From a virus, in IMG/VR virus record IMGVR_UViG_3300022200_000020, positions 1 to 64,000 of that record: a stretch of DNA of 64,000 bases; one strand, given 5' to 3'. This document shows positions 1-64,000 of the stretch, piece after piece; within the stretch, counting starts at the first letter, position 1, and each line of letters opens with the position of its first letter. Both the position numbers and the translations under genes were made by a program. The notes beneath the pieces were generated by a model, which saw only the letters and a list, made by a program, of their open reading frames with translations, was not told the origin of the DNA and did not search any database.

Positions 1-459
1 GTTGGAATTGCTAATTTTACAATACTATTTCCTCATACGGGAATTAGATTTACACAAGATCATTTTCATCAGAAAGTTTCAATTATTAACAACACTATTA
101 TTGGTGCATCACATGAGGGCATATATTGCGGCATCTCAAAAGCTACTACTAACCCTTGCAATTTGATTCTTATTGCAGGAAACAATATATCTACAACAGG
201 GTGGGATTTAATTCAAGTAGGGAACTTTAAAAATACCTATATCACTAATAACATCATTAAAGATGGTGAAATAAAAAGAGATGCTGGGCAAGAACATTTT
301 ATTACTATTAACCCCAATTCATTAGCTTGGATATGGAATAATCAAATAACTGGTGATGGTAAAAAAATAGCTGTTTTAGATGCCAGATGTTTTTTTGAAG
401 CACCTGACAATTATAGTTTTAAAGGTTTTTATTTTAATGATATAATTAGATTACTTTAA
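1..459 (+). CDS. C-terminal part of a beta-helix tail spike or tail fibre protein (cut by window edge)
   Basis: The reading frame is open from base 1, so the gene begins upstream of the window and only about 152 C-terminal residues are visible. They show the short Asn/Ile-rich rungs typical of right-handed parallel beta-helix proteins (for example VSIINNTIIG and TYITNNIIKDG). Phage tail spikes that bind or degrade surface polysaccharide commonly have this fold; that function is inferred, and no catalytic residues can be assigned in this fragment. The gene converges on the minus-strand neck-like gene and overlaps its end by 14 bases. Confidence 0.6.
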   Translation, partial: VGIANFTILFPHTGIRFTQDHFHQKVSIINNTIIGASHEGIYCGISKATTNPCNLILIAGNNISTTGWDLIQVGNFKNTYITNNIIKDGEIKRDAGQEHFITINPNSLAWIWNNQITGDGKKIAVLDARCFFEAPDNYSFKGFYFNDIIRLL

Positions 460-1579
460 AAGGCATTGGACTATAACTTAAAATTTTATTTAAATTTTCA
501 GCCTCACCTGCTTTTCTTTCAAGTTGTTTATCACTTCTTAAATCTGTCAGAAAATCTTGTAATTCAGTTTTTAATTCACTAAATTCTTCCTTAGCTTCGG
601 CTAATAAAATATCCCAATCAAGTTCTAATGAATCACCCCCCATGTTAACAAGCTTACCTTTAAACTTACCTCTTGCTCTTCCTAAGACTTGTTTGGTATA
701 AGCAGTCAACCATTTTCTTATCCAAGTCTTAGAGAAATGATTTAAATCACAGTAATCTTGTTTTGGTAAATCAATTTGTGTTGGTGAATAAATTTTTTCA
801 CAGTCTTTTCTACACTCTGCTGCATCTGAATCATTTAAAATGTTGGTATCATAATACTCATACCAAACTTTACACCTATACATATCTCTGTTAAAACTTC
901 TTGTTCTATTATTTTCAGGTAATGAAAATAAGTGTAACAATCTAGTCCCATTCGGCCCTTTTGTAATACGATATGTTAAATCAGAATTTAACATTCTATC
1001 AGTTATACTAAGGTGTGCAGCTCGTAAAATAACATCATGAGCTGGGAACAATGGGAAAACTCCACCTACACCTGCCCCACCAAATCCAAAACTACCATAG
1101 GGAGCTAACCCACTCCCACTAAGACCCATATTACCATAGCCCCATGAAGAAAATATAGCTGCATCAATCTGTGAGGGGGTCATAAATAAAACCTTTTTTA
1201 CTTCTCTACCAGCCGGAATTTGATATACTTGATTACCTTCAACTATATCTACAAATCCTTTTTGTAATTCAAATCGGCCACCTCTTGAAGATAAACCAAT
1301 ATCTTCACTATATGCTTGAGCTAATGTTAGTTCATAATCAAAAGAAGCAGTCGTCAACGACAGACACACATCATTTGATGTAACATTTTTACCAAAAAAT
1401 GATGAAAATTTATTATTAATTATCCACATGTGCAAATAAGCATAAAAATCATCAATTGTCAATCTTAATAATGAACACCAATCCTCATAATTAATTTCTA
1501 ACTCAAATCTACCCCCAGTTAACAAGATTTTAATATCTTGATATAGACATTTTAATTCTTCTGAACAATTGGTTTCCAT
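446..1579 (-). CDS. virion structural protein, neck/connector-like
   Basis: 377 residues. The central part, from about residue 105 (QKGFVDIVEG) through IPAGREVKKVLFMTP and a Gly-rich segment (about 145-175) to the ITKGPNGTRLLHLF stretch near residue 205, resembles structural proteins of T4-like marine phages that are annotated as neck proteins. The C-terminal third is charged and probably helical. A neck role is inferred from this remembered resemblance, not from a search. A CTATTTATA late-promoter candidate lies 13 bases before the ATG on the minus strand, the arrangement seen before the capsid, tail-tube and baseplate genes, which supports a late structural role. Confidence 0.5.
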   Translation of the reverse strand: METNCSEELKCLYQDIKILLTGGRFELEINYEDWCSLLRLTIDDFYAYLHMWIINNKFSSFFGKNVTSNDVCLSLTTASFDYELTLAQAYSEDIGLSSRGGRFELQKGFVDIVEGNQVYQIPAGREVKKVLFMTPSQIDAAIFSSWGYGNMGLSGSGLAPYGSFGFGGAGVGGVFPLFPAHDVILRAAHLSITDRMLNSDLTYRITKGPNGTRLLHLFSLPENNRTRSFNRDMYRCKVWYEYYDTNILNDSDAAECRKDCEKIYSPTQIDLPKQDYCDLNHFSKTWIRKWLTAYTKQVLGRARGKFKGKLVNMGGDSLELDWDILLAEAKEEFSELKTELQDFLTDLRSDKQLERKAGEAENLNKILSYSPMPFKVI

Positions 1580-1592
1580 TTATAACTTTAGA

Positions 1593-1601
1593 TATAAATA
1601 G
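1593..1601 (-). promoter_or_regulatory. candidate late promoter CTATTTATA
   Basis: Read on the minus strand this is CTATTTATA, preceded by TAA, 13 bases before the ATG of the neck-like gene. The same word precedes several other virion operons in this window. Confidence 0.5.
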
Positions 1602-1660
1602 TTATTAATAATATCTTCAAGATAAAAAACTACTCTATTTAACCGATCTCGTAAATCATT

Positions 1661-1726
1661 TTAAAGGTTATCATTATTCATAACCTCTTTAATTTGCGTT
1701 TTAATTTCTTTTAACTTGTTTCCCAT
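1661..1726 (-). CDS. possible 21-residue peptide
   Basis: A small open frame (start MGNKLKEIKTQIKEVM) begins 10 bases after the stop of the upstream 113-residue gene on the same strand. The product would be a short charged helix. Only its position in the minus-strand series supports it; it may be spurious. Confidence 0.22.
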   Translation of the reverse strand: MGNKLKEIKTQIKEVMNNDNL

Positions 1727-1735
1727 AATTATTTT

Positions 1736-2077
1736 TTAATAAGATTGACCTTTATAATTTAATTCAATACCTGTTATTTCAAAATAAAGATTTTGAAGTT
1801 CATGGACGTATTCTATTGTTTTAATATGTGACATACTGGATAATGGATAAACATAATATTTTCTATCGCGTTTATAACTAATACTAAAACAAAAGTCTTC
1901 TTTTGTATAAAAACCACCCTTAAAGTTAAAATTAAAATTTTCAAACCAACCATGACCCAAAGGTATAGGTTTTATGTAAATTTTATTTTGTCGATAAGAT
2001 TCAAACCATTGATCAATTACTACTGGAATTCTCCATTTTTCATCAGGTCGTGATCTTGCTATTACAAAATTAGTCAT
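1736..2077 (-). CDS. hypothetical protein, 113 residues
   Basis: No family recognised. The protein is rich in aromatic and basic residues, with no membrane segment or metal motif. Its YPLSSMSHIKTIEYV stretch loosely matches YPLDNTAQGIHSIGDI in the adjacent upstream gene, so the pair may be distant paralogues. It starts 6 bases after the stop of that neighbour and is probably co-transcribed with it. Confidence 0.5.
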   Translation of the reverse strand: MTNFVIARSRPDEKWRIPVVIDQWFESYRQNKIYIKPIPLGHGWFENFNFNFKGGFYTKEDFCFSISYKRDRKYYVYPLSSMSHIKTIEYVHELQNLYFEITGIELNYKGQSY

Positions 2078-2083
2078 TCTAAA

Positions 2084-2377
2084 TTAGCTTCCAAACTCAG
2101 AAAAAGAAAATCCTATCTCAATTTTTGATATTTTCATCACTTTTTTAATGTCGCCTATCGAATGTATCCCTTGAGCTGTATTGTCCAATGGATAAACAAT
2201 TGTATCCTTATTTAATAAGGGCGCAATTTCATTTGTCCAAGATAGTTCACCATTATTATTTCTTAATGCGACTTTTAGAAAATTATCTTCTATATTTTCT
2301 AAATACTGAATAGGTAATTCATCATCAATTAGTTTGATGTATCCACTGTCTTTTAAAATTCCAAATGTTGTACTCAT
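2084..2377 (-). CDS. hypothetical protein, 97 residues
   Basis: No family recognised. It is a small acidic soluble protein without membrane segments. It lies 25 bases downstream of the large helicase gene on the same strand, so it is probably transcribed from the host-type promoter in front of that gene. A short YPL...I..I segment is shared with the next gene downstream. Confidence 0.5.
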   Translation of the reverse strand: MSTTFGILKDSGYIKLIDDELPIQYLENIEDNFLKVALRNNNGELSWTNEIAPLLNKDTIVYPLDNTAQGIHSIGDIKKVMKISKIEIGFSFSEFGS

Positions 2378-2402
2378 AATTTATTTTTTTTAAGTGATAA
2401 AA

Positions 2403-5400
2403 TTAATCATTTATTTCCAAAGAAACAACCTTTTTTCTCTTTAATTCTTTTTTTTCTTCGTTAATGTATGTAGATACATCCTGAATTTCATACATACCTC
2501 TACCTTTATGCTCTAAGTTACAATAATATTGGAGCATTTTAAATGTCTGTGCTTCACTCACCGGACTCAGAAAATCAATTTTAGAACAAGCAAATAGATT
2601 TTTTCTAAAGTTAATGGTATATCTATTAATAAATTCTTTAGTTATATTATTTGGAATATTACCATTTAAAGCAGAATTTATTAATGATTTATACATGTGA
2701 TAATGTTCAATTTCTTCTGATTGACCATTAATACAACTTAATTTATATCTAATATTTTTATTAGCATCTAATACTTGTTCTATACAGAAAAATTGACTTA
2801 ATAAAGTCTTAGCATCTCCAAAAGAATCAATAGGAGAATCACCAACCTTAGTTTTAATATCATTAACTAAAGCAATTAATCCTTGCTTCAAATAAGAAGG
2901 TTTTTTATCTTCTTTAAACCATCTTTCATATCTATTTTTAAGTTCTTTTGCAAATAAACTATGATAGTCAACTCTATTGTCAAAGTATTTTTCACGCTCT
3001 TGCTTTTCTATACGTAACTGATTAGAGAATTTTTTATACCAAAGATTATTGAAAATATTATTTTGCCATTCTTCCATTACATTCCACACATCATTTAATG
3101 TCATATGGCGATATAAATAAACAATATTTTTTCTAATCTGAAATTCAAAATCTGGTAAATCACTTTTAAGTGCTAAAACATTAATATTTTCATCTTTAAT
3201 AGAATCTTTTATTTGATCTATTGTTTCATTCTCAATGATATTTGTTTTAATTGCAACCTGTTTTTCAAAAATATCATTTTTTATATTTCTTCTCAGGTTT
3301 TTTAATCTTTTTTTAGTGGCATTATCAATTGTTTCTTCAACAACAATATTACCCCTATATATCCAAGAATATTCCTTTAAAAGTTCTGCCATATATTCCT
3401 TATCTCGGTTACAGTATTGTAATTCTTTTAAATAAGCTTCATGGGCGATTGTAAGGTAGTTTATTTCATAGTTGTTATGACTTTTAAGGTACATGTGCAC
3501 CTGATTATTTAAAGTGTCTAAAAGCACCTTAGATTGAGTCTTATAAGTAATTTTCTTAATTTCATTCGTTAATTCAACTAATTCTTTCTGATATTGTAAT
3601 ATACCATCAAAATAGAAATCTGGAACCTCATCAGAGTATTTTTGATAGGTATAGATATTTTCAGGTACTGTCTTTCTAAATCTATTTACCACTTGTTCCA
3701 TAATATAGACAGACTCTGCTGTGCAAAAATGTAATGTTGATACATTTAAGTTATTAATATTTAATCCTTCTGCTACTAAAGAAGTACAGAAAACTAAATT
3801 ATATTTTTCCTCTATTAATTCTTTTTTAATAATGTGTTCAAAAGATGGATGGGTTTTATTATCATTATTTAGAAATAACATTTTTTCTTCTTCCCAACCT
3901 TTTTCAATAAAGTAGTTCTTAAATGTACCTAATTCACGCTCCATTTTTTTGGATTGTAAATAAATAATATTTAACCCATCTTTATTACATAAAGATTCAG
4001 TAGCTGCTGGCTTGTCAGAATATAATACATTGGAGAAATATTTTAATCTTTCTTTTATAACTTTTATAATTTCATAGTCTTGAAATTCAGGAATAATATT
4101 TTTTATATATGTTCCTGTCCACATAACAACCTTTTTAAAATAATTTAAGTGATTTAAAATAAACAACATGTCCTCAGCCCTAAATTTTTCAGATGATGAA
4201 GTTATGAAATTCTGAGCTTCATCAACATGTAATGAATAATCATCAATATTGTACTGTGGACTAGTGCTTAATATGTGAAATAATGCAGGAAAAGAACTAT
4301 ACGTGCAAATAATTAAATCCCTTTTTGGGTTAATATTCTTCTTTACACCATAAAACACACTTGCTTTATGAGCATTTTCCATTGATTCTAACAATGGAAT
4401 AACTGGGACTAACACAATTCTTTTTCCTGAAATATTAGAACAAATATTAGTAGTTTTACCAGTGCCCGTATAAGCCCACATGATAGTTTTATCACAATAT
4501 TGTAAATTAAGATCGCTTAAATATTGATCATCTTTAAGAACATAAGTATTTTTAGCAATTGTTTTTTCAGCAATTATTTTTTTCTCCCACTTTATACCAA
4601 ACAAATATGCATTAACTTCAAAAGTCCAATCATAATAATCATTTAAATCAATGTTATTTTCATTGACTTTATTTTCTTGAATATATGTTAGTGCATAATT
4701 TTTACTAATACCATTTTGCATAGTATTAACAAAATACTTATAAAGCATTTTATATTGATTACTTTCATCTAATATCAGGTAATCACCTACCTTACCAGAT
4801 ACATTTTCATGGACATTATATCCAGCTTCTTTTTTCTCATTTATAAGGGCAATCTGTTGTTCAAGACGTTTTTTTTTATCATTATCAACTACTACTCCAT
4901 AAATAAAATATGGATTACTATATATCTTATGGACTAGATATATGTATGTATTATTACTAGAATGATTTAACAAATATTCTATAAAAGTTTCCTTTGCTAT
5001 ACCTTTTTCTTTTACTGCAATTGTTAGTTCCTTGATGTTTTTCCGAGTAAAATTATTAATGTTTAATTTTGCCTCTAAAAATGAGATATAGTCTAACTGT
5101 TTTTTCAGAGTACCGACAAATAAAACGTTAAAATCAACAATTGTTCCTTCGATTTCATTTATACAATTTTCGTAAAAAGTGCCAAATTGTCCACCATAAG
5201 AATTATAGATTTGACTGGCAAACCCTGAAACGGTGCCAATATTTCTATAACCCAATAAAAGATTATATTTATCTTCATTAGCTTTATCTTCTAAGTAAGA
5301 TAAAGCAATTTCCATTTCAATTCCTAATATGTTTGTTTCTGAAAAATACTGTCTATAAAAATAATAGTTTAGTCTCCCTTCACTATTATTGATGCTATCA

Positions 5401-6143
5401 TCGTTTGAATACCATTTGTTAAGTACATACTCAAGTGTACTTACTTCATTTAACCCGTATAAATCTTTATTGAGATTAAAATTATTAACAATTTCTTTTG
5501 CTACAGGCTCAATAGCATCAATTTCATATGAATATGTACTAATATACATATCCGGGTCATAGGATAATGCATTTAATCTAGTAAAATCTTTAGTTGCTTT
5601 ATCTAGCTTAAGAAAATGCTGCCCATCAGTATATTGAGTAAATCTTTCTTCTATTAAAACCTTATAATGTTCCCATGTAGTAAGGTAATTTTTTAGTGTT
5701 AGACCATTAATTTTTAAAAGAAAGCCCATGCCGTTTAATCCGAATGATCTCCATGCGGCAACGACATAGGCTTCTGAAACCAAAAAACGTATGACATAAT
5801 CTAAATTATCTGTTTCATCTATATCATAATAGATATATGATGTCAGATTATCGTCAGAAAGTTCTGACTTTTTTCTTTTTTTACCTTTTAAATCAATAGA
5901 CCACGTAATAGCACCAGTGCTATTTTTTACATAGTCATAGTAATTAACCTTGACATTTTTGCCATATTGAAAAAGGTTATATATTTTTTCAGTATTCTTT
6001 TTTCCAGATATACGTGCTTGAATAATATCCTTTTTCAAGGGATTATTTTTTATAAATTCGTATCCCTGTTCAAGAGTTACAGATTCATTGCTAGTCCCAC
6101 TTTTGTTCAAGGCTTCAAACCTTGAAAATTTTATCTCAGTCAT
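2403..6143 (-). CDS. replication protein: VirE_N/BT4734-like primase-type domain fused to SF2 helicase
   Basis: 1246 residues. Residues about 90-215 contain YYDID, a Gly-rich GLNGMGFLLKI and ATKDFTRLNALSYDPD, the pattern of the Bacteroidota VirE N-terminal/BT4734-like domain, which is related to archaeo-eukaryotic primases. A superfamily 2 helicase core follows: Walker A AYTGTGKTT (about 555-563), Walker B VDEAQN (about 640), motif III WTGT (about 677) and motif VI-like QVVNRFRK (about 819). About 400 unassigned residues follow. The order suggests an initiator or primase-helicase, comparable in plan to herpes origin-binding helicases; that role is inferred. A host-type promoter lies just upstream, which suggests early expression. 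Confidence 0.7.
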   Translation of the reverse strand: MTEIKFSRFEALNKSGTSNESVTLEQGYEFIKNNPLKKDIIQARISGKKNTEKIYNLFQYGKNVKVNYYDYVKNSTGAITWSIDLKGKKRKKSELSDDNLTSYIYYDIDETDNLDYVIRFLVSEAYVVAAWRSFGLNGMGFLLKINGLTLKNYLTTWEHYKVLIEERFTQYTDGQHFLKLDKATKDFTRLNALSYDPDMYISTYSYEIDAIEPVAKEIVNNFNLNKDLYGLNEVSTLEYVLNKWYSNDDSINNSEGRLNYYFYRQYFSETNILGIEMEIALSYLEDKANEDKYNLLLGYRNIGTVSGFASQIYNSYGGQFGTFYENCINEIEGTIVDFNVLFVGTLKKQLDYISFLEAKLNINNFTRKNIKELTIAVKEKGIAKETFIEYLLNHSSNNTYIYLVHKIYSNPYFIYGVVVDNDKKKRLEQQIALINEKKEAGYNVHENVSGKVGDYLILDESNQYKMLYKYFVNTMQNGISKNYALTYIQENKVNENNIDLNDYYDWTFEVNAYLFGIKWEKKIIAEKTIAKNTYVLKDDQYLSDLNLQYCDKTIMWAYTGTGKTTNICSNISGKRIVLVPVIPLLESMENAHKASVFYGVKKNINPKRDLIICTYSSFPALFHILSTSPQYNIDDYSLHVDEAQNFITSSSEKFRAEDMLFILNHLNYFKKVVMWTGTYIKNIIPEFQDYEIIKVIKERLKYFSNVLYSDKPAATESLCNKDGLNIIYLQSKKMERELGTFKNYFIEKGWEEEKMLFLNNDNKTHPSFEHIIKKELIEEKYNLVFCTSLVAEGLNINNLNVSTLHFCTAESVYIMEQVVNRFRKTVPENIYTYQKYSDEVPDFYFDGILQYQKELVELTNEIKKITYKTQSKVLLDTLNNQVHMYLKSHNNYEINYLTIAHEAYLKELQYCNRDKEYMAELLKEYSWIYRGNIVVEETIDNATKKRLKNLRRNIKNDIFEKQVAIKTNIIENETIDQIKDSIKDENINVLALKSDLPDFEFQIRKNIVYLYRHMTLNDVWNVMEEWQNNIFNNLWYKKFSNQLRIEKQEREKYFDNRVDYHSLFAKELKNRYERWFKEDKKPSYLKQGLIALVNDIKTKVGDSPIDSFGDAKTLLSQFFCIEQVLDANKNIRYKLSCINGQSEEIEHYHMYKSLINSALNGNIPNNITKEFINRYTINFRKNLFACSKIDFLSPVSEAQTFKMLQYYCNLEHKGRGMYEIQDVSTYINEEKKELKRKKVVSLEIND

Positions 6144-6162
6144 ATATATCTATTGGTTTCCA

Positions 6163-6194
6163 CAAAGATAAGAGAAATGTTTTTACTATGCAAC
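6163..6194 (-). promoter_or_regulatory. Bacteroidota-type promoter of the primase-helicase gene
   Basis: On the minus strand: GTTG (6194-6191), 20 bases, then TATCTTTG (6170-6163). This matches the -33/-7 pattern of Bacteroidota housekeeping promoters. The start codon is about 20 bases downstream of the -7 box. Confidence 0.6.
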
Positions 6195-6354
6195 TCTTTT
6201 GATGAAAAATCTCACATATATATTTTTGTTATTTATAACTAATAGTATAACTTTTATTGTAAAAAGTTTATAATGTTTTATCTAATAAGAGTGATTCAGT
6301 ATTTTTAATTGCACTAAATAACTGATATACATTGTATTAAACTAGATTGAAAAA

Positions 6355-6378
6355 AAATTTTAACATATGTTAAAATTT
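6355..6378. repeat. 24-bp perfect palindrome, copy A
   Basis: A perfect palindrome with core TTTAACATATGTTAAA and AAAT/ATTT outer arms. It lies 59 bases before the ATG of the 85-residue gene and in the control region of the divergent primase-helicase gene. The identical 24 bases recur at 50286-50309, with shorter versions at 6797-6812 and 21053-21072. It is probably a binding site for a dimeric protein. Confidence 0.7.
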
Positions 6379-6436
6379 AAATGGCTGTATTAATAAGAAA
6401 TTTAAATAATTATATTATTATGAAAATATAATTATT

Positions 6437-6694
6437 ATGAATGTACCTGATATTTTAGGAGTCGAAGTGATAACGCCTGATGGGAGAGGAAGCATTTTAT
6501 CTTTAAATCCTGCAAGAGTTACTGTCCATTTAAACAGAACTCATCGTAATCAAGTAATGAAAGGCAGTCATGCTGGGATAGGGGCTTTGCATTATTCTTA
6601 TGAATATGATGAAGTTGAAATTATAAAAGGACAATATTGTTTTAACGATGAAAGGATCAATTGGCAATATGATAACATTAATATTAACCCATAG
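6437..6694 (+). CDS. hypothetical protein, 85 residues
   Basis: No family recognised. The beginning (ILGVEVITPDGRGSILSL) reads like a small beta-barrel, SH3-like fold, which is inference only. It is flanked on both sides by copies of the TTTAACATATGTTAAA palindrome and lies divergent from the helicase gene, so it may be controlled by whatever binds these sites. It could itself be a small regulator, but no helix-turn-helix is evident. Confidence 0.5.
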   Translation: MNVPDILGVEVITPDGRGSILSLNPARVTVHLNRTHRNQVMKGSHAGIGALHYSYEYDEVEIIKGQYCFNDERINWQYDNININP

Positions 6695-6796
6695 TTGTTT
6701 TTTATCATAGTATAATTAACTATATAGGGGGAAGCACACTTTTTAATGCATCTAACTAGTTAACTATAAGCATTTTATAATTCACAGTCATAAAAT

Positions 6797-6812
6797 TTTA
6801 ACATATGTTAAA
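6797..6812. repeat. palindrome copy B (TTTAACATATGTTAAA)
   Basis: The 16-bp core is perfectly palindromic. The outer arms are AAAA/TTTT but shifted by one base, so the full 24-bp symmetry is lost. It lies 37 bases before the ATG of the first glycosyltransferase gene, a position suited to an operator. Confidence 0.65.
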
Positions 6813-6848
6813 TTTTGGCGGTTTTCTCTAAAATTTAATATTTTCATT

Positions 6849-7880
6849 ATGCAATTATATTTAAAAAAAAGAGAATACATGGATTTTTTGGAAAAAATAA
6901 AAAATAGGGGATCAACAGTATACTTCATTGATGTTGACCACAAGGGACAATATAGTGAAATTGTTGACTATTTTTATCAAATTGCTTTAAAGGTTTCTCA
7001 GACTCATAAAGTAATTATTTTACATGATAAGAAAGATTACGTCAAACCTTATTATACTACTCGATTTGATGGATTAGAACATTTATCGTTTGAGGAGTTA
7101 CAAGCGAAAGAAATAAAAATTTCGGCTGCTGATTTTATTTTCGTCATGGAATATTACCTTGATGTGGTAAAACAATTAAGAGAAACTAAAATTCCTGCTG
7201 AAATAGTTTTAGTGGTTGCCAATTTTAGTGCAATTTTACCCTCACTTGATATGGGTGATAATTGGTATAATTATGGCATTAAAAATGTTGTGGTTACAAA
7301 TGATTTTACTAGATCATTTTGCAGTAAGTTTTTTCCTACTATAAACTACCATGTTTATAATTCTAACTTAGAATTGCCACTAAAAGATAAAACAACTTTA
7401 GATAATCCTACTATCTTGATGGTAAATGGATCAGTCACAAAAATCGAAGATATTGTAAAAGGATTTTTTCTTGCCTATCCTCAATATAGTTTCGTTCCCA
7501 TTAAAACACTTGAGTTAAGTGAATATCAGAACATATATGAGCAATTTGATAATTGCAGTGTGGCTGTATTTATGGATGACTTGTCTTCTGAGTATGATTT
7601 ATTGAAAATGGCACTAACAAGAGGTGTAAATACAATAGGATTGATACCAAAACTTGCTCCTAGTTGGTTTATCAACGAAGAGGGTGCAATTAAATATGGA
7701 GAGTGGACAAATAACCCTTATCGTTTAATTGATTTACTAGCAATGCATTTTGATGCTTGGATTAGTGATAATAATAGACAACAAGAACCCGTCTCATTTT
7801 CTGTTTACGATAGTGACATTATGGATAAACTTATGGAAAACCGTATTGATTTTTTAGAAAAAATAGTAAATAAATCATGA
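6849..7880 (+). CDS. glycosyltransferase-like protein (GT-B type)
   Basis: 343 residues. The layout suggests two Rossmann-like halves: VYFIDVDHKGQYSEIV near the start, and a second half opening with a hydrophobic strand (PTILMVNGSV, about residue 190) and ending with a region about residues 235-265 (SVAVFMDDLSSEYDLLKMAL) that matches the usual place of the sugar-nucleotide site in GT4-like enzymes. The classical EX7E motif is not clear, so the assignment is tentative. It overlaps the next glycosyltransferase by 4 bases (ATGA), indicating coupled translation. Likely roles are glycosylation of virion proteins, modified phage DNA or host surface; the substrate cannot be told. Confidence 0.5.
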   Translation: MQLYLKKREYMDFLEKIKNRGSTVYFIDVDHKGQYSEIVDYFYQIALKVSQTHKVIILHDKKDYVKPYYTTRFDGLEHLSFEELQAKEIKISAADFIFVMEYYLDVVKQLRETKIPAEIVLVVANFSAILPSLDMGDNWYNYGIKNVVVTNDFTRSFCSKFFPTINYHVYNSNLELPLKDKTTLDNPTILMVNGSVTKIEDIVKGFFLAYPQYSFVPIKTLELSEYQNIYEQFDNCSVAVFMDDLSSEYDLLKMALTRGVNTIGLIPKLAPSWFINEEGAIKYGEWTNNPYRLIDLLAMHFDAWISDNNRQQEPVSFSVYDSDIMDKLMENRIDFLEKIVNKS

Positions 7881-8623
7881 TAGACGTTATAGTACCAGTA
7901 AAAAACATTGTTAGTGCCAAAGATAAGGAATTACTTATAAAAGCATTTCAATCGTTAAACAGCCAAGTAAACCGAGATTTTACAGTCAACCTTTTTATTA
8001 ATAATGCAGAAAGTGGCGTATTAACTGATTTGGTAACTTCTTTGAATAATCCTCCTTTAATTCATATTTATGATGAAGATTATTCATATACTGAATTAAT
8101 TAATTATGCATCTTCTATGTTAAAAAATGATTATTTTATCATTTTAGAGCAAGATGATGTTTTTCAATCAAAACACTTTCAAAATTTTTATAAAAATTCA
8201 CAGGAAAAATGTGCCATGTATCTAAACTTATCATTGGAACTATCTAATGGTAATGAAGTCATGGGGATTAGAAATGAAATTTTTTGGTCTGTAAACGTAA
8301 ACAATCAAATAGGTAACGTTTCTCATGAAATTGCAAAAAGAAATGTTAATAACCTTTCATTAGATGGTGCATTTATAAACAGAGAAAAATTTATTGAATA
8401 TAAGGGATATAGAGAAGATATTGAGATTTTCTTTAATCAGGAATTAATTTTAAGATTTGCATATAAGGGTGAAACTATATATGTAATACCTAAAATGGGA
8501 GTTCATCACATGATGAATAGAGATGGTTCATATTTAGATGTTTGTTCACAAAAATATTCTAGAGATGATATAGGTGAATTTCATACTAAAATGATGAAAA
8601 TTCACATGTTAAATAAAAAGTAA
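7877..8623 (+). CDS. family 2-type glycosyltransferase
   Basis: 248 residues. The N-terminus (MIDVIVPVKN) and the EQDDV motif at about residues 91-95 are those of GT-A fold, family 2 glycosyltransferases, in which the acidic DxD-type motif holds the nucleotide-sugar metal. A later ED...F motif (REDIEIFFNQEL, about 180-190) fits the usual acceptor-side segment. It is translationally coupled to the upstream GT-B-like gene, and the sigma-like gene follows with no gap, so the three probably form one operon. Confidence 0.65.
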   Translation: MIDVIVPVKNIVSAKDKELLIKAFQSLNSQVNRDFTVNLFINNAESGVLTDLVTSLNNPPLIHIYDEDYSYTELINYASSMLKNDYFIILEQDDVFQSKHFQNFYKNSQEKCAMYLNLSLELSNGNEVMGIRNEIFWSVNVNNQIGNVSHEIAKRNVNNLSLDGAFINREKFIEYKGYREDIEIFFNQELILRFAYKGETIYVIPKMGVHHMMNRDGSYLDVCSQKYSRDDIGEFHTKMMKIHMLNKK

Positions 8624-9649
8624 ATGGACATTAAAAAAAAGAGGCGTTCAAAAATCAATAGGAATGAATATATAGATTTATTTCCTATTGATTTTGAAGA
8701 CATAGTAGAGAAAGGAGATAAAAATTTATTAACAAAAATAGCTATATCAATATATGATTTTTACATAGAAAACATAATTGGTTTTACCCCTACCAAAGAA
8801 TCATTTACCAATCTATTTCTTTCATATACCCGCACTTACAGGAAAGAAGATGAAATAAATTATTATTATTTCATCAAATATGCATTAGAGTTACATTATA
8901 AAATGCATAATCATAGGAGATATTTTTCAGAAAAAGAAGAACACGCATTTAGGGAATATATCTTTGCCAAAACTGAAAGAAGAAAAGAAATAATATATAA
9001 CAAATTTTTATATTATCCGCTTACAAAATTAGTGGAAAATATAATTAATACTTATAAACTTCGATTGGAAAAAATGTCATATGAAGATCAACATGTAGCA
9101 ACAATGGCATATGTCCATGAAAAAATAAATAAGTTTAAACCTACCTTAGAAAAAAAAGCATATTCATATTTTGGGACTATTATTAAACGTTATTTAATAA
9201 ATGAACGAAAGAAAGAAGCAAAAACTATTAAATTAGAAGATTCTTTCGATGCTCTAAGATCACACTTAATAGATGATGTTCAATATTCATATATTGAAAG
9301 ATTAGAGGAAGAAAATATAAATAATGATTTTTTCAATGAGTTGTTAACAATAATGGAATATTATATTAATGATCCTTTAAAAGTAGATTTTTTATCTGAT
9401 AAAGATATTACTGTTGGACAAGGGATATTGCAAATTATGAAAGATTGGGAAAATATATTTGATGGTGAAAATTCTATAACCATAACTAATAGGTTTCAAA
9501 AAAAATATGTTTTTAATGTTTTAAGAAATTATACAGGAATGAGTACTCCTGAAATTTCCTGTTCTTTAAAAGTGTTTAAAGGTGCTTATAAAACATGGAA
9601 AGCTGATTATATTAATTCTATATATAACCCCTTTGACAATTTTAATTAA
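8624..9649 (+). CDS. sigma-like factor (late sigma, T4 gp55-like candidate)
   Basis: 341 residues. The middle (about 165-205) contains KFKPTLEKKAYSYFGTIIK followed by RYLINERKKE, which resembles the sigma region 2 stretch in which aromatic residues melt the -10 element. The rest is helical and charged. T4-like phages use a minimal sigma of this kind (gp55) to read TATAAATA-type late promoters. Here a CTATTTATA motif begins 3 bases after the stop codon, in front of the baseplate operon. A second sigma-like protein lies at 31874-32944, so which one is the gp55 equivalent is open. Confidence 0.5.
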   Translation: MDIKKKRRSKINRNEYIDLFPIDFEDIVEKGDKNLLTKIAISIYDFYIENIIGFTPTKESFTNLFLSYTRTYRKEDEINYYYFIKYALELHYKMHNHRRYFSEKEEHAFREYIFAKTERRKEIIYNKFLYYPLTKLVENIINTYKLRLEKMSYEDQHVATMAYVHEKINKFKPTLEKKAYSYFGTIIKRYLINERKKEAKTIKLEDSFDALRSHLIDDVQYSYIERLEEENINNDFFNELLTIMEYYINDPLKVDFLSDKDITVGQGILQIMKDWENIFDGENSITITNRFQKKYVFNVLRNYTGMSTPEISCSLKVFKGAYKTWKADYINSIYNPFDNFN

Positions 9650-9651
9650 TT

Positions 9652-9660
9652 CTATTTATA
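9652..9660 (+). promoter_or_regulatory. candidate late promoter CTATTTATA (baseplate operon)
   Basis: CTATTTATA ends 13 bases before the ATG of the gp6-like gene and begins 3 bases after the stop of the sigma-like gene. Its position fits the start of the long baseplate/tail operon. Confidence 0.55.
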
Positions 9661-9673
9661 AATAAATTATTAA

Positions 9674-11446
9674 ATGCAAAGTTTTAATGAAACTAGACTA
9701 GAGTTATTTGATTATATAAAAAGATTTTACCCAGACGTATATAATGATTTTAATGATATGTCTGTTGGTACAATGTTTATTGATTTAATATCATACCTAA
9801 ATTCTAGATTGTCTAGTTCTTATTCTAGTCATTTACAAGAAAATAATGTTGATGAAGCCCAATTATATTCTTCATTAAGTAATATAGCTAAAAAACACGG
9901 TATAAATGTATATGGTAAATCTGCCTCTACTACTTTATTAGAAATTAGTGTTAATTTACCTGTAAGGGGAGATGCCCCAGATTTAACTTATGCTCCCATT
10001 ATTGTAAGGGGTGCTCAGTTTACGGGTGGGGGGCAATTTTTTGAAACAATTTACGATGTAGATTTTAGCAATCCATTTTCTAAAAATGGTTCTCCCAATA
10101 GAACTATAACTCCTATATATGTAAATAATGTTATTCAATATTATAAAGTTACTAAAACTGAAATAGTTGTCAATGGATTGAGTAAATTTTACACTAAAGA
10201 AATAACTATTAATGAAAGTAAACCATTTTATGAATTAATATTACCTGATAGTGATATATTACAAGTTACTGATATAATTACAAAGCCGGGAAGAGGGCTT
10301 AACAGAACACCATCTTTAGAAGACCTATATGATGATAATTTAAGATGGTATAAAGTTGATAACTTAGCTCAACAACGAGTTTTTACCTATAAAAACCAAG
10401 TAACTAGTGGAGGAGCAATCAGGTTTTTAGGTGATTGGAAAACAGTAACAAAAAGGTATGTTACTGAATATACTGATAAATTTTTCTTAAAAATAAAATT
10501 TGGAGGTGGTAAATTAGTAGAAACTCAAATTGAGGGTAAATACCAATCATTAATTAATGAAATGTTAGATCGTTCTAATGTTCAATCTATGGGTTCAACA
10601 TTAGAACCTAATCATACTTTATTTGTAAAATATAGAATTGGAGGTGGTAAAAAATCTAATGTTGGTGCAGGAACAATAAATAGTATTGGTACTGCTAATA
10701 TATTTATAAATGGAGCTTCTAATCAAATAAATACTTCTGTAAGGCAATCAATAACTGTAACTAATCCTATCCCAGCTTTTGGAGGTAATGATCAACCTTC
10801 CTTGGAAGATTTACGTAATTTGGTAAAAAGAGTAGGAAATCCATCGAATACATATATTACTACTGCTGATTATGAATCTTTATTATTTACGATGGAACCA
10901 GAGTTTGGAAGACCTTATAAAATTAATAGTACAATTATTGATAATAAAAATATTATTAATATTTTAACATTAGATAGCAATAATAAATTATCACTATCTA
11001 TTCCAACAATTTTATCACAAAATGTAAGTAATTTTTTAAAGGGGAAAAAAAATCCTTCGACTTATATAGAGATAAGACCAACTAATGTAATAAATTATGG
11101 TTTAGATATTGTTTTATATATAGATAACAATATAAGCAGATTAGATATAGAAAATACAATCTATAATAAGATTATTACATGGAGTAATGTCGAAAATAAA
11201 AATATAGGCGAAAATATTAATATTACAGAAGTAGAATCTTTAATAGGTTCGACTACTGGTGTAATTTCATTACAATCATTACAGGTTAAATATAAAACAG
11301 GTTCAAATTATAGTTTAAGTGTACCTCAAATAGGAGTTGATTCTAATTTAAACATTAATGTTTTAAATAAAGTTTTATATGCTAATTTTGATGAAATATA
11401 TGAGATAAGAAACCCACAAACAGATATAAAAATTACTTTTGTATAA
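9674..11446 (+). CDS. baseplate wedge protein, T4 gp6 / J-like
   Basis: 590 residues. Residues about 29-65 (DMSVGTMFIDLISYLNSRLS, then a helix with NNVDEA) have the pattern that opens T4 gp6 and P2 gpJ-type baseplate proteins. The centre is beta-rich with Gly-rich turns, and the C-terminal third (SLEDLRNLVKRVG onward, about 375-470) looks like the gp6 core that forms the wedge ring around the hub. It heads a run of overlapping structural genes, and its stop codon overlaps the start of the next small gene (TAATG). Confidence 0.75.
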   Translation: MQSFNETRLELFDYIKRFYPDVYNDFNDMSVGTMFIDLISYLNSRLSSSYSSHLQENNVDEAQLYSSLSNIAKKHGINVYGKSASTTLLEISVNLPVRGDAPDLTYAPIIVRGAQFTGGGQFFETIYDVDFSNPFSKNGSPNRTITPIYVNNVIQYYKVTKTEIVVNGLSKFYTKEITINESKPFYELILPDSDILQVTDIITKPGRGLNRTPSLEDLYDDNLRWYKVDNLAQQRVFTYKNQVTSGGAIRFLGDWKTVTKRYVTEYTDKFFLKIKFGGGKLVETQIEGKYQSLINEMLDRSNVQSMGSTLEPNHTLFVKYRIGGGKKSNVGAGTINSIGTANIFINGASNQINTSVRQSITVTNPIPAFGGNDQPSLEDLRNLVKRVGNPSNTYITTADYESLLFTMEPEFGRPYKINSTIIDNKNIINILTLDSNNKLSLSIPTILSQNVSNFLKGKKNPSTYIEIRPTNVINYGLDIVLYIDNNISRLDIENTIYNKIITWSNVENKNIGENINITEVESLIGSTTGVISLQSLQVKYKTGSNYSLSVPQIGVDSNLNINVLNKVLYANFDEIYEIRNPQTDIKITFV

Positions 11447-11607
11447 TGTGTTGCAATAAAGAAAATAAAAAAATTGAATTTATTCCATTTAGGCAAATTA
11501 TGATTTTCATGGGGGCGATTTTGTGTATACCATTTTATCCTTTTATTATCACTTGGTTATTTTGGGGAACTAATATAAAAATAAAAAATGATAATTCAAG
11601 AAAATGA
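11446..11607 (+). CDS. small single-pass membrane protein, 53 residues
   Basis: The ATG overlaps the stop of the gp6-like gene (TAATG), and the 3' end overlaps the next gene's start by 20 bases, so it is tightly packed into the operon. The product begins MCCNKENKKIEF, then has one hydrophobic segment (about residues 17-41), then a basic tail. A CC pair at residues 2-3 is notable. No family recognised. Placement and coding overlap favour a real gene, but it is short. Confidence 0.5.
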   Translation: MCCNKENKKIEFIPFRQIMIFMGAILCIPFYPFIITWLFWGTNIKIKNDNSRK

Positions 11608-13981
11608 TAATAACGTAAAATCTAAAATTTTTCATTTATCCAATAATGTAAAACAGATAAGTGAACCATCTATAGACATAAATCAAGTAGATGAATATCC
11701 TCTTTCTACTAGCCAAAAAGGAATTATATCTGGTAAAGTTACATCTAATGGAGGTGTTGCAATACCTAATGCAAAAATATCAATTTTTTTATCAACCGAA
11801 GAAAATGAAGAACCCTATACTACTTTATATCCTTATCAAAACATTTTTGATAAAAATCAAGATGGTTTTAGATATAATTTATTAAATAAAAAGAAGAACT
11901 TTGGCTCTAAAAAATGTTATAATCCAACTGGCTCATTTTTCACAAAATCTGAAATATTATCTGACCCTTTTATAAATTACATTCATAGTAAATATTATAA
12001 GTTTACTGCTGTAACAAACAATAATGGAGATTATGTTATAACTGATTTACCCCTTGGATTAACACAAGTTCACGTAGATATAGATATTTCTGATATAGGA
12101 TTTCTAAGTCAAAAACCTTATGATTTAATAGCAAGTGGTGCATCAGAAAATTTATTTGAAAGTTTAAGTGTTTTTAAAAAATCACAAAATTTAGATACGC
12201 TCCCCCAAATTTTTTCATTTGACACAACAACAGATGTTTTACCAACTTGGAGTCAGGTAGAAGAAAAGGGGATTACCAGATTAGATATAGATTTACCATT
12301 AAATATTGTTCCAACAGCATTTATAGTATTTGGTAATTTTACAGATTCTTTAAAGGGTGCAGTGGCAAAAAGTGGAAGAGCTAGAAGAAAAACGGGTCGT
12401 AATTGTGAATTAGAATCAAGGGGGGGGACAGTTACTATTTTAAGAAAAATTTCTGACGATTCAAATGAAGTAGAAATTTTAAATAGTCAGACATTTAAAA
12501 TAGACAGTTTAGGTAATGCGGTGATTCCAGTGCCAATGAATCTTAATAAGATGGTTACTGATAACACAGGTAATTTAGTGCCTTCAAATGATCTTAAAAA
12601 CGGTATTGCTACTACTGCTAAAATAAGACTTAAAGTAACATTAGATGATTATGACAATGTTAAAAAAAGAACAGCAAGTTATTTAGTTCCCAATTTATAC
12701 AATGATTTTACATTTGATAATAATACACCTGAAAGAGATTTTTTTGAGGTAAAACGCAATAATATTTATACTGTTACTAACTATATACCTAGAATCCAAA
12801 AAACTAAACAACAAACTAATGAAAACTACATAGGTATAAAAAGAATAGGTGAATGTGAGGATAATCTTTCTATGCCATTTAATAGGGTACAGAGCGAATT
12901 TAACATATTATATTCTATACTGTGTTTGATAATTAATACTTTTGTGCTTATAGCAGATATAATAGATACAATAGTAGAGTTAGTTCCGTTTACTGGCGAG
13001 GGGTTAACTTTTGAATGTGATGGTGTTACTTATGATGATGCTAAAGATTGGAGGGATGAATGCGTAATGCCTAAAATTGCTGATTTTTTTGGTGTTATAG
13101 AATATGAATTTTATAATGATTTTCTAACAGGTTCACTTTATCATTTTAAATGGAGATTTAAAGCTAAATATAAGTCTAATAAAGATGCCATATTTTATAA
13201 ATATAGTGCATATAATTGTAGGGATTATGTTAGTTCTAATGATCCATCCGCAATTAACAGGTGTAGAGAATTAAATGTAGTGGATAGGAGAGATTATAAT
13301 AACGGAGCAGATTATTTTATATCAGATGAAGCCACTAGAACTTTTAACAGAGGTTTAATTGTAGAATATAATAATGATTTTTTTTATGCGGCCCGTAATG
13401 ATGTAAACATAAATTCTCCTAGTACTCAACCTCTTAATTTAAATGCATCTGTTACCGAAAAAAACAAGTTACTATTTGGGACTGATTTTATTAATTTAGG
13501 AATAACAGAACAGTGTGCCACAAATGAAGGATTTTTCATTCTAGATTTTTTAGAATCTACTACGTTTGAAGAAGAAGAAGGCAATAATTTCCTATATAAT
13601 ATTGGCAATTTTAGCTCTTGTTTCAGACCTAACAATATAGAGGAATTATTAATATATAAAATATCACAATTTGGTACTGAGGTGATAGGAGGAGAAGAAG
13701 ATGATTTAGATGGTAATTATTATTTAGATCATCAGTTAGTAAGTCAGCGCAGAGAGTTATCTCAGGCATTTAATACATATGGTTTATTTAACTATTTTAT
13801 TGAAGCACCAGATTTAATTGTGTCTCCTAGTGTAGGTGATGATATTGTAATATTGACAAACTCCATAAATAACTTAGAAGGAAATAGTATTATTCGAGCA
13901 GTTAGCCCTTATTTCCATTTTTTTGGATTGAAGAATAGTAAAACTTCATTAGATGTATTAAAAAATAATTTTTTATGTTAA
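11588..13981 (+). CDS. baseplate/tail structural protein with carboxypeptidase-regulatory-like domain
   Basis: 797 residues. Residues about 45-160 contain ISGKVTSNGGVAIPNAKISI and NNNGDYVITDLPLG, the hallmark of the CarboxypepD_reg/CNA-B type Ig-like beta sandwich often used in surface adhesins. A hydrophobic stretch at about 440-465 (YSILCLIINTFVLIADIID) is long enough to span a membrane, unusual for a virion protein. The C-terminal half has several Cys residues. Its place behind gp6 suggests a peripheral baseplate component; the exact role is unknown. Confidence 0.55.
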   Translation: MIIQENDNNVKSKIFHLSNNVKQISEPSIDINQVDEYPLSTSQKGIISGKVTSNGGVAIPNAKISIFLSTEENEEPYTTLYPYQNIFDKNQDGFRYNLLNKKKNFGSKKCYNPTGSFFTKSEILSDPFINYIHSKYYKFTAVTNNNGDYVITDLPLGLTQVHVDIDISDIGFLSQKPYDLIASGASENLFESLSVFKKSQNLDTLPQIFSFDTTTDVLPTWSQVEEKGITRLDIDLPLNIVPTAFIVFGNFTDSLKGAVAKSGRARRKTGRNCELESRGGTVTILRKISDDSNEVEILNSQTFKIDSLGNAVIPVPMNLNKMVTDNTGNLVPSNDLKNGIATTAKIRLKVTLDDYDNVKKRTASYLVPNLYNDFTFDNNTPERDFFEVKRNNIYTVTNYIPRIQKTKQQTNENYIGIKRIGECEDNLSMPFNRVQSEFNILYSILCLIINTFVLIADIIDTIVELVPFTGEGLTFECDGVTYDDAKDWRDECVMPKIADFFGVIEYEFYNDFLTGSLYHFKWRFKAKYKSNKDAIFYKYSAYNCRDYVSSNDPSAINRCRELNVVDRRDYNNGADYFISDEATRTFNRGLIVEYNNDFFYAARNDVNINSPSTQPLNLNASVTEKNKLLFGTDFINLGITEQCATNEGFFILDFLESTTFEEEEGNNFLYNIGNFSSCFRPNNIEELLIYKISQFGTEVIGGEEDDLDGNYYLDHQLVSQRRELSQAFNTYGLFNYFIEAPDLIVSPSVGDDIVILTNSINNLEGNSIIRAVSPYFHFFGLKNSKTSLDVLKNNFLC

Positions 13982-15372
13982 TAAATACCTTTAACAATAC
14001 CTCACTAGTTAACCTTAATTTTTCTATGAATCAATCCATAGAAAAGAATTATGATGTATATGAAAATTATTTATTAAATCTTAATGATCTGGGTATTAGT
14101 GAAAGGGATAAATCTATTTCTTTTTTATTTAATATAGGCATAAAAAATATTGTTGACAATGTTTTATTTAACATTACTGGACAAAATTCTTATGCAACCT
14201 TAATAGAATCAAGGGCTTATAGTGAAGCTGAAGAAGTTTTTCAATATTCTCTAGATGAAGTTTTAACAAGTGTTAAATTTTGGGGCTATCGTACTACTCT
14301 CAGTGAAAATATATGTGATGTCAATAGTTTTTTTCCATTAAAGGATCAGCTAAAATTAAATACTTCTAATTACCATATGGCATTGAGTTATGAAAAATCG
14401 TATAGTGATTTAAAAATTAATGGTGTTAATTTATCTGATGGATTGAAATTATTTTTAATAACAGGTGAAACATATAAATCTAAGGATTTATATAAATGTG
14501 TAAGTGAAATTCCACATAATTTAGATGATACTTCACTTATAACACTATTTTCTAGTGGGGATACTATTGGTATTATATCAATTTATGATGTGCAAGATAA
14601 GTACACATTTTACATATCTAAAGATTATATATTAAATAACGGCATTTCTTTTAAAAAAAATATTCTTGGGTTAGATGTAGAATATTTTTTAGAGTCATGT
14701 ATAGAAAATAAGGTTGTTAATTCACATCTAGAGTTACAGTATGATGACAATCTTTTATATGACAAGGGTACACACATAAAAGATTGTTTATTAAATGTCC
14801 CTAACTCTTTTTCAGAAGCAATTCTTTTTTTTAAGAAAAACAATAATATTAATCTTAATCAAATCCAGTATGGTCTTGATACTTACATGGATGTTGATTT
14901 TTCAAATAAAAATAAAGTAAATAATTCAAATAGCTTTTCGTTGCAGATTAATAAAGATAATCCACTTAGGATAGTTGAATATGATCAAAGAAGCCAAGTC
15001 TATTCTACTATTAGTGAAATATATCATATTTTCAATACTGTTAATAGAGAAGATAATGGGTTCTATGAAAGCTATTATTATAAGCCATATTATGTTATTC
15101 CACTGAGAACTCTTACCCCAGTAAAAGTTACTAGTGAAAATATAGATCGAAATGGATATTATGAAAATGGGCGTTTATTCTATAAAAATGTTAATAATAA
15201 CCGCTTAAGTAATTTATATCCATTTTTAAATCAAAAACATATAGTAGAAGTTGATTATAGTTTTTACTTATATAGGCAGGATTTATATAACATTTATGAA
15301 AAAGGTAATACTTATAATTTTATTCATGAGTTACCTGAAAATTATAACTTAGTAGAATCATTGACATGTTAA
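13975..15372 (+). CDS. putative tail/baseplate protein, 465 residues
   Basis: No family recognised. Ser/Asn/Tyr-rich, predicted mainly beta, without a signal peptide or membrane segment. The ATG lies inside the last codons of the preceding gene (ATGTTAA junction, 7-base overlap), and the same junction occurs at its own 3' end, so translation is probably coupled through the series. Context alone makes it a virion protein. Confidence 0.5.
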   Translation: MLINTFNNTSLVNLNFSMNQSIEKNYDVYENYLLNLNDLGISERDKSISFLFNIGIKNIVDNVLFNITGQNSYATLIESRAYSEAEEVFQYSLDEVLTSVKFWGYRTTLSENICDVNSFFPLKDQLKLNTSNYHMALSYEKSYSDLKINGVNLSDGLKLFLITGETYKSKDLYKCVSEIPHNLDDTSLITLFSSGDTIGIISIYDVQDKYTFYISKDYILNNGISFKKNILGLDVEYFLESCIENKVVNSHLELQYDDNLLYDKGTHIKDCLLNVPNSFSEAILFFKKNNNINLNQIQYGLDTYMDVDFSNKNKVNNSNSFSLQINKDNPLRIVEYDQRSQVYSTISEIYHIFNTVNREDNGFYESYYYKPYYVIPLRTLTPVKVTSENIDRNGYYENGRLFYKNVNNNRLSNLYPFLNQKHIVEVDYSFYLYRQDLYNIYEKGNTYNFIHELPENYNLVESLTC

Positions 15373-16004
15373 ATATAAAAAACAAATTTAGTTATAATAT
15401 AGATGAAAGGCTTTATCGAAGTTTTTTATCTAAAAGTGTTGATAGTAATATTATAATTGATAACGATATTATTTATTCTACCTATGTGTTTTTACATGAT
15501 GAAATAATATATCAGTTAAAAAATGGGGTAGCAGATTTAAGCTACGGGGATTTAGGTTTTATCAAAGAAGATATAGATAAAAGATTAAATGGATTTATTA
15601 AATCTTATTTTTACATTAGATATAAAACCGAAAAAAATAATATAAACTCTGAGATTTTAAATGATGTTAAAATTCCCATACAATATTCATCTGATTTTTT
15701 CATAGATAATGTATTAAAAGATGTGTTTGATATAAAGGTTCTTTTTCAAACTAGTAACATTAATAAAAAAGGGCATGTAGTAAGATTGCCGAGAAATACC
15801 TATGATGTTTTATATTGTGATTTTATGTTTTTTAATGCTAAAAACGGTAGTTTAATAACATTAAATCAGGATATTATGTTTTCAAGAGAAGAAAAAGACG
15901 TAAAGATTTTCCTTTCAGATTTATTAACATTAAATTATGAAAATTCCTTTATAACAACCACAATAGGAAATAATAGATATATAAATTTGTATGCAAATAT
16001 ATAA
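15366..16004 (+). CDS. putative tail/baseplate protein, 212 residues
   Basis: No family recognised. The protein opens with a charged segment and contains two aromatic-rich parts (YVFLHDEIIYQL, YFYIRYKTEK). It overlaps both neighbours by 7 and 14 bases. Its role is inferred only from its place in the structural operon. Confidence 0.5.
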   Translation: MLNIKNKFSYNIDERLYRSFLSKSVDSNIIIDNDIIYSTYVFLHDEIIYQLKNGVADLSYGDLGFIKEDIDKRLNGFIKSYFYIRYKTEKNNINSEILNDVKIPIQYSSDFFIDNVLKDVFDIKVLFQTSNINKKGHVVRLPRNTYDVLYCDFMFFNAKNGSLITLNQDIMFSREEKDVKIFLSDLLTLNYENSFITTTIGNNRYINLYANI

Positions 16005-16623
16005 TATAAAAAGTATAATTAACAAACAAACATTTGTTAATCCAATATCTGTAACATTAAACTCTGCTGATTGTATCAATATATCAGAAACCAGTTATGT
16101 TAATTTAATTAGTACATCTTATAATGATATAACACTTTTTTTTAATTTAAACAACAATTTAAACCATATAAATTATTATTCAGAGATATTTACTAGAAAT
16201 GTTAGTAAAACACATGAAATAATAAAAATAAATGTAATAGGCGAAATGGTTAATATCCCTATTTATAACAAGGCATATAATAGGTATTTAAATATAAATT
16301 TAAGTAGTGAAATAGGTAAATTTACTGGTGTTATTTCAAATGATGATCAATACTTAATTTATATTGTTAATGCAGATATTGGAAACTTAAATTCAGGAAT
16401 AAAATACAGAATTGATAAAAATGCTAAAACAACAACTATTATTTTTGATAGATATTATTTTAGTGACTTAACAAGATTTTTACTTATGAGAGATATTAGT
16501 ATACGTGTTAGTTTTATAGATAAAAAACAACTTTATATTTATAGGGGTGATGACGTTGATATAAATAATAACTTTCATCTTTTATATACTAGTCAAAATA
16601 CAGAAGAACTATGGGAGCAATAA
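15991..16623 (+). CDS. putative tail/baseplate protein, 210 residues
   Basis: No family recognised. Asn/Ile/Thr-rich with alternating hydrophobic residues, as in beta-sandwich virion proteins. It overlaps the upstream gene by 14 and the downstream gene by 13 bases, consistent with translational coupling in one operon. Confidence 0.5.
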   Translation: MQIYNIKSIINKQTFVNPISVTLNSADCINISETSYVNLISTSYNDITLFFNLNNNLNHINYYSEIFTRNVSKTHEIIKINVIGEMVNIPIYNKAYNRYLNINLSSEIGKFTGVISNDDQYLIYIVNADIGNLNSGIKYRIDKNAKTTTIIFDRYYFSDLTRFLLMRDISIRVSFIDKKQLYIYRGDDVDINNNFHLLYTSQNTEELWEQ

Positions 16624-17495
16624 ATTATGGAAGTGTTATACCTGCTAATGTAAACATACAGGATATAGAATTATGGTATACCAAACAAAGCAGAAATGGT
16701 ATAATAACTGATCCCATAAAATTAGATGCTACTACATATATTAATAAAACATATATTCCTAATAGTTTGGGAAGGTCTATTAGTGGATTATATAAATTAA
16801 ATATACCATCTAGTTTTTACCTTAATCAAGGTAATGGAACATATAGTTTTTACGTAATTCCAAGAAGTTTCGAGCTAACAATAAGTGACGTTAGTTTTTT
16901 AGATGGAACAAACATCAAGGGTCTGGTAATTAATACAAGCAACTTAGATTCATATATAAAAAACAAGCTTTTAAATGTAAATAATGTTTCAGGTTATTTA
17001 ATTCGTTATATTAATGACGAAAATGAAGAGGATAGTATTGTCAGTTCTCTTGAGCGTATAGTCTCTTACAATTATAGAGTTGAGGCTATTACTGCATCTT
17101 TAAACTCTAACATTAATCAATACGGGCTTAGATATAGAATTAATAATACATCTGATAACGTGTTATTAGTAGTCAATCCAACAGTAAGTGGAATCAATAG
17201 TTTTGCAGATGAGTTATTTATAGGTATAACTGGGCAAAAAATAGTTTTATCAAATACATATTTTGAACCTCAGTTAATAACAGTTGATTTTACAGATGTT
17301 GACTTACAAACTTTATTTGATGGGATATATGGTAATCAGACATTCAATTATGAAAAAGGGCTGCGTACTTTTTATGATGACAATGGTGCTATTATTCACC
17401 AAAGAATAGAAAGCACTGTAAAAAATAATGTAGGTGATGATATAAGAAAATTTGCAAAAAATACAGATGCAATAGATACTAGTGAAAGCATATAA
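16611..17495 (+). CDS. putative tail/baseplate protein, 294 residues
   Basis: No family recognised. The middle (about 75-155) contains YSFYVIPRSFELTISDVSFL and SGYLIRYINDENEED, which resembles beta-rich fibre-attachment modules. The start overlaps the previous gene by 13 bases and the stop overlaps the next start by one base (TAATG). Probably a baseplate or fibre connector; this is context inference. Confidence 0.5.
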   Translation: MGAINYGSVIPANVNIQDIELWYTKQSRNGIITDPIKLDATTYINKTYIPNSLGRSISGLYKLNIPSSFYLNQGNGTYSFYVIPRSFELTISDVSFLDGTNIKGLVINTSNLDSYIKNKLLNVNNVSGYLIRYINDENEEDSIVSSLERIVSYNYRVEAITASLNSNINQYGLRYRINNTSDNVLLVVNPTVSGINSFADELFIGITGQKIVLSNTYFEPQLITVDFTDVDLQTLFDGIYGNQTFNYEKGLRTFYDDNGAIIHQRIESTVKNNVGDDIRKFAKNTDAIDTSESI

Positions 17496-20400
17496 TGGAG
17501 AATAATTTTATTAATAGTGAAAGAGTTTTTAGTGACCTAGAATATACTTTGATCAGAAGTTCAAATATTCTTAGCCAAGAAGTTTCATACAATAATCAAG
17601 TTACAGGGCTTGACTATAATAATGTAACAACACAAAAAATAGATTTCTCACAACCTAATACCTATATAAAATATGGGTCATTATCCAATTTATTAAAGCT
17701 TGGTATTGAATCTATAATAATTAATTATCCTAAATCTCTTAAGATAGAAACTAATGTTATAGGTAGATCAATTAGTGATGTTAACATATATAATATTTCA
17801 AACTTAGGAAATAATCAAAGTTTTAAAATTAATACAAATTACATAAGTAATCCTTTAGAATTAGATTACAGGGTTAACGATTCTTTACTTAATTATTATT
17901 TTGAATATGATAATAACGTATATAAGATTTTATCATATTCATTGCCAAATTCTCTACGAAATTCAAGTATATCTTTAACGGTTGAGGGTAAACCTTTTAA
18001 TAGTCTTTCTGCAATTAATATTAATGGCTATATTTTTAAAACTAGGGATGAAAGATTATTCACAGATTTTGAAAATTATTTACTAAGGGAAAGCTTTTTA
18101 TTCCAGCGTCAGTTAGAAGAACAATATACATATACTTATAATGAAGAATTTAAGTTTCCATTAATAGATAAGTATAATTTAGATATTAAAAGTGAGCTAT
18201 ATTTAACATTTTTAAATAGTCTTTTAGATATAGCGATATACTATGATGAAAATTATACTAATTTAGTTTCTAGGAAATATATACCCTCAATTTTACAAGA
18301 AATTACTTTAAGTTCTAATGGAACGTCTACACTAGGTAAAATTAATGTATTATTAGATGTTATAGCAGCATTTTTTGATAGAAAATATATAGAATCAGTT
18401 TCTTTACAAGAAAAAGAAATAACTTATGACTTTTTATCAGAACAAGATAGATATTCTATCTTATATGAACTGAATAAATTTGGAATAAAGATTAATAGTA
18501 CTAACGTAGGTTTATTTAGTATTTTCTTTTTATACCTAAACCGTTTTTATTTACAGTTTAATAAAGATAGTTTTTTTACCATACAGGAAATACTCAACAT
18601 TATGGGTATTCCAGATGAACTAATAGAATATAATGAGTACGTATATATTTATGAACCTATTAACATAGATTATTTAAACAATGTATTATTAAAAAAATAT
18701 GAGTTAATAGATTTACCATTAAATGCAGATGGTAGTGTAAATTTAGAGAGAATTAACACGCATTTTCAATCTAGTACTTATATTTCTAATTTAGAAAAAA
18801 TAGTCAATGCAGAAAACAGTGGTTTATTTAATGAAGAGCAATTTAAAACCAATCTTTATTTAACTTATAAGACCGACTTTAATACTGATGAAACTTTTTT
18901 TGATGTTGTAACAGAAGATACTTGTTTTATTATAAGTGGAGGTACTACTAGTTTTCTTCCTAAAATAATTGTTGATGAGTGTGGTTGCCCACTTGACCTA
19001 GATGATTTATCATATCAACTTGAAACTACTCATAATGATCCATATTCACTTTCTTGCCCAAAATTGCTTTTGGATATTGTTACCGAGTGTACTAGTTATG
19101 TGAGCAGCGGATTTACAGGTGATACAGAATGTTCTATTTCAGGTATTATTGTATCATCAGATGACCAATTAAATAAAGCAACAATTAATATTAACACTTT
19201 AAATGTTGACATGAAGTATAAAATATTAATTGCCGATACTTGTCAGGGTAATAGAGTTATCGAAAGAGATAGCCTAATATCTTGTGAGGTATTTAGACGT
19301 TATACCAATGATGCCTTTTTTGGTGCATCTGGTTATGTAACGTCTATAAGATTATATGATACTTTAGGTAATATTCCATTAGATATTAATTTAAATCCAT
19401 ATAGTAGCCCACACCTAACAGGATTTTATGGCAGTGTAACAACAAGTCAATTATTATATTCAAGTATTAATTGGGTAGGTAATATTAAAAAGCTAATTAG
19501 AAATGCACTATATGATATTTATGGTGCCGAAGATGGAGTGTCATATGTTTTAGATGTCAATGATTTTTTAGATGGTAATATAGAAATATGTTTTCTCTGT
19601 AAAAATAATGTGTTATTACCGCAATATAACATAGGCATAAATGAAAATGACCCACTTATAACATATTTTGATGGTGTCAATTCTCAATTTATCACTAACA
19701 GTAAATTAAAATATATTATTAATGATTTAATAGATACTGTTCCCACCATTTTAGGTAATTTAACATTTAGTGGAATGGTAAACGATGGTGAATTATCTAA
19801 CATTAATGGCAATTATAACTTTATTTCGTCTGTAACTGAAACATTATCATTGATTAATGTAAGTAATAATGGAGTTCTAACAGGATTGACTACTATGCCA
19901 ATTACATCAGAAGATGTGATAAGCGGGGCTTTTTTAAATTATACAACGTATGGCGGCATTGGCAATTTAACATTTAATGGTAATCAACCCCATCAATTTT
20001 TAAGTTCAGGTGAAACATTTTTTTCATATTTTACAGATGAAAATGGATGCCAGTCTAATTTAGTTTCAGGGGTAGTGTTGTGCCCTCCCGATCCATGTCT
20101 TTTTCAAGAGGTGGTTGAAACTATTAGAGTTACAACAAGTATAACTGAAACAACTGAAACTCTAAGTTGTCCTGATATAGCATTAACATGGGCATTAGAC
20201 CCAGTAGAATTACCAAATGATGGTTCTCCTAGTACTTACTCATTAAGTTTAAGATTTGAAAATTTTGTTGCTGATAATATTGATTATTTTGATGGTATTA
20301 TAACTTTTCCATCATATCCTCTCAATGAACCTATATTATTTACAGGCAATATAATACAAACTTACCACAGTATAAGTGCAACCGTTTTTAATACTCAAAC

Positions 20401-21187
20401 GGTGGATTTTTTATTAAATTTAAAAGTTTATATTAATGGTAAATGTGGGGTTTATGATTATGAAGTATTAATATCCCTACCTTTTGACGATTCGGCAGTA
20501 GGGAATGCATTAATTACAAAAGAAAATATAGTTATAACTAACGAGGTATCCACAATTGTAACAGAAACAGTTTATGAATTAATAGGAGGAACACCAATAT
20601 TGTCTTCAAATATTTCTTGTGCTGATAATGTAGCCACTGTTAATTTAACAGTAAGTGGAGGTACTGCACCTTTTAATTATTATGGATTGATAGATGGACA
20701 AGAAATAACAGAAAATGGTATCTATTCTGTCTATGTAGAAGATTCTAATGGCTGTAAATCAGATGTTATAGAAGTTTTAATAGATTGTATCACTGAGGTT
20801 AATTGTAGCCCTATAACTCTTATATCTGCGTTAGAAACCACTTCTTCTGATGATGAAAACAATACTTCTACTTTAACATACTCATATAGAGTTGATTTTA
20901 CTAATATTAGTGACCGAATAGATGAGGTAGGGTTAACAGTTCAAGGAATAAATGGTTCTGAGCTATATATGTTAGGCAATCCAGTTATACAAACATTTAG
21001 TACTGACTTTGGAGCAAAACAAATTTTCTTTAATTACAATCCATTTTCACCCATTTTAACATATGTTAAAATTTTTATGGTTGTAAAATTAGAGAATGGA
21101 TGTATATATAGTAGTGTTCATGAGTTATCAGTAGATGGTTCAACATTAATGAGTAGGCAGGAACAACAATTTATATTAGATAATTAA
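17495..21187 (+). CDS. giant baseplate/tail protein with C-terminal SprB-like Ig repeats
   Basis: 1230 residues. The N-terminal half is helical and charged, of the size and place of large baseplate wedge components. From about residue 470 Cys-containing beta modules appear. Residues about 1030-1085 (SGGTAPFNYYG followed by GIYSVYVEDSNGC) match the SprB-type repeat of Bacteroidota gliding adhesins and secreted proteins. An earlier module near residue 840 ends in the similar FTDENGCQSN. These modules may bind host surface or other fibre proteins. The gene carries a copy of the TTTAACATATGTTAAA palindrome, encoding ILTYVKI. Confidence 0.6.
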   Translation: MENNFINSERVFSDLEYTLIRSSNILSQEVSYNNQVTGLDYNNVTTQKIDFSQPNTYIKYGSLSNLLKLGIESIIINYPKSLKIETNVIGRSISDVNIYNISNLGNNQSFKINTNYISNPLELDYRVNDSLLNYYFEYDNNVYKILSYSLPNSLRNSSISLTVEGKPFNSLSAININGYIFKTRDERLFTDFENYLLRESFLFQRQLEEQYTYTYNEEFKFPLIDKYNLDIKSELYLTFLNSLLDIAIYYDENYTNLVSRKYIPSILQEITLSSNGTSTLGKINVLLDVIAAFFDRKYIESVSLQEKEITYDFLSEQDRYSILYELNKFGIKINSTNVGLFSIFFLYLNRFYLQFNKDSFFTIQEILNIMGIPDELIEYNEYVYIYEPINIDYLNNVLLKKYELIDLPLNADGSVNLERINTHFQSSTYISNLEKIVNAENSGLFNEEQFKTNLYLTYKTDFNTDETFFDVVTEDTCFIISGGTTSFLPKIIVDECGCPLDLDDLSYQLETTHNDPYSLSCPKLLLDIVTECTSYVSSGFTGDTECSISGIIVSSDDQLNKATININTLNVDMKYKILIADTCQGNRVIERDSLISCEVFRRYTNDAFFGASGYVTSIRLYDTLGNIPLDINLNPYSSPHLTGFYGSVTTSQLLYSSINWVGNIKKLIRNALYDIYGAEDGVSYVLDVNDFLDGNIEICFLCKNNVLLPQYNIGINENDPLITYFDGVNSQFITNSKLKYIINDLIDTVPTILGNLTFSGMVNDGELSNINGNYNFISSVTETLSLINVSNNGVLTGLTTMPITSEDVISGAFLNYTTYGGIGNLTFNGNQPHQFLSSGETFFSYFTDENGCQSNLVSGVVLCPPDPCLFQEVVETIRVTTSITETTETLSCPDIALTWALDPVELPNDGSPSTYSLSLRFENFVADNIDYFDGIITFPSYPLNEPILFTGNIIQTYHSISATVFNTQTVDFLLNLKVYINGKCGVYDYEVLISLPFDDSAVGNALITKENIVITNEVSTIVTETVYELIGGTPILSSNISCADNVATVNLTVSGGTAPFNYYGLIDGQEITENGIYSVYVEDSNGCKSDVIEVLIDCITEVNCSPITLISALETTSSDDENNTSTLTYSYRVDFTNISDRIDEVGLTVQGINGSELYMLGNPVIQTFSTDFGAKQIFFNYNPFSPILTYVKIFMVVKLENGCIYSSVHELSVDGSTLMSRQEQQFILDN
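21053..21072. repeat. palindrome copy C, inside the giant tail gene
   Basis: A 20-bp perfect palindrome with core TTTAACATATGTTAAA. It sits in the 3' part of the 1230-residue tail gene, where it encodes ILTYVKI. The copy in the 307-residue gene at 50286 is read in the same frame and also gives ILTYVKI. Confidence 0.65.
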
Positions 21188-21189
21188 AT

Positions 21190-23226
21190 ATGTGTGGAAA
21201 TTTAACAATAGTTAGTACTTTAAATGTTTTATCTTCAAGTGATCTAACACTGAATTTAACTGTAGATTTGTCTTTTGATGGTACTACTAGTCCTAATTTG
21301 ATTGGCTACTATAAAATGTTAGATGTTGATATAACAAGAGAGTTAACTTTTCCCCAGACTGTTATATCTCTTGTTAATGAGGGTACTAATATCGAATATA
21401 CCATTATTTGTGGAGATACAATTTATACGTGTGATGTATCTCCTACTAATTTAGTTGAAGAAATTTCACCAACAAATCAAACTTATGTTGTTACTTGTAA
21501 TAATTTAAACGGCAGATTAAATGTTATATCTGGTTGTACCAACCCAAATGCTTCTAATTATAATCCATTTGCTAATTTTAACGATGGATCATGTTATTTT
21601 ATATCTGGGTGTACAATTCCTTTAGCTGATAATTATAATCCCTTAGCTGCAATAGATGATGGATCGTGTGAATGTTCAAACTATGATGTTTATTTTAGAT
21701 TAGATGAAATTAATGATGTAATAAATATTACTCCATCTAGCGGTGAAACTTGCATGATTTCAGTAAAATTTAAATATGCAGTAGAAATAAACTGCGATAG
21801 TATCACTGATAGAATCTTAGAAAATAATATTAGACTTACTGATAAATTAAATGATTTACAAATTGATTTAAATCTGTATAATATTTCTGGTGATGTTATT
21901 ATGTCACAGCGGATATACACATATGATGAAAATCTTTCATTATATGGAGATGAAGGATTATGCAATTCAGTTTATGATTTATATTCATTTGAAAATGGGT
22001 TAAATTGTGATGATGATGTTTTGAGAAGATTTATACCTCAATATTTGAAAGCTGAAAAGGTTTTTCTTTTAAGTGAACCTGATATTAGAGTAGGGTTAAA
22101 TATTTCAAATTTTGATTTTGACCATAGAGTTCATATAGATGAGGTAGAAATTACTGTTTTTTGCAATGAAACAGTAAATGTTTGTAGATTAATTCCTGAT
22201 ACTTTTGGTTTTAATTTATATAAATCTATTTCAATTAAAGTTAACGATGAACGCGAGTATTTACTTAATTCAAAAGAAATTGATTTAAAAGTTAGTCCTC
22301 TTTATCATATTAATAATGATGTTATTAAATATTTTAATAAATATGGTTTCTATGGTAAACGAGATAGATTATTTGCACTTACATTAGACGAAGTAAAATA
22401 CGAACTAATAAATGTAAGATCGAGAAAGACAGACAGTAAATATTTTCATAAACACGATATATATGACATATATTTAAGTAATCAAGAATCATGTTCTTTA
22501 CCAAATAATCAATTAGAATATGATTATTTAGATGCTATATATGGGATTATTCCCAATAACTGGAATACTGTTATTGAACCATTTATTGATCCCACTTTAA
22601 TTAGAAATAATAGCACCTATATTTATGGAAATAACATATTCCACTGTGATAAATATGTTTATCGCAAATATACGTTAGATAAGGGATGTGATGCAGATGT
22701 CGATAATACTGTTGAAATTATCAATGATGATATATGTATTGCAAATAGTGAATATAAATCAAGATTTGAACTAATATCAGCAATTAATGATTTATGCGTA
22801 CCTTGTGAGGGTACTGGTATTACTTATTCTTTCTTTGATGATGGCATAAGTGAATCGGGGAGGTTAATACAATATACAGGAGATACCTTTACAGGTATAA
22901 CTGAAGTTATTAATTTTGATACAAATATTTTTTCAGATTGTGAGTGTGTTCCTGTTAATATAGAAATTACAGCATATTCTATTCCTTCCAAGAATGTATT
23001 ATTTGTTGAATTTATAACAAGTGGAGTTAATGATGTTAGTGAAATAAAAGCTTATGTTGATGGAGTATTACAAACGGGTATAAATACAAATATTAATTTT
23101 GACTTTAATACCCAAGCGGGAAACTATACTTATACAAACCATCAATTTGCAATTGATATACTTATTATAGTAGAAAATAACTGTGGAACTGACTCAGATG
23201 AATTAGTAGGTATTCCTACATTTTAA
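21190..23226 (+). CDS. tail protein with tandem GCTNP-type Cys repeats
   Basis: 678 residues. Residues about 115-160 hold two tandem copies of a short Cys-bounded repeat (GCTNPNASNYNPFANF..GSC, then GCTIPLADNYNPLAAI..GSC), a motif common in secreted proteins of marine Bacteroidota. The rest is beta-rich, with Cys pairs throughout. It lies 2 bases behind the giant tail gene. It is probably a fibre or adhesin-like baseplate component. The repeats were probably acquired from host surface proteins; that origin is inferred. Confidence 0.6.
   Translation: MCGNLTIVSTLNVLSSSDLTLNLTVDLSFDGTTSPNLIGYYKMLDVDITRELTFPQTVISLVNEGTNIEYTIICGDTIYTCDVSPTNLVEEISPTNQTYVVTCNNLNGRLNVISGCTNPNASNYNPFANFNDGSCYFISGCTIPLADNYNPLAAIDDGSCECSNYDVYFRLDEINDVINITPSSGETCMISVKFKYAVEINCDSITDRILENNIRLTDKLNDLQIDLNLYNISGDVIMSQRIYTYDENLSLYGDEGLCNSVYDLYSFENGLNCDDDVLRRFIPQYLKAEKVFLLSEPDIRVGLNISNFDFDHRVHIDEVEITVFCNETVNVCRLIPDTFGFNLYKSISIKVNDEREYLLNSKEIDLKVSPLYHINNDVIKYFNKYGFYGKRDRLFALTLDEVKYELINVRSRKTDSKYFHKHDIYDIYLSNQESCSLPNNQLEYDYLDAIYGIIPNNWNTVIEPFIDPTLIRNNSTYIYGNNIFHCDKYVYRKYTLDKGCDADVDNTVEIINDDICIANSEYKSRFELISAINDLCVPCEGTGITYSFFDDGISESGRLIQYTGDTFTGITEVINFDTNIFSDCECVPVNIEITAYSIPSKNVLFVEFITSGVNDVSEIKAYVDGVLQTGINTNINFDFNTQAGNYTYTNHQFAIDILIIVENNCGTDSDELVGIPTF
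21532..21671 (+). repeat. tandem coding repeat (GCT-P-A-NYNP-A-DGSC)
   Basis: Two adjacent copies of about 63 and 64 bases encode Cys-bounded units spaced by a few residues. They belong to a repeat family known from Bacteroidota extracellular proteins. Confidence 0.6.
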
Positions 23227-23240
23227 TATAAACAAAGATT

Positions 23241-25319
23241 ATGTCATATATAGTTGAAAGAGGAGAAAAATTAATCCTAACAAAAGTAACTGAAAGAGGA
23301 AGAAGAGCTATCGCAAGAGGTAACTTTAATTTTTCTTTTTATAGTTTAGGTGATAGCGAAATAGATTATAAAAATACTGATGGATTAGCTTTAATAAAAC
23401 CTAAAGATAATCACCCTACTCAAGTTTCTTTTCTTTCATTGGCAGATGAAGAAAAATATATCCCATTAACTACATTAAATTCTAATGTAGTTAAATTTTC
23501 TATTAAAAATAAGGCAAAAACTAGAGGTTTTTTTGATGAATGTTTTATTGATAATGCCACTTTTTTAGAAGAATGTACTAAAATACAAGGAACATTCAAA
23601 CTAGATAAATTAAATGGTACTAAAATATTGGATTTATCTGGTGTTATTGATAATACAGAGTTTAATCTTTTAAATGATGGTGATATTATAAAAATTAAAA
23701 TACCTAATTTAGCTATACCTACAAGTGGTTATACAACTACTGTTGATCCTCAACCGTATTTATATTTTGCATTGGAGAAAAATAGTATGAGTCCTGTTTT
23801 AAGTGTAGATAGATTTTTACCATCATATAACTATGTGAGTAATGGATCACTAATTGATGTTGCGTTTTGGGTTTTACCTAGAAAGGAAGATGCCATCACA
23901 TATTACTCGCCTAGTGGACAAACAATAGAGTGGAATTCAGAATTATTGGAGTTTTATGAAAATTGTGAAAGTGGCGACACTAAAGTTTGGAATTTTAATA
24001 GGGTATTTTGTGATAGTGTAATAGGTACTATTGAATGTGAAGAAGACTATCAGAATTATGGCTCACAGAATTATAGTTCTTTATTAGTTTACCTAAATGC
24101 ATGTAAGGCATGTTCTGACATCTCTTCTACTAATTGTAATGATAACCTAGAATCCAGTGAATTACCAAATACCTCATTATCTATTATTCATTTTTCTAAT
24201 TTTAACACAAGGAATGAATATGGAGAATACCTATACATTGACTCTGTAAATAAATTTTATTTATGTTTACCAGAATTAATGTGGCATAATAGAGATTTTG
24301 GCGGCTCCAAATTAGGTGATATTATGGGGATGAGATTTGTTAGCGATGTAACAAAAAAATATTTCTACCCTGAAACATTAAATTTAGAATATTTTGACCT
24401 AATTGAAGATGGGTTTTATGTTCAAAGTGGTGTTACTCCTCTAGTAGTAGGAAAAGTTTTCCCATCTTTGAAAATGGCTATTATCGAAAATGAAGAATTA
24501 CAGACTGTTCTTTCATACAAATCTAATAGAAGCTACTCTTTACCTAAATTAAAGGCCAGACAAATTTCACCAACTGGTGGCGTTAATACAGGTATTTTAA
24601 AAAGGGGTAAAAGAATATATCTAACATATTACTTAGAATCAAACAATGGTATTTTAAACGTATTACCTCAAGGAGTTATTAGTTACTTAGATAATGTGGG
24701 CAATATTGACCGGGATGTGGATTTTACTATTGAAGATGTAAATAAATTTCCTTATATGAGAAACTTAAATGATGGAAACTATGATGGATTAGGGTTTTTT
24801 GCAAATAAATTTAAAGTATTGTATCAAATACAGGATGTAGGGGTATACCCAAAATCAGATGAATGGCAAATTGTTGATTTTACGAATAATATTATTTTGA
24901 ACAATGAGCCTTTGGGAACCATTGAACCGTTGATCCTAGAACGACAACTTGCATCAGATAATAATTTTATCTTAAATGAGGCTCGTGTAGAAATGCATGG
25001 TTTAGGTTTATATGATAATACTTATTTCTGTATAGCATGTGACTCATCTAACTTAACAATGGGGGATGAAAGACTGTTTATTGGGAATGTTGAAACCTAT
25101 ATAGGAGCGGCTGTCTATAAAAAAGTAATAAATATTATTATAAAATCACCAGATTTGAAAAAAACTGATAATAATAGTTATGAAATTGGGAACAAGTTTT
25201 TAAGTGAGATTTCATTTTATAATTCTGATTATGAGCAAATTGCAGTATCTAAATTATCAAGACCTGTTCAAATAAGAGAAAATAGTACAACAGAAATTGA
25301 AATAATTTTTGATTTTTAA
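23241..25319 (+). CDS. baseplate/tail structural protein (last gene of the operon)
   Basis: 692 residues. The start (about 13-45: LTKVTERGRRAIARGNFN, then FSFYSLGDSEIDY) matches a pattern seen at the N-terminus of large-phage structural proteins, in which a short helix is followed by LGDxEIDY. The body is beta-rich with CxxC pairs near residues 290-305. No catalytic motif seen. It ends the structural operon; a host-type promoter follows immediately and marks the change to DNA-metabolism genes. Confidence 0.55.
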   Translation: MSYIVERGEKLILTKVTERGRRAIARGNFNFSFYSLGDSEIDYKNTDGLALIKPKDNHPTQVSFLSLADEEKYIPLTTLNSNVVKFSIKNKAKTRGFFDECFIDNATFLEECTKIQGTFKLDKLNGTKILDLSGVIDNTEFNLLNDGDIIKIKIPNLAIPTSGYTTTVDPQPYLYFALEKNSMSPVLSVDRFLPSYNYVSNGSLIDVAFWVLPRKEDAITYYSPSGQTIEWNSELLEFYENCESGDTKVWNFNRVFCDSVIGTIECEEDYQNYGSQNYSSLLVYLNACKACSDISSTNCNDNLESSELPNTSLSIIHFSNFNTRNEYGEYLYIDSVNKFYLCLPELMWHNRDFGGSKLGDIMGMRFVSDVTKKYFYPETLNLEYFDLIEDGFYVQSGVTPLVVGKVFPSLKMAIIENEELQTVLSYKSNRSYSLPKLKARQISPTGGVNTGILKRGKRIYLTYYLESNNGILNVLPQGVISYLDNVGNIDRDVDFTIEDVNKFPYMRNLNDGNYDGLGFFANKFKVLYQIQDVGVYPKSDEWQIVDFTNNIILNNEPLGTIEPLILERQLASDNNFILNEARVEMHGLGLYDNTYFCIACDSSNLTMGDERLFIGNVETYIGAAVYKKVINIIIKSPDLKKTDNNSYEIGNKFLSEISFYNSDYEQIAVSKLSRPVQIRENSTTEIEIIFDF

Positions 25320-25351
25320 TTAGGTTAATTAAAATATTGTTCTTATATTTG
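25320..25351 (+). promoter_or_regulatory. Bacteroidota-type promoter before the nuclease operon
   Basis: TTAG (25320-25323), 20 bases, TATATTTG (25344-25351). It begins right at the stop codon of the last tail gene and lies 19 bases before the TTG start of the nuclease gene. Confidence 0.5.
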
Positions 25352-25370
25352 CCCTATAAACTAAAATAGG

Positions 25371-26693
25371 TTGAAAATAGGGAATAATTTATTTGAAGAA
25401 TTATCATATTCAGAAGTTTTTTTAGAAGAGGATAATCACATCTACATAAATAAAGTCACTGGAAAATTTTACAATTCAGTGACAGGGTTACTTTCATTGA
25501 TAAAAAATGAATTTAACCAAGATGAGGCTATAAAAGGCATAACTCGTCAATACCAAACTTTTCTTAGTTGGTTTAATTTTAGTAAAATTCCATCAGAACA
25601 TTTAATTGAATATCTTTCTCTTTATATAAATTATAGGCAGTTTACAGTAAGAGAAGAAAAAGAATTTGAAGGTCGTAAATATTCGGGTTATGCCATGCAA
25701 TTAAAAGATTATGTTACCCCATCAGAATTTTATATTGAATATTCTTTTTTAAAAGAAACTCAAGAAATTAAGCGTAAAAAAAATATATATATAGGACAAG
25801 ATGGTAAATTAATGAATAAGGCTAGTATATTGGAAATGTGGAAAGACATGACTGATATAGCTAATCATTATGGTAACATAGTACACGTTACTTTAGAGAG
25901 AGAAATCTTGGAAAAACAAGGGCTACTTGATTTAAAAAATGATGTTTTATTACAAGCCATACAAGACCATTTTTTTTGGATTAAAAAACATCTTCCACTT
26001 TTTTATGAAAAATATCCAAACTCAAATCATTCTTTTGAAGAATATGAATTAAATTGCACTTTAGGAGAATTAATGACTCATATTATTATTGAGTTTTACA
26101 AAGTACACCAATTTGTAGGAAGATGTATTGTACCTGAAAAGAGATTATTATATAAAAATTTAACTGGTACAAAAGACATTCATGAAGATATAGATGGTTA
26201 TCTTTTTAATACAGGTGACCATAAAACAAATAAGGATTTTTCTTTTACGTCAGAGTATAATCAAAGATTATTAGCACCCTTTAACCATTTAGTACAAAGT
26301 GAATTTAATCTTTATACTTTGCAATTATCAATATATAGCTTTATGGTAGAGCAAGTATATAATAAAAAATTAAATGGGCAATATATTACCTATTATAATC
26401 GTAAATATGGAGCATTTAAGAAATTTGAGATTCCTTATTTAAAGGATGAGGCAGAAGTATTAATTCAGTTAAATACTGATTGGATAGAAGAAAGAAAGAA
26501 ACGATTCCTTTGTTCATCGTTAGGTGGTTTAATTGAAGCAACAATTAAACCTATATGGATGGATCATTTTGCTAAGTCTTTTTACTACTTTGTTAAAAGT
26601 AGTAAAGAAAAGGGTGATACTGATGTAAAGGTATTTAAAGATTTTATTTTTCAATATGAGCATAAATATAAAAATGTAACTTATCATGGATAG
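25371..26693 (+). CDS. PD-(D/E)XK nuclease (RecB/Cas4-like fold)
   Basis: 440 residues from a TTG start, chosen because the host-type promoter ends at 25351 and no earlier ATG exists in frame. The catalytic signature is visible: GTKDIHEDIDGY (about 264-275), then DHKTNK (about 281-286, the D..(D/E)xK step) and QLSIYSFM (about 317, motif QxxxY). This is the RecB-type exonuclease arrangement. The long N-terminal region (about 1-220) is unassigned. It overlaps the methyltransferase gene by 8 bases. It may process DNA ends with the gp46/47 complex or degrade host DNA; a restriction role with the methylase is less likely. Confidence 0.65.
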   Translation: MKIGNNLFEELSYSEVFLEEDNHIYINKVTGKFYNSVTGLLSLIKNEFNQDEAIKGITRQYQTFLSWFNFSKIPSEHLIEYLSLYINYRQFTVREEKEFEGRKYSGYAMQLKDYVTPSEFYIEYSFLKETQEIKRKKNIYIGQDGKLMNKASILEMWKDMTDIANHYGNIVHVTLEREILEKQGLLDLKNDVLLQAIQDHFFWIKKHLPLFYEKYPNSNHSFEEYELNCTLGELMTHIIIEFYKVHQFVGRCIVPEKRLLYKNLTGTKDIHEDIDGYLFNTGDHKTNKDFSFTSEYNQRLLAPFNHLVQSEFNLYTLQLSIYSFMVEQVYNKKLNGQYITYYNRKYGAFKKFEIPYLKDEAEVLIQLNTDWIEERKKRFLCSSLGGLIEATIKPIWMDHFAKSFYYFVKSSKEKGDTDVKVFKDFIFQYEHKYKNVTYHG

Positions 26694-27432
26694 AATAGTT
26701 TTAAAACAAGGAGATTGTCTTGAATTAATGAAAGATATAGAAGATTCTAGCATTGATATGGTATTTGCAGATTTACCATATGGAACAACTAAATGTAGAT
26801 GGGACGTTGTTATTCCATTTGAACCATTATGGGAACAATATGAGCGAATTATTAAACCTAATGGAGCACTAGTATTCACAGCTTCTCAACCATTTACAAG
26901 TGCTTTAGTTATGAGCAACCCTAAAATGTTTAAATATGAATGGATATGGGAAAAATCAAAAGCTAGTAATTTTTTAAATGCTAAGAAAAATCCGTTGAAG
27001 GCTCATGAAAATATTCTTATCTTTGGAAAGAAAAAAGTTAATTATTATCCTTTAAAAATAGAAGGTAAACCCTATAATAAAGGAAAGCGGAAAACAGAAA
27101 ATGGTTATGCAACAGATGTCTATGGTAAAATGGATAGTGATTTTTTGGTTGTAAATAAAAAAGGCTTGCGTTATCCAAGATCAGTACAATATTTTAAAAC
27201 TGCTGAATCAGAGGGTAAATATTTAGCTACTCAAAAACCAGTAGCATTAGTAGAATATTTCATAGAGACCTATAGCAAAGAAAATGACATTGTTTTAGAT
27301 AATGTTTTTGGTTCTTGTACAACAGGCATAGCCTGTATTAATAAAAATAGACGATTTTTGGGTTTTGAAAAAGACAACACGAATTTTAATATTGGTGAAA
27401 AAAGAATAAAAGAAAAATTTAATTTAATTTAA
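26686..27432 (+). CDS. DNA N6-adenine/N4-cytosine methyltransferase
   Basis: 248 residues. The catalytic motif IV is ADLPYGT (about 28-34, a DPPY-type variant with Leu), and motif I, the S-adenosylmethionine site, is FGSCTTGIA near residue 208, with Cys in place of the usual Gly. Motif IV before motif I is the beta-class order. It starts inside the end of the nuclease gene and is followed two bases later by the IMP dehydrogenase-like gene, so the three are co-transcribed. It probably marks phage DNA against host or self nucleases; the target site cannot be read. Confidence 0.75.
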   Translation: MDRIVLKQGDCLELMKDIEDSSIDMVFADLPYGTTKCRWDVVIPFEPLWEQYERIIKPNGALVFTASQPFTSALVMSNPKMFKYEWIWEKSKASNFLNAKKNPLKAHENILIFGKKKVNYYPLKIEGKPYNKGKRKTENGYATDVYGKMDSDFLVVNKKGLRYPRSVQYFKTAESEGKYLATQKPVALVEYFIETYSKENDIVLDNVFGSCTTGIACINKNRRFLGFEKDNTNFNIGEKRIKEKFNLI

Positions 27433-27434
27433 TT

Positions 27435-28526
27435 ATGAACAAAACAGAAAAAATGTTAAAGGGGTATGGGTTTGATGATGTAACAATTATCCCTTATGCT
27501 GAAAACAGTATTAAATCAAGAGGTGAGATAGGGATCAATTTTAATGAGTTAATTTATGTATCTCCTATGGATAGCATCATTAATGATGCCAACATAGATT
27601 TCTTCAGGAACAGAGGTATCATAGTACCACAAGTACGTAATATGTGGAAAAATGATAAATTAGCTAATTCGGGCTATGTTACTTTTTCATTGTCAGAAGC
27701 TAAGAATTTAATTGACCATAAAGAATCAGATGAGTTTGAATATATGAGCAATCAATTAAAAAATAATAAAAAAGTTAATTTACTAATTGATATAGCAAAT
27801 GGCCATTTAACCGAATTATGGTCTGTTTGTTCGCAGATAAAGTCTTATTATAAGGATTATCTATATCTTATAATTGGTAATATTGCAAATCCTAATACAT
27901 ATAAACATATATGTGACATGGAAATAGCAGATGCAGTAAGAGTGGGAATTGGAGGTGGTTCAAGATGTCATACATCATCTAAAACTGCTATTCACTATCC
28001 AATTATTTCACTATTAAGTACAATCAAGGATATTAAAGATAAATATAATTATAAAGTTGATATTATAGCGGATGGTGGAATAAAAAATTCATCTGATATA
28101 ATTAAGTGTTTTTGTGCAGGTGCTGATAAAGTTATGATGGGAAGTGTATTTGCAAAGACTTTAGAGTCTGCTGGTAAAAAATTTTTTACTGATGAAGATA
28201 AATATATTTTACCAGTAATGGATGCCAAAATTGATGGTATTGATATTGATATGGTGGAAAGATACCGTAGTGGACAAACAATATATAGTGAATATAGAGG
28301 TATGTCAACTAAAGATGTACAAATAAAAGAGGGAAAAGCTGCACCAACTTACGAAGAAGGTTTTATTGAAAATATAAAAGTTGAATATATGTTAGATGAA
28401 CTTTTGATAGAAATTAATAACTCGTTAAGATCAGCTTTTTCTTATTGTAATGCGAGAACATTATCGGAATTTTATACAACTTCAATTTTCATACAAAATT
28501 TTAATAATAACCACAATAGTTTATGA
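27435..28526 (+). CDS. IMP dehydrogenase / GMP reductase family enzyme
   Basis: 363 residues, a compact TIM barrel without CBS domains, so closer in size to GMP reductase than to typical IMP dehydrogenase. The active-site loop is visible as VGIGGGSRCHTS with the catalytic Cys at about 178 (family pattern VGIGPGSxCTT), and the phosphate-binding strand is ADGGIKNSSDI (about 211), followed by AGADKVMMGS. GMP reductase converts GMP to IMP, and IMP dehydrogenase does the step towards GMP; the two cannot be separated by eye. In a phage it would redirect the purine pool, perhaps for modified DNA. It overlaps the gp47-like gene by 4 bases. Confidence 0.7.
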   Translation: MNKTEKMLKGYGFDDVTIIPYAENSIKSRGEIGINFNELIYVSPMDSIINDANIDFFRNRGIIVPQVRNMWKNDKLANSGYVTFSLSEAKNLIDHKESDEFEYMSNQLKNNKKVNLLIDIANGHLTELWSVCSQIKSYYKDYLYLIIGNIANPNTYKHICDMEIADAVRVGIGGGSRCHTSSKTAIHYPIISLLSTIKDIKDKYNYKVDIIADGGIKNSSDIIKCFCAGADKVMMGSVFAKTLESAGKKFFTDEDKYILPVMDAKIDGIDIDMVERYRSGQTIYSEYRGMSTKDVQIKEGKAAPTYEEGFIENIKVEYMLDELLIEINNSLRSAFSYCNARTLSEFYTTSIFIQNFNNNHNSL

Positions 28527-29341
28527 TAAAAAAAATATATCATAGTGCTGATTGGCAATATTGTGTCAGTCGTACTGAAAATTTTGACAATGCAGCTTCT
28601 CAATATTTTAAATTAATAGTAGAAGATATAAAAAAATATGGTTTAGATAATAAAGAAGTTTTACAAGTCATTGCAGGTGATATTTTTCATAATAAAATGA
28701 AATCTTCTGTACAAGATTTTCTAGCAATAAAAGATTTTCTACGAAAATGTGGTGAAATATCAGAGGTTATTGTAACGGTGGGGAATCATGATTATGACAT
28801 GAAAAATAAACAAAGAGGTGATATGTTGTCATTAGTTTTTAATAATTTTTTGATACCAAATGTCAATTATTATTTAAACAGTGAGATTATAGAGTATGAA
28901 AATTTAAGATTTTTTATTATATCTAACTATGATGACAATAAGTTTCCAGATAATTACTCTACAGATATAGAGAAGAAAGATAAATTTAACATCGGTATAT
29001 ATCATGATACGCTAGTAGAGGCATCTAATTATGGTGACGCTGGTAGTTCAAAGTTTTTTAAGAACTCTCTATCATTAAAGAAATTTAATGGCTTAGATGC
29101 GCTTATAATGGGTGATATACACAAAAGACAAATATTATTATTATCTAATGGTGCAAAAGCGGTGTATAGTGGATCACCATATCAGCACCATTATGGTGAG
29201 AGTATAAATAATCATGGCTTAGTTGTTTGGGATATAGATAACGAAATTACCCCTCACTTTATAGACATCGAACCAAGACAACGATTTATAAAAGCAAATT
29301 TCATAAATAATAAACTAAAAGTTTTAAATGAAGAAATTTAA
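28523..29341 (+). CDS. recombination endonuclease subunit, gp47 / SbcD / Mre11-like
   Basis: 272 residues. Metallophosphoesterase motifs occur in order: HSADWQ (7-12, usually DxH), AGDIFHNK (about 51-58), GNHDYD (about 87-92), a YHD segment, and MGDIHKRQ (about 195-202). With gp46 it forms the ATP-driven nuclease that processes DNA ends for recombination-dependent replication. T4 gp47 is longer, and here the usual C-terminal segment seems to be missing: a matching stretch lies at the start of the next gene, which overlaps by 14 bases in the +1 frame. Confidence 0.8.
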   Translation: MIKKIYHSADWQYCVSRTENFDNAASQYFKLIVEDIKKYGLDNKEVLQVIAGDIFHNKMKSSVQDFLAIKDFLRKCGEISEVIVTVGNHDYDMKNKQRGDMLSLVFNNFLIPNVNYYLNSEIIEYENLRFFIISNYDDNKFPDNYSTDIEKKDKFNIGIYHDTLVEASNYGDAGSSKFFKNSLSLKKFNGLDALIMGDIHKRQILLLSNGAKAVYSGSPYQHHYGESINNHGLVVWDIDNEITPHFIDIEPRQRFIKANFINNKLKVLNEEI

Positions 29342-31880
29342 TAAAGAAGACCGTTTTAAATTATATGTTAATGGTACGTTAACAAAAAATGAGTTAAATA
29401 TACAATTACACGAGTCGGCTAAAATTCTAGGTGTCCCTATTGAAAACATCCAAATTTTTTCTACTGGCAATGAAATGGAAATTATAAGTGAAGTTATAGA
29501 AGATAAACTTTCTAGTGTAACGGGCTTACATAATTTATATGAAGAGTGGTTAAATAAATGTACTGATGTAGAAAAAGAAGAATTTTATAAAATTGACCAA
29601 AAAGTAAATATTAAATTTGAAGAAAAAACAAATAAGTCAAATTATAAAATTTTATATGTAAGGGGTAAAAATATAAGATCATTTGGTGAGTTTCAATTTA
29701 ATTTCTTTGAATACAGTGATTTATTATTAATTAATTCTACTCCGCAAAACTATGGAGGTAAAACTAATTTTTTCAAGTTATTTGATATACTTTTATGGGG
29801 TAAATGTCGAAAAACAGATGAATGGGCAAAATTAGATGAAACAGTTAATATTTTTGCTAATAAAAATGACACATATTTTATTGAAGGTATTGTTGAGGTA
29901 TGTGACAAAAGTTATTTTTTAAGAAGAGACTATTTTGTTAATAAGGCGGGAACAGTATCTCATAAATTTAAATTGTATCTCATAACGGATGAAAAAACAG
30001 CTAATTCTTTTATTGAAATAGAAAATGATAATGTTTATTTTCATAACAAAGATAATCATAATCGCTCTATGGATGGACATTGGGCAATTAATCTCACTGA
30101 GGAAACTGCCCATGAATCACTTAAAGTTTATCAGAGGGAAATAGGAGATATAGAGGAAAATTTAAAAATTTCACATTTTAATGCTGAAAACATCTATGAA
30201 TTATTAATGACAAAACCATCTGAAAGAACTAGAAATTTCTTTAACTTGTTTGGTGGTGATTTTTTCACTAAGAAAAAGGAAGAAGCAAAAGTTTTACATA
30301 AGTCATTTCTCACTAATTCTAAAATTAAAACATATGATCCATCAGTTATTTTACAATCTATTGATGATTTAGGTATAGAAATGGTAGAGTTAAATAGTAA
30401 TTTAGATTTAATATTAATTGAAAAAGAGCGAGTTGAACAAACAATTAATCAACTTAATATTAATACCGAAACTTTAAAAGAAAGTTTAAAAAAAATACCT
30501 CAAAGCCCGACTGATATTTTTTATTTAAAGTCTGAACTTGAAAGCTTAGAAAAAATAAAAGTAAATTATGCAGGAAAAATTAAAGAATGTACATATGATT
30601 TAAGTTTTGAAGAAAAAATTAGCACTATAAAAACTCAGCTTTCAGAGTTAAACCATAAATATAATGAGGAACTTATTGAATTGAGGGTAAAAATCATAGA
30701 AGTGGAAGGAACAGGTTTATCCAACTATAAAGCCTATGTCGATTTACACGATACATATAAAACAAAATCTTCATTAATAGAAAATTTTATTAAAGAGAAG
30801 GAGGTTATTTTAAAAGAATTAGATAATATAGGAACAAATTTAATTTGTGGGAAATGTGGTCAACCTGTAAAAAATAGGAACGAAGAAAAAAATACATTAA
30901 ATAAAAGATTGCAGGAAATAATAGAGGAACTAGAATCATGTGATACAAACCCCCTATTAAATAAACTTAAAATTCTTGAGAGTAATTTCAACGCAAGAAA
31001 AAATAATGCATTAATTCAATATAAAAAAAATGAGAGTGAAAACAAATCATTACATGATATAAATAAAAAAGAATTAGAGCAAGAAATTATTTCACTAGAA
31101 TCGCAAAAAGAAATCTTTCAATTTAATGAAACAATAATTGCACAAATTGAAACTGTTGATTTAAAAATTTCTAATGTAACCGAGAAAATTGTTTTATTTA
31201 ATACTCATATAGCTGATATAAAACATAATGAAAATGTTCAAGCACAAATTAGCTTATTAAAAGAAAAAGAATCTTTGGAAAAATCTAATTTAGTTCTTAT
31301 AACAAGAAATTATGATGTATTAAAAAGTACTCAACAAATTAAAAGAGATCAAATTGCTCACCAAAAAGCAATATTAGAACAAATAAAAGGTGATATTATA
31401 ATTGATAAGGCATTTAAATTATATGTCGAGGCACATGATAAAGATGGAATCATAAATAATTTAATGCTTAACTATATAGGTGTTATTAATGAAGAGTTAG
31501 ATGTGATCATGGGTGATTTACCATTTAAATGTTATGTGGTACTTGAGAAGGGCATAATAGATTATATTATAGAAAATAATGAAACTAAATATAATTTAAA
31601 AAATGGGTCTGGTATGGAAAAATGTGCATCTATGTTAGCATTAAATTTAGTTCAAATTAATTTTTCTAAAATAAATATACCTAATTACATAAGAATTGAC
31701 GAAATTTTTGGGCCAATTGGAGGAGAAAATATCGAAATTATCTTAAAAATCTTAGAGAGATATAAATCAGTTTTTGAAAAATGTTTTATAATTTCACATC
31801 GTGAAGATATAAAAGATGCTTTTTTAAATGCCGAAGTTTTAACTATTAAAAAAGAAGGAAAAATAAGTAAATTATGTTAG
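29328..31880 (+). CDS. recombination ATPase, gp46 / SbcC / Rad50-like, with extra N-terminal domain
   Basis: 850 residues. The SMC-like ATPase starts near residue 105 (ILYVRGKNIRSFGEFQF), with Walker A NYGGKTN (about 140-147), long coiled-coil arms, a zinc-hook CGKCGQ (about 506), a degenerate signature NGSGMEKCAS, Walker B RIDEIFG (about 788) and an ISHRED switch (about 822). Residues 1-104 are not part of known Rad50 ATPases and look like the C-terminal Rad50-binding segment of gp47/Mre11. The complex would act on DNA ends in replication and recombination. The gene overlaps both neighbours. Confidence 0.8.
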   Translation: MKKFNKEDRFKLYVNGTLTKNELNIQLHESAKILGVPIENIQIFSTGNEMEIISEVIEDKLSSVTGLHNLYEEWLNKCTDVEKEEFYKIDQKVNIKFEEKTNKSNYKILYVRGKNIRSFGEFQFNFFEYSDLLLINSTPQNYGGKTNFFKLFDILLWGKCRKTDEWAKLDETVNIFANKNDTYFIEGIVEVCDKSYFLRRDYFVNKAGTVSHKFKLYLITDEKTANSFIEIENDNVYFHNKDNHNRSMDGHWAINLTEETAHESLKVYQREIGDIEENLKISHFNAENIYELLMTKPSERTRNFFNLFGGDFFTKKKEEAKVLHKSFLTNSKIKTYDPSVILQSIDDLGIEMVELNSNLDLILIEKERVEQTINQLNINTETLKESLKKIPQSPTDIFYLKSELESLEKIKVNYAGKIKECTYDLSFEEKISTIKTQLSELNHKYNEELIELRVKIIEVEGTGLSNYKAYVDLHDTYKTKSSLIENFIKEKEVILKELDNIGTNLICGKCGQPVKNRNEEKNTLNKRLQEIIEELESCDTNPLLNKLKILESNFNARKNNALIQYKKNESENKSLHDINKKELEQEIISLESQKEIFQFNETIIAQIETVDLKISNVTEKIVLFNTHIADIKHNENVQAQISLLKEKESLEKSNLVLITRNYDVLKSTQQIKRDQIAHQKAILEQIKGDIIIDKAFKLYVEAHDKDGIINNLMLNYIGVINEELDVIMGDLPFKCYVVLEKGIIDYIIENNETKYNLKNGSGMEKCASMLALNLVQINFSKINIPNYIRIDEIFGPIGGENIEIILKILERYKSVFEKCFIISHREDIKDAFLNAEVLTIKKEGKISKLC

Positions 31881-32944
31881 AGGAAAACAGATTTTTATAT
31901 GACCACGTAGGGCAGTATTACAAACCTATGAAATTATCAGAGCAAATGGATCACTTAATCATGTATTTAAATACTAAAAATTTAAAATATAGAAATGATC
32001 TGGTTTTTGCAAATTATAAATTAATAAAAAAATGTGTAATTAATATTTCACGTAACTGGAATTTAAAAGATGATCAACAACATGACATGTTTTTTTATGC
32101 TGTTGAGAGCGCATTAAAATCGTTAGACAGGTACACTATTGGAAGAGGCACTACAACTGTTCCTAGTTGGATAAATACTTGCGTAATGAATGATCTTTAT
32201 GCCTTATTAAAAAGAAGTTATACCGAAAGAGGTAATTTAAATATAATTGATGTAAGCCCTTCCTATAAGGATAACATAATTAATGATAGGAAAATTTATA
32301 ATCAAGTCATAAAAACAAATGAAGTCCCCATAAAAAATATAAAATACAATGTGGGAGGAGAAGAGCTTGTTTATAGGGGTACTAATGACATATCTTTTTT
32401 TTCTATTGATGAGTTAGAACATTTTGATTTATGTGATAATACGGACGTAGAAACAGAATTGAATAATGAATTATTAGAAATTATAAAAGACATTCTTTCT
32501 AAGCGCGAATTTTTAATTTTTAAAAATATAGCTTTAGGTATACGTACAAAAAAAGATATTATATATGAAATTCCACCTTTGAACAGTCAAGAACTTGAAA
32601 AACTTGAAAACCGAGGAAAAAACGAGATTATTATAAATAATAAATTAATAGAAGTAATATGGAGTAAGTTTTACAAGGGAGAAAAAGAATCTGTTAAAAA
32701 TGGTACATATGTATTTTCTTCCTCAGAACTCACAGAAGTTATTTATAATGGGAAAGATGTAAAACCAAGATTTATTAATTCTAAATATTTATATAATATA
32801 AAACTTGATAATGAAGGTTATTCAATAAGTGGAATGAGTGCAGGAATTATATATAATGAAGCATTGACAAAACTTCGAAATTTTTTAATTAAAAATAAAA
32901 TAAAAAATATAACAGATTATGCAGACAAATTTACAAAAGTATAG
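31874..32944 (+). CDS. second sigma-like factor
   Basis: 356 residues. About residues 42-115 (FANYKLIKKC, MFFYAVESALKSLDRY, then VPSWINTCVMNDLYALLKR) have the helical pattern of sigma region 2, in which the AL..FD segment binds RNA polymerase and the following aromatic helix opens the promoter. In T4-like cyanophages the late sigma gp55 lies beside gp46/47, so by position this could be the gp55 equivalent. The long C-terminal part (about 200-356) is unassigned but may hold a further DNA-binding domain. It overlaps gp46 by 7 bases and the next gene by 26. Confidence 0.55.
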   Translation: MLEENRFLYDHVGQYYKPMKLSEQMDHLIMYLNTKNLKYRNDLVFANYKLIKKCVINISRNWNLKDDQQHDMFFYAVESALKSLDRYTIGRGTTTVPSWINTCVMNDLYALLKRSYTERGNLNIIDVSPSYKDNIINDRKIYNQVIKTNEVPIKNIKYNVGGEELVYRGTNDISFFSIDELEHFDLCDNTDVETELNNELLEIIKDILSKREFLIFKNIALGIRTKKDIIYEIPPLNSQELEKLENRGKNEIIINNKLIEVIWSKFYKGEKESVKNGTYVFSSSELTEVIYNGKDVKPRFINSKYLYNIKLDNEGYSISGMSAGIIYNEALTKLRNFLIKNKIKNITDYADKFTKV

Positions 32945-33194
32945 TTCATATATTATGATTGGGCTTGCTTTACTATTACTTTTGGTATTATCTAATAAAT
33001 GTAGTTTAAAAACACAGCTCATGTTAGAAAAAAAATCTAGAGAAGCTGATAAAAAAGAATTCATGTTAAAATTATCTAATATTGATTCTCTTTTCTTAAA
33101 TGAAAAAAAAGAAATTCTTTTACTAGAAAAGGAATTTGATAATCCAAATACAACTCTAGAAGAATTAAAAAAAAGGTTAAATGAAAATAACTAG
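32919..33194 (+). CDS. small membrane protein with coiled coil (spanin-like layout)
   Basis: 91 residues. One N-terminal membrane segment (about 11-25, IMIGLALLLLLVL) is followed by a Lys/Glu-rich coiled coil to the end. This is the architecture of inner-membrane spanins (Rz-like), which help break the outer membrane at lysis, but many unrelated proteins share it. The amidase endolysin is 4.4 kb downstream. It overlaps its neighbours at both ends. Confidence 0.45.
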   Translation: MQTNLQKYSSYIMIGLALLLLLVLSNKCSLKTQLMLEKKSREADKKEFMLKLSNIDSLFLNEKKEILLLEKEFDNPNTTLEELKKRLNENN

Positions 33195-33987
33195 AGGCAC
33201 ATTAATTGCAGTAACAGTTGCTTGTTTAGTTCTATTTTATTTGGGATTAGGTATTACAAGTGTTTTTCACAGTATTTATTTTTGGCATATTTTTAATGAA
33301 CAGTTTTATGCTTATTTACTAGCCATAGGTGTTTTTTTAGGAATTGCATCGGTATTGCTACTAACGTTCTTGAAAATAGGTACTAATTTTACCAAAGCAA
33401 TGATCTTCTTTCCCACCTTATTTGCAGAAATATGTGGGAATGTTTTTTATCAATATATAAAAATTGATATTGCTTCTTTAGATTATCAGGCATATTTAGA
33501 ACTTATGACTCCATTACTTAACTTTTTTAAAATAATGGAAGATGCTGAATTTAGCTCTTATTTAAAAAGTATGACAGCAGTTATATTTGGATTATGGATA
33601 CCGATTGTTCACTTAGGAGTATTTTGGGGTCTTATGAGCATAATTAAAGAAGTAGACGTTTTTAATGAAAGTGAACAATCTGATGTAGATGTTAATTCTA
33701 ATCAAGACGAGATTATTAAAAATGATGAACCTATTGTAGAAGATAAAACCATATCTTTAGATGAAGTGATTATTGAAAATCAAAAAGTTATTATCCCACT
33801 TGAAGAAAAAGAAGAGGAGATTCTAATATCTGATAATAAAGCTGATTTAACAAAAGAAGTTTTATTACCTATACTATCCGAAGATTTGTCTAATACTGAA
33901 ATTAGCGATGTGACATATGAAAACAAGATAATATTAAAAGATACAGATAGTTCTGTTAAAAAAGGAAAAAGAACTATTAGAGAATAA
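33181..33987 (+). CDS. multi-pass membrane protein with acidic cytoplasmic tail
   Basis: 268 residues. Three to four hydrophobic segments (about 7-30, 42-64, 74-95, 132-155) are followed by a highly acidic, repetitive tail (from about 160) with many Glu/Asp/Asn, ending in a basic patch (KKGKRTIRE). No family recognised; a holin-like or membrane-anchoring role is possible but unproven. It overlaps the spanin-like gene by 14 bases. No gene follows for about 130 bases. Confidence 0.5.
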   Translation: MKITRGTLIAVTVACLVLFYLGLGITSVFHSIYFWHIFNEQFYAYLLAIGVFLGIASVLLLTFLKIGTNFTKAMIFFPTLFAEICGNVFYQYIKIDIASLDYQAYLELMTPLLNFFKIMEDAEFSSYLKSMTAVIFGLWIPIVHLGVFWGLMSIIKEVDVFNESEQSDVDVNSNQDEIIKNDEPIVEDKTISLDEVIIENQKVIIPLEEKEEEILISDNKADLTKEVLLPILSEDLSNTEISDVTYENKIILKDTDSSVKKGKRTIRE

Positions 33988-34000
33988 AATATTAATTTTA

Positions 34001-34009
34001 CTATTTATA
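34001..34009 (+). promoter_or_regulatory. candidate late promoter CTATTTATA
   Basis: The motif lies 13 bases after the stop of the membrane protein gene, at the start of a 128-base gap that holds a long inverted repeat. The next sizeable gene begins at 34116, so its first product may be a small RNA or peptide. Confidence 0.45.
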
Positions 34010-34013
34010 GATA

Positions 34014-34098
34014 ATGCAAGAACAATTTCTGTTTTTTATACTTATCATTTGTGCAGACGGGAAAATTGGCTATAGGTAAAAAAATGGGTTGTTCTTGC
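34014..34098 (+). ncRNA. possible structured small RNA or leader
   Basis: A 10-base arm GCAAGAACAA (34016-34025) is repeated in inverted form as TTGTTCTTGC (34089-34098), enclosing 63 bases, just after a CTATTTATA motif. Inside is a 21-residue frame (34014-34079, MQEQFLFFILIICADGKIGY...). It could be a leader RNA for the 34116 gene, a stand-alone small RNA, or a short hydrophobic peptide gene. Confidence 0.35.
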
Positions 34099-34115
34099 TT
34101 TTAACATAAAAATAT

Positions 34116-34460
34116 ATGACGTTTTTCATATCTGAAGAGGTATTAACATTACCTAATGATAATGATTTTTTAAATGATGCTAAAACAAATATTATTGAGT
34201 TAGCAGGTTCTTTGTCAGTAAGCTTTGACGATATTACTTACGATTATGAAAATAATATGTTTCAATGGTCAGGTTCGTTTGGTGATAAAATTAAGTGGTT
34301 ATTTACTATGGGAAAAGGCAACAGTGGGTTTTATTTAGAAAATGCTTCCATGTTAAGATTAGAACCTACTGTATTACAAGCTTTATTAAAACTACAAGGA
34401 TATTTTAATGTTGGATTCACTAAAGCTGTAAATGAAAAACTAGCAAAAAAAGATTTTTAA
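34116..34460 (+). CDS. hypothetical protein, 114 residues
   Basis: No family recognised. Mixed alpha/beta, acidic, with a FQWSGSFGDKIKWLFTMGKG centre; no membrane segment. It lies 10 bases upstream of the 252-residue gene and may share its transcript. Confidence 0.45.
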   Translation: MTFFISEEVLTLPNDNDFLNDAKTNIIELAGSLSVSFDDITYDYENNMFQWSGSFGDKIKWLFTMGKGNSGFYLENASMLRLEPTVLQALLKLQGYFNVGFTKAVNEKLAKKDF

Positions 34461-34470
34461 TAAAAAACAT

Positions 34471-35229
34471 ATGAATAATAATAACACAAGCCCAGAAATA
34501 TTGGAAATTAAGGCAGAGATGTCTGAAAATGATTCAGGTGCTTATGAAACTCCATTGGTACTAGAAGATGACTATATAGAATTGACCACAGAGCAATTTG
34601 AAAAAATGGTGATCGAGAAATTAATGGAATCACAAGTCTATTCAGTTGCTGCTGATTTAACAAATAAATACATAAAGTCTAGTAAAACTAAGGCTAAAAA
34701 ACCAGCTAAAAGTGGTTATTTCTTTCCTAAGTCAGATAGCAGTAATCCTCACAATACTGAGGATATGGAAGTTGAAAGAGGGAATAATGGTCTTGATTCT
34801 ATGGAATCCGCAGTTGATGGTGATGCCATAGGAGAATCAAAAAAAGAACAGATATTGGCCACTGATAAAGAAACTGGTAATTCAGTGGAAGGGGTTGGAA
34901 AAGAATTGGTTAAAGACAATGATAACCGAGCAAAAGAAACTTCAAAAGATGATGTTACACAAGTTGGAGACAACCCAATTAAACTTTCTGAAAACATAAA
35001 AAAATATGTTTTAAAAGATAAGAGCTATTTAAATGAAGAATCTTTAGAGCGTATTTTAGAAAAATATCAATCTAAAATGAAGGGGAGTGTGTTTATCATC
35101 CAAGATGGGCATGATAATGTCTACAAGATAGACTGGTCGCAAAATAAAGCTGAAATACTTGAAAAACACGATATAAATCATTACGCCAAACAAATAGCGT
35201 TACAAGAAAGATTATTTAAATTATTTTAA
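34471..35229 (+). CDS. hypothetical acidic protein, 252 residues
   Basis: No family recognised. The N-terminus (about 1-65) and C-terminus (about 165-252) look folded, while about 70-160 is a disordered linker rich in Lys, Asp, Glu, Ser and Asn. The C-terminal part (SVFIIQDGHDNVYKIDWSQN) has a beta-hairpin pattern. The next gene begins 2 bases after its stop. Confidence 0.45.
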   Translation: MNNNNTSPEILEIKAEMSENDSGAYETPLVLEDDYIELTTEQFEKMVIEKLMESQVYSVAADLTNKYIKSSKTKAKKPAKSGYFFPKSDSSNPHNTEDMEVERGNNGLDSMESAVDGDAIGESKKEQILATDKETGNSVEGVGKELVKDNDNRAKETSKDDVTQVGDNPIKLSENIKKYVLKDKSYLNEESLERILEKYQSKMKGSVFIIQDGHDNVYKIDWSQNKAEILEKHDINHYAKQIALQERLFKLF

Positions 35230-35230
35230 C

Positions 35231-35500
35231 ATGGATGTATATAATGTCAGGTCATACAATGGAGGTTTAATTTTACAAATTTTTAATGAAAATGGTACTT
35301 TTTATTATTTTGATGCTACTCGTAAGGAAATCATAAGCAGTAATAGTCCTTCTATTAGAAATTTAGTTTTAGATGATCTAATAATAGATTGTGCATCTAT
35401 ATGTCTTACTTTTGAGATTGATTGTGTAGATGGAGCATTATTAACAAATGCTGCCTTTTGCTTGGTTACAAATGGGGGTGATCCAATAGTAGGAAATTAA
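35231..35500 (+). CDS. hypothetical protein, 89 residues
   Basis: No family recognised. Beta-rich (GGLILQIFNENGTFYYFD) with four Cys residues in the C-terminal half. It ends 3 bases into the minus-strand DUF1360-like gene, so the two converge. Confidence 0.45.
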   Translation: MDVYNVRSYNGGLILQIFNENGTFYYFDATRKEIISSNSPSIRNLVLDDLIIDCASICLTFEIDCVDGALLTNAAFCLVTNGGDPIVGN

Positions 35501-35862
35501 GATTTTTTTTCATCGTTGTTAATGGCAGAGAGTTCATTTAAAAGAACCGCTGCCATTTCATTTTTCCAATTATCTGATTTGTAATAAATCATTTGCTGTA
35601 AACTGTTTATGAATAAAGATACTGCTCCCGATAAGCTACCACTAGCTATATAGGATAATAATGTATATTGAAATTCAATATTATGAATAGGTGTTCCAGT
35701 GAAATGCAGAAAAATTCCTACCCAAAAACCAGTACATAGTGGACAAATAAATAATAACCCAAAAAAATTAGGTGATATTTTTTTAAAAAAATCTCTGAAT
35801 CCTTGAAAAATAGAGCTATTTGTTATTATGATAGTAATAGCATAACAAATTAATAATATCAT
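35497..35862 (-). CDS. DUF1360-like phage membrane protein
   Basis: 121 residues. Two or three hydrophobic helices and the motif ICPLCTGFWVGI (about 39-50) match the CxxCxGFWxG signature of the DUF1360 family, found in phages and bacteria with no known function. The tail is hydrophilic. It is the last of four overlapping minus-strand genes. Confidence 0.6.
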   Translation of the reverse strand: MILLICYAITIIITNSSIFQGFRDFFKKISPNFFGLLFICPLCTGFWVGIFLHFTGTPIHNIEFQYTLLSYIASGSLSGAVSLFINSLQQMIYYKSDNWKNEMAAVLLNELSAINNDEKKS

Positions 35863-36110
35863 TGTACTAAATTTATTGCACCTTGAAATCTTGTTTCTCC
35901 TATAATAATAGTAACTTCCTCTGAATTTTTATCAATAATGTGATAATTTTCTTTTAAAAGTTTCATTTCATTCATAAGAAAATTTATTTTTTCTTCTAGT
36001 GTATTTGGCTCATCAAAAGTTTTTTTGTTTTTATCCATGTACTCAAAAAGACTTTCATTTTTTGTTGAAACTCTTTCTAAAAGTTTACTGGTATCATGAT
36101 TTGGTTGCAT
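35859..36110 (-). CDS. hypothetical protein, 83 residues
   Basis: No family recognised. Mostly helical, with a likely coiled coil in the middle (LEEKINFLMNEMKLLKENYH) and a short beta-like tail (VTIIIGETRF). It overlaps the upstream gene by 17 bases and the downstream one by 4. Confidence 0.45.
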   Translation of the reverse strand: MQPNHDTSKLLERVSTKNESLFEYMDKNKKTFDEPNTLEEKINFLMNEMKLLKENYHIIDKNSEEVTIIIGETRFQGAINLVQ

Positions 36111-36384
36111 CTAAATGTATTTTAATTTGTTCTTTAACTATTTTCGTTATTAATATTTCTAACGCATTAACATTAAATATTTCGCTTTTATTATTATAAG
36201 TAGATGAGTCAGTCTTTTTTTTATTTAACCTATCCTCTATATTTTGAGTATGGGTCATTATTCTATTTAAAAAAACATTTCTTTCATCGGTTGTTAAAGG
36301 CTCTACTATTTCATCACCAACTGCTAAAACAGCATATTCAGGTGGTATAACGGGAGTAGCTTCTTTTTTAAAAGCTTTTTTCAT
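36094..36384 (-). CDS. hypothetical protein, 96 residues
   Basis: No family recognised. The N-terminus is basic, then comes a Pro-rich PVIPPEYAVLAVGDEIVEP segment and a helical C-terminal half. It overlaps its upstream neighbour by 4 bases (ATGA), as expected for a coupled operon. Confidence 0.45.
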   Translation of the reverse strand: MKKAFKKEATPVIPPEYAVLAVGDEIVEPLTTDERNVFLNRIMTHTQNIEDRLNKKKTDSSTYNNKSEIFNVNALEILITKIVKEQIKIHLDATKS

Positions 36385-36950
36385 AATATATATGGTTTAT
36401 AAAGAGTTTCATATTTTATGTCAAATTTTTTAATGATATTTTCATTATATAAACTTCTCATTCTTTTATTTAAAATACCTAAATAAATATTTTTTTTACT
36501 AAGTAATATATTCTGAGCAAAAAATGAAGCCTCTCTTTTATTTGTACAAACTATAAGATAATTTTTCTTATCCTCTGCTTCAAATATAATCTTATTAAGA
36601 AAAATATAAAAGACATAACCCTCTAATGAAGAAACTTCGTTATATCTTACATATGCTTTTTCTGGATATGAATAAAATAATCTCTCTTCATATATGTTTT
36701 TAATTTCTAAAACTTTATAGCCATTACTTGTTGTATATCCTAACCCTTTAGTATACGGGTTATTAGTTATTAACAGTAATTGATGTTTTATTGCTTTTCC
36801 ATTCTTATAGGTTTTATAAAATTCTATATTTTTATTTTCTTTTAAAATTTTATCATATTTGTTTTTTATAATTACATATTTTTTATTTAATGCAATTGTA
36901 GTTTTTTCTACGCTATTCTCTATTTTAATAATTTTATAAAAATATTTCAT
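36381..36950 (-). CDS. hypothetical protein, 189 residues
   Basis: No family recognised. Very Lys/Asn/Tyr-rich; the middle (VFYIFLNKIIFEAEDKKNYLIVCTNKREASFF) suggests an alpha/beta fold. First gene of the four-gene minus-strand group; it is divergent from the gene at 37014 across a 63-base gap that holds a host-type promoter facing the other way. Confidence 0.45.
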   Translation of the reverse strand: MKYFYKIIKIENSVEKTTIALNKKYVIIKNKYDKILKENKNIEFYKTYKNGKAIKHQLLLITNNPYTKGLGYTTSNGYKVLEIKNIYEERLFYSYPEKAYVRYNEVSSLEGYVFYIFLNKIIFEAEDKKNYLIVCTNKREASFFAQNILLSKKNIYLGILNKRMRSLYNENIIKKFDIKYETLYKPYIL

Positions 36951-36957
36951 AAATAAA

Positions 36958-36989
36958 TTTGGTTATCTGGATAAAATATATTATCTTTG
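36958..36989 (+). promoter_or_regulatory. Bacteroidota-type promoter
   Basis: TTTG (36958-36961), 20 bases, TATCTTTG (36982-36989). A near-perfect match to the -33/-7 pattern, 24 bases before the ATG at 37014. Confidence 0.7.
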
Positions 36990-37013
36990 CACTAAATAAT
37001 AAATAAATATTTT

Positions 37014-37493
37014 ATGATAGAATTATTAGAAGATGGCAATGATGTCAAAAAATTAGTTGATGATTTTTTTGACCGCACAGGAAATGACAACTATATGTCA
37101 TATCACGTTTTTTCATTTGAAATGAGGTTCAATAAACAACGAGATATTGGAAAAGTGGTTGTCTTAAAAGAAGATGAAAAAGAAATTCTTATTGCTGAAG
37201 GTATTAAAGAACCTGTCGATGTAAGAATCTTTTTTGATAGCAATGCTATAGATGAATTACGATCCATGTCTATAAATGAAGGTGATCCTAACCTACCTAA
37301 ATTGGCTGTTGACCGTATATTGGAGGGGATTTGGTATGATCAAGAAAAAGATAAGGTCATGTACGATAAACCAACAGTACAAGAATATACTGGCATATTA
37401 ACATCATATGATCCTGTTGTAGTAACAGAAGTCTATAGAGCTGCTATTGATCAAATAGAGCAAAAGAGAAAAGAACAAAAAAATGGGGGTTAA
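37014..37493 (+). CDS. hypothetical protein, 159 residues
   Basis: No family recognised. A soluble, strongly charged protein with alternating strands (GKVVVLKEDEKEILIAEG) and a charged helical tail (IDQIEQKRKEQK). Its own strong host-type promoter suggests early or middle expression. Confidence 0.5.
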   Translation: MIELLEDGNDVKKLVDDFFDRTGNDNYMSYHVFSFEMRFNKQRDIGKVVVLKEDEKEILIAEGIKEPVDVRIFFDSNAIDELRSMSINEGDPNLPKLAVDRILEGIWYDQEKDKVMYDKPTVQEYTGILTSYDPVVVTEVYRAAIDQIEQKRKEQKNGG

Positions 37494-37627
37494 CGAGTAA
37501 TACCCATAACTTTTTTTATCGCAGCAATTTTTTCTTCTGTTGTTAAAGGCTGCTGTCTAACAATATTATTAAAAGTTGCTGCGGTATTAGTTGCAGTATT
37601 TCTTGAACCTCTTGTACAATTACACAT
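37490..37627 (-). CDS. small Cys-containing protein, 45 residues
   Basis: The start is taken at the ATG giving MCNCTRGSRNTATNTAATF, because an upstream start would run through the divergent amidase start. Two Cys residues lie at positions 2 and 4, followed by a Thr/Asn linker and a short helix (LTTEEKIAAIKKVMGI). Divergent from the amidase by one base; converges on the 159-residue gene. Function unknown. Confidence 0.4.
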   Translation of the reverse strand: MCNCTRGSRNTATNTAATFNNIVRQQPLTTEEKIAAIKKVMGITR

Positions 37628-37628
37628 T

Positions 37629-38486
37629 ATGAAAATCGTTTTAAATAAATATTTAAATAAAATAAAATTTATCATAAAAAACGATAAAGTATTGTTTTTT
37701 CAGATAGTATTATTATTGTTATTATTATTAGTTATTTATCGTGGATTTCATCACTTACCTGATAAAACAGAAATAAATGAAATTCTCATGAATAGTAAAC
37801 AAAAAAACCTGTATATTATTGATGTTGGACATGGATATACAGGTGAATGTAAGGGTAATCATGTAAAATTGGAGGATGGTAGTTGTTTTTACGAATATCA
37901 ATATTGCTATGATCTTTATAAAAAGATAGACATTATGTTAAAAAAATCTAATATTTTTTCCATTTTATTAGATACTAATGTTTTAGTGCAAAACATGCCT
38001 ATTAATACAAGAGTAAGAGAGGTTAATAATATAGTAAGAAAAGTTAATAGAGCAAATATTACAACATTAGTGATTAGCTTACATGCAAATTATACTAGTA
38101 AAAACCCTGATGCAACAGGAGTTGAAGTTTATATAAACTTAGAAAAGCAAAAAAATATTTTAGATGCAAGTTTATATAATGAAGCAATGACAAATGCAGC
38201 CATACTTTTTGCTAATAACCTAGCTCATTATAGTGGACTACCATTAAGAAAGTCTAGGGGTAAGGAATATAAATTATCAGAATTAAGGCCAGAAGATTGC
38301 GGCATTTTAAAAAGAACAAAGTGCTATGCGATTTTAACAGAAAACGGTTTTTTCTCCAATGAGAAAGAAAGAAATAAAATGCAAACCGATAAATTTAAAA
38401 CAAATATTGCGTATGCACATTATGCCAGTATATGTGAAATAGAGGGAATTATCCCTTATCCTATAAATATTTTTTATGAACAATAA
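37629..38486 (+). CDS. N-acetylmuramoyl-L-alanine amidase (Amidase_3), membrane-anchored endolysin
   Basis: 285 residues. An N-terminal membrane segment (about 24-41, with a run of eight Leu residues) follows a basic start, so the enzyme is probably exported as a signal anchor. The zinc amidase motifs are DVGHGY (about 66), a Glu in YEYQYCYD (about 90), SLHAN (about 150) and the catalytic Glu in TENGFF (about 237). These enzymes cut the bond between muramic acid and the peptide stem, and this one is the likely lysis enzyme. Signal-anchor endolysins can leave the membrane when it depolarises; whether this one does is inference. Confidence 0.75.
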   Translation: MKIVLNKYLNKIKFIIKNDKVLFFQIVLLLLLLLVIYRGFHHLPDKTEINEILMNSKQKNLYIIDVGHGYTGECKGNHVKLEDGSCFYEYQYCYDLYKKIDIMLKKSNIFSILLDTNVLVQNMPINTRVREVNNIVRKVNRANITTLVISLHANYTSKNPDATGVEVYINLEKQKNILDASLYNEAMTNAAILFANNLAHYSGLPLRKSRGKEYKLSELRPEDCGILKRTKCYAILTENGFFSNEKERNKMQTDKFKTNIAYAHYASICEIEGIIPYPINIFYEQ

Positions 38487-38940
38487 CTTAAAAAAAGTAG
38501 AAGAATTTCAATTATTCTTTGGTAAACCAGTAAGAAAAAAACCTACATTAATTTCAAAACCAGAATTTGAGTTGAGGGTTAAACTTCTAAAAGAAGAATT
38601 ACAAGAATTAGAAGATGCTTATGAAGCAAATGATTTAATAGAAATTGCGGATGCGCTTATTGATATTGAATATATTTTGCATGGTACAACATTAGAAATG
38701 GGGTTTGGTGATTATAATGAAATTCTGTTTGATGAAGTACATTCTTCTAATATGAGTAAAGCCTGTGATACGTTAGATGAGGCTAACTTATCTATTTTGT
38801 CTTATAAGCAAAAAGGAGTAGAAACCTATTCCTTATATAAGGAAGAGTATGGCAAATATTTGATTTTGCGTAGTGAAGATAATAAAATTTTAAAATCAAT
38901 AAATTACAACGAAGCTAACTTAACTAATTTTTTTAACTAA
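38476..38940 (+). CDS. MazG/HisE-like nucleotide pyrophosphohydrolase
   Basis: 154 residues. The motif KEELQELEDAYEANDLIEIA (about 36-55) followed by DALIDIEY is the EExxE...ExxD arrangement of all-alpha NTP pyrophosphatases, which bind magnesium and hydrolyse non-canonical or surplus nucleotides. Asn in NMSK near residue 92 fits the family C-terminal motif. It overlaps the amidase by 11 bases. In phages it may clean the dNTP pool or lower the alarmone response. Confidence 0.65.
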   Translation: MNNNLKKVEEFQLFFGKPVRKKPTLISKPEFELRVKLLKEELQELEDAYEANDLIEIADALIDIEYILHGTTLEMGFGDYNEILFDEVHSSNMSKACDTLDEANLSILSYKQKGVETYSLYKEEYGKYLILRSEDNKILKSINYNEANLTNFFN

Positions 38941-38962
38941 ATTAATCAAAACTTTAATTTTT

Positions 38963-41080
38963 ATGAACAAACTTAATTTAAATGATGGTTCTTTCTTATA
39001 CCAAATGACTAGTGAGTTAAATACTCAGGTTGTTAAAGAAGAAAAACAAAAACATTATTGCATTGCAATAGATGTTAGTGGGTCGATGCATTATTCGCTT
39101 GAATCTATTCGAGAACATTTAGGAAATCAGATTGCAACGTCATTGGCTGAAAATGATTTGTTGTCTATTATCTATTATTCTTCTAATGGTGATTTTGGAC
39201 TTATCTTAGACCGTTTTATCTATAAGGGGATAGATTCTCTTATGTCGGCTAAAAATGCCGTCAAAATGCTTAAATCACGTAATTTAACTGGCTTTTGTGA
39301 TCCTTTGAAATTGGCAAAGAAAACTTTTACTCAATCTGAAACCAATATTTTTATTTTCATGAGTGACGGGTATGAAAATCAGAATTCAATTACCTCAGTA
39401 TTGAATGCAACATCTGATTTAGCATCTGTTGTTGATTATGGTATTGTTATTGAGTATGGAGATTACGCTAACCACGATTTGTTGCTAAAGATGGGTGATA
39501 TTTTAGGAACAACAATATATGCAAAAAATGTTCAGACCTATAATATTCAACTAGACACCATTGTTAAAGGAACATATTCTTCTAATACTATTAAAATTCC
39601 TAGTACAGATATTGAGCAAATTTTCTTTGTACAGGATGGATTAACAGTTGTTCCTAAGTTGGTAGATAACGAGTATATTATTCCTATTGACTTGGTGTAT
39701 TATGTTGTTTCATTTAATTCTAATTATGTACCAGCAAAAGAGATAAGTCAACTAAATCAAGGGTTACTGGGATTATGTTACATCAATGAATCTAAGCCTA
39801 GTAAAGTATGGGAATATTTGGGACAATTGGGTAGTATATCATTAATTGACCAATATTCTGGGGCCATTGGCAATCAAAAATTAAATGAGTTTCAACAAAA
39901 ACTTCTTTCTTATATTGTAGCTGAAACAGAACTATTTGAAGGCGGGTTTGACTTAAATTATTTACCACCATCTAATGAATTCAATCTTATTGATTTGTTA
40001 CAATTATTGAGTGAAGATGAAGAAACAAAAGTTTACACAAGAGATGATCGTTTTAACTATAGTAAGATTGGTTCATCTAAGGTTCAAACATCAACATTAG
40101 ATGAAGAGAATCCTTATAAGTTGGATTATGAATATGTTGACCTCATTGAAAAAGGTAATCCCTTGGAATTAGTATATAACTCATCTCGTGCAAACATTTC
40201 ATTTCAAGTTAATCATAAAGTTAGTGTTGATCTAACACCTGTTATTAATGCTAAAAAATTAGTAGGGTTGCCTGAAAAAGTGGAAACAATTATTTTTAGA
40301 AATTATACTATTGTAGCTGATTTAATTTTAAATCTAAAACAAATGGTTGTAACTACATCTGAAGAAACACTAAAAATCATTCCTACTGATTTGTATGAAA
40401 TTGTTAATGGTAGAGTAGTTTTGTTTTTAGATAAGTTATCGCTTACCAATCGTGATATGATTGCTAGTGTTGACATGGAAGCATTTGCAGAACAAGTCTT
40501 GGATGATAAAATGTTAGCTTATCGCCAACGTGTTTTTAATTCACTATCAAAAGAAAATGAAGTAAAATCATATTCTAATCCTTTTGTTGAAAAATATGGT
40601 GAAGAAGTGGCAAATCAATTATCAGAACTTGGAATTGGTAATAATGGTTTTTCTCCTAAAGTAGTTAGTGTGAGCGGTCAAGATATGTACTATGCTCCTG
40701 AAATTACTACTAAGGTAGCTGGGATACAATCAGTCCCAAGTTTGGATAATGTGATTAAAAAAGTAAATGAAAAAGGAGAAGCAAAATTAACTCCGGGTGA
40801 AACAATTCTTTATGGAATTTATAAAGAATACCTAACATTTATCTCTATGCCACATTATGTTAATTCTGCTGATCAAAAAGCATTATTAATCAGTTATTTG
40901 GAAACAGAACAAAAGTCTATCCGAAAAGTAAAGCGTAATATCCTTTATAATTTATCAAAATCAATTTTCGTAGCTTTGCTGAGTAAACAAAAAATTGACA
41001 ATGATCAGTATGAAGTAACAAAGGAAAATAATAAATTTTCTATCACAATTGACCAAAAGGTTAAAGAAGTGCTTATTTAA
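38963..41080 (+). CDS. von Willebrand factor A domain protein
   Basis: 705 residues. Residues about 30-220 form a VWA domain with a complete metal-ion-dependent adhesion site: DVSGSM (37-42), Thr of LTGFCDP (about 110) and SDGYEN (about 134). Such domains bind protein partners through a metal ion. The remaining about 480 residues are unassigned, rich in beta segments then helices. No signal peptide, so it is probably intracellular or in the virion. It lies next to the tail tube and 2.5 kb from the Clp-like AAA+ ATPase; AAA+/VWA pairs act as chaperones elsewhere, but a link here is only a suggestion. A strong bidirectional terminator follows. Confidence 0.7.
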   Translation: MNKLNLNDGSFLYQMTSELNTQVVKEEKQKHYCIAIDVSGSMHYSLESIREHLGNQIATSLAENDLLSIIYYSSNGDFGLILDRFIYKGIDSLMSAKNAVKMLKSRNLTGFCDPLKLAKKTFTQSETNIFIFMSDGYENQNSITSVLNATSDLASVVDYGIVIEYGDYANHDLLLKMGDILGTTIYAKNVQTYNIQLDTIVKGTYSSNTIKIPSTDIEQIFFVQDGLTVVPKLVDNEYIIPIDLVYYVVSFNSNYVPAKEISQLNQGLLGLCYINESKPSKVWEYLGQLGSISLIDQYSGAIGNQKLNEFQQKLLSYIVAETELFEGGFDLNYLPPSNEFNLIDLLQLLSEDEETKVYTRDDRFNYSKIGSSKVQTSTLDEENPYKLDYEYVDLIEKGNPLELVYNSSRANISFQVNHKVSVDLTPVINAKKLVGLPEKVETIIFRNYTIVADLILNLKQMVVTTSEETLKIIPTDLYEIVNGRVVLFLDKLSLTNRDMIASVDMEAFAEQVLDDKMLAYRQRVFNSLSKENEVKSYSNPFVEKYGEEVANQLSELGIGNNGFSPKVVSVSGQDMYYAPEITTKVAGIQSVPSLDNVIKKVNEKGEAKLTPGETILYGIYKEYLTFISMPHYVNSADQKALLISYLETEQKSIRKVKRNILYNLSKSIFVALLSKQKIDNDQYEVTKENNKFSITIDQKVKEVLI

Positions 41081-41090
41081 TATTACGTTG

Positions 41091-41122
41091 GGGGGAAAGA
41101 AGCTATTATTGTTCTTTCCCCC
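41091..41122. terminator. bidirectional intrinsic terminator
   Basis: An 11-base perfect stem (GGGGGAAAGAA / TTCTTTCCCCC) with a 10-base loop lies between the convergent VWA and tail-tube genes and is followed by AT-rich sequence in both directions. Confidence 0.75.
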
Positions 41123-41127
41123 ATATT

Positions 41128-41619
41128 TTAATAGAGTAATATACAACGCTGTGGTTGTATAGTAAAACTAAGTTCTATTACACCTTCTCCTTCCATCTCA
41201 TAGTCACCAAAACTGATTTCATCTACAAGAATACAATTCTCATATCTCCATACTGATATAGCAGTACCTGCGGGATCGAGAATTTCAAAATCAATATCTT
41301 TAGCATATCCAACTGCATAACCTGATCGACCTGTTACAGCTTCATGGTGTAATCTTTGCCATTCTATTAGTGCCTGAGTAGTAGATGGTGCAATAAAGTC
41401 ACGAGTAACCACTGACAGTGAACCCCAAACACTTTTACCAATAACATAAGTCTCAGTATTTAAGTACCCCATTACCACTTTATTATTTGTAACTTTAGGG
41501 GCTTGAAAACTTTTTATCATAAAAGGCAATATTCCTATATCATTAGGAAATCTAGCTACAAATCTATGCTTTTGTTTTGGTTCAGCTTGTATAGGGGCTT
41601 GAAATAGTAAATCAGCCAT
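41128..41619 (-). CDS. tail tube protein, T4 gp19-like
   Basis: 163 residues, the size of T4 gp19. The family pattern is visible: a KHRFVARFPNDIGILPFMIKSF start, VWGSLSVVTRDFI (about 64), the WQRLHHEAVTGRSGYAVGY helix-loop (about 88-106) and an ILDPAG...W segment followed by a beta-rich end. It forms the inner tube of a contractile tail, which shows that the phage is a myovirus. A CTATTTATA late-promoter motif precedes it by 13 bases. Confidence 0.8.
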   Translation of the reverse strand: MADLLFQAPIQAEPKQKHRFVARFPNDIGILPFMIKSFQAPKVTNNKVVMGYLNTETYVIGKSVWGSLSVVTRDFIAPSTTQALIEWQRLHHEAVTGRSGYAVGYAKDIDFEILDPAGTAISVWRYENCILVDEISFGDYEMEGEGVIELSFTIQPQRCILLY

Positions 41620-41632
41620 ATATTATTTTTTA

Positions 41633-41641
41633 TATAAATAG
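41633..41641 (-). promoter_or_regulatory. candidate late promoter CTATTTATA (tail tube)
   Basis: On the minus strand the motif reads AACTATTTATAT and ends 13 bases before the ATG of the tail tube gene. Confidence 0.55.
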
Positions 41642-41651
41642 TTATTATTAA

Positions 41652-42500
41652 TTATTTTGTATATTGGAATTTCATATATTTTTTAAAAATTTCTTCAAAG
41701 GCATCACTATCTAAAATTTTATAAACATGTATTCCAAACTTCTTTAGTTTAGTATCTGTAAATTTTAATTGATATAAGGCTCTTCCCATGTGGGGTATCA
41801 TTATTTCTGCACTAACATCAATGGCCTCATTTAAAGAAACTCCGTTCTTTAATACTTTAGTAAGAATAGTAATATCTGCATCTTCTATTTGAGATTTAAG
41901 CTCTCTTTTTAATTTAGTTGTTATTAATGGAAAATAATCTAATATGCCATCCATTAATTCATATCTTGCTCGTTGTTCTTTGTTACCTTTAGCTCGTAAC
42001 CAATTAATTCCTTTTTTTACCTGTTTTATTTGATCTTTAGTTTTATTACCATAGCTTTTTTCATTTATTGTTGCTAAATCTAAAATTTCAGGGATTTCAT
42101 TAACCATGAAAAATTGCATATTATTAATAATGTCTGCCTTAACTTTAGGTTGAGACAAATATTTTTCAATGGCTCCTTGGTAAGCAATATCTATTTTTTT
42201 CTCCCCACTAATATTTTTAAAAAAAGAAGGTTGAGAAGCATATATGTAATAATCTATAAATAATCTTGCGAAAAGTTTATAAAAATCTTGTGTTTTACCA
42301 TTCTCATAATCATTTAATACTTGTAATAAGCTTATTCTACTTGCTAAGGTAGGCATTTTTTTCTTTATATAATTTGAGAAATCACCACCAAAGATTTCCG
42401 CAATTTTTTTTATTATGTTTTTATTTAAATTACGCTGTTCGCTTGTAGATAATCTATCCATCAATGAATCTATAATTCCAGCTTCTACTAATATTTGCAT
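41652..42500 (-). CDS. hypothetical protein, 282 residues
   Basis: No family recognised. Almost entirely helical and basic (KKIAEIFGGDFSNYIKKKMP; RARYELMDGILDYFPLI). It is followed by the tail-tube gene, so it may be a virion or assembly protein. Its start is 1 base after the stop of the upstream 113-residue gene. Confidence 0.5.
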   Translation of the reverse strand: MQILVEAGIIDSLMDRLSTSEQRNLNKNIIKKIAEIFGGDFSNYIKKKMPTLASRISLLQVLNDYENGKTQDFYKLFARLFIDYYIYASQPSFFKNISGEKKIDIAYQGAIEKYLSQPKVKADIINNMQFFMVNEIPEILDLATINEKSYGNKTKDQIKQVKKGINWLRAKGNKEQRARYELMDGILDYFPLITTKLKRELKSQIEDADITILTKVLKNGVSLNEAIDVSAEIMIPHMGRALYQLKFTDTKLKKFGIHVYKILDSDAFEEIFKKYMKFQYTK

Positions 42501-42501
42501 T

Positions 42502-42843
42502 TTATTGTATAACGTTTATGATAATTTCTTCTTTTAAAGGTAAAATATATTGACCTTCTTCATTTATGATAATAATTTTCATTCGATATTTCCCTATTTT
42601 TTTTGTTAGTATTAATGGAATTTTGTAACTAAGAAAAAACTTATCTGGGCAATCATTACAATTAGGTACTTCTATTAATTTGACCTTTCCACATTTAACC
42701 AATGTTTTACAATTATCATATGTTTTAATTATAGATGATATTTCAGATGCTTTTAAAATATTTAAATAATCATTTTCGGTATATCTATTGAATACCAATT
42801 GCATATGAGGTAAATCACTATTTTGTCGTATGTAGAAATCCAC
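42502..42843 (-). CDS. hypothetical protein, 113 residues
   Basis: A GTG start is used, which lies only 6 bases from a CTATTTATA motif; an ATG at about residue 14 is the alternative start. Beta-rich with Cys at three to four positions, including NCNDCP (about 69-74). No family recognised. It heads a three-gene minus-strand group that ends with the tail tube. Confidence 0.45.
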   Translation of the reverse strand: MDFYIRQNSDLPHMQLVFNRYTENDYLNILKASEISSIIKTYDNCKTLVKCGKVKLIEVPNCNDCPDKFFLSYKIPLILTKKIGKYRMKIIIINEEGQYILPLKEEIIINVIQ

Positions 42844-42849
42844 TTTTTA

Positions 42850-42858
42850 TATAAATAG
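42850..42858 (-). promoter_or_regulatory. candidate late promoter CTATTTATA
   Basis: A minus-strand copy of the motif, back to back with a plus-strand copy at 42894-42902, in the 66-base gap between two divergent genes. Confidence 0.5.
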
Positions 42859-42893
42859 TTTTATATATTTTTATAACAACAATTTTTCATTAT

Positions 42894-42902
42894 CTATTTA
42901 TA
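42894..42902 (+). promoter_or_regulatory. candidate late promoter CTATTTATA
   Basis: A plus-strand copy 7 bases before the ATG at 42910. Together with the minus-strand copy it forms a divergent promoter pair. Confidence 0.5.
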
Positions 42903-42909
42903 TGTAAAG

Positions 42910-43602
42910 ATGTATAGGATTAATAAGAAAAAGTTGGCTGCTGCACTAAATGAAGCAGTATTACTTCAGAAAAAAAACTATAAAAATTTAACATTTGTTG
43001 ATGAGATTTTTAATTCATTTGATATACATATAGATAACATCAAGCATATTATTAGAGAGAGAAGTACAAACAATGCTAAAAGATTATATACATACCTTTT
43101 AGAAGAATGTAATTGTAGCAGCAGATATGATGATGTTGCACCTAAGTTAAATTATCCACCTGAGGAAACTATGCTATATGATGATGATGTCAATGAACAA
43201 TATGGAGATGAGTATTATGATGATGATTATAGCTCGGTAGACGATAATATAGAAAAAACAAGGGATGTTTTTCGTATTATTTATGACAGAGAACCAACAG
43301 ATGAAGAGTTAGAAGATTTTATGGATAGTGATATATTCCACGATTATATCAGAAGTGAAGAAGAATCAAGGGGAGATGCCCAGCATGATTTTAATCGAGA
43401 TATGGCCTTAGGAGAATCAAGTGATGAAGAAGATCAAACACCAAGTTTTTGGGCAGCATATAATGAATCTGTTAAAAAAATGAAAATAGCTAGAAAAAAA
43501 CTTAGTGAATCTGACGTATTAAAAATTAAGTCAGAAGGTTATGACGTTAAAGCTTTCGTGAATGAAGATGATATGATGGAATATGTTAAATCCCTAAAAT
43601 AG
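42910..43602 (+). CDS. hypothetical acidic protein, 230 residues
   Basis: No family recognised. The N-terminus is basic and helical, the centre (about 85-170) very acidic (YDDDVNEQYGDEYYDDDY), and the C-terminus (IKSEGYDVKAFVNEDDMMEY) resembles the KKGYVVES/KKGYIVEG ends of two genes in the head block. A late-promoter motif precedes it, so it may be a capsid core or assembly protein. Its last codons form one arm of the terminator hairpin at 43581-43615. Confidence 0.5.
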   Translation: MYRINKKKLAAALNEAVLLQKKNYKNLTFVDEIFNSFDIHIDNIKHIIRERSTNNAKRLYTYLLEECNCSSRYDDVAPKLNYPPEETMLYDDDVNEQYGDEYYDDDYSSVDDNIEKTRDVFRIIYDREPTDEELEDFMDSDIFHDYIRSEEESRGDAQHDFNRDMALGESSDEEDQTPSFWAAYNESVKKMKIARKKLSESDVLKIKSEGYDVKAFVNEDDMMEYVKSLK

Positions 43603-43615
43603 GGATTTAACATAT
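43581..43615. terminator. bidirectional terminator made from two overlapping gene ends
   Basis: A perfect 16-base stem (ATATGTTAAATCCCTA and its complement) with a 3-base loop spans the stop codons of the convergent 230-residue and Clp-like genes, which overlap by 9 bases. U-rich sequence follows on the plus strand. Confidence 0.7.
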
Positions 43616-45582
43616 AATTTTTTGTTTTCTTTTAAAAGGTTCTTAAAATTTCTAGCCGTCATTTTTTCATTAAATGCTTTTTGAATAATAGCACTAGTAA
43701 TTTTAAGACTATATATCTTAGCAAATTTTTTATAATCATTTAATAATAGCCCATCAAAGTTAATTATATTTGTTATTGCATCAGAAAAACTTTTAGTAAA
43801 ATATTTTTCAAGATTTATTACATTTTCGTTTTGTACATATGAAATAAGATTATTCTTATTAAGACTACTAATGAAAAATATAAAAGCGTTTTCAAATGAA
43901 AACTCATCTCCTTTACCATCTAATAATACACCATTTTCAAGAATACTAGAAAATAGATCAATAAAACTTGGGTGTGCCAATTCTATGTTTTCAACTATGA
44001 TAACAGTATTAGGATTATTATGTATATAATTAGTTAATAACCCACCCTCTGAATACCCAACATACCCTGCGCTTGCACCAATTAATTTGTTTATACTAAT
44101 CTTATCTGTGTATTCACTTGCATTAATTATCAATTTCTTTTTGTTACATAATTCATTGGCAATTAACGTGGCTAAATATTTTTTACCCATTCCTTTCTCG
44201 CCATTTAACAGGAATGATATAACTCCTGATTCATTTCCATTATTATATAGAGAAGAAATGATTTTTTGTACACCAAGTTCATTACCTGCATATTTCTTCA
44301 TAATATTATTATAACAGTCCTTATAAAATCTTTTACTATTTTTCACAATAGAAATATCATAATTATCTGTAAAAGTTGTTTCTATATCTTTCAAGGTGAC
44401 AATAACATTTTCAGTGGGGGCAGTTTTAATTTTTACTTTTGAGTAGGCACAGTCTAAAATTTCTAAAGCAGCATCAGGCATATATAGATCATTAAGGTAT
44501 TTTACTCCATTGTCATATATAGATTTCAATGCTTTTTCATTACATGAAAAATTGTTTGAGGCTGCAAAATTTTGCATAATTTTTATTGTAGTGTGTTCAT
44601 CAGTTTGATTGATTTGAATCTTACTAACTCTTCTCACAAAAGCTTTGTCTTTTTTTAAATGTCTGTTAAATTCATCATTAGTAGTTGCAAGAATCACCTG
44701 TAATTTACCCCTTGCCATTGGTTCTTTTAAAACATTTAAAATAGATAAACCATCTTCTCCACCTGCTCCATTAATCAATACATGAGCTTCATCGAAAAAT
44801 AAAACTATGTTTTCATTATCCTGAAAATCTTTTATTAAAAATTCAAGTTTTTTCTCCAAATCACCTCTAAATTTAGTTCCGCTTACTAATTTATTAACAT
44901 CAATGTGGAGAATTTTTTTATCTATGTAGTTTGGTAAACTTTCCACTATTTTAGTTTTACCAACCCCAGCCTGACCTACTAATAGTATATTACGTTTAGT
45001 AATTTTATTTAATATTTCTATGCATAGTTTTATTTCTCTATCTCTACCATATAAAATATTATTATTAGGGTTCAATTCAGAAAGATAATCTTTTTGGGGG
45101 CTAACTTTCTGAACAATTTCATCTTCTTCTGATAAAAAATCTTCTCCATCGTTGACAAATTCATTTTCAAAAAACACTTCTGACCCGCTAAGATTAAAAT
45201 CTTGTTCATACGTTTCAATAAATGTTTTTTGCGAAACGTTAAGATAATTAATTGCTCCGTAAGCAAGCCATCTCATATCAAATAGTTGTATAAAAATATC
45301 ATATACTGTTGCTTCATTAAAACATTCAAATGATGCCATGAATCTAATCAGTTCATCTGAATATTTTTGATCAGTAATTGGATATTTTTTTACATTTGCC
45401 TCTATTTTAGAAGTTACCATAGGTATTTTACTATCCAATCCCTCTAATGTATGAATAATAGTACTATAGCCTTCTGCTAATATAGAATACAAGAAAATCT
45501 CCGTGGTAACCACATTACTTTCAAAGATTGAAAAAGCCCATCTTTCAGAATCTTCCAATAAATTTTTTCCGTTTAGTATCAT
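43594..45582 (-). CDS. ClpA/ClpB-like AAA+ ATPase with two ATPase modules
   Basis: 662 residues. The first AAA+ module has Walker A GQAGVGKT (about 203-210), Walker B VLFFDEAH (about 262) and an arginine finger region (KAFVRRVSKI). The second has a poorer Walker A GEKGMGKK (about 462) and a Walker B-like VIIVENIE in which the usual Asp-Glu is Glu-Asn, so it may bind but not hydrolyse ATP. The first 170 residues resemble a Clp N-domain in place only. Clp proteins unfold or disaggregate proteins; here it could be a virion-assembly or host-takeover chaperone. It has its own host-type promoter. Confidence 0.75.
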   Translation of the reverse strand: MILNGKNLLEDSERWAFSIFESNVVTTEIFLYSILAEGYSTIIHTLEGLDSKIPMVTSKIEANVKKYPITDQKYSDELIRFMASFECFNEATVYDIFIQLFDMRWLAYGAINYLNVSQKTFIETYEQDFNLSGSEVFFENEFVNDGEDFLSEEDEIVQKVSPQKDYLSELNPNNNILYGRDREIKLCIEILNKITKRNILLVGQAGVGKTKIVESLPNYIDKKILHIDVNKLVSGTKFRGDLEKKLEFLIKDFQDNENIVLFFDEAHVLINGAGGEDGLSILNVLKEPMARGKLQVILATTNDEFNRHLKKDKAFVRRVSKIQINQTDEHTTIKIMQNFAASNNFSCNEKALKSIYDNGVKYLNDLYMPDAALEILDCAYSKVKIKTAPTENVIVTLKDIETTFTDNYDISIVKNSKRFYKDCYNNIMKKYAGNELGVQKIISSLYNNGNESGVISFLLNGEKGMGKKYLATLIANELCNKKKLIINASEYTDKISINKLIGASAGYVGYSEGGLLTNYIHNNPNTVIIVENIELAHPSFIDLFSSILENGVLLDGKGDEFSFENAFIFFISSLNKNNLISYVQNENVINLEKYFTKSFSDAITNIINFDGLLLNDYKKFAKIYSLKITSAIIQKAFNEKMTARNFKNLLKENKKLYVKSLF

Positions 45583-45604
45583 AAATATTTTATTATATTT
45601 ATCA

Positions 45605-45636
45605 CAAAGATATAAAAAAATGCTAGTATATACTAA
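45605..45636 (-). promoter_or_regulatory. Bacteroidota-type promoter of the Clp-like gene
   Basis: On the minus strand: TTAG (45636-45633), 20 bases, TATCTTTG (45612-45605), about 22 bases before the start codon. It overlaps the beginning of the divergent KTSC gene. Confidence 0.6.
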
Positions 45637-45946
45637 TAGAGATGAAGGTATTTTAGAAGAAAGTTACTTTTCATCATCTAATGTCCTATGTATCCGTTAT
45701 TTAGAAGTTGAAAAAATAATGGAAGTGTTATTTAATTCTGGAAGATTGTATACCTATCATGAAATACCCAGAGATTTCTTTATTAGAATTAGAATGGCTG
45801 ATAGCCAAGGAAGTAAAATTAACGAATTATTGGTAAAAAAACAAGTTGGTAAAAAATTATATAATGAAACATTGAGTGGAATAATTTCACCTGAAGATAT
45901 TGCAAAAATAAAAAATTTTATAAATGAGAAAAGTAATAAATTATGA
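45620..45946 (+). CDS. KTSC-domain protein
   Basis: 108 residues from the ATG giving MLVYTNRDEGILEESYF; upstream in-frame codons lie within the divergent Clp gene and were not used. The pattern SSNVLCIRYL...LFNSGRLYTYHEIP followed by ADSQGSKINELL matches the KTSC domain, a small module found alone in phages and fused to lysyl-tRNA synthetase or other enzymes; its role is unknown. It overlaps thymidylate synthase by 23 bases. Confidence 0.65.
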   Translation: MLVYTNRDEGILEESYFSSSNVLCIRYLEVEKIMEVLFNSGRLYTYHEIPRDFFIRIRMADSQGSKINELLVKKQVGKKLYNETLSGIISPEDIAKIKNFINEKSNKL

Positions 45947-46853
45947 AAATAGTTATATAAAACTATTAGAAACAATAATGGAAGATGGGTATGATCATGA
46001 TGACCGTACAAGCATTGGAAGAAAATCTATACAGGGTTATCAGATGACCATTGATATGAAAAAATCATTCCCCATGTTATCTTCAAAGTATGTTAATTTT
46101 AATAATATTAAATATGAATTATTTTGGTTCTTAGGTTATCACATGAATTTACCTGAGTATAAGTCTCTTAACCTTACAAATATAAAATATTTGGTTGATA
46201 ATAATGTAAATATTTGGAATGAATGGCCTCACCAAAATTATCTTAAACAGACGGGTAATTTCATATCATTAAAAACTTTTAAAGATAATATCAAAGAGGA
46301 TTTTGACTTTGCGAATAAATGGGGTAATTTAGGAAATGTATATGGAAAACAGTGGTTGAATTGGAATGGCACAAATCAAATAGAAAAAGTTATTGCCTCT
46401 ATTAAAAATAATCCTTTTTCCTCAAGGCATATAGTTTCTGCTTGGAATGTTGATGAATTAGGTGATATGTTATTACCACCTTGCCATAATATGTTTCAAT
46501 TTTTAGTAAATGATCAAAATGAGTTAAGCTGTATTTTTAATATGCGTTCGACAGATGTTTTTTTAGGATTACCATATAATATCGCATCTTATGCACTGTT
46601 ATTAGAGATAATAGCAAAACATTGTGGGATGGGGGTTAACTTATTAATTTATAATGGAGGTGACGTACATATATATCACAATCACTATGACGCTATCAAA
46701 CAACAATTATCGAATTATAATAATTTAAACAATACTCTAACTCCACAGTTAATTTTGCCAAATTATGAAAATATTAATGATATTAATATTAGTGAAATAT
46801 TCATACAAAATTACACACATAGTGGAGTAATAAAAGCACCTGTTGCAGTTTAA
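45924..46853 (+). CDS. thyA: thymidylate synthase (ThyA family)
   Basis: 309 residues. The catalytic Cys187 lies in LLPPCHNMFQF, the dUMP-binding segment is MRSTDVFLGLPYNIASYALL, and the later GGDVHIYHNH matches the family's folate-side motif. The Asn of LPYN is the residue that distinguishes dUMP users from dCMP hydroxymethylases (Asp in those), so the substrate is probably dUMP. The product is dTMP or, less likely, hydroxymethyl-dUMP. A dCMP deaminase encoded 4 kb away would supply dUMP. Confidence 0.8.
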   Translation: MRKVINYENSYIKLLETIMEDGYDHDDRTSIGRKSIQGYQMTIDMKKSFPMLSSKYVNFNNIKYELFWFLGYHMNLPEYKSLNLTNIKYLVDNNVNIWNEWPHQNYLKQTGNFISLKTFKDNIKEDFDFANKWGNLGNVYGKQWLNWNGTNQIEKVIASIKNNPFSSRHIVSAWNVDELGDMLLPPCHNMFQFLVNDQNELSCIFNMRSTDVFLGLPYNIASYALLLEIIAKHCGMGVNLLIYNGGDVHIYHNHYDAIKQQLSNYNNLNNTLTPQLILPNYENINDINISEIFIQNYTHSGVIKAPVAV

Positions 46854-46854
46854 A

Positions 46855-46863
46855 CTATTTATA
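46855..46863 (+). promoter_or_regulatory. candidate late promoter CTATTTATA (head block)
   Basis: AAACTATTTATA begins 2 bases after the thymidylate synthase stop and ends 10 bases before the ATG at 46874. Confidence 0.5.
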
Positions 46864-46873
46864 ATAAAATACA

Positions 46874-47905
46874 ATGAATTTTTTTATTCGTCAAGGTATA
46901 TTAAAAGAGTCTATAGATTTTAAATCTTTTCAAATTAAAGACTCTCTTAACCCAGAAATTTTTAATGATAATAGTAAAATGAAAAAGGAAGTACGAAAAA
47001 GTCTACTTGAAATGGCAGAAAACTTTTATGATTTTTTACAATTTGATTGGTTAGCTGAAAAATATTCAGATGTATGGTTAGTTGGTTCAATGGCTTCTTA
47101 TAATTGGTCTGAAAAATACTCTGATATTGATGTTCATCTAATCATGGATTTATCTTTAATTTCTAATCATATTGATCTCCTTAAAAGTGATTTGTGGGCA
47201 TCAAAAACATTATATAACGATGAACATGATTTAACAGTCAAAAATTATAATGTTGAGTTGTACATGCAAGATATAAATGAAAAGATAGAAAGCAATGGTA
47301 TTTTTTCTATCTTAAAACAAACATGGATTAAAAAACCTGTGAAATTAGAACATATAAATACTAACCAAAAAAGGGTTAGTTATTATGTGGGGATGATAGA
47401 AAAAAGAATGGAAGAAGCCATAAAACAATTTAGATTAGGAAACTATGATGAAGCTAGATCATTAAATTCTGATATTTTAGAAGATGTTATGAATCTTCGA
47501 AAAGAAGGTTTAGCCGAGGGAGGTGAATTTTCAGATAAAAATATTGCATATAAGTCATTAAGACGTGATGGCACGATGGATAAACTTAATAGATTAGATA
47601 TTCTTGCATTTGATAAAAAAGTTTCCATAGATACAACCAATAAAGAGAAATTAGATAATGGAGAAATAACCCCCCAGAAAAAAGCCGAATTACCCAATGA
47701 TGAAACTAGCGATCAAAAAAATGGTGGAGCTGAAGAGGAAGAGGATACTGATGGCTACACCGATGGTATTAATTATGTTATTAATGGCCGTAAATTTAAT
47801 TCACTGCGACAAGCAGAGGAAAAACTAGGTGTGGCAAAATCTACCATAGAATATAGAGTAAATTCAGAATCAGATAAGTGGAAGGGATATAAAAAATTAA
47901 CTTAA
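46874..47905 (+). CDS. nucleotidyltransferase-fold protein with C-terminal NUMOD1-like domain
   Basis: 343 residues. Residues about 68-90 contain WLVGSMASYNWSEKYSDIDV, the GS...DxD signature of the pol-beta nucleotidyltransferase superfamily. After an acidic linker (about 270-293), the last 50 residues (YVINGRKFNSLRQAEEKLGV followed by a STIEYRV helix) resemble NUMOD1, a DNA-binding helix-turn-helix usually attached to homing endonucleases. This fusion suggests a protein that modifies something at a chosen DNA or RNA site; the acceptor is unknown. A CTATTTATA motif precedes it. Confidence 0.55.
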   Translation: MNFFIRQGILKESIDFKSFQIKDSLNPEIFNDNSKMKKEVRKSLLEMAENFYDFLQFDWLAEKYSDVWLVGSMASYNWSEKYSDIDVHLIMDLSLISNHIDLLKSDLWASKTLYNDEHDLTVKNYNVELYMQDINEKIESNGIFSILKQTWIKKPVKLEHINTNQKRVSYYVGMIEKRMEEAIKQFRLGNYDEARSLNSDILEDVMNLRKEGLAEGGEFSDKNIAYKSLRRDGTMDKLNRLDILAFDKKVSIDTTNKEKLDNGEITPQKKAELPNDETSDQKNGGAEEEEDTDGYTDGINYVINGRKFNSLRQAEEKLGVAKSTIEYRVNSESDKWKGYKKLT

Positions 47906-47906
47906 T

Positions 47907-48299
47907 ATGTTTAATTGTAGAGACGTAATAACCTCTGATTATACCATTAATTGTGCAAAAATATGTATTAGATCATGTGAATTATTTGATGCATTGCATT
48001 TCTTAGAAGAAAATGTATTATATGCAACTGAAATAGTAGGTGCTACTTATACATGGAATATATATTCTCAATATAAGTTAGAATTATCATTGGGGAGTGG
48101 GCAATATAATGATGTTATTTCAATTGACCCTGCTCTTGGAATTTATGGTGAATTAAATGTAGGTAAAAGTTTTTTACTGTTAAAACAATTATTAACAGAT
48201 AATAACATATTTATAGAAAGCGGATGTTTTACTATTGAATTAGAAATTGAAACATCTTGCTATAAAAACCAAAAAAAAATATATTTGTTTAATGGATAA
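47907..48299 (+). CDS. hypothetical protein, 130 residues
   Basis: No family recognised. Beta-rich with Cys residues clustered at the start (NCAKICIRSCELFD) and a C-terminal CYKNQKKIYLF strand. It is one base behind the nucleotidyltransferase gene and overlaps the next gene by 8 bases, so it probably belongs to the late head operon. Confidence 0.45.
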   Translation: MFNCRDVITSDYTINCAKICIRSCELFDALHFLEENVLYATEIVGATYTWNIYSQYKLELSLGSGQYNDVISIDPALGIYGELNVGKSFLLLKQLLTDNNIFIESGCFTIELEIETSCYKNQKKIYLFNG

Positions 48300-49248
48300 G
48301 AATACAAAAGCAAGAAGTGGCAATTTACTAGAAGCCATGATAAAGCTTACCAAAGAAAAGAAAGTTTTTAATTCATATTTCTCTAAAAAAATTGATGAGA
48401 CGCAAATCTATGTCATAAAGGAGAAAGGTAATTATATCTTAGTAAAAGAGGCAAATAACCCAGTTGGTTATGAGCGATATAGCAAACATAATTTCAAATC
48501 ATTAAATGGCGCAATTAATAATATTAATCTTCTTATAACAGAAGCTGAAAAATATGTTATTAAAGAACCCATCCCAGCATCATCTGTTGATGATATGGGT
48601 GGAGCTGATGATTTTGATATGGACAGTGATAGTGAAGAAGTTTCACTAGATGACGATGAAATGTCAGCAGAAGAAGATCAAGGTGAAGCCATTGAAACAG
48701 ATTTATCTGAATATCAAGAGCTGGCAGGAAAATTGGCTTATATCTTAAAAGATGAAGCTGATGAACTAGATGATTATGATGCTACTGTAAAATATGTTTT
48801 TAATACTTTGTTAGCATCTTTAAAAATTGATACAGTTAGCCCTGAATTGTTAGATAGCATTAAAGAAAAGCTAACAAAAAATGAAGATACACCCGAAGAA
48901 CCAACAGATGAAGTTGTAGAGCAGTATGTTCATGAAATGGCTAAGAAAAAAGGATATGTTGTTGAATCTGTATTTAAAGATAAAACACTCTTAAAAGAAT
49001 ATGGAGAAGAGGATTCTCCTTGGGATGATTATTCTTTGACCGATAAGCAAGTACAATATGATAAAGATCAAACAGGTCTTCCTTATTATATGAATAGTAA
49101 AGAAGATTTAGTAGATGATAGTCTTGATGACGACGACGACGACGATTTTGACGACGACGATAGTCATAATAAGGGCCATTGGTTTCACGGGTTTGACAAT
49201 TATGCAGATTACGATGATTTATTAAGTGATAATTTTTTAAAAGTATAA
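48292..49248 (+). CDS. acidic head-region protein, possible prohead core component
   Basis: 318 residues from the ATG giving MDKNTKARSGNLLEAM; this start overlaps the preceding stop and is preferred over a frame opening 45 bases earlier. The protein is very acidic: a DDDEMSAEEDQGEAIE region (about 120-140) and an Asp run near the C-terminus encoded by repeated GAC. A helical middle (about 145-215) and KKKGYVVES (about 220) precede the tail. Acidic helical proteins just before the capsid gene often form the scaffold core; that role is inferred from position only. Confidence 0.5.
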   Translation: MDKNTKARSGNLLEAMIKLTKEKKVFNSYFSKKIDETQIYVIKEKGNYILVKEANNPVGYERYSKHNFKSLNGAINNINLLITEAEKYVIKEPIPASSVDDMGGADDFDMDSDSEEVSLDDDEMSAEEDQGEAIETDLSEYQELAGKLAYILKDEADELDDYDATVKYVFNTLLASLKIDTVSPELLDSIKEKLTKNEDTPEEPTDEVVEQYVHEMAKKKGYVVESVFKDKTLLKEYGEEDSPWDDYSLTDKQVQYDKDQTGLPYYMNSKEDLVDDSLDDDDDDDFDDDDSHNKGHWFHGFDNYADYDDLLSDNFLKV

Positions 49249-49253
49249 TAATT

Positions 49254-49859
49254 ATGAAAAACATTTTAGAAAAATACGGCAAGTTGGTTACAGAAGCCGA
49301 AGAAACACAATTAACCCCTTCTGATGTAGAAAATGAGGCATATACACTTTTAGGTAAAATAAAAACATTTTTACAAAAAGCAAAACCTCATATCTCAGGA
49401 GATCAACAAGCTATTTTAAAGGGTGCAGCTACTGTTCTTGCCAGTTTATTAAATATTGAAGACACTAAACCTGTTGAAGAAGATGTCAAGATGGATGTCA
49501 AGACTTATACAGATATGCCTGACCAAGATATAAAAAAAATTACTGATAAAGGAAATGAAAATAGTATTACACTTACTGAATCCGAGGGCAGTGTTAAACC
49601 TACTCAATTTTATCAGCCACAAGGAAGTCAAAAATATAACGTTACGGTTAATTTTTCAAAGTTTTACGCTAATGATAAAAAACAAGTTTTTGATTTCTTT
49701 TCAAATATGGAAACAAAATGGGATTTAGGTATTAAAGTAACAGATATTGACGGTCAAGGAGACTCACAAATCAATGAAACTTATACTAAAAATCAGGTCA
49801 TGGCACTAATAAGTGCAAAGAAAAAAGGTTATATAGTTGAGGGTATTGAAGTGATATAA
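49254..49859 (+). CDS. hypothetical head-region protein, 201 residues
   Basis: No family recognised. A helical N-terminal part (about 1-70), a Thr/Asp/Lys linker, then a possible alpha/beta domain from about 125 (KYNVTVNFSKFYANDKK). It ends in KKKGYIVEGIEVI, close to the KKKGYVVES stretch of the preceding acidic protein and IKSEGYDVK of the 230-residue protein at 42910. The three may share a peptide recognised by the same partner, for example a prohead protease. Its stop overlaps the next start (TAATG). Confidence 0.45.
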   Translation: MKNILEKYGKLVTEAEETQLTPSDVENEAYTLLGKIKTFLQKAKPHISGDQQAILKGAATVLASLLNIEDTKPVEEDVKMDVKTYTDMPDQDIKKITDKGNENSITLTESEGSVKPTQFYQPQGSQKYNVTVNFSKFYANDKKQVFDFFSNMETKWDLGIKVTDIDGQGDSQINETYTKNQVMALISAKKKGYIVEGIEVI

Positions 49860-50782
49860 TGAAGGAACAGGTACAAAGAACATATTCCATATTAGATGAA
49901 ATATTTAATATTTCAGAATTTTATAGTTTAGAAGATTATAAAAAAGATTATACCTATGTTTTTAATAAAAAAAAACAGGTATTAAATCAAATTTATAAAA
50001 CATCTGATTTCCAACAAATAAAACAAGCCTATGAACTTAATATCCAAGATATAGAAATTTTTGAAGATAATAATGAGGAGCAAATAAAAAGTGCCATACT
50101 TTCTTTTTTCTCCATTTTTTCTAAGTCAAAAGTTACTATCCACCTAGAAAAAGATGATTTATTTAGCTTACTACATAAAGTAAAGAATAATAATAAGGAA
50201 AAATATATTTCTGATAATATCTTAAATTATATCAGAAATGATGTTAAAAGAGGAAATTCATCACTTGAACCAGAGTCTGAGAAAAAAATTTTAACATATG
50301 TTAAAATTTCCGAACAATCATCAGATATTAACATGGAACAACTCATAAAGTATTTAATATTAGTTGGTTATGTAAACAACATATCTAAGTTTTTTTTCAC
50401 TGAGTCTATATATAATCAATTCAATAAGAGTTATTCTAAATGGATAAAGTATTATTCCTTTAATGATTGTTATAAATTTATCAATACAGGTAAGTATATA
50501 CCCAATGATTCATACATGCAATATAAGAATGGATTATCTATTAGTGGATTAAATACTATTATCATATTAAGAACGGGGGTAAAGTTATTAATGTTAAAGA
50601 ATTTAAATCTTCCAAATATTAATTCATTGGAATTAGAGCTTTTAGGTGATATTATTTTTGAAAAAGTTTCAAGGATAAATCCAGATTTAGAGGTATTAAC
50701 AACCCAGCTATATGATTTGATGTCTAAAAGTGAAAATGATCTAAATCAAATTATTTTTAAATCTCTTTGTAATATCAGATAA
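49859..50782 (+). CDS. hypothetical head-region protein, 307 residues
   Basis: No family recognised. Helical, Lys/Asn/Ile-rich, without membrane segments. It contains the palindrome copy D (encoding ILTYVKI at about residues 144-150). Its position between scaffold-like genes and the capsid gene suggests a head function. The next gene, dCMP deaminase, starts 23 bases later. Confidence 0.45.
   Translation: MKEQVQRTYSILDEIFNISEFYSLEDYKKDYTYVFNKKKQVLNQIYKTSDFQQIKQAYELNIQDIEIFEDNNEEQIKSAILSFFSIFSKSKVTIHLEKDDLFSLLHKVKNNNKEKYISDNILNYIRNDVKRGNSSLEPESEKKILTYVKISEQSSDINMEQLIKYLILVGYVNNISKFFFTESIYNQFNKSYSKWIKYYSFNDCYKFINTGKYIPNDSYMQYKNGLSISGLNTIIILRTGVKLLMLKNLNLPNINSLELELLGDIIFEKVSRINPDLEVLTTQLYDLMSKSENDLNQIIFKSLCNIR
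50286..50309. repeat. 24-bp perfect palindrome, copy D, inside a head gene
   Basis: Identical over all 24 bases to the copy at 6355-6378 (core TTTAACATATGTTAAA). It sits within the 307-residue gene and encodes ILTYVKI, the same residues as copy C in the giant tail gene. Confidence 0.7.
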
Positions 50783-50805
50783 TTTTTTTATATTTTATAG
50801 AAAAT

Positions 50806-51282
50806 ATGAATTTATCTAAATGGGATTTAAGATTTATCAAGCGAGTTGATGAAGTGGCAAGCTGGTCAAAAGATAATTCTACTAAAGTTGGCTGTTTATT
50901 TGTGAAGAATAAAAAAACCTTAGTAGAAGGTTATAATGGTTTGCCAAGCTATTTAAATGATAAAAATGAATATTATCATAAAGCTCCACAAAAATATTTT
51001 TATTTTGAACATGCTGAAAGAAATGCGATTTATTTAGCACAGCAGAATGGTATTTCTTTAGAGGGGTCAACCTGTTATCTCAATTGGATTCCTTGTCCAG
51101 ATTGTATGAGAGCGATTTTATATCAAAAACCAGAAAAAATTCTTTGTGATTTAACTATCCGTGAAAAACGAGAAGATTGGAAAGATAAATTCCAAGCATC
51201 TATTCATTTGTCTAAAATGGCTGATGTTATTATCTTATTCACCCACGATGGAGTAAATTGGTCAGAACAACATAATCTTTGA
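50806..51282 (+). CDS. dCMP deaminase
   Basis: 158 residues. The zinc-binding cytidine-deaminase motifs are clear: HAERNAIY with the proton-shuttling Glu (H69-E71) and PCPDC (about 96-100) with the two Cys ligands. The N-terminus (MNLSKWDLRFIKRVDEVASW) fits phage and bacterial deoxycytidylate deaminases. It makes dUMP for thymidylate synthase encoded at 45924. It is placed between head genes rather than with the other nucleotide enzymes. Confidence 0.85.
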   Translation: MNLSKWDLRFIKRVDEVASWSKDNSTKVGCLFVKNKKTLVEGYNGLPSYLNDKNEYYHKAPQKYFYFEHAERNAIYLAQQNGISLEGSTCYLNWIPCPDCMRAILYQKPEKILCDLTIREKREDWKDKFQASIHLSKMADVIILFTHDGVNWSEQHNL

Positions 51283-51290
51283 TTAATTAC

Positions 51291-51299
51291 CTATTTATA
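51291..51299 (+). promoter_or_regulatory. candidate late promoter CTATTTATA (major capsid gene)
   Basis: CTATTTATA ends 12 bases before the ATG of the capsid gene, the gene most certain to be late and strongly expressed. It begins 8 bases after the dCMP deaminase stop. Confidence 0.6.
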
Positions 51300-51311
51300 T
51301 AAAAAATATAA

Positions 51312-53018
51312 ATGGTTAATCATTTAACAGGATTAAACAAATCTTTTATACCGACCGATAATCTTTTAGTAGAAAAATACAGTAATTATTCTGAACATGA
51401 TAAATTTGGGCAGTATGATAATTATAACTTCTTATTAGAAAAGACTGAACCTGAAAAGGAACAATTAAGTTTGCTTTTAGAGAATGTGTCAGGAAATGTG
51501 TCAGGTGTTTTCGCTTCTATTGCATTTCCACTTATTAAGCGTACTTTTGATAATATCATATCAAAAAGCCTAGTTACATTTTACCCAATTGATAAAGCAT
51601 CAAGTAAAATTTTCTTTTTTTATCCTAAAGTATCATCTCGCAGAGAAAGCGGTGGTAAGCAAATTCACATAGAAAATACAAGTGATTATAAATGTTTAGG
51701 ATTAAATTGCCCTGAGCCTTTTGTGGAAAGCTGTAAATCATTTTACGATCAGCTTTATAATGATTCTTTTTATGATCAATCTAAAGGAGCGTATGAAGTT
51801 ATAGTTGCTACTGGGACTCCTTTTTCATTTGATGCAGATAGTTGTATAGTACCTTATACAGATGTCACCTCACAAGATAATACTATTAGAGCCATTGGTT
51901 TTAAAATAACTGGATTAAATAACAAGCCAGTCTTTAGTAATGGCAGAGGAAATGAAATAGCTGTTGAAGAATTTATTACATCTTTTAGAGTTATAAACTC
52001 TGGTGCTCCTATTGTTGATTCATCTGATAATGTAATATATCAAACAGGTGATGAAGTTAAGGGAAGATTTTTCGCACAAAAATATGGGGATAGTATTGTA
52101 CATGTTGATGATTTATGCGATGAAAATGGGTATATTTTATATGAAATTGATTTAAAACATCCTGTTAGTTCTGGCAATCCAACAACATATGATGGATATG
52201 TTGGAGTTTTACCTAACGTTAATATTTCTTCAAATTTTACATTTACTTGGAAACGATATGATACCCTAGAAAATAATGGACAAATTAGTGAATATGGTTT
52301 TGATTTACGTGGTATAGATTTACAAGTTGTTGATCGAATGACTAGAGCGATATGGTCACCACAACTTCAAATGGATTTACAAGCATATCAAAATATTAAC
52401 GCTAATAAAGAATTTATTAATTCTATGTCGCAGCAAATTGCCTTAGAAATTGATAGAGAGATTTTACTTGATTTAAAAAACGCTGCGCCTTGGGCATTAA
52501 GATTTGATTATTTAGGATGGCAAAATACCACTCAAACTTACAATCAAGAGTTATGGAACAAAAAATTATTCGACAAGATTAATGAGGTTTCAGCACAAAT
52601 ACATAAAACGACTAATTGTGGTGGAGCAAATTGGGTTGTTCTTAGTCCTGAAGCTTCTGCTCTGTTCCCTAATTTAAGCATTTTAAGAGAGGGAGAGACA
52701 CTTACAGAAAAAGATAGGTACAACATAGGTCTAAAGAGAGTAGGAACCTTAGGAGGGAGATATGACGTATTTATTGATGCTTTTGCTAAACCTAATGATA
52801 TACTTATTGGGTTTAAACCAGAATCATTGACAAATGTGGGGTATATTTATGCACCATATGTTTTAGCACAACCAAGTGTTCCTGTTATGAATCCAAATAA
52901 TTTCTCTATAAATCAGATGTTAATGACTAGATATGCAAAGAAATTTACTAATAGCAAGATGTATGGGAAAATTTACGTAGATAATATACCTACATTTAAT
53001 ACATTTGAAAGTCGATAA
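51312..53018 (+). CDS. major capsid protein, T4 gp23-like
   Basis: 568 residues, close to T4 gp23. Characteristic segments are the N-terminal ...SGVFASIAFPLIKRTFDN, the MTRAIWSPQLQMDLQAYQNI helix (about 345-365), SMSQQIALEIDREILLDL (about 374-392) and the C-terminal IYAPYVLAQ and MTRYAKKF stretches, which follow the gp23 HK97-fold pattern. It builds the capsid shell. A late-promoter motif precedes it and a strong intrinsic terminator follows 28 bases after the stop. In T4 the protein is trimmed by a prohead protease; the cut site was not located here. Confidence 0.85.
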   Translation: MVNHLTGLNKSFIPTDNLLVEKYSNYSEHDKFGQYDNYNFLLEKTEPEKEQLSLLLENVSGNVSGVFASIAFPLIKRTFDNIISKSLVTFYPIDKASSKIFFFYPKVSSRRESGGKQIHIENTSDYKCLGLNCPEPFVESCKSFYDQLYNDSFYDQSKGAYEVIVATGTPFSFDADSCIVPYTDVTSQDNTIRAIGFKITGLNNKPVFSNGRGNEIAVEEFITSFRVINSGAPIVDSSDNVIYQTGDEVKGRFFAQKYGDSIVHVDDLCDENGYILYEIDLKHPVSSGNPTTYDGYVGVLPNVNISSNFTFTWKRYDTLENNGQISEYGFDLRGIDLQVVDRMTRAIWSPQLQMDLQAYQNINANKEFINSMSQQIALEIDREILLDLKNAAPWALRFDYLGWQNTTQTYNQELWNKKLFDKINEVSAQIHKTTNCGGANWVVLSPEASALFPNLSILREGETLTEKDRYNIGLKRVGTLGGRYDVFIDAFAKPNDILIGFKPESLTNVGYIYAPYVLAQPSVPVMNPNNFSINQMLMTRYAKKFTNSKMYGKIYVDNIPTFNTFESR

Positions 53019-53029
53019 ATTTACTGTAT

Positions 53030-54121
53030 ATGTTATACACATTATTATGCATATTATGTTTTATAAACATAATATGCATTTTTTTTAATTTTTTATTTTA
53101 TAAGCGTAATTATTATAAAATAAAAATTATAGATGGAATACAAAAAAACAGTCAGGTTTGCATATACGTTAAAGATAAAAATCATAGATTTAATTTTGTA
53201 ACTGATAATTTTGAAGAATTTGCACCATTATATAACGTGTTTGGATTTACAGATTATGATTTTTTCCCTAAAGACATTGCTGATAAATTTAGAGAGGGAG
53301 ACTTACATGTGAGGTCAACACATGAAAGGTTAAATATTATTGATGCATTAGAATTAGGAGATAATGTTTTATATTATAATTCATCTAAATTTATGATTGA
53401 TAACGAAAACATGTGTGGTGTAAGCATAGATATAACTAATGAAATTAAAAAAAGTGAAAAGGTACAAGAAACGAATAATTTTTTAACTCATATAAATTAC
53501 ATAATAAGACATGATTTATATAACTCAATAAATTTAGTTAATCAGTTTTTTATTAAAATCGAAAAAAAAATTGAAATAGAATATTTAGAAGAGCATAAAA
53601 TAATTGGAGCTTTTAAAGCTTTAAAACAATGTATTTTTACTTTAAAAGAAACCTTTCAAGGGATTTGTGATTTTAGTATAATGTTGGATGATCATAAAAA
53701 ATTACCTGTTGAAAGTTTTTACTTAAGTGTAATATTAAATGATTTTTTAAAAAAAACCGCTTATTATTCATATGTAGATATAGATGAAGAAATGGGAATA
53801 ATTACAGCAAATAAATCATTGATGATAACGGCTCTTATCAATTTAATAAAAAATGGAATTAAGCACAATAATTCACAAAATAAAAAAGTAAAAATTTATA
53901 AATGTGAGAATGATCTACTTATAGAAGATAATGGGTATGGTATAACAGATGAACAACTTTCTAAATTTATAAAGCCATATTCACAAGCAAATGATAATGG
54001 TGAGGGATTAGGGTTAGGATTATCAATAACAAACCTAATTTTAAAATACCATAATTTAAATTTATCTGCTTTACCTAAAGAAAACGGTACTATTTTAGTA
54101 ATAAAAAATATATTCATATAA
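53030..54121 (+). CDS. phage-encoded sensor histidine kinase
   Basis: 363 residues. A single N-terminal membrane segment (about 4-22) with following basic residues anchors it. Residues about 35-140 look like a PAS domain (VCIYVKDKNHRFNFVTDNF, then FGFTDYDFFP). The phospho-acceptor helix has RHDLYNSINL with His at about 161, and the HATPase_c domain has the N box LINLIKNGIKHN (about 272-283), G1 EDNGYGI (about 299) and G2 GEGLGLGLSI (about 323). All the parts of a working kinase are present. It lies 11 bases behind the capsid gene, and the response regulator gene follows. The first codons form the terminator hairpin at 53047-53079. Confidence 0.85.
   Translation: MLYTLLCILCFINIICIFFNFLFYKRNYYKIKIIDGIQKNSQVCIYVKDKNHRFNFVTDNFEEFAPLYNVFGFTDYDFFPKDIADKFREGDLHVRSTHERLNIIDALELGDNVLYYNSSKFMIDNENMCGVSIDITNEIKKSEKVQETNNFLTHINYIIRHDLYNSINLVNQFFIKIEKKIEIEYLEEHKIIGAFKALKQCIFTLKETFQGICDFSIMLDDHKKLPVESFYLSVILNDFLKKTAYYSYVDIDEEMGIITANKSLMITALINLIKNGIKHNNSQNKKVKIYKCENDLLIEDNGYGITDEQLSKFIKPYSQANDNGEGLGLGLSITNLILKYHNLNLSALPKENGTILVIKNIFI
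53047..53086 (+). terminator. intrinsic terminator inside the start of the histidine kinase gene
   Basis: A perfect 15-base stem (ATGCATATTATGTTT with its complement) and a 3-base loop, followed by a run of T (53080-53086). It lies 28 bases after the capsid stop codon but inside codons 6-19 of the kinase gene, where it encodes part of the membrane segment. Confidence 0.75.
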
Positions 54122-54131
54122 TATATTTTTA

Positions 54132-54139
54132 TATTTATA
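54132..54139 (+). promoter_or_regulatory. weak candidate late promoter TATTTATA
   Basis: A TATTTATA word without the leading C lies 16 bases before the response regulator ATG. It could give this gene and the next transcription independent of the terminator upstream. Confidence 0.35.
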
Positions 54140-54155
54140 TGAAAAAAAAGTTTTG

Positions 54156-54602
54156 ATGTTTAGCAACTATAAAATAAAAACACTTTTATGTGTTGAAGAT
54201 GATATATTTTATTCATATCTTTTTCAAGATGCAGCAGAAAGTGTAGATTTAGCAATAAAAGTAAAAGCCATTCATTCTTCTGATGAAGCAGAAGAATGGT
54301 TTATTAAATCAAGAAAGCGGGGGGATGTTCCTGATTGTATTTTTGTGGATGTAAATCTTAAAGGGTCTTCTTTTTCTGGGTTAGAACTTATAAGAAAAAT
54401 TAATTTTGAACATGGAAATAACGTTGTTATTGGTGTTATATCAACATCTAATGATGATCAAGAAAAAGCAACAGCAGTAAAAAATGGGGCACAATTCTGG
54501 ATTTTGAAAGACACGTTAGATTTAGAAAAAGTATTAATTGATTTTAAAGATGATTTTATAGGTTTTCAAAACAGATTATTACCATTTAAAACCTATAAAT
54601 AA
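54156..54602 (+). CDS. CheY-like response regulator (receiver domain only)
   Basis: 148 residues from the ATG; a TTG one codon earlier is possible. All receiver residues are present: acidic pair D15-D16 (in CVEDD), phospho-acceptor D65 (FVDVNL), Ser/Thr at 96-97 (VISTSND) and the conserved Lys118 (WILKD). There is no output domain, so it must act through a partner. The histidine kinase lies 34 bases upstream, and the next gene's ATG overlaps its stop, making a three-gene unit. Confidence 0.85.
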   Translation: MFSNYKIKTLLCVEDDIFYSYLFQDAAESVDLAIKVKAIHSSDEAEEWFIKSRKRGDVPDCIFVDVNLKGSSFSGLELIRKINFEHGNNVVIGVISTSNDDQEKATAVKNGAQFWILKDTLDLEKVLIDFKDDFIGFQNRLLPFKTYK

Positions 54603-55204
54603 TGATTATTGATGAAAAAACATTTGAGGCTCTATATGAATTAAAAGAAACACAGGAGATTTTTTTGAGTGGAGATATAATAAAATTTATAGAGCCTCAA
54701 GATGAATTACAAAAAGTATATTTGTTTGAATGTATTACTTTATATAAAAATTCTATAAGAAATCGTTTAAGTACTTCACAACTAGTTTTAAAACAAAATT
54801 TACAACTAGTAAAAAAGGAAACTATTTTATTAGAAACGTTAGAACAATTAAGAATTGAAAGTGAAGCAGTAAAAGAAGAAAAAAATAGAACTAAAGAAAT
54901 ATTAGTTTTAACCGAAAGAGATAAAGTTTCTGCTGAACAGCAAGTAGAGATACTCAAAACCAGTAAAAAATTAGACATATTAAATAGAGGGTTACTTTTT
55001 AGTATGATAGCTATATTTACTATTATTGTTAGTGTTACTCTTATTCAAACTGCTTTTCTGTATAAAAATTTAGAAACTGATCAAATTATAGGCAATGTGT
55101 TTAATATATACAATATCTTACTAACTGGTTTACTTACAATAGTCAGCAGTGTCTTAGGGGTAAAAATAGGGTTAAATAATAATAAGGAAGAAAAAACAGT
55201 TTAA
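54602..55204 (+). CDS. coiled-coil membrane protein, candidate output of the two-component system
   Basis: 200 residues. A soluble N-terminal part with a long coiled coil (about 65-122) is followed by two membrane helices (about 130-153 and 166-190) and a charged end. No family recognised. It is translationally coupled to the response regulator by a TAATG overlap. Because the regulator has no output domain, this protein is a reasonable partner; it could relay the signal to the membrane, for example affecting lysis timing or superinfection. That role is inference. Confidence 0.55.
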   Translation: MIIDEKTFEALYELKETQEIFLSGDIIKFIEPQDELQKVYLFECITLYKNSIRNRLSTSQLVLKQNLQLVKKETILLETLEQLRIESEAVKEEKNRTKEILVLTERDKVSAEQQVEILKTSKKLDILNRGLLFSMIAIFTIIVSVTLIQTAFLYKNLETDQIIGNVFNIYNILLTGLLTIVSSVLGVKIGLNNNKEEKTV

Positions 55205-55247
55205 ATATTTTCTTTCACCGTTGGCAACCCTTATATTTAAAATAAAA

Positions 55248-55906
55248 TTGAAAGAGGATATTAACATAGAAGTTTATTTTATGGCACGACAAGTTGGAAA
55301 AACAATGAGGGCAATTGAAAGATTTGTTATGAACTATGATAAATCTATATTTATCAATCCTAATAATGAGTCAACTAGATCAACAATTGAAACAATCCTT
55401 CTTAATTACCCTCATCTAAATCCCGGATTTTTAAGTAAAAAAGTTTTCTCGCTTAATGCTAATAGAAATAAATACATGGATGCCAGATATGGGGAAAAAA
55501 TATTATATTTGATGAATATTTATCATCCCCAGTCAAAGATGGCGTAATTTCTATTCTTTTCCCCCAGTTAGAGAACATATATGTTTATTCATCATTTGAT
55601 AAAGAGTACATTGTATTAAATAATACCGTGCCAAAATATAGATTACCCGATTACATGATAATTAATTTACCCGAAGTAGATAGATTGCAATTTCGGCAAT
55701 TTAATGATGTTTTGCTCACTAATGATAATACAAGAATATTGGTGGTTCCTAATTACAACATCAATACTAAATTAGAAAAGCAGTTGGGGGAAAGAGCTTA
55801 CAAAATAGGAGTTTTAAATAATATATTATCAAGCAGCGATAATAGTTCTTTATTGTGGGATCAAGCGTTTATGGCATTATTCCCCAACATATCAGATAAA
55901 CATTAA
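55248..55906 (+). pseudogene. P-loop ATPase gene with a frameshift
   Basis: The first part (to 55547) contains VYFMARQVGKTMRAI, a Walker A motif. Near 55494-55501 (GGGGAAAAAATA) the frame breaks; moving to the -1 frame gives ILFDEYLSSPVKDG (a Walker B-like FDE), VYVYSSFDKEY, and then the open frame 55628-55906. The joined product would be about 220 residues, like a small terminase- or helicase-type ATPase. A loss of function, a sequencing error in the A run, or recoding could each explain it. The start is uncertain (TTG at 55221 or 55248, or ATG at 55281). Confidence 0.5.
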
Positions 55907-56055
55907 CAGTTTTATTTAGTTGATAATCAATTATTTAAGGTAATTAGTTATCTTTATAAAAGTTTTTTTTGCTAAAATCCTTGCCAGTTAACAAAAAACA
56001 ACCTACGTTTGCAACGTAGTTATAAAAAACAATTTTTTCATCTAAAAAAAATATT

Positions 56056-56421
56056 ATGCAAATTGACGTTAGTGATAGCACAGTTCATTTGGTAGAAACA
56101 ATTTGTCCTAAGGGGACAAAAGACAAAGTATTATATACTGCGTTAAAAATGACTTGTTGGAATGAAAATGCTGAGGTAATTTTTGAAGCAGGAATAACAT
56201 GTCATTAATGCAATTATATAAAACATGTTCAATGTTGTCATATTATTGATGTTTCTAAATTTTCAGATGAAACACCATTAAATATAATTAATCACCCAGA
56301 TAATTTATTATGGCTTTGCCCCAATCATCACTGGGAATTTGATAATGGCCTCCTTGATAGTTTATATGATTTAATAAAAGATCATGAATTATTGAAGAAA
56401 TACTTGCACATGATAAAATAA
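56056..56421 (+). pseudogene. HNH endonuclease gene interrupted by an in-frame stop
   Basis: The frame from the ATG at 56056 runs to a TAA at 56206-56208 and continues in the same frame to a second stop at 56419. Joined, it encodes GITCH*CNYIKHVQCCHIID and LLWLCPNHHWEFDNGLL, an HNH motif with its Cys pairs and active-site His. One base change would restore a gene of 121 codons. No ochre-suppressor tRNA was found in the adjacent tRNA cluster, so decay is the simplest explanation. Confidence 0.55.
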
Positions 56422-56485
56422 ATCTGTATATTTGCATAGTAATTAATAGAAAGAATATTTTTTTACTATTTATTTTAAGAAATAG

Positions 56486-56516
56486 TTGCATTATAAGAAA
56501 AAAGTTTTTATCTTTG
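56486..56516 (+). promoter_or_regulatory. Bacteroidota-type promoter of the tRNA cluster
   Basis: TTG (56486-56488), 20 bases, TATCTTTG (56509-56516), about 37 bases before the first tRNA gene. Confidence 0.65.
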
Positions 56517-56552
56517 CACTGTTGAAAGTCGAAAGACTATAAATTTTTAAAT

Positions 56553-56626
56553 CGGAGATTAGAGCAGTCTGGTAGCTTGCTTGGCTCATAACCAAGAGGT
56601 CATTGGTTCAAATCCCTATATGTGCA
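56553..56626 (+). tRNA. tRNA-Met (CAT), degenerate 3' half
   Basis: The D arm (TAGAGCAGTCTGGTAGCT) and anticodon arm (CTTGG CTCATAA CCAAG) are as in initiator-type tRNA-Met of Bacteroidota. The T stem (ATTGG against CCCTA) and the acceptor strands do not pair properly, so the 3' half looks replaced or decayed. Confidence 0.5.
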
Positions 56627-56663
56627 ACTACAAAAACTTTTTTAAAAACATAATTTAATAGAA

Positions 56664-56756
56664 ATGAATACAATGCTAAAAAATACAAAGATTAATAATG
56701 CAGCGCAACCGCTTCATGGGGATCGTTGTATCTACGCACTAAAGGTTCATTTTTGA
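56664..56756 (+). other. 30-codon leader-like reading frame before a terminator
   Basis: An open frame starting MNTMLKNTKINNAAQP ends in the middle of GCACTAAAGG...TGA. The 10 bases GCACTAAAGG (56736-56745) are complementary to CCTTTAGTGC (56785-56794), the 5' arm and loop of the following terminator. This leader-plus-alternative-hairpin layout is that of an attenuator. The peptide itself matches no known protein. Confidence 0.35.
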
Positions 56757-56776
56757 CAGAAAAAAAGTTTTACTTC

Positions 56777-56813
56777 AAAAAAACCCTTTAGTGCAAATTA
56801 AAGGGTTTTTTTT
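56777..56813 (+). terminator. intrinsic terminator
   Basis: A 14-base stem (AAAAAAACCCTTTA with its complement) and an 8-base loop, whose 3' arm runs into eight T. It separates tRNA-Met and the short frame from the rest of the tRNA cluster. Confidence 0.75.
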
Positions 56814-56913
56814 ATGTTCATTGACATAGTTGGATTATTTTAGAAAATATTAACTGAAAAAGGTAGTCAGTCCTTTGGAGTGCAAACATTATTGCCACCA
56901 GTTGATACATAAA

Positions 56914-56989
56914 GGTCTATGGGGCTGCTTGGGTTGGCCGTCGGATTGTCTATCCGAATATCAGATGGGTTCAAATCCCATATAGACTG
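56914..56989 (+). tRNA. tRNA-Asp (GTC), copy 1
   Basis: Acceptor GGTCTAT/ATAGACT, anticodon arm TCGGA TTGTCTA TCCGA, T arm ATGGG TTCAAAT CCCAT. The 5' half is nearly identical to the second tRNA-Asp at 57638, so one is a duplicate. Confidence 0.75.
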
Positions 56990-56995
56990 CAACAT

Positions 56996-57075
56996 GCTCC
57001 TGTACGCAAAATAGGCAAAGCGGCCACACTTAGGATGTGGTGATTTATTTGTGGGTTCAAGTCCCACTGGGAGTA
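56996..57075 (+). tRNA. tRNA-Leu (TAG)
   Basis: Acceptor GCTCCTG/TGGGAGT, D stem CGC/GCG, anticodon arm CCACA CTTAGGA TGTGG, T arm GTGGG TTCAAGT CCCAC. The variable region (TGATTTATTT) is short for a tRNA-Leu. Confidence 0.75.
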
Positions 57076-57156
57076 CAATTTAATAAGTTTCAAGTAAAAG
57101 TGCTTACTTAAAGACAAATAGTGATTTGATCTTTTTAATGAAGATTATTAATATAT

Positions 57157-57230
57157 CTAGATGTAGCTTAAATGAATAAAGCACCATGTTTGGGACATGG
57201 AAGATGTCAATTTGAGTTTGACCATCTGGA
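57157..57230 (+). tRNA. tRNA-Pro (TGG)
   Basis: Acceptor CTAGATG/CATCTGG, anticodon arm CCATG TTTGGGA CATGG, T arm GTCAA TTTGAGT TTGAC. Confidence 0.75.
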
Positions 57231-57551
57231 CTTTTTTTGAAAAAGGAATCTCTAACGTATGTCGAAAGAGATATAGGGCTGGCAGTTAGCCTATTGCAGT
57301 TTAAAAATAACTTTTATACGTTTTTTTAAACGCATAAAGAAATTAATATATAACTATTAATTTTCATACTGTTGGAAACCAATGATTGCATATGAAAATG
57401 TAATCTTGTTTACTAAACACGTTTTTAGTGGTTGCACTGAACCCTTGATTTTTAGTAAAAAATCATAAACAGGCTACAAAGATCAGTTTATTAAAACTGT
57501 CAATAATAACGTTAGGTTAGCTGCCATTGATTAATTTCATAAAAAGCTCCA
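57231..57551 (+). other. 320-base gap with several hairpins and no recognised gene
   Basis: No tRNA or convincing protein frame. It holds an 11-base hairpin with one mismatch at 57313-57338 (TTTATACGTTT arm), an 8-base hairpin at 57446-57465 (TGATTTTT arm) and smaller pairings. It may be a structured RNA or decayed tRNA genes. Confidence 0.4.
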
Positions 57552-57625
57552 CAGGAGTTAGCTCAGTTGGTTAGAGCGTCATCTTTACATGGTGAATGTC
57601 AATGGTTCGATCCCATTACTCTTGT
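57552..57625 (+). tRNA. tRNA-Val (TAC)
   Basis: Acceptor CAGGAGT/ACTCTTG, D arm GCTCAGTTGGTTAGAGC, anticodon arm TCATC TTTACAT GGTGA, T arm AATGG TTCGATC CCATT. Confidence 0.8.
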
Positions 57626-57637
57626 CATTTTAATTAT

Positions 57638-57713
57638 GGTCTATGGGGCTGCTGGATGTGGCCACTCCCTTGTCGCGGGAGAGATCAGACGGGTTTGAAT
57701 CCCGTATAGACCG
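57638..57713 (+). tRNA. tRNA-Asp (GTC), copy 2
   Basis: Acceptor GGTCTAT/ATAGACC fully paired, anticodon arm CTCCC TTGTCGC GGGAG, T arm ACGGG TTTGAAT CCCGT. The second Asp gene in the cluster, with a different anticodon stem. Confidence 0.75.
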
Positions 57714-57727
57714 CTTTTATTATTTAT

Positions 57728-57800
57728 GGGGCATTGATGAAACTGGCTATCATATAACACCTGCAATGTTATTTTACGGGTTCAAACCCCGTATGCTCCA
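57728..57800 (+). tRNA. tRNA-Ala (TGC)
   Basis: Acceptor GGGGCAT/ATGCTCC, anticodon arm TAACA CCTGCAA TGTTA, T arm ACGGG TTCAAAC CCCGT. Confidence 0.8.
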
Positions 57801-57856
57801 CCCAATTAATTGACTATCAGTGTTTTATGTTATGTCAGTTAATCTTTTACTTTAAT

Positions 57857-57934
57857 ACTGAGATACCCCCCTTGACTGATATTCAAAATAAAGGTAATTG
57901 GGTGAAAATATGGATTCGACCCCCATTCTCAGTA
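57857..57934 (+). ncRNA. tRNA-like element, identity unresolved
   Basis: A perfect 7-base acceptor-like pair (ACTGAGA/TCTCAGT) closes a tRNA-sized element, with a TTCGACC near the usual T loop. D and anticodon arms cannot be folded convincingly: a run of six C takes the place of the D stem. It may be a decayed or insertion-bearing tRNA. Confidence 0.35.
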
Positions 57935-57946
57935 CTTTTTTTACTA

Positions 57947-58018
57947 GCAGGTGTGGTGTAATTGGTAACATACAATCCTTCCAAGATTAAGTCGCAAGAT
58001 CGTTCCTTGTCACCTGCT
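57947..58018 (+). tRNA. tRNA-Gly (TCC)
   Basis: Acceptor GCAGGTG/CACCTGC, D arm with TAATTGGTAACA, anticodon arm CAATC CTTCCAA GATTA (one mismatch). The T loop reads ATCGTTC instead of the usual TTCGATC, which is odd. Confidence 0.65.
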
Positions 58019-58031
58019 CTGATTTTTACAT

Positions 58032-58105
58032 GCTTCTATAGCTCAACTGGATAGAGCAATTCCCTACGAAGGAATAGGTTGTTAGTTCGACTCTAACTAG
58101 AAGTA
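58032..58105 (+). tRNA. tRNA-Arg (ACG)
   Basis: Acceptor GCTTCTA/TAGAAGT, D arm GCTCAACTGGATAGAGC, anticodon arm ATTCC CTACGAA GGAAT, T arm GTTAG TTCGACT CTAAC. Confidence 0.8.
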
Positions 58106-58116
58106 CAAATTTTTAA

Positions 58117-58188
58117 AGACCTATCGTATAATGGCTATTACCCCTGATTTTGAGTCAGGAAATTCCAGTTCAAATCTGGATAGGTTTA
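58117..58188 (+). tRNA. tRNA-Gln (TTG)
   Basis: Acceptor AGACCTA/TAGGTTT, anticodon arm CCTGA TTTTGAG TCAGG, T arm TCCAG TTCAAAT CTGGA. Confidence 0.8.
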
Positions 58189-58205
58189 TTTTTTTTCTTA
58201 ATATG

Positions 58206-58236
58206 TTGCATTTGTAGTTTATTTTATGTAACTTTA
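58206..58236 (+). promoter_or_regulatory. Bacteroidota-type promoter before the HNH gene
   Basis: TTGC (58206-58209), 19 bases, TAACTTTA (58229-58236). The ATG at 58244 is only 7 bases from the -7 box, so the message would have almost no leader. Confidence 0.45.
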
Positions 58237-58243
58237 CTTTAAA

Positions 58244-58969
58244 ATGAAAAAATGGAATTTAGAGGAAACAAATAAATTAAAACTATATATAGCTCAAAGA
58301 ATGAGCTATGAAGAAATTTGTTTAAAAATGAATAGGACTTTTAGTTCGGTTGGTAATAAAGCTAGAAAATTAAATTTAACATATAATCCTAAAAAAAGAA
58401 TTTATCGAAGTTTATACATTTGTCAAAATACAAAATGTGTAAAAACATTTGAAGGATACGTTATAGCTAACCCGAAATATTGTAGTAGTTCATGTGCTGC
58501 CCAAGTAAACAATTTAAATGTTCAAAGAAATAAACAAAAAAAAATAGATTTACCTCCAAAAATAAATAAACAAAAAATAATAACACATAGTTTTTGTTTA
58601 TACTGTAAGGCTGCTAAACATAATATCTATTCAACTTACTGTAGTGTAACATGCTCTAGTGAACATAAGAGAGACATTAAGATTGGATTATGGTTAAATG
58701 GAAAGCACAGTGGACATAAAGGAAAAACTTTACAATTATGTGGTTTTGTAAAATATCATCTGAGAAAAATCAGAGGCACAAAGTGCTGTCAATGCGGGTG
58801 GGATAAAAAACACCCTATAGATGGAGCTACATGTAACCATATAGATCACATTGACGGTGATGCATCTAACAATAAAATAGAAAATTTGAGAATATTATGT
58901 CCCAACTGTCATTCATTAACAGCAAACTTTGGTTCACGTAACAAAAATTCTGCTAGAAATTTTAATTAA
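58244..58969 (+). CDS. HNH homing-type endonuclease
   Basis: 241 residues. An N-terminal helix-turn-helix (about 1-45, KMNRTFSSVGNKARKL) is followed by several Cys pairs (about 64, 85, 118, 131) and a C-terminal HNH domain with CCQCGW (about 182), NHIDHIDGD (about 198-206), the NLRILCPNCHS segment (about 212-222) and a basic end. Such nucleases spread by cutting alleles that lack them and often sit between phage tRNA genes, as here between the two tRNA groups. Confidence 0.75.
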   Translation: MKKWNLEETNKLKLYIAQRMSYEEICLKMNRTFSSVGNKARKLNLTYNPKKRIYRSLYICQNTKCVKTFEGYVIANPKYCSSSCAAQVNNLNVQRNKQKKIDLPPKINKQKIITHSFCLYCKAAKHNIYSTYCSVTCSSEHKRDIKIGLWLNGKHSGHKGKTLQLCGFVKYHLRKIRGTKCCQCGWDKKHPIDGATCNHIDHIDGDASNNKIENLRILCPNCHSLTANFGSRNKNSARNFN

Positions 58970-58971
58970 CA

Positions 58972-59003
58972 TTAGGATTAATCAGTTATTTTATTTATCT
59001 TTG
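58972..59003 (+). promoter_or_regulatory. Bacteroidota-type promoter before the lipoprotein gene
   Basis: TTAG (58972-58975), 20 bases, TATCTTTG (58996-59003), 22 bases before the ATG at 59026. Confidence 0.55.
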
Positions 59004-59025
59004 TGTCAACAAAAACAAAAAAATC

Positions 59026-59292
59026 ATGAAATTATTTTATGTTTTATTATTGATTACTGTATTGAGCTTTACTAATTGTACCGAACAAGCTAGAACAAAA
59101 GCCTTTGGAGGAACTATGACGATTGAACTGGAAAAGGGAGAACGTCTTATTGAAGCTACTTGGAAAGATACACAACTATGGTATTTAACTGAACCGATGA
59201 AAGAAGATTATGTGCCTAATACTAAAACGTTTAGAGAACAATCTTCATTTGGAATGATGGAAGGAAAAGTTGTATTTAAAGAAAGTCGATAA
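59026..59292 (+). CDS. small putative lipoprotein
   Basis: 88 residues. A hydrophobic signal peptide (KLFYVLLLITVLSF) ends at Cys18 in SFTNC, which could be lipidated, although Asn before Cys is not the classical lipobox. The mature part (FGGTMTIELEKGERLIEATW, then LWYLTEPM and SSFGMMEGKVVF) is a small beta-rich domain that recurs in phages and Bacteroidota; function unknown. It could act in superinfection exclusion at the envelope, but this is speculation. Confidence 0.55.
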   Translation: MKLFYVLLLITVLSFTNCTEQARTKAFGGTMTIELEKGERLIEATWKDTQLWYLTEPMKEDYVPNTKTFREQSSFGMMEGKVVFKESR

Positions 59293-59309
59293 TATTACAT
59301 AAGAAATCA

Positions 59310-59380
59310 GATGGTAGTACATGTAAATAATATTAATCGTTCAGTTCAGCACAGAGGTTATGTTATTTAGTACTATCATC
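59310..59380 (+). ncRNA. tRNA-sized stem-loop upstream of tRNA-Glu
   Basis: An 11-base stem (GATGGTAGTAC with GTACTATCATC, one G-T pair) closes a 71-base element that ends 4 bases before tRNA-Glu. No tRNA arms are seen inside. It could be a processing signal or a decayed tRNA. Confidence 0.35.
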
Positions 59381-59384
59381 AAAT

Positions 59385-59508
59385 TCTCCGGTGGCTTAGT
59401 TGGTTAAAGCATCCCACTTTCCTGTCCATTTATTAAGACTAATCCGTTTTAGTTTTTTAAAGGCCAAGATTAATGGGAGGATCGTGGGTTCGAGTCCCAC
59501 CCGGAGAA
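59385..59508 (+). tRNA. tRNA-Glu (TTC) with about 50 extra bases in the anticodon loop
   Basis: Acceptor TCTCCGG/CCGGAGA, D arm GCTTAGTTGGTTAAAGC and T arm GTGGG TTCGAGT CCCAC are perfect. The anticodon stem TCCCA/TGGGA is intact but encloses 57 bases instead of 7, starting CTTTC, the usual beginning of a tRNA-Glu loop. The extra segment contains inverted repeats TAATC/GATTA and ACTAA/TTAGT. Conserved arms suggest a selected, perhaps spliced, tRNA. Confidence 0.6.
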
Positions 59509-59522
59509 CATAAAAGCTAAAT

Positions 59523-60443
59523 ATGTCAAGAAACGTACAACATTCTTTATTGGGAAAAGCTAAGGCTAATAAAAAAGATGAATTTTATACACAATTTAAA
59601 GACATAGAGGGTGAATTAAAACATTATGAACATCATTTTAAAGATAAAATAGTTTATTGTAATTGTGACGATCCTAATGTTAGTAATTTTTCAAAATATT
59701 TTATTTTAAACTTTGAAAGATTAAAACTAAGAAAATTAATTTCTACTGGGTATAAGAAAGAAGGTAGAGGAGTTGGAAATCTTTATAAAAAAGATCAAAA
59801 TAAAATTATTCGTCTAGAAGGTAATGGAGATTTTAGAAGTGAAGAATGTATTGAATTGTTAAAAGAATCAGATATTGTAGTTACTAATCCTCCATTTTCT
59901 TTGTTTCGTGAATATGTAGGACAATTAATAGAATACAAAAAAAATTTTCTCATTATTGGCAATATAAATGCTCTTACCTATAAAGACATTTTTAAGCTTA
60001 TTAAAAATAATAACGCTTGGATGGGTATTAACATGGGAAGAGGAATCTCAGGGTTTATCGTTCCAGAACATTATGAGCTTTATGGGACAGAGACTAAAAT
60101 AGACGATGAAGGAAATAGAATAGTCTCACCTAATAATTGTTTTTGGTTGACAAACTTAGATACATCTAAACGACACGAAGACATCGTTCTTTCAAAAACA
60201 TATTATGGATGTGAAAGTGAATATCCAATATATAATAATTATGATGGTATCAATGTAAATAAAACAAAAGATATACCAAGGGATTACAGGGGAGCTATGG
60301 GTGTACCAATAACATTTCTGCATAAATTTAATCCAGATCAATTTGAAATAATTAAATTTAGAAAGGGAAATGATGAAAAAGATTTATCAATAAATGGCAA
60401 ATGCCCATACTTTAGAATTTTAATTAAAAATAAAAGATTATAA
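59523..60443 (+). CDS. EcoRI-type adenine-specific DNA methyltransferase
   Basis: 306 residues. The start (KKDEFYTQFKDIEGEL, about 18-33), VYCNCDDPNVSNFSKYF (about 44-60) and the catalytic NPPF (about 122-125) match the EcoRI modification methylase family. No restriction partner is adjacent, so it is an orphan enzyme, probably protecting phage DNA at GAATTC-like sites (target inferred from the family). It lies between tRNA-Glu and tRNA-Lys. Confidence 0.8.
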   Translation: MSRNVQHSLLGKAKANKKDEFYTQFKDIEGELKHYEHHFKDKIVYCNCDDPNVSNFSKYFILNFERLKLRKLISTGYKKEGRGVGNLYKKDQNKIIRLEGNGDFRSEECIELLKESDIVVTNPPFSLFREYVGQLIEYKKNFLIIGNINALTYKDIFKLIKNNNAWMGINMGRGISGFIVPEHYELYGTETKIDDEGNRIVSPNNCFWLTNLDTSKRHEDIVLSKTYYGCESEYPIYNNYDGINVNKTKDIPRDYRGAMGVPITFLHKFNPDQFEIIKFRKGNDEKDLSINGKCPYFRILIKNKRL

Positions 60444-60500
60444 AAATAGAAAGACAGAAGCTTGGCAGACAGGTGATATTAGTAAATTATATTTTTATAA

Positions 60501-60574
60501 ACCCCTATAACTCAGTTGGTTAGAGTATCGTACTTTTAATGCGAGAGTCCTTGGTTCGAGTCCAAGTAGGGGTA
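60501..60574 (+). tRNA. tRNA-Lys (TTT)
   Basis: Acceptor ACCCCTA/TAGGGGT, D arm CTCAGTTGGTTAGAG, anticodon arm TCGTA CTTTTAA TGCGA, T arm CTTGG TTCGAGT CCAAG. Confidence 0.8.
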
Positions 60575-60588
60575 CAAATTTTATTAAA

Positions 60589-60678
60589 GGGGGTGTAGCT
60601 GATGTGGTTTTAGCGGGAGACTGTTAATCTCTGATTGAAAATATTGAAATAAAGTGGGTTCGAATCCTACCGCCCCCG
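60589..60678 (+). tRNA. tRNA-Asn (GTT) with an enlarged variable loop
   Basis: Acceptor GGGGGTG/CGCCCCC, anticodon arm GGAGA CTGTTAA TCTCT, T arm GTGGG TTCGAAT CCTAC. The variable region is 21 bases and does not form a stem, against about 5 in normal tRNA-Asn. Confidence 0.7.
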
Positions 60679-60689
60679 CTTTTATTTAT

Positions 60690-60763
60690 TCTGAGGTGGC
60701 TGAATTGGTTAAGGCACGTTTCTTGTAAAAACGGTTTTGCAGGTTCGAATCCTGTCCTCAGAT
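60690..60763 (+). tRNA. tRNA-Thr (TGT)
   Basis: Acceptor TCTGAGG/CCTCAGA, anticodon arm CGTTT CTTGTAA AAACG, T arm GCAGG TTCGAAT CCTGT. It is the last tRNA of the second group. Confidence 0.8.
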
Positions 60764-60782
60764 CATTTTTTCTAAAATAAAC

Positions 60783-60813
60783 TTGCAATTGTCATTAATT
60801 AATCTTATCTTTA
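60783..60813 (+). promoter_or_regulatory. Bacteroidota-type promoter
   Basis: TTGC (60783-60786), 19 bases, TATCTTTA (60806-60813), 22 bases before the ATG at 60836. Confidence 0.55.
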
Positions 60814-60835
60814 CAAAAATTAAAACACAATAATT

Positions 60836-61033
60836 ATGAAAACAATTTTTATTCTTTATTTTGCTACTATAGCTTTTGCACTTTTTGGTTGGGGGAGCTG
60901 TATTCACAAGTTTATCCAATGTGACTTTGACAGTACAAAAACAAGTTATAAGTCAGAAATTATCTATGGTGTTGGTACATTTGTTCCTGTGATAGGAGTT
61001 TTTATAGGATATATGAATGTAGGAGAAGGTTAA
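60836..61033 (+). CDS. small membrane protein, 65 residues
   Basis: Two hydrophobic segments (about 3-20 and 43-60) separated by a short polar loop with two Cys (GSCIHKFIQCDF). No family recognised. It has its own host-type promoter, so it is probably an early accessory gene. Confidence 0.5.
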   Translation: MKTIFILYFATIAFALFGWGSCIHKFIQCDFDSTKTSYKSEIIYGVGTFVPVIGVFIGYMNVGEG

Positions 61034-61050
61034 AAAATTTTTTATAGGTA

Positions 61051-61082
61051 TTTGCTTTTATGCATTTATCTCTGTATCTTTG
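61051..61082 (+). promoter_or_regulatory. Bacteroidota-type promoter, nearly leaderless
   Basis: TTTG (61051-61054), 20 bases, TATCTTTG (61075-61082), a full consensus match. The ATG at 61087 follows by 4 bases, at or next to the expected transcription start. Confidence 0.7.
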
Positions 61083-61086
61083 TATT

Positions 61087-61644
61087 ATGGAACAAATAAA
61101 ATTACAACTTACAACAGGGAATGATAAACAATCACGCAGAGCGTTAGATTTTTATCCTACTCCACCTGAAGCGACTATAGCTTTATTGGACTTTCTTAAA
61201 TTAAAACCTACTACAGTATGGGAGTGTGCTTCTGGAAATGGAGCAATGGTAGATGTGTTAAAACAATATGGTCACGATGTAATAGCTACAGATATAATAA
61301 ATGGGGAAGATTATCTTCTCATAAAAAGAGATGCTGATATTATTATCACTAATCCACCATTTAATATATCAGATAAGTTTATAGAAAAAGCAGTTAATGA
61401 ATGCTCAATTGTTGCATTTTTGTTAAAAACACAATATTGGCACGCAAAAAAAAGATATAAGCTTTTTAAAAAACATTCACCATCATACATTTTACCTTTA
61501 ACTTGGAGGCCAGACTTCTTATATCAAGAACGAAAAAATGGAGCAAAAGGTTCTCCAACAATGGATGTTAATTGGAATGTTTGGATAAAAGGTGATTCAA
61601 CTACTAAATATTTACCTTTACTAAAACCAAATAACATTTTTTAG
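61087..61644 (+). CDS. DNA adenine methyltransferase-like protein
   Basis: 185 residues from the ATG giving MEQIKLQLTTGNDKQ; a frame opening 27 bases earlier lies inside the promoter. Motif I is VWECASGNGAMVDVL (about 44-58), motif IV is ITNPPFN (about 87-93), and the FYPTPPEA start is that of small phage N6-adenine methylases. It is short and may lack a separate target-recognition domain. This is the third methyltransferase in the window. Confidence 0.7.
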   Translation: MEQIKLQLTTGNDKQSRRALDFYPTPPEATIALLDFLKLKPTTVWECASGNGAMVDVLKQYGHDVIATDIINGEDYLLIKRDADIIITNPPFNISDKFIEKAVNECSIVAFLLKTQYWHAKKRYKLFKKHSPSYILPLTWRPDFLYQERKNGAKGSPTMDVNWNVWIKGDSTTKYLPLLKPNNIF

Positions 61645-61660
61645 TAAAAATTTAAAAATT

Positions 61661-61954
61661 ATGAGAATAACATTTGACGCATTATTTTACTATGCAAGAG
61701 AACAATATGGTATTGGGTGGAATCCATGTAATGACATATTTTTTGGTGGCGTTCTTGATTATGGTTCATTCAATGAATATGATCGTTATTGTTTAATAGA
61801 TCAATTTGACATTGAAGTAGGCACAAAAATTGATGGCGCATTAATAAAAGAATTATATAACAATAATCCGCGAAATGGAAAAATAGGTTACATGATAACC
61901 TATAATTTCATGATTGATAATAAAATAGATGATTTGTTCATTGATAATAAGTAA
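61661..61954 (+). CDS. hypothetical protein, 97 residues
   Basis: No family recognised. Rich in aromatic and acidic residues (FFGGVLDYGSFNEYDRY); no membrane segment. It lies 16 bases after the methyltransferase stop and probably shares its promoter. Confidence 0.45.
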   Translation: MRITFDALFYYAREQYGIGWNPCNDIFFGGVLDYGSFNEYDRYCLIDQFDIEVGTKIDGALIKELYNNNPRNGKIGYMITYNFMIDNKIDDLFIDNK

Positions 61955-62023
61955 AATAATATGGAATACTTTAGTGATTATAAGCTTTTTATAAAAAGTG
62001 TAAAAGATTTAACTCTTTAAAAT

Positions 62024-62050
62024 GCTTCTGTACATAAATTGACAAAGCGG
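62024..62050 (+). other. remnant of a tRNA-Leu 5' half
   Basis: 27 bases starting GCTTCTGTACATAAA and ending GACAAAGCGG closely match the first 28 bases of tRNA-Leu(TAG) at 56996, including acceptor and D arm. No anticodon or T arm follows, and a minus-strand gene begins to overlap just beyond. Confidence 0.45.
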
Positions 62051-62056
62051 TTATTA

Positions 62057-62206
62057 TTATTTTTTCAGCCCGACCGTTCCATCATCAAATAATAATGGGG
62101 TGTAATCTGCGGAAAGATTAGTATACAAGGAATAAGTTGAATCAGTTATTTCAAAATCTTCTTTTAATAAACCTATGTTTGTATGTTCTGAAAGATATAT
62201 TATCAT
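62057..62206 (-). CDS. small protein, 49 residues
   Basis: Starts MIIYLSEHTNIGLLKEDF and ends GTVGLKK. The ATG lies one base after the stop of the upstream 245-residue gene, whose own beginning (MIIYINENLLGEK) is similar, so translation is probably coupled and the two ends may be related. No family recognised. Acidic, soluble. Confidence 0.5.
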   Translation of the reverse strand: MIIYLSEHTNIGLLKEDFEITDSTYSLYTNLSADYTPLLFDDGTVGLKK

Positions 62207-62207
62207 T

Positions 62208-62945
62208 TTAATTATTACTTATAGCTTTAAAATCTTTTGTTTCTCTTTCTACATTTTTATATTTATCTTCACCTGTTTTGGGGACTAATTTTTTGTTTAC
62301 TATATGATAATTATCATCGTCTATTTCGCCTAAATTGGTATAATCAAAACCATGTAGAATTGCTATTTTTTGTACGGGGAATTTACCATAAACTGTTGCA
62401 TATGCTGCTTGCCCCACCACTTCTGTAAAAAGTGCGGGGATTGCTAAGTTAGGGGCTAATTTAGCATGAACATTAAATGCTGCAATTTCACCTTTACCCC
62501 CAAAACCAACGTTTGCTTGTATGTGAGTTAAATAATCATGGATTGTTCGCATAACAATATTATCCTCAACGGAAAATATCGGATGCTCAGAATAATCTAT
62601 ATTTATTTTAAGTATACCTGTTTTTTGTACCTCTGATTTCATTTCAGGCTGTGTTTGATAGGGTTGACCTCCCTTTATATATTTGACATCAAATTTTCGA
62701 CCTAAGATATTAAATGTTTTACCCTCATATGATTTATGTTCACTGACAAATAAAACATTAACTTTTGATAATAATCTTTTAAATAACGTATAATTTGAAT
62801 TTTTTAATGAATCCCAATGTTTTTTAGCTCCGGGTTCTAATTCGGGGGCTTCCTCATAAGCTTTTGCAATTAATTCTAGATATTGAGAATAGTCACTTAA
62901 CATCATTTTTTCACCTAATAGATTTTCATTTATATATATTATCAT
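62208..62945 (-). CDS. conserved phage protein of unknown function, 245 residues
   Basis: The centre (about 125-185) carries RTIHDYLTHIQANVGFGGKG, then PALFTEVVGQAAYATV and a GKFPVQKIAILHGFD end. This pattern occurs in other phage proteins, to my recollection without a known role. No metal motif can be assigned with confidence, although the His-Asp pair is suggestive. A variant late-promoter word CTATTTATT lies 15 bases upstream, so it may be a virion or late protein. Confidence 0.45.
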   Translation of the reverse strand: MIIYINENLLGEKMMLSDYSQYLELIAKAYEEAPELEPGAKKHWDSLKNSNYTLFKRLLSKVNVLFVSEHKSYEGKTFNILGRKFDVKYIKGGQPYQTQPEMKSEVQKTGILKINIDYSEHPIFSVEDNIVMRTIHDYLTHIQANVGFGGKGEIAAFNVHAKLAPNLAIPALFTEVVGQAAYATVYGKFPVQKIAILHGFDYTNLGEIDDDNYHIVNKKLVPKTGEDKYKNVERETKDFKAISNN

Positions 62946-62960
62946 AATATAAAACTTTAA

Positions 62961-62969
62961 AATAAATAG
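62961..62969 (-). promoter_or_regulatory. variant late promoter CTATTTATT
   Basis: On the minus strand it reads ACTATTTATT and ends 15 bases before the ATG of the 245-residue gene. One base differs from the CTATTTATA word. Confidence 0.35.
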
Positions 62970-62973
62970 TGTA

Positions 62974-63390
62974 ATGGAACAGTATTTTAATGCATATTTT
63001 ATAATAAATAAATTATCAGTAATTTTATCTCCTTATTTGAAAAATCAAAATATGAATAGATATTTGATAAATAATTCATATGATAACTTTATGATTATAA
63101 CTGCTTATGTTTCGAATGAAATAAATAAGATAGAAGAAAATAAAAAAAAGAATAAATTATTAAAAAAAGATATAAAAACTTATAAATATTTTAAATGCTA
63201 TGGAGCAGATAAAATAATAAATTATAAACATAGAGAGGATTCATTTATTGTATTTAATATCTCTAAACAGTATTCTTTAGAGTTATGCGAAAAATATAAA
63301 CAAGATTGTATACTGTGGGGAGAAAAAAATAAATTCCCTATTTTATTAGATAGATTTGGCAATGATTTGGCAGATATTAAAATAGTATAA
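62974..63390 (+). CDS. hypothetical protein, 138 residues
   Basis: No family recognised. Very Lys/Asn/Tyr-rich and helical at the N-terminus, with a coiled-coil-like NEINKIEENKKKNKLLKK (about 48-65) and a C-terminal part with three Cys. Divergent from the 245-residue gene by 28 bases. Confidence 0.45.
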   Translation: MEQYFNAYFIINKLSVILSPYLKNQNMNRYLINNSYDNFMIITAYVSNEINKIEENKKKNKLLKKDIKTYKYFKCYGADKIINYKHREDSFIVFNISKQYSLELCEKYKQDCILWGEKNKFPILLDRFGNDLADIKIV

Positions 63391-63416
63391 AAGGAATAAA
63401 ATTAAACCAATAATTA

Positions 63417-63448
63417 TTTGTTATTTTAAAAGTTTATCAGTATCTTTA
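63417..63448 (+). promoter_or_regulatory. Bacteroidota-type promoter
   Basis: TTTG (63417-63420), 20 bases, TATCTTTA (63441-63448), about 50 bases before the ATG at 63498. Confidence 0.6.
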
Positions 63449-63497
63449 CAGTATCGAAAAACTTATTTTATTTATTTAACCGATAAAAAAATTTAAC

Positions 63498-64000
63498 ATG
63501 TACAAAAAATTAAAAAGAATTTCACTTGACGATTTTGTTAAGATGTTTGAGGATGAAAAAGCTTCATCTAGAAAATATAATTGGATAAAATTAATTAATT
63601 CAAGTAAACTTGTATGTCCTGTCAGTAGAGTAAAGGTATCTTACTGTAGTTATGATCAAAAAGAATCTGGAAGTTTGCATTATAATTTTTATAGTGAAGA
63701 TGAACTGTTATTTACTATTGATCACATAATCCCTTTATCTAAGGGAGGTACAAATGACATTGAGAATATTTGTCCGATGTTGGCAGAGTATAATTTTGCC
63801 AAAGTAGATGAGTTAACTGATATTATTAAAAATAGAAAAGAATATATTACTTGTGCGGCTATCTATTATCCAGAGATAGATTTAAGTGATGTTAGAAGTT
63901 CAATTAGTTATCCAAGCAATATTCAACAAGGCATTGTAGTTACTGGACATCGACACTCTAATTGTATAAACACAATGCTTGTTTTAAGAGGTATACGTTC
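63498..64000 (+). CDS. HNH-domain protein (cut by the right window edge)
   Basis: The first 167 residues are visible. An HNH domain spans about residues 40-110: CPVSRVKVSYC, then FTIDHIIPLSKGGTNDIENI with its His pair and the Asn-containing turn, and a helix with YNFAKVDEL. A second part begins near 140 and contains IVVTGHRHSNCINTML; this looks like a separate module. It may be a homing or DNA-processing nuclease. The gene has its own host-type promoter. Confidence 0.6.
   Translation, partial: MYKKLKRISLDDFVKMFEDEKASSRKYNWIKLINSSKLVCPVSRVKVSYCSYDQKESGSLHYNFYSEDELLFTIDHIIPLSKGGTNDIENICPMLAEYNFAKVDELTDIIKNRKEYITCAAIYYPEIDLSDVRSSISYPSNIQQGIVVTGHRHSNCINTMLVLRGIR

Follow-up and report, generated by a model that had tools for sequence, protein, structure and literature searches.

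A histidine kinase gene, a response regulator gene and a membrane protein gene lie directly behind the gene for a T4-type capsid protein (Gp23), on the same (+) strand, within a viral DNA window of 64,000 nucleotides that comprises bases 1–64000 of a linear record of 132,834 bases (Table 1). The original prediction had placed three tandem open reading frames at these positions, and they proved to be well beyond chance. The regulator can start at a TTG at 54153 (149 aa) or at the ATG at 54156 (148 aa), 31 or 34 nt after the kinase stop codon. The G+C content across the window ranges from 24 to 33% per 2-kb segment, and HATPase_c and Response_reg each occur once in the 132.8-kb record, both inside the trio. 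Secreted-protein N termini that by eye resemble those of Bacteroidota, together with a BT4734-like domain (PF08800, 3e-6) in the protein encoded at 2403–6143, suggest a Bacteroidota host; the latter protein had no match in the phage collection.

Table 1. Features of the capsid and two-component region, in window positions
Feature	Position	Strand	Properties
T4-type major capsid protein (Gp23)	51312..53018	+	PF07068 4.6e-42; phrog_138 1.3e-35
Histidine kinase	53030..54121	+	363 aa; predicted anchor ~2-24, PAS-like 40-137, H161, HATPase_c 265-355
Terminator-like hairpin, putatively of the capsid gene	53047..53086	+	perfect 15-bp stem, 3-nt loop, seven T
Receiver-only response regulator	54156..54602	+	148 aa; PF00072 2.6e-10; predicted phospho-acceptor D65
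Third protein: long coiled coil, then two membrane helices (predicted)	54602..55204	+	200 aa; no known family

The catalytic part of the kinase is well defined, whereas its sensor and phosphohistidine regions are recognized less firmly by profiles. Pfam searches placed HATPase_c (PF02518, 1.6e-12) at 48.3 bits against a cut-off of 26.4, and Response_reg in the neighboring regulator was likewise above its cut-off; PAS_4 reached 21.6 bits (2.6e-4), under the cut-off of 23.1, and the HisKA profile gave no match up to E 0.1. The phospho-His and ATP motifs proposed from the sequence are nevertheless borne out by alignment with ten other kinases, in which the H-box, N-box, G1 and G2 motifs are in register, H161 within RHDLYNSI lines up with the H-box, and N271/N275, D300-G302-G304 and G324/G326/G328/G330 are retained. 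The solved structure closest in sequence is QseC (3jz3, 3.2e-7), and a structure model of the kinase itself was unusable (mean pLDDT 38.9). HDLYN matches what we take to be the phosphatase motif of HisKA kinases, and the protein could for this reason be able both to add and to remove phosphate. Its N terminus consists of one hydrophobic helix followed by KRNYYK, without a periplasmic sensor, and the cue would therefore be a membrane or cytoplasmic one.

The regulator is a receiver without an output domain, as had been proposed. All the predicted phosphorylation residues (E14, D15, D65, S96/T97 and K118) are in place, Response_reg is the sole profile above cut-off, and about 28 residues extend past the domain match. 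The closest PDB sequence is NarL (5.3e-5). In the absence of an output domain, the phosphorylated form would depend on binding a partner protein for its effect.

The third gene is coupled to the regulator gene by TAATG, in which its ATG overlaps the regulator stop codon, and its product fits the coiled-coil, two-helix architecture assigned to it earlier. A single-sequence model predicts helices at residues 5–22, 35–156 and 159–199 (mean pLDDT 70.6, pTM 0.30), and hydrophobic peaks fall at about 130–154 and 166–191. Lysines on the outer flanks of the peaks suggest that both ends are cytoplasmic, and the coiled coil is probably cytoplasmic as well. No Pfam family reached its cut-off (DUF4149, 14.0 bits vs 24.6), and PHROGs and NCBIfam gave no match up to E 0.1. 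Pattern-based searches of 84,980 species genomes and of the phage collection, which detect close relatives only, returned no match either, and the best PDB sequence match (E 0.51) was taken as chance.

A terminator-like hairpin overlapping the first codons of the kinase is an addition to the first reading of this locus and its most testable new point. The stem-loop itself occupies 53047–53079, with the T-run continuing to 53086, and the stem contains three G-C pairs. It begins 28 nt past the capsid stop codon, whose last base lies 12 nt before the kinase ATG, and it covers kinase codons 6–17 (6–19 with the T-run), coinciding with the stretch proposed as the membrane anchor. RNA folding of a 101-nt stretch reproduced the hairpin as drawn (z −2.54), with 2 of 200 shuffles folding as well, and 20 Markov sequences of window length yielded no such stem above 14 bp, compared with two of at least 15 bp in the window. 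When kinase codons 1–40 were recoded synonymously, a 15-bp stem arose in 2 of 20,000 draws and none was longer; the hairpin is thus hardly a by-product of the protein sequence.

Hairpins at this place are common among related phages. Among the best 80 of 582 related capsid loci, a hairpin of at least 7 pairs with a T-run lies no more than 150 nt after the capsid stop codon in 60 of the 75 that extend far enough to be scored (58 of 73 under different limits), compared with 63 of 1,500 random stretches from the same loci. These hairpins start at a median of 21 nt after the stop codon (quartiles 19 and 23), and 54 of the 60 have 4–6 G-C pairs; the hairpin described here is slightly farther downstream and poorer in G-C pairs than most of those in this set. 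The pattern suggests that a terminator shortly after the capsid gene is usual in this group of T4-like phages, and the simplest reading of the hairpin is that it is the terminator of the capsid gene. Similar terminator-like hairpins also occur inside other coding sequence, for example at 54272–54299 in the regulator gene (10–11 pairs, matching both strands), so a hairpin of this kind does not necessarily end transcription.

From its ATG, the kinase can be translated only on transcripts that extend past the hairpin, which lies inside its codons. If the hairpin does terminate, a low kinase level would result, and the kinase is unlikely simply to be expressed late together with the capsid. The original prediction that the genes act late in infection drew on their position behind the capsid gene and loses ground here, because a putative terminator, at the place usual for related capsid genes, intervenes in the first codons of the kinase. 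The T4 late-promoter motif TATAAATA was not enriched (33 observed vs 31.4 expected), and promoter-like sites were not above shuffled sequence (59 vs 65.6 expected). A separate promoter may serve the regulator and third-protein genes. Among the sites listed, no + strand terminator-like site falls between 55204 and 56777.

The trio was not found at the same site in the relatives searched, as would be expected of an accessory (moron-type) insertion. HATPase_c and Response_reg were absent from all 48 records with related capsids, namely LR756508, LR756511, PP395634 and 45 IMG/VR records, mostly fragments, drawn from the best 80 of 582 capsid loci. A Microcoleus phage, included because it has both genes, was the sole match among the 49 records profile-searched. 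The capsid–kinase–regulator–membrane protein order was found in none of the best 80 of 582 capsid loci, where the kinase, the receiver and the third protein were all missing; 50 of these loci hold at least 2.2 kb downstream. Likewise, no kinase or receiver was present in the capsid neighborhoods of LR756508, LR756511 and Mel-JY01. The absence in relatives points to acquisition of the trio in this lineage.

Kinase–regulator pairs were rare in the phage collections searched, in agreement with the original prediction. When the trio proteins were searched singly and by alignment against IMG/VR, the sole matches were two contigs identical to the window, and the Microcoleus phage kinase by itself had none; as short peptide patterns seed these scans, distant relatives can escape them. 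A kinase alignment gave two IMG/VR contigs, which, if viral, weigh against the rarity of such pairs: in L071, a kinase of phytochrome size precedes a receiver and a hybrid kinase, and L072 encodes a kinase and a receiver that is cut by the contig end. Neither contains Terminase_6N. Among ten open reading frames scanned in the L071 contig, two match Zot, two Rep_trans and one an alkyl sulfatase; the Zot and Rep_trans genes are presumably those of a filamentous prophage, and we take the L071 kinase gene to be bacterial and to flank an integrated filamentous phage. L072 was also taken for bacterial DNA, with protein evidence coming from the L071 contig alone. In the phage collection, the kinase matched 12 records at E 0.01 and 23 at E 1e-10 (counting that of the query); four of the 12 were inspected and the others judged by name. 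One of the four is the Microcoleus phage; the other three, L010, which contains an annotated regulator–kinase pair, L011 and L013, appear to be bacterial sequences deposited under a phage label. The regulator had no match there in a weak search that missed the Microcoleus phage regulator as well. The unnamed PHROGs families phrog_857 and phrog_731 match the kinase and the receiver; phage members therefore exist in PHROGs and may include complete pairs.

Bacterial genomes contain many distant relatives of the kinase. A scan seeded by short peptide patterns, beyond which nearer relatives may exist, found 48 kinase loci from many phyla. Alignments spanning at least 250 residues were obtained for 16, of which 15 show 22–25% identity in the best segment and one (L044) 37%. 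A receiver-only regulator lies directly behind the kinase in 6 of 15 laid-out loci (L064, L028, L029, L059, L027 and L043) and, by eye, in L023 too; on this basis, the pair would be a common bacterial cassette, strongly diverged. The Microcoleus phage regulator matches 14 of the 48 bacterial kinase loci, and the window's regulator and third protein match none of them.

The trio resembles bacterial pairs of a PAS kinase and a receiver-only (Rcp1/CheY-like) regulator, in which the kinase is directly followed by a single-domain receiver. The trio differs from them in being phage-borne and followed by an unrelated membrane protein, and in a kinase only 22–25% identical to theirs over long alignments. 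Its receiver has KD, where seven of eight aligned receivers have KP. The closest parallel in gene order is Microcoleus phage My-WqHQDG (OR578706), in which a 3.1-kb run of overlapping genes encodes a kinase (545 aa, with HATPase_c and HisKA), a receiver (138 aa), a second receiver (171 aa) and a further protein (179 aa). By eye, the last of these forms a coiled coil and ends in a single C-terminal helix; as in the trio, kinase and receiver are thus followed in series by a coiled-coil membrane protein. The kinases are 24% and the receivers 28% identical. Unlike the trio, the Microcoleus phage has two receivers, its last protein shows no similarity to the third protein, and no capsid gene is annotated in 8.3 kb around the cluster.

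Other phage signaling genes have been described as well. The agr locus of Clostridium phage phiCDHM1 also includes a phage histidine kinase, AgrC, which stands beside agrD/agrB among quorum-sensing genes and, according to the passages cited, has no associated response regulator in the genome (PMC3901668). In pelagiphages, a histidine kinase lies beside curli export genes, and the account of that linkage mentions no receiver partner (PMC9599517). The cREC domain of jumbo phages is a divergent receiver-like domain reported in the relevant section never to occur in histidine-kinase systems (PMC7824862), whereas the receiver of the trio is a standard one that adjoins a kinase. An Alteromonas phage is described as encoding a PhoB-like regulator (PMC8228385), and host NarX/NarL appears with viral enzymes, in the portion cited without a viral pair, in a further study (PMC5513705). 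The open-access literature, in the excerpts available, describes phages with a kinase or a regulator singly, but no phage with a complete kinase–receiver pair and a linked membrane protein.

We tentatively read the locus, at slightly less than even confidence, as an accessory stretch downstream of the capsid gene that carries a two-component cassette derived from bacteria, comprising a membrane-tethered kinase, a receiver-only regulator and a membrane-protein partner, expressed at a low level by read-through. The kinase would be tethered to the inner membrane by its single N-terminal helix, with the PAS domain in the cytoplasm, and a cytoplasmic or membrane cue would trigger autophosphorylation at H161. 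The phosphate would then pass to D65 of the regulator, which would act by protein contact, most likely on the co-translated coiled-coil membrane protein. Only read-through transcripts would yield the kinase, and little of it, because the capsid terminator lies after its start codon and within its anchor codons. The earlier suggestion that the signal reaches the third protein keeps some standing through the gene order, the TAATG overlap and the parallel order in one other phage; the two phages with this order (n = 2) are the best support for a route from kinase through receiver to membrane protein. Counting against the cassette are the missing HisKA match, the identity of all copies found, the offset and G-C-poorer hairpin, the dissimilarity of the third protein to that of the Microcoleus phage and the lack of any match of the regulator and third protein at the 48 bacterial loci.

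The anchor that overlaps the hairpin has a rival reading. The kinase might instead be soluble and start at a non-standard codon past the terminator, the apparent anchor being the capsid terminator read in frame. The anchor could indeed be a by-product of reading the terminator and T-run in frame, as its codons coincide with them, and ATT or ATA codons are present at 31, 33, 34 and 37. Some frame is also open over the same stretch (nt 10–80 after the capsid stop codon) in 39 of 76 relatives from the best 80 of 582 loci. These frames are rarely hydrophobic: an open frame exceeds a hydrophobicity of 1.7 in 2 of the 76, and frames with a start codon, found in six of these relatives, reach at most 0.95, compared with 2.75 over 19 residues here. 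The anchor is therefore not the usual by-product of such a terminator. Moreover, no in-frame ATG, GTG or TTG follows codon 1 before codon 70, which is already within the PAS domain. We consider a soluble kinase rather improbable, and anchor and terminator functions seem both to be encoded by the same bases. A more general doubt, that the trio is a functionless host fragment or assembly join, draws on the absence of HATPase_c and Response_reg from all 48 related-capsid records (mostly fragments), and the original prediction had named absence from relatives as a sign of chance host insertion. Against this, catalytic residues are intact at about 22–25% identity to the bacterial kinases found, and motifs kept through such divergence speak against a dead piece of host DNA. 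The G+C content of the trio is inside the range of the window, and the stretch recurs in two more IMG/VR contigs without a mismatch over 14,169 and 21,704 bases, although the three records are not necessarily independent and could stem from related samples. An accidental origin of this kind is very improbable.

If the genes are functional, their targets may still differ from those of the cassette reading. A receiver-only regulator without an output domain would also suit a pair that reprograms or drains host signaling, either by kinase action on host regulators or by passage of phosphate from host kinases to the lone receiver, in which case the third gene would be a separate one; phages are described as targeting host two-component systems (PMC10714779). 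Yet the adjacent kinase and receiver both retain catalytic residues that a pure phosphate sink does not need, and the third gene overlaps the regulator stop codon, which makes this alternative unlikely, if worth serious attention. The original prediction instead gave the timing of lysis or a response to superinfection, late in infection, as examples of the trio's role; on such a reading, the regulator would switch a third protein of holin-like or exclusion type. The two membrane helices and coiled coil of that protein and the order of the genes behind the capsid fit that role, but no holin, antiholin or exclusion family matched it in Pfam, PHROGs or NCBIfam, the amidase gene (37629–38486) is about 14.5 kb upstream, and a putative terminator stands between the trio and capsid transcription. 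We therefore regard a part in lysis or superinfection as distinctly improbable.

The cassette reading, if true, would matter mainly in two respects. Reading the host's signaling, or interfering with it, is the more familiar phage strategy; with its own complete kinase–receiver pair and a linked membrane protein, a virus could sense the cell and act without transcription. A capsid terminator overlapping kinase anchor codons would in turn be a compact and directly testable control device. A bolder version is that the anchor shares bases with the terminator so that passage of the polymerase, or of a ribosome following closely, sets kinase output; the sensor would then be coupled to capsid expression and translation, and kinase, receiver and membrane effector would form a complete transcription-free line. 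We put this forward as a rather unlikely proposal.

Several other elements were observed in the record. A dCMP deaminase gene (50806–51282) lies immediately 5′ of the capsid gene, and a relative of it is near the capsid gene in 6 of the best 80 of 582 related loci. A perfect 16-bp hairpin at 43581–43615 stands at the ends of the gene at 42910–43602 and the opposite-strand gene at 43594–45582, and is probably a terminator common to both converging genes. Downstream of the trio, 12 tRNA genes occupy 56914–60764, preceded by a weak partial tRNA match at 56558–56621 (35.5 bits). An Rfam tRNA match of 124 nt at 59385–59508 (56.5 bits), missed by ARAGORN, represents a tRNA into which about 50 nt are inserted, perhaps as an intron-like element. 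The tRNA region also contains an EcoRI-type adenine methyltransferase gene (59523–60443; PF13651, 8.2e-126), with an HNH-like protein, slightly under cut-off, encoded upstream at 58244–58969. Outside the window, record positions 98177–102543 (14677–19043 of L007) hold two pairs of a short open reading frame resembling an IS607 resolvase by eye and a TnpB-like open reading frame, the first TnpB being 39–43% identical to its eight best plasmid matches, which are cyanobacterial and Campylobacter.
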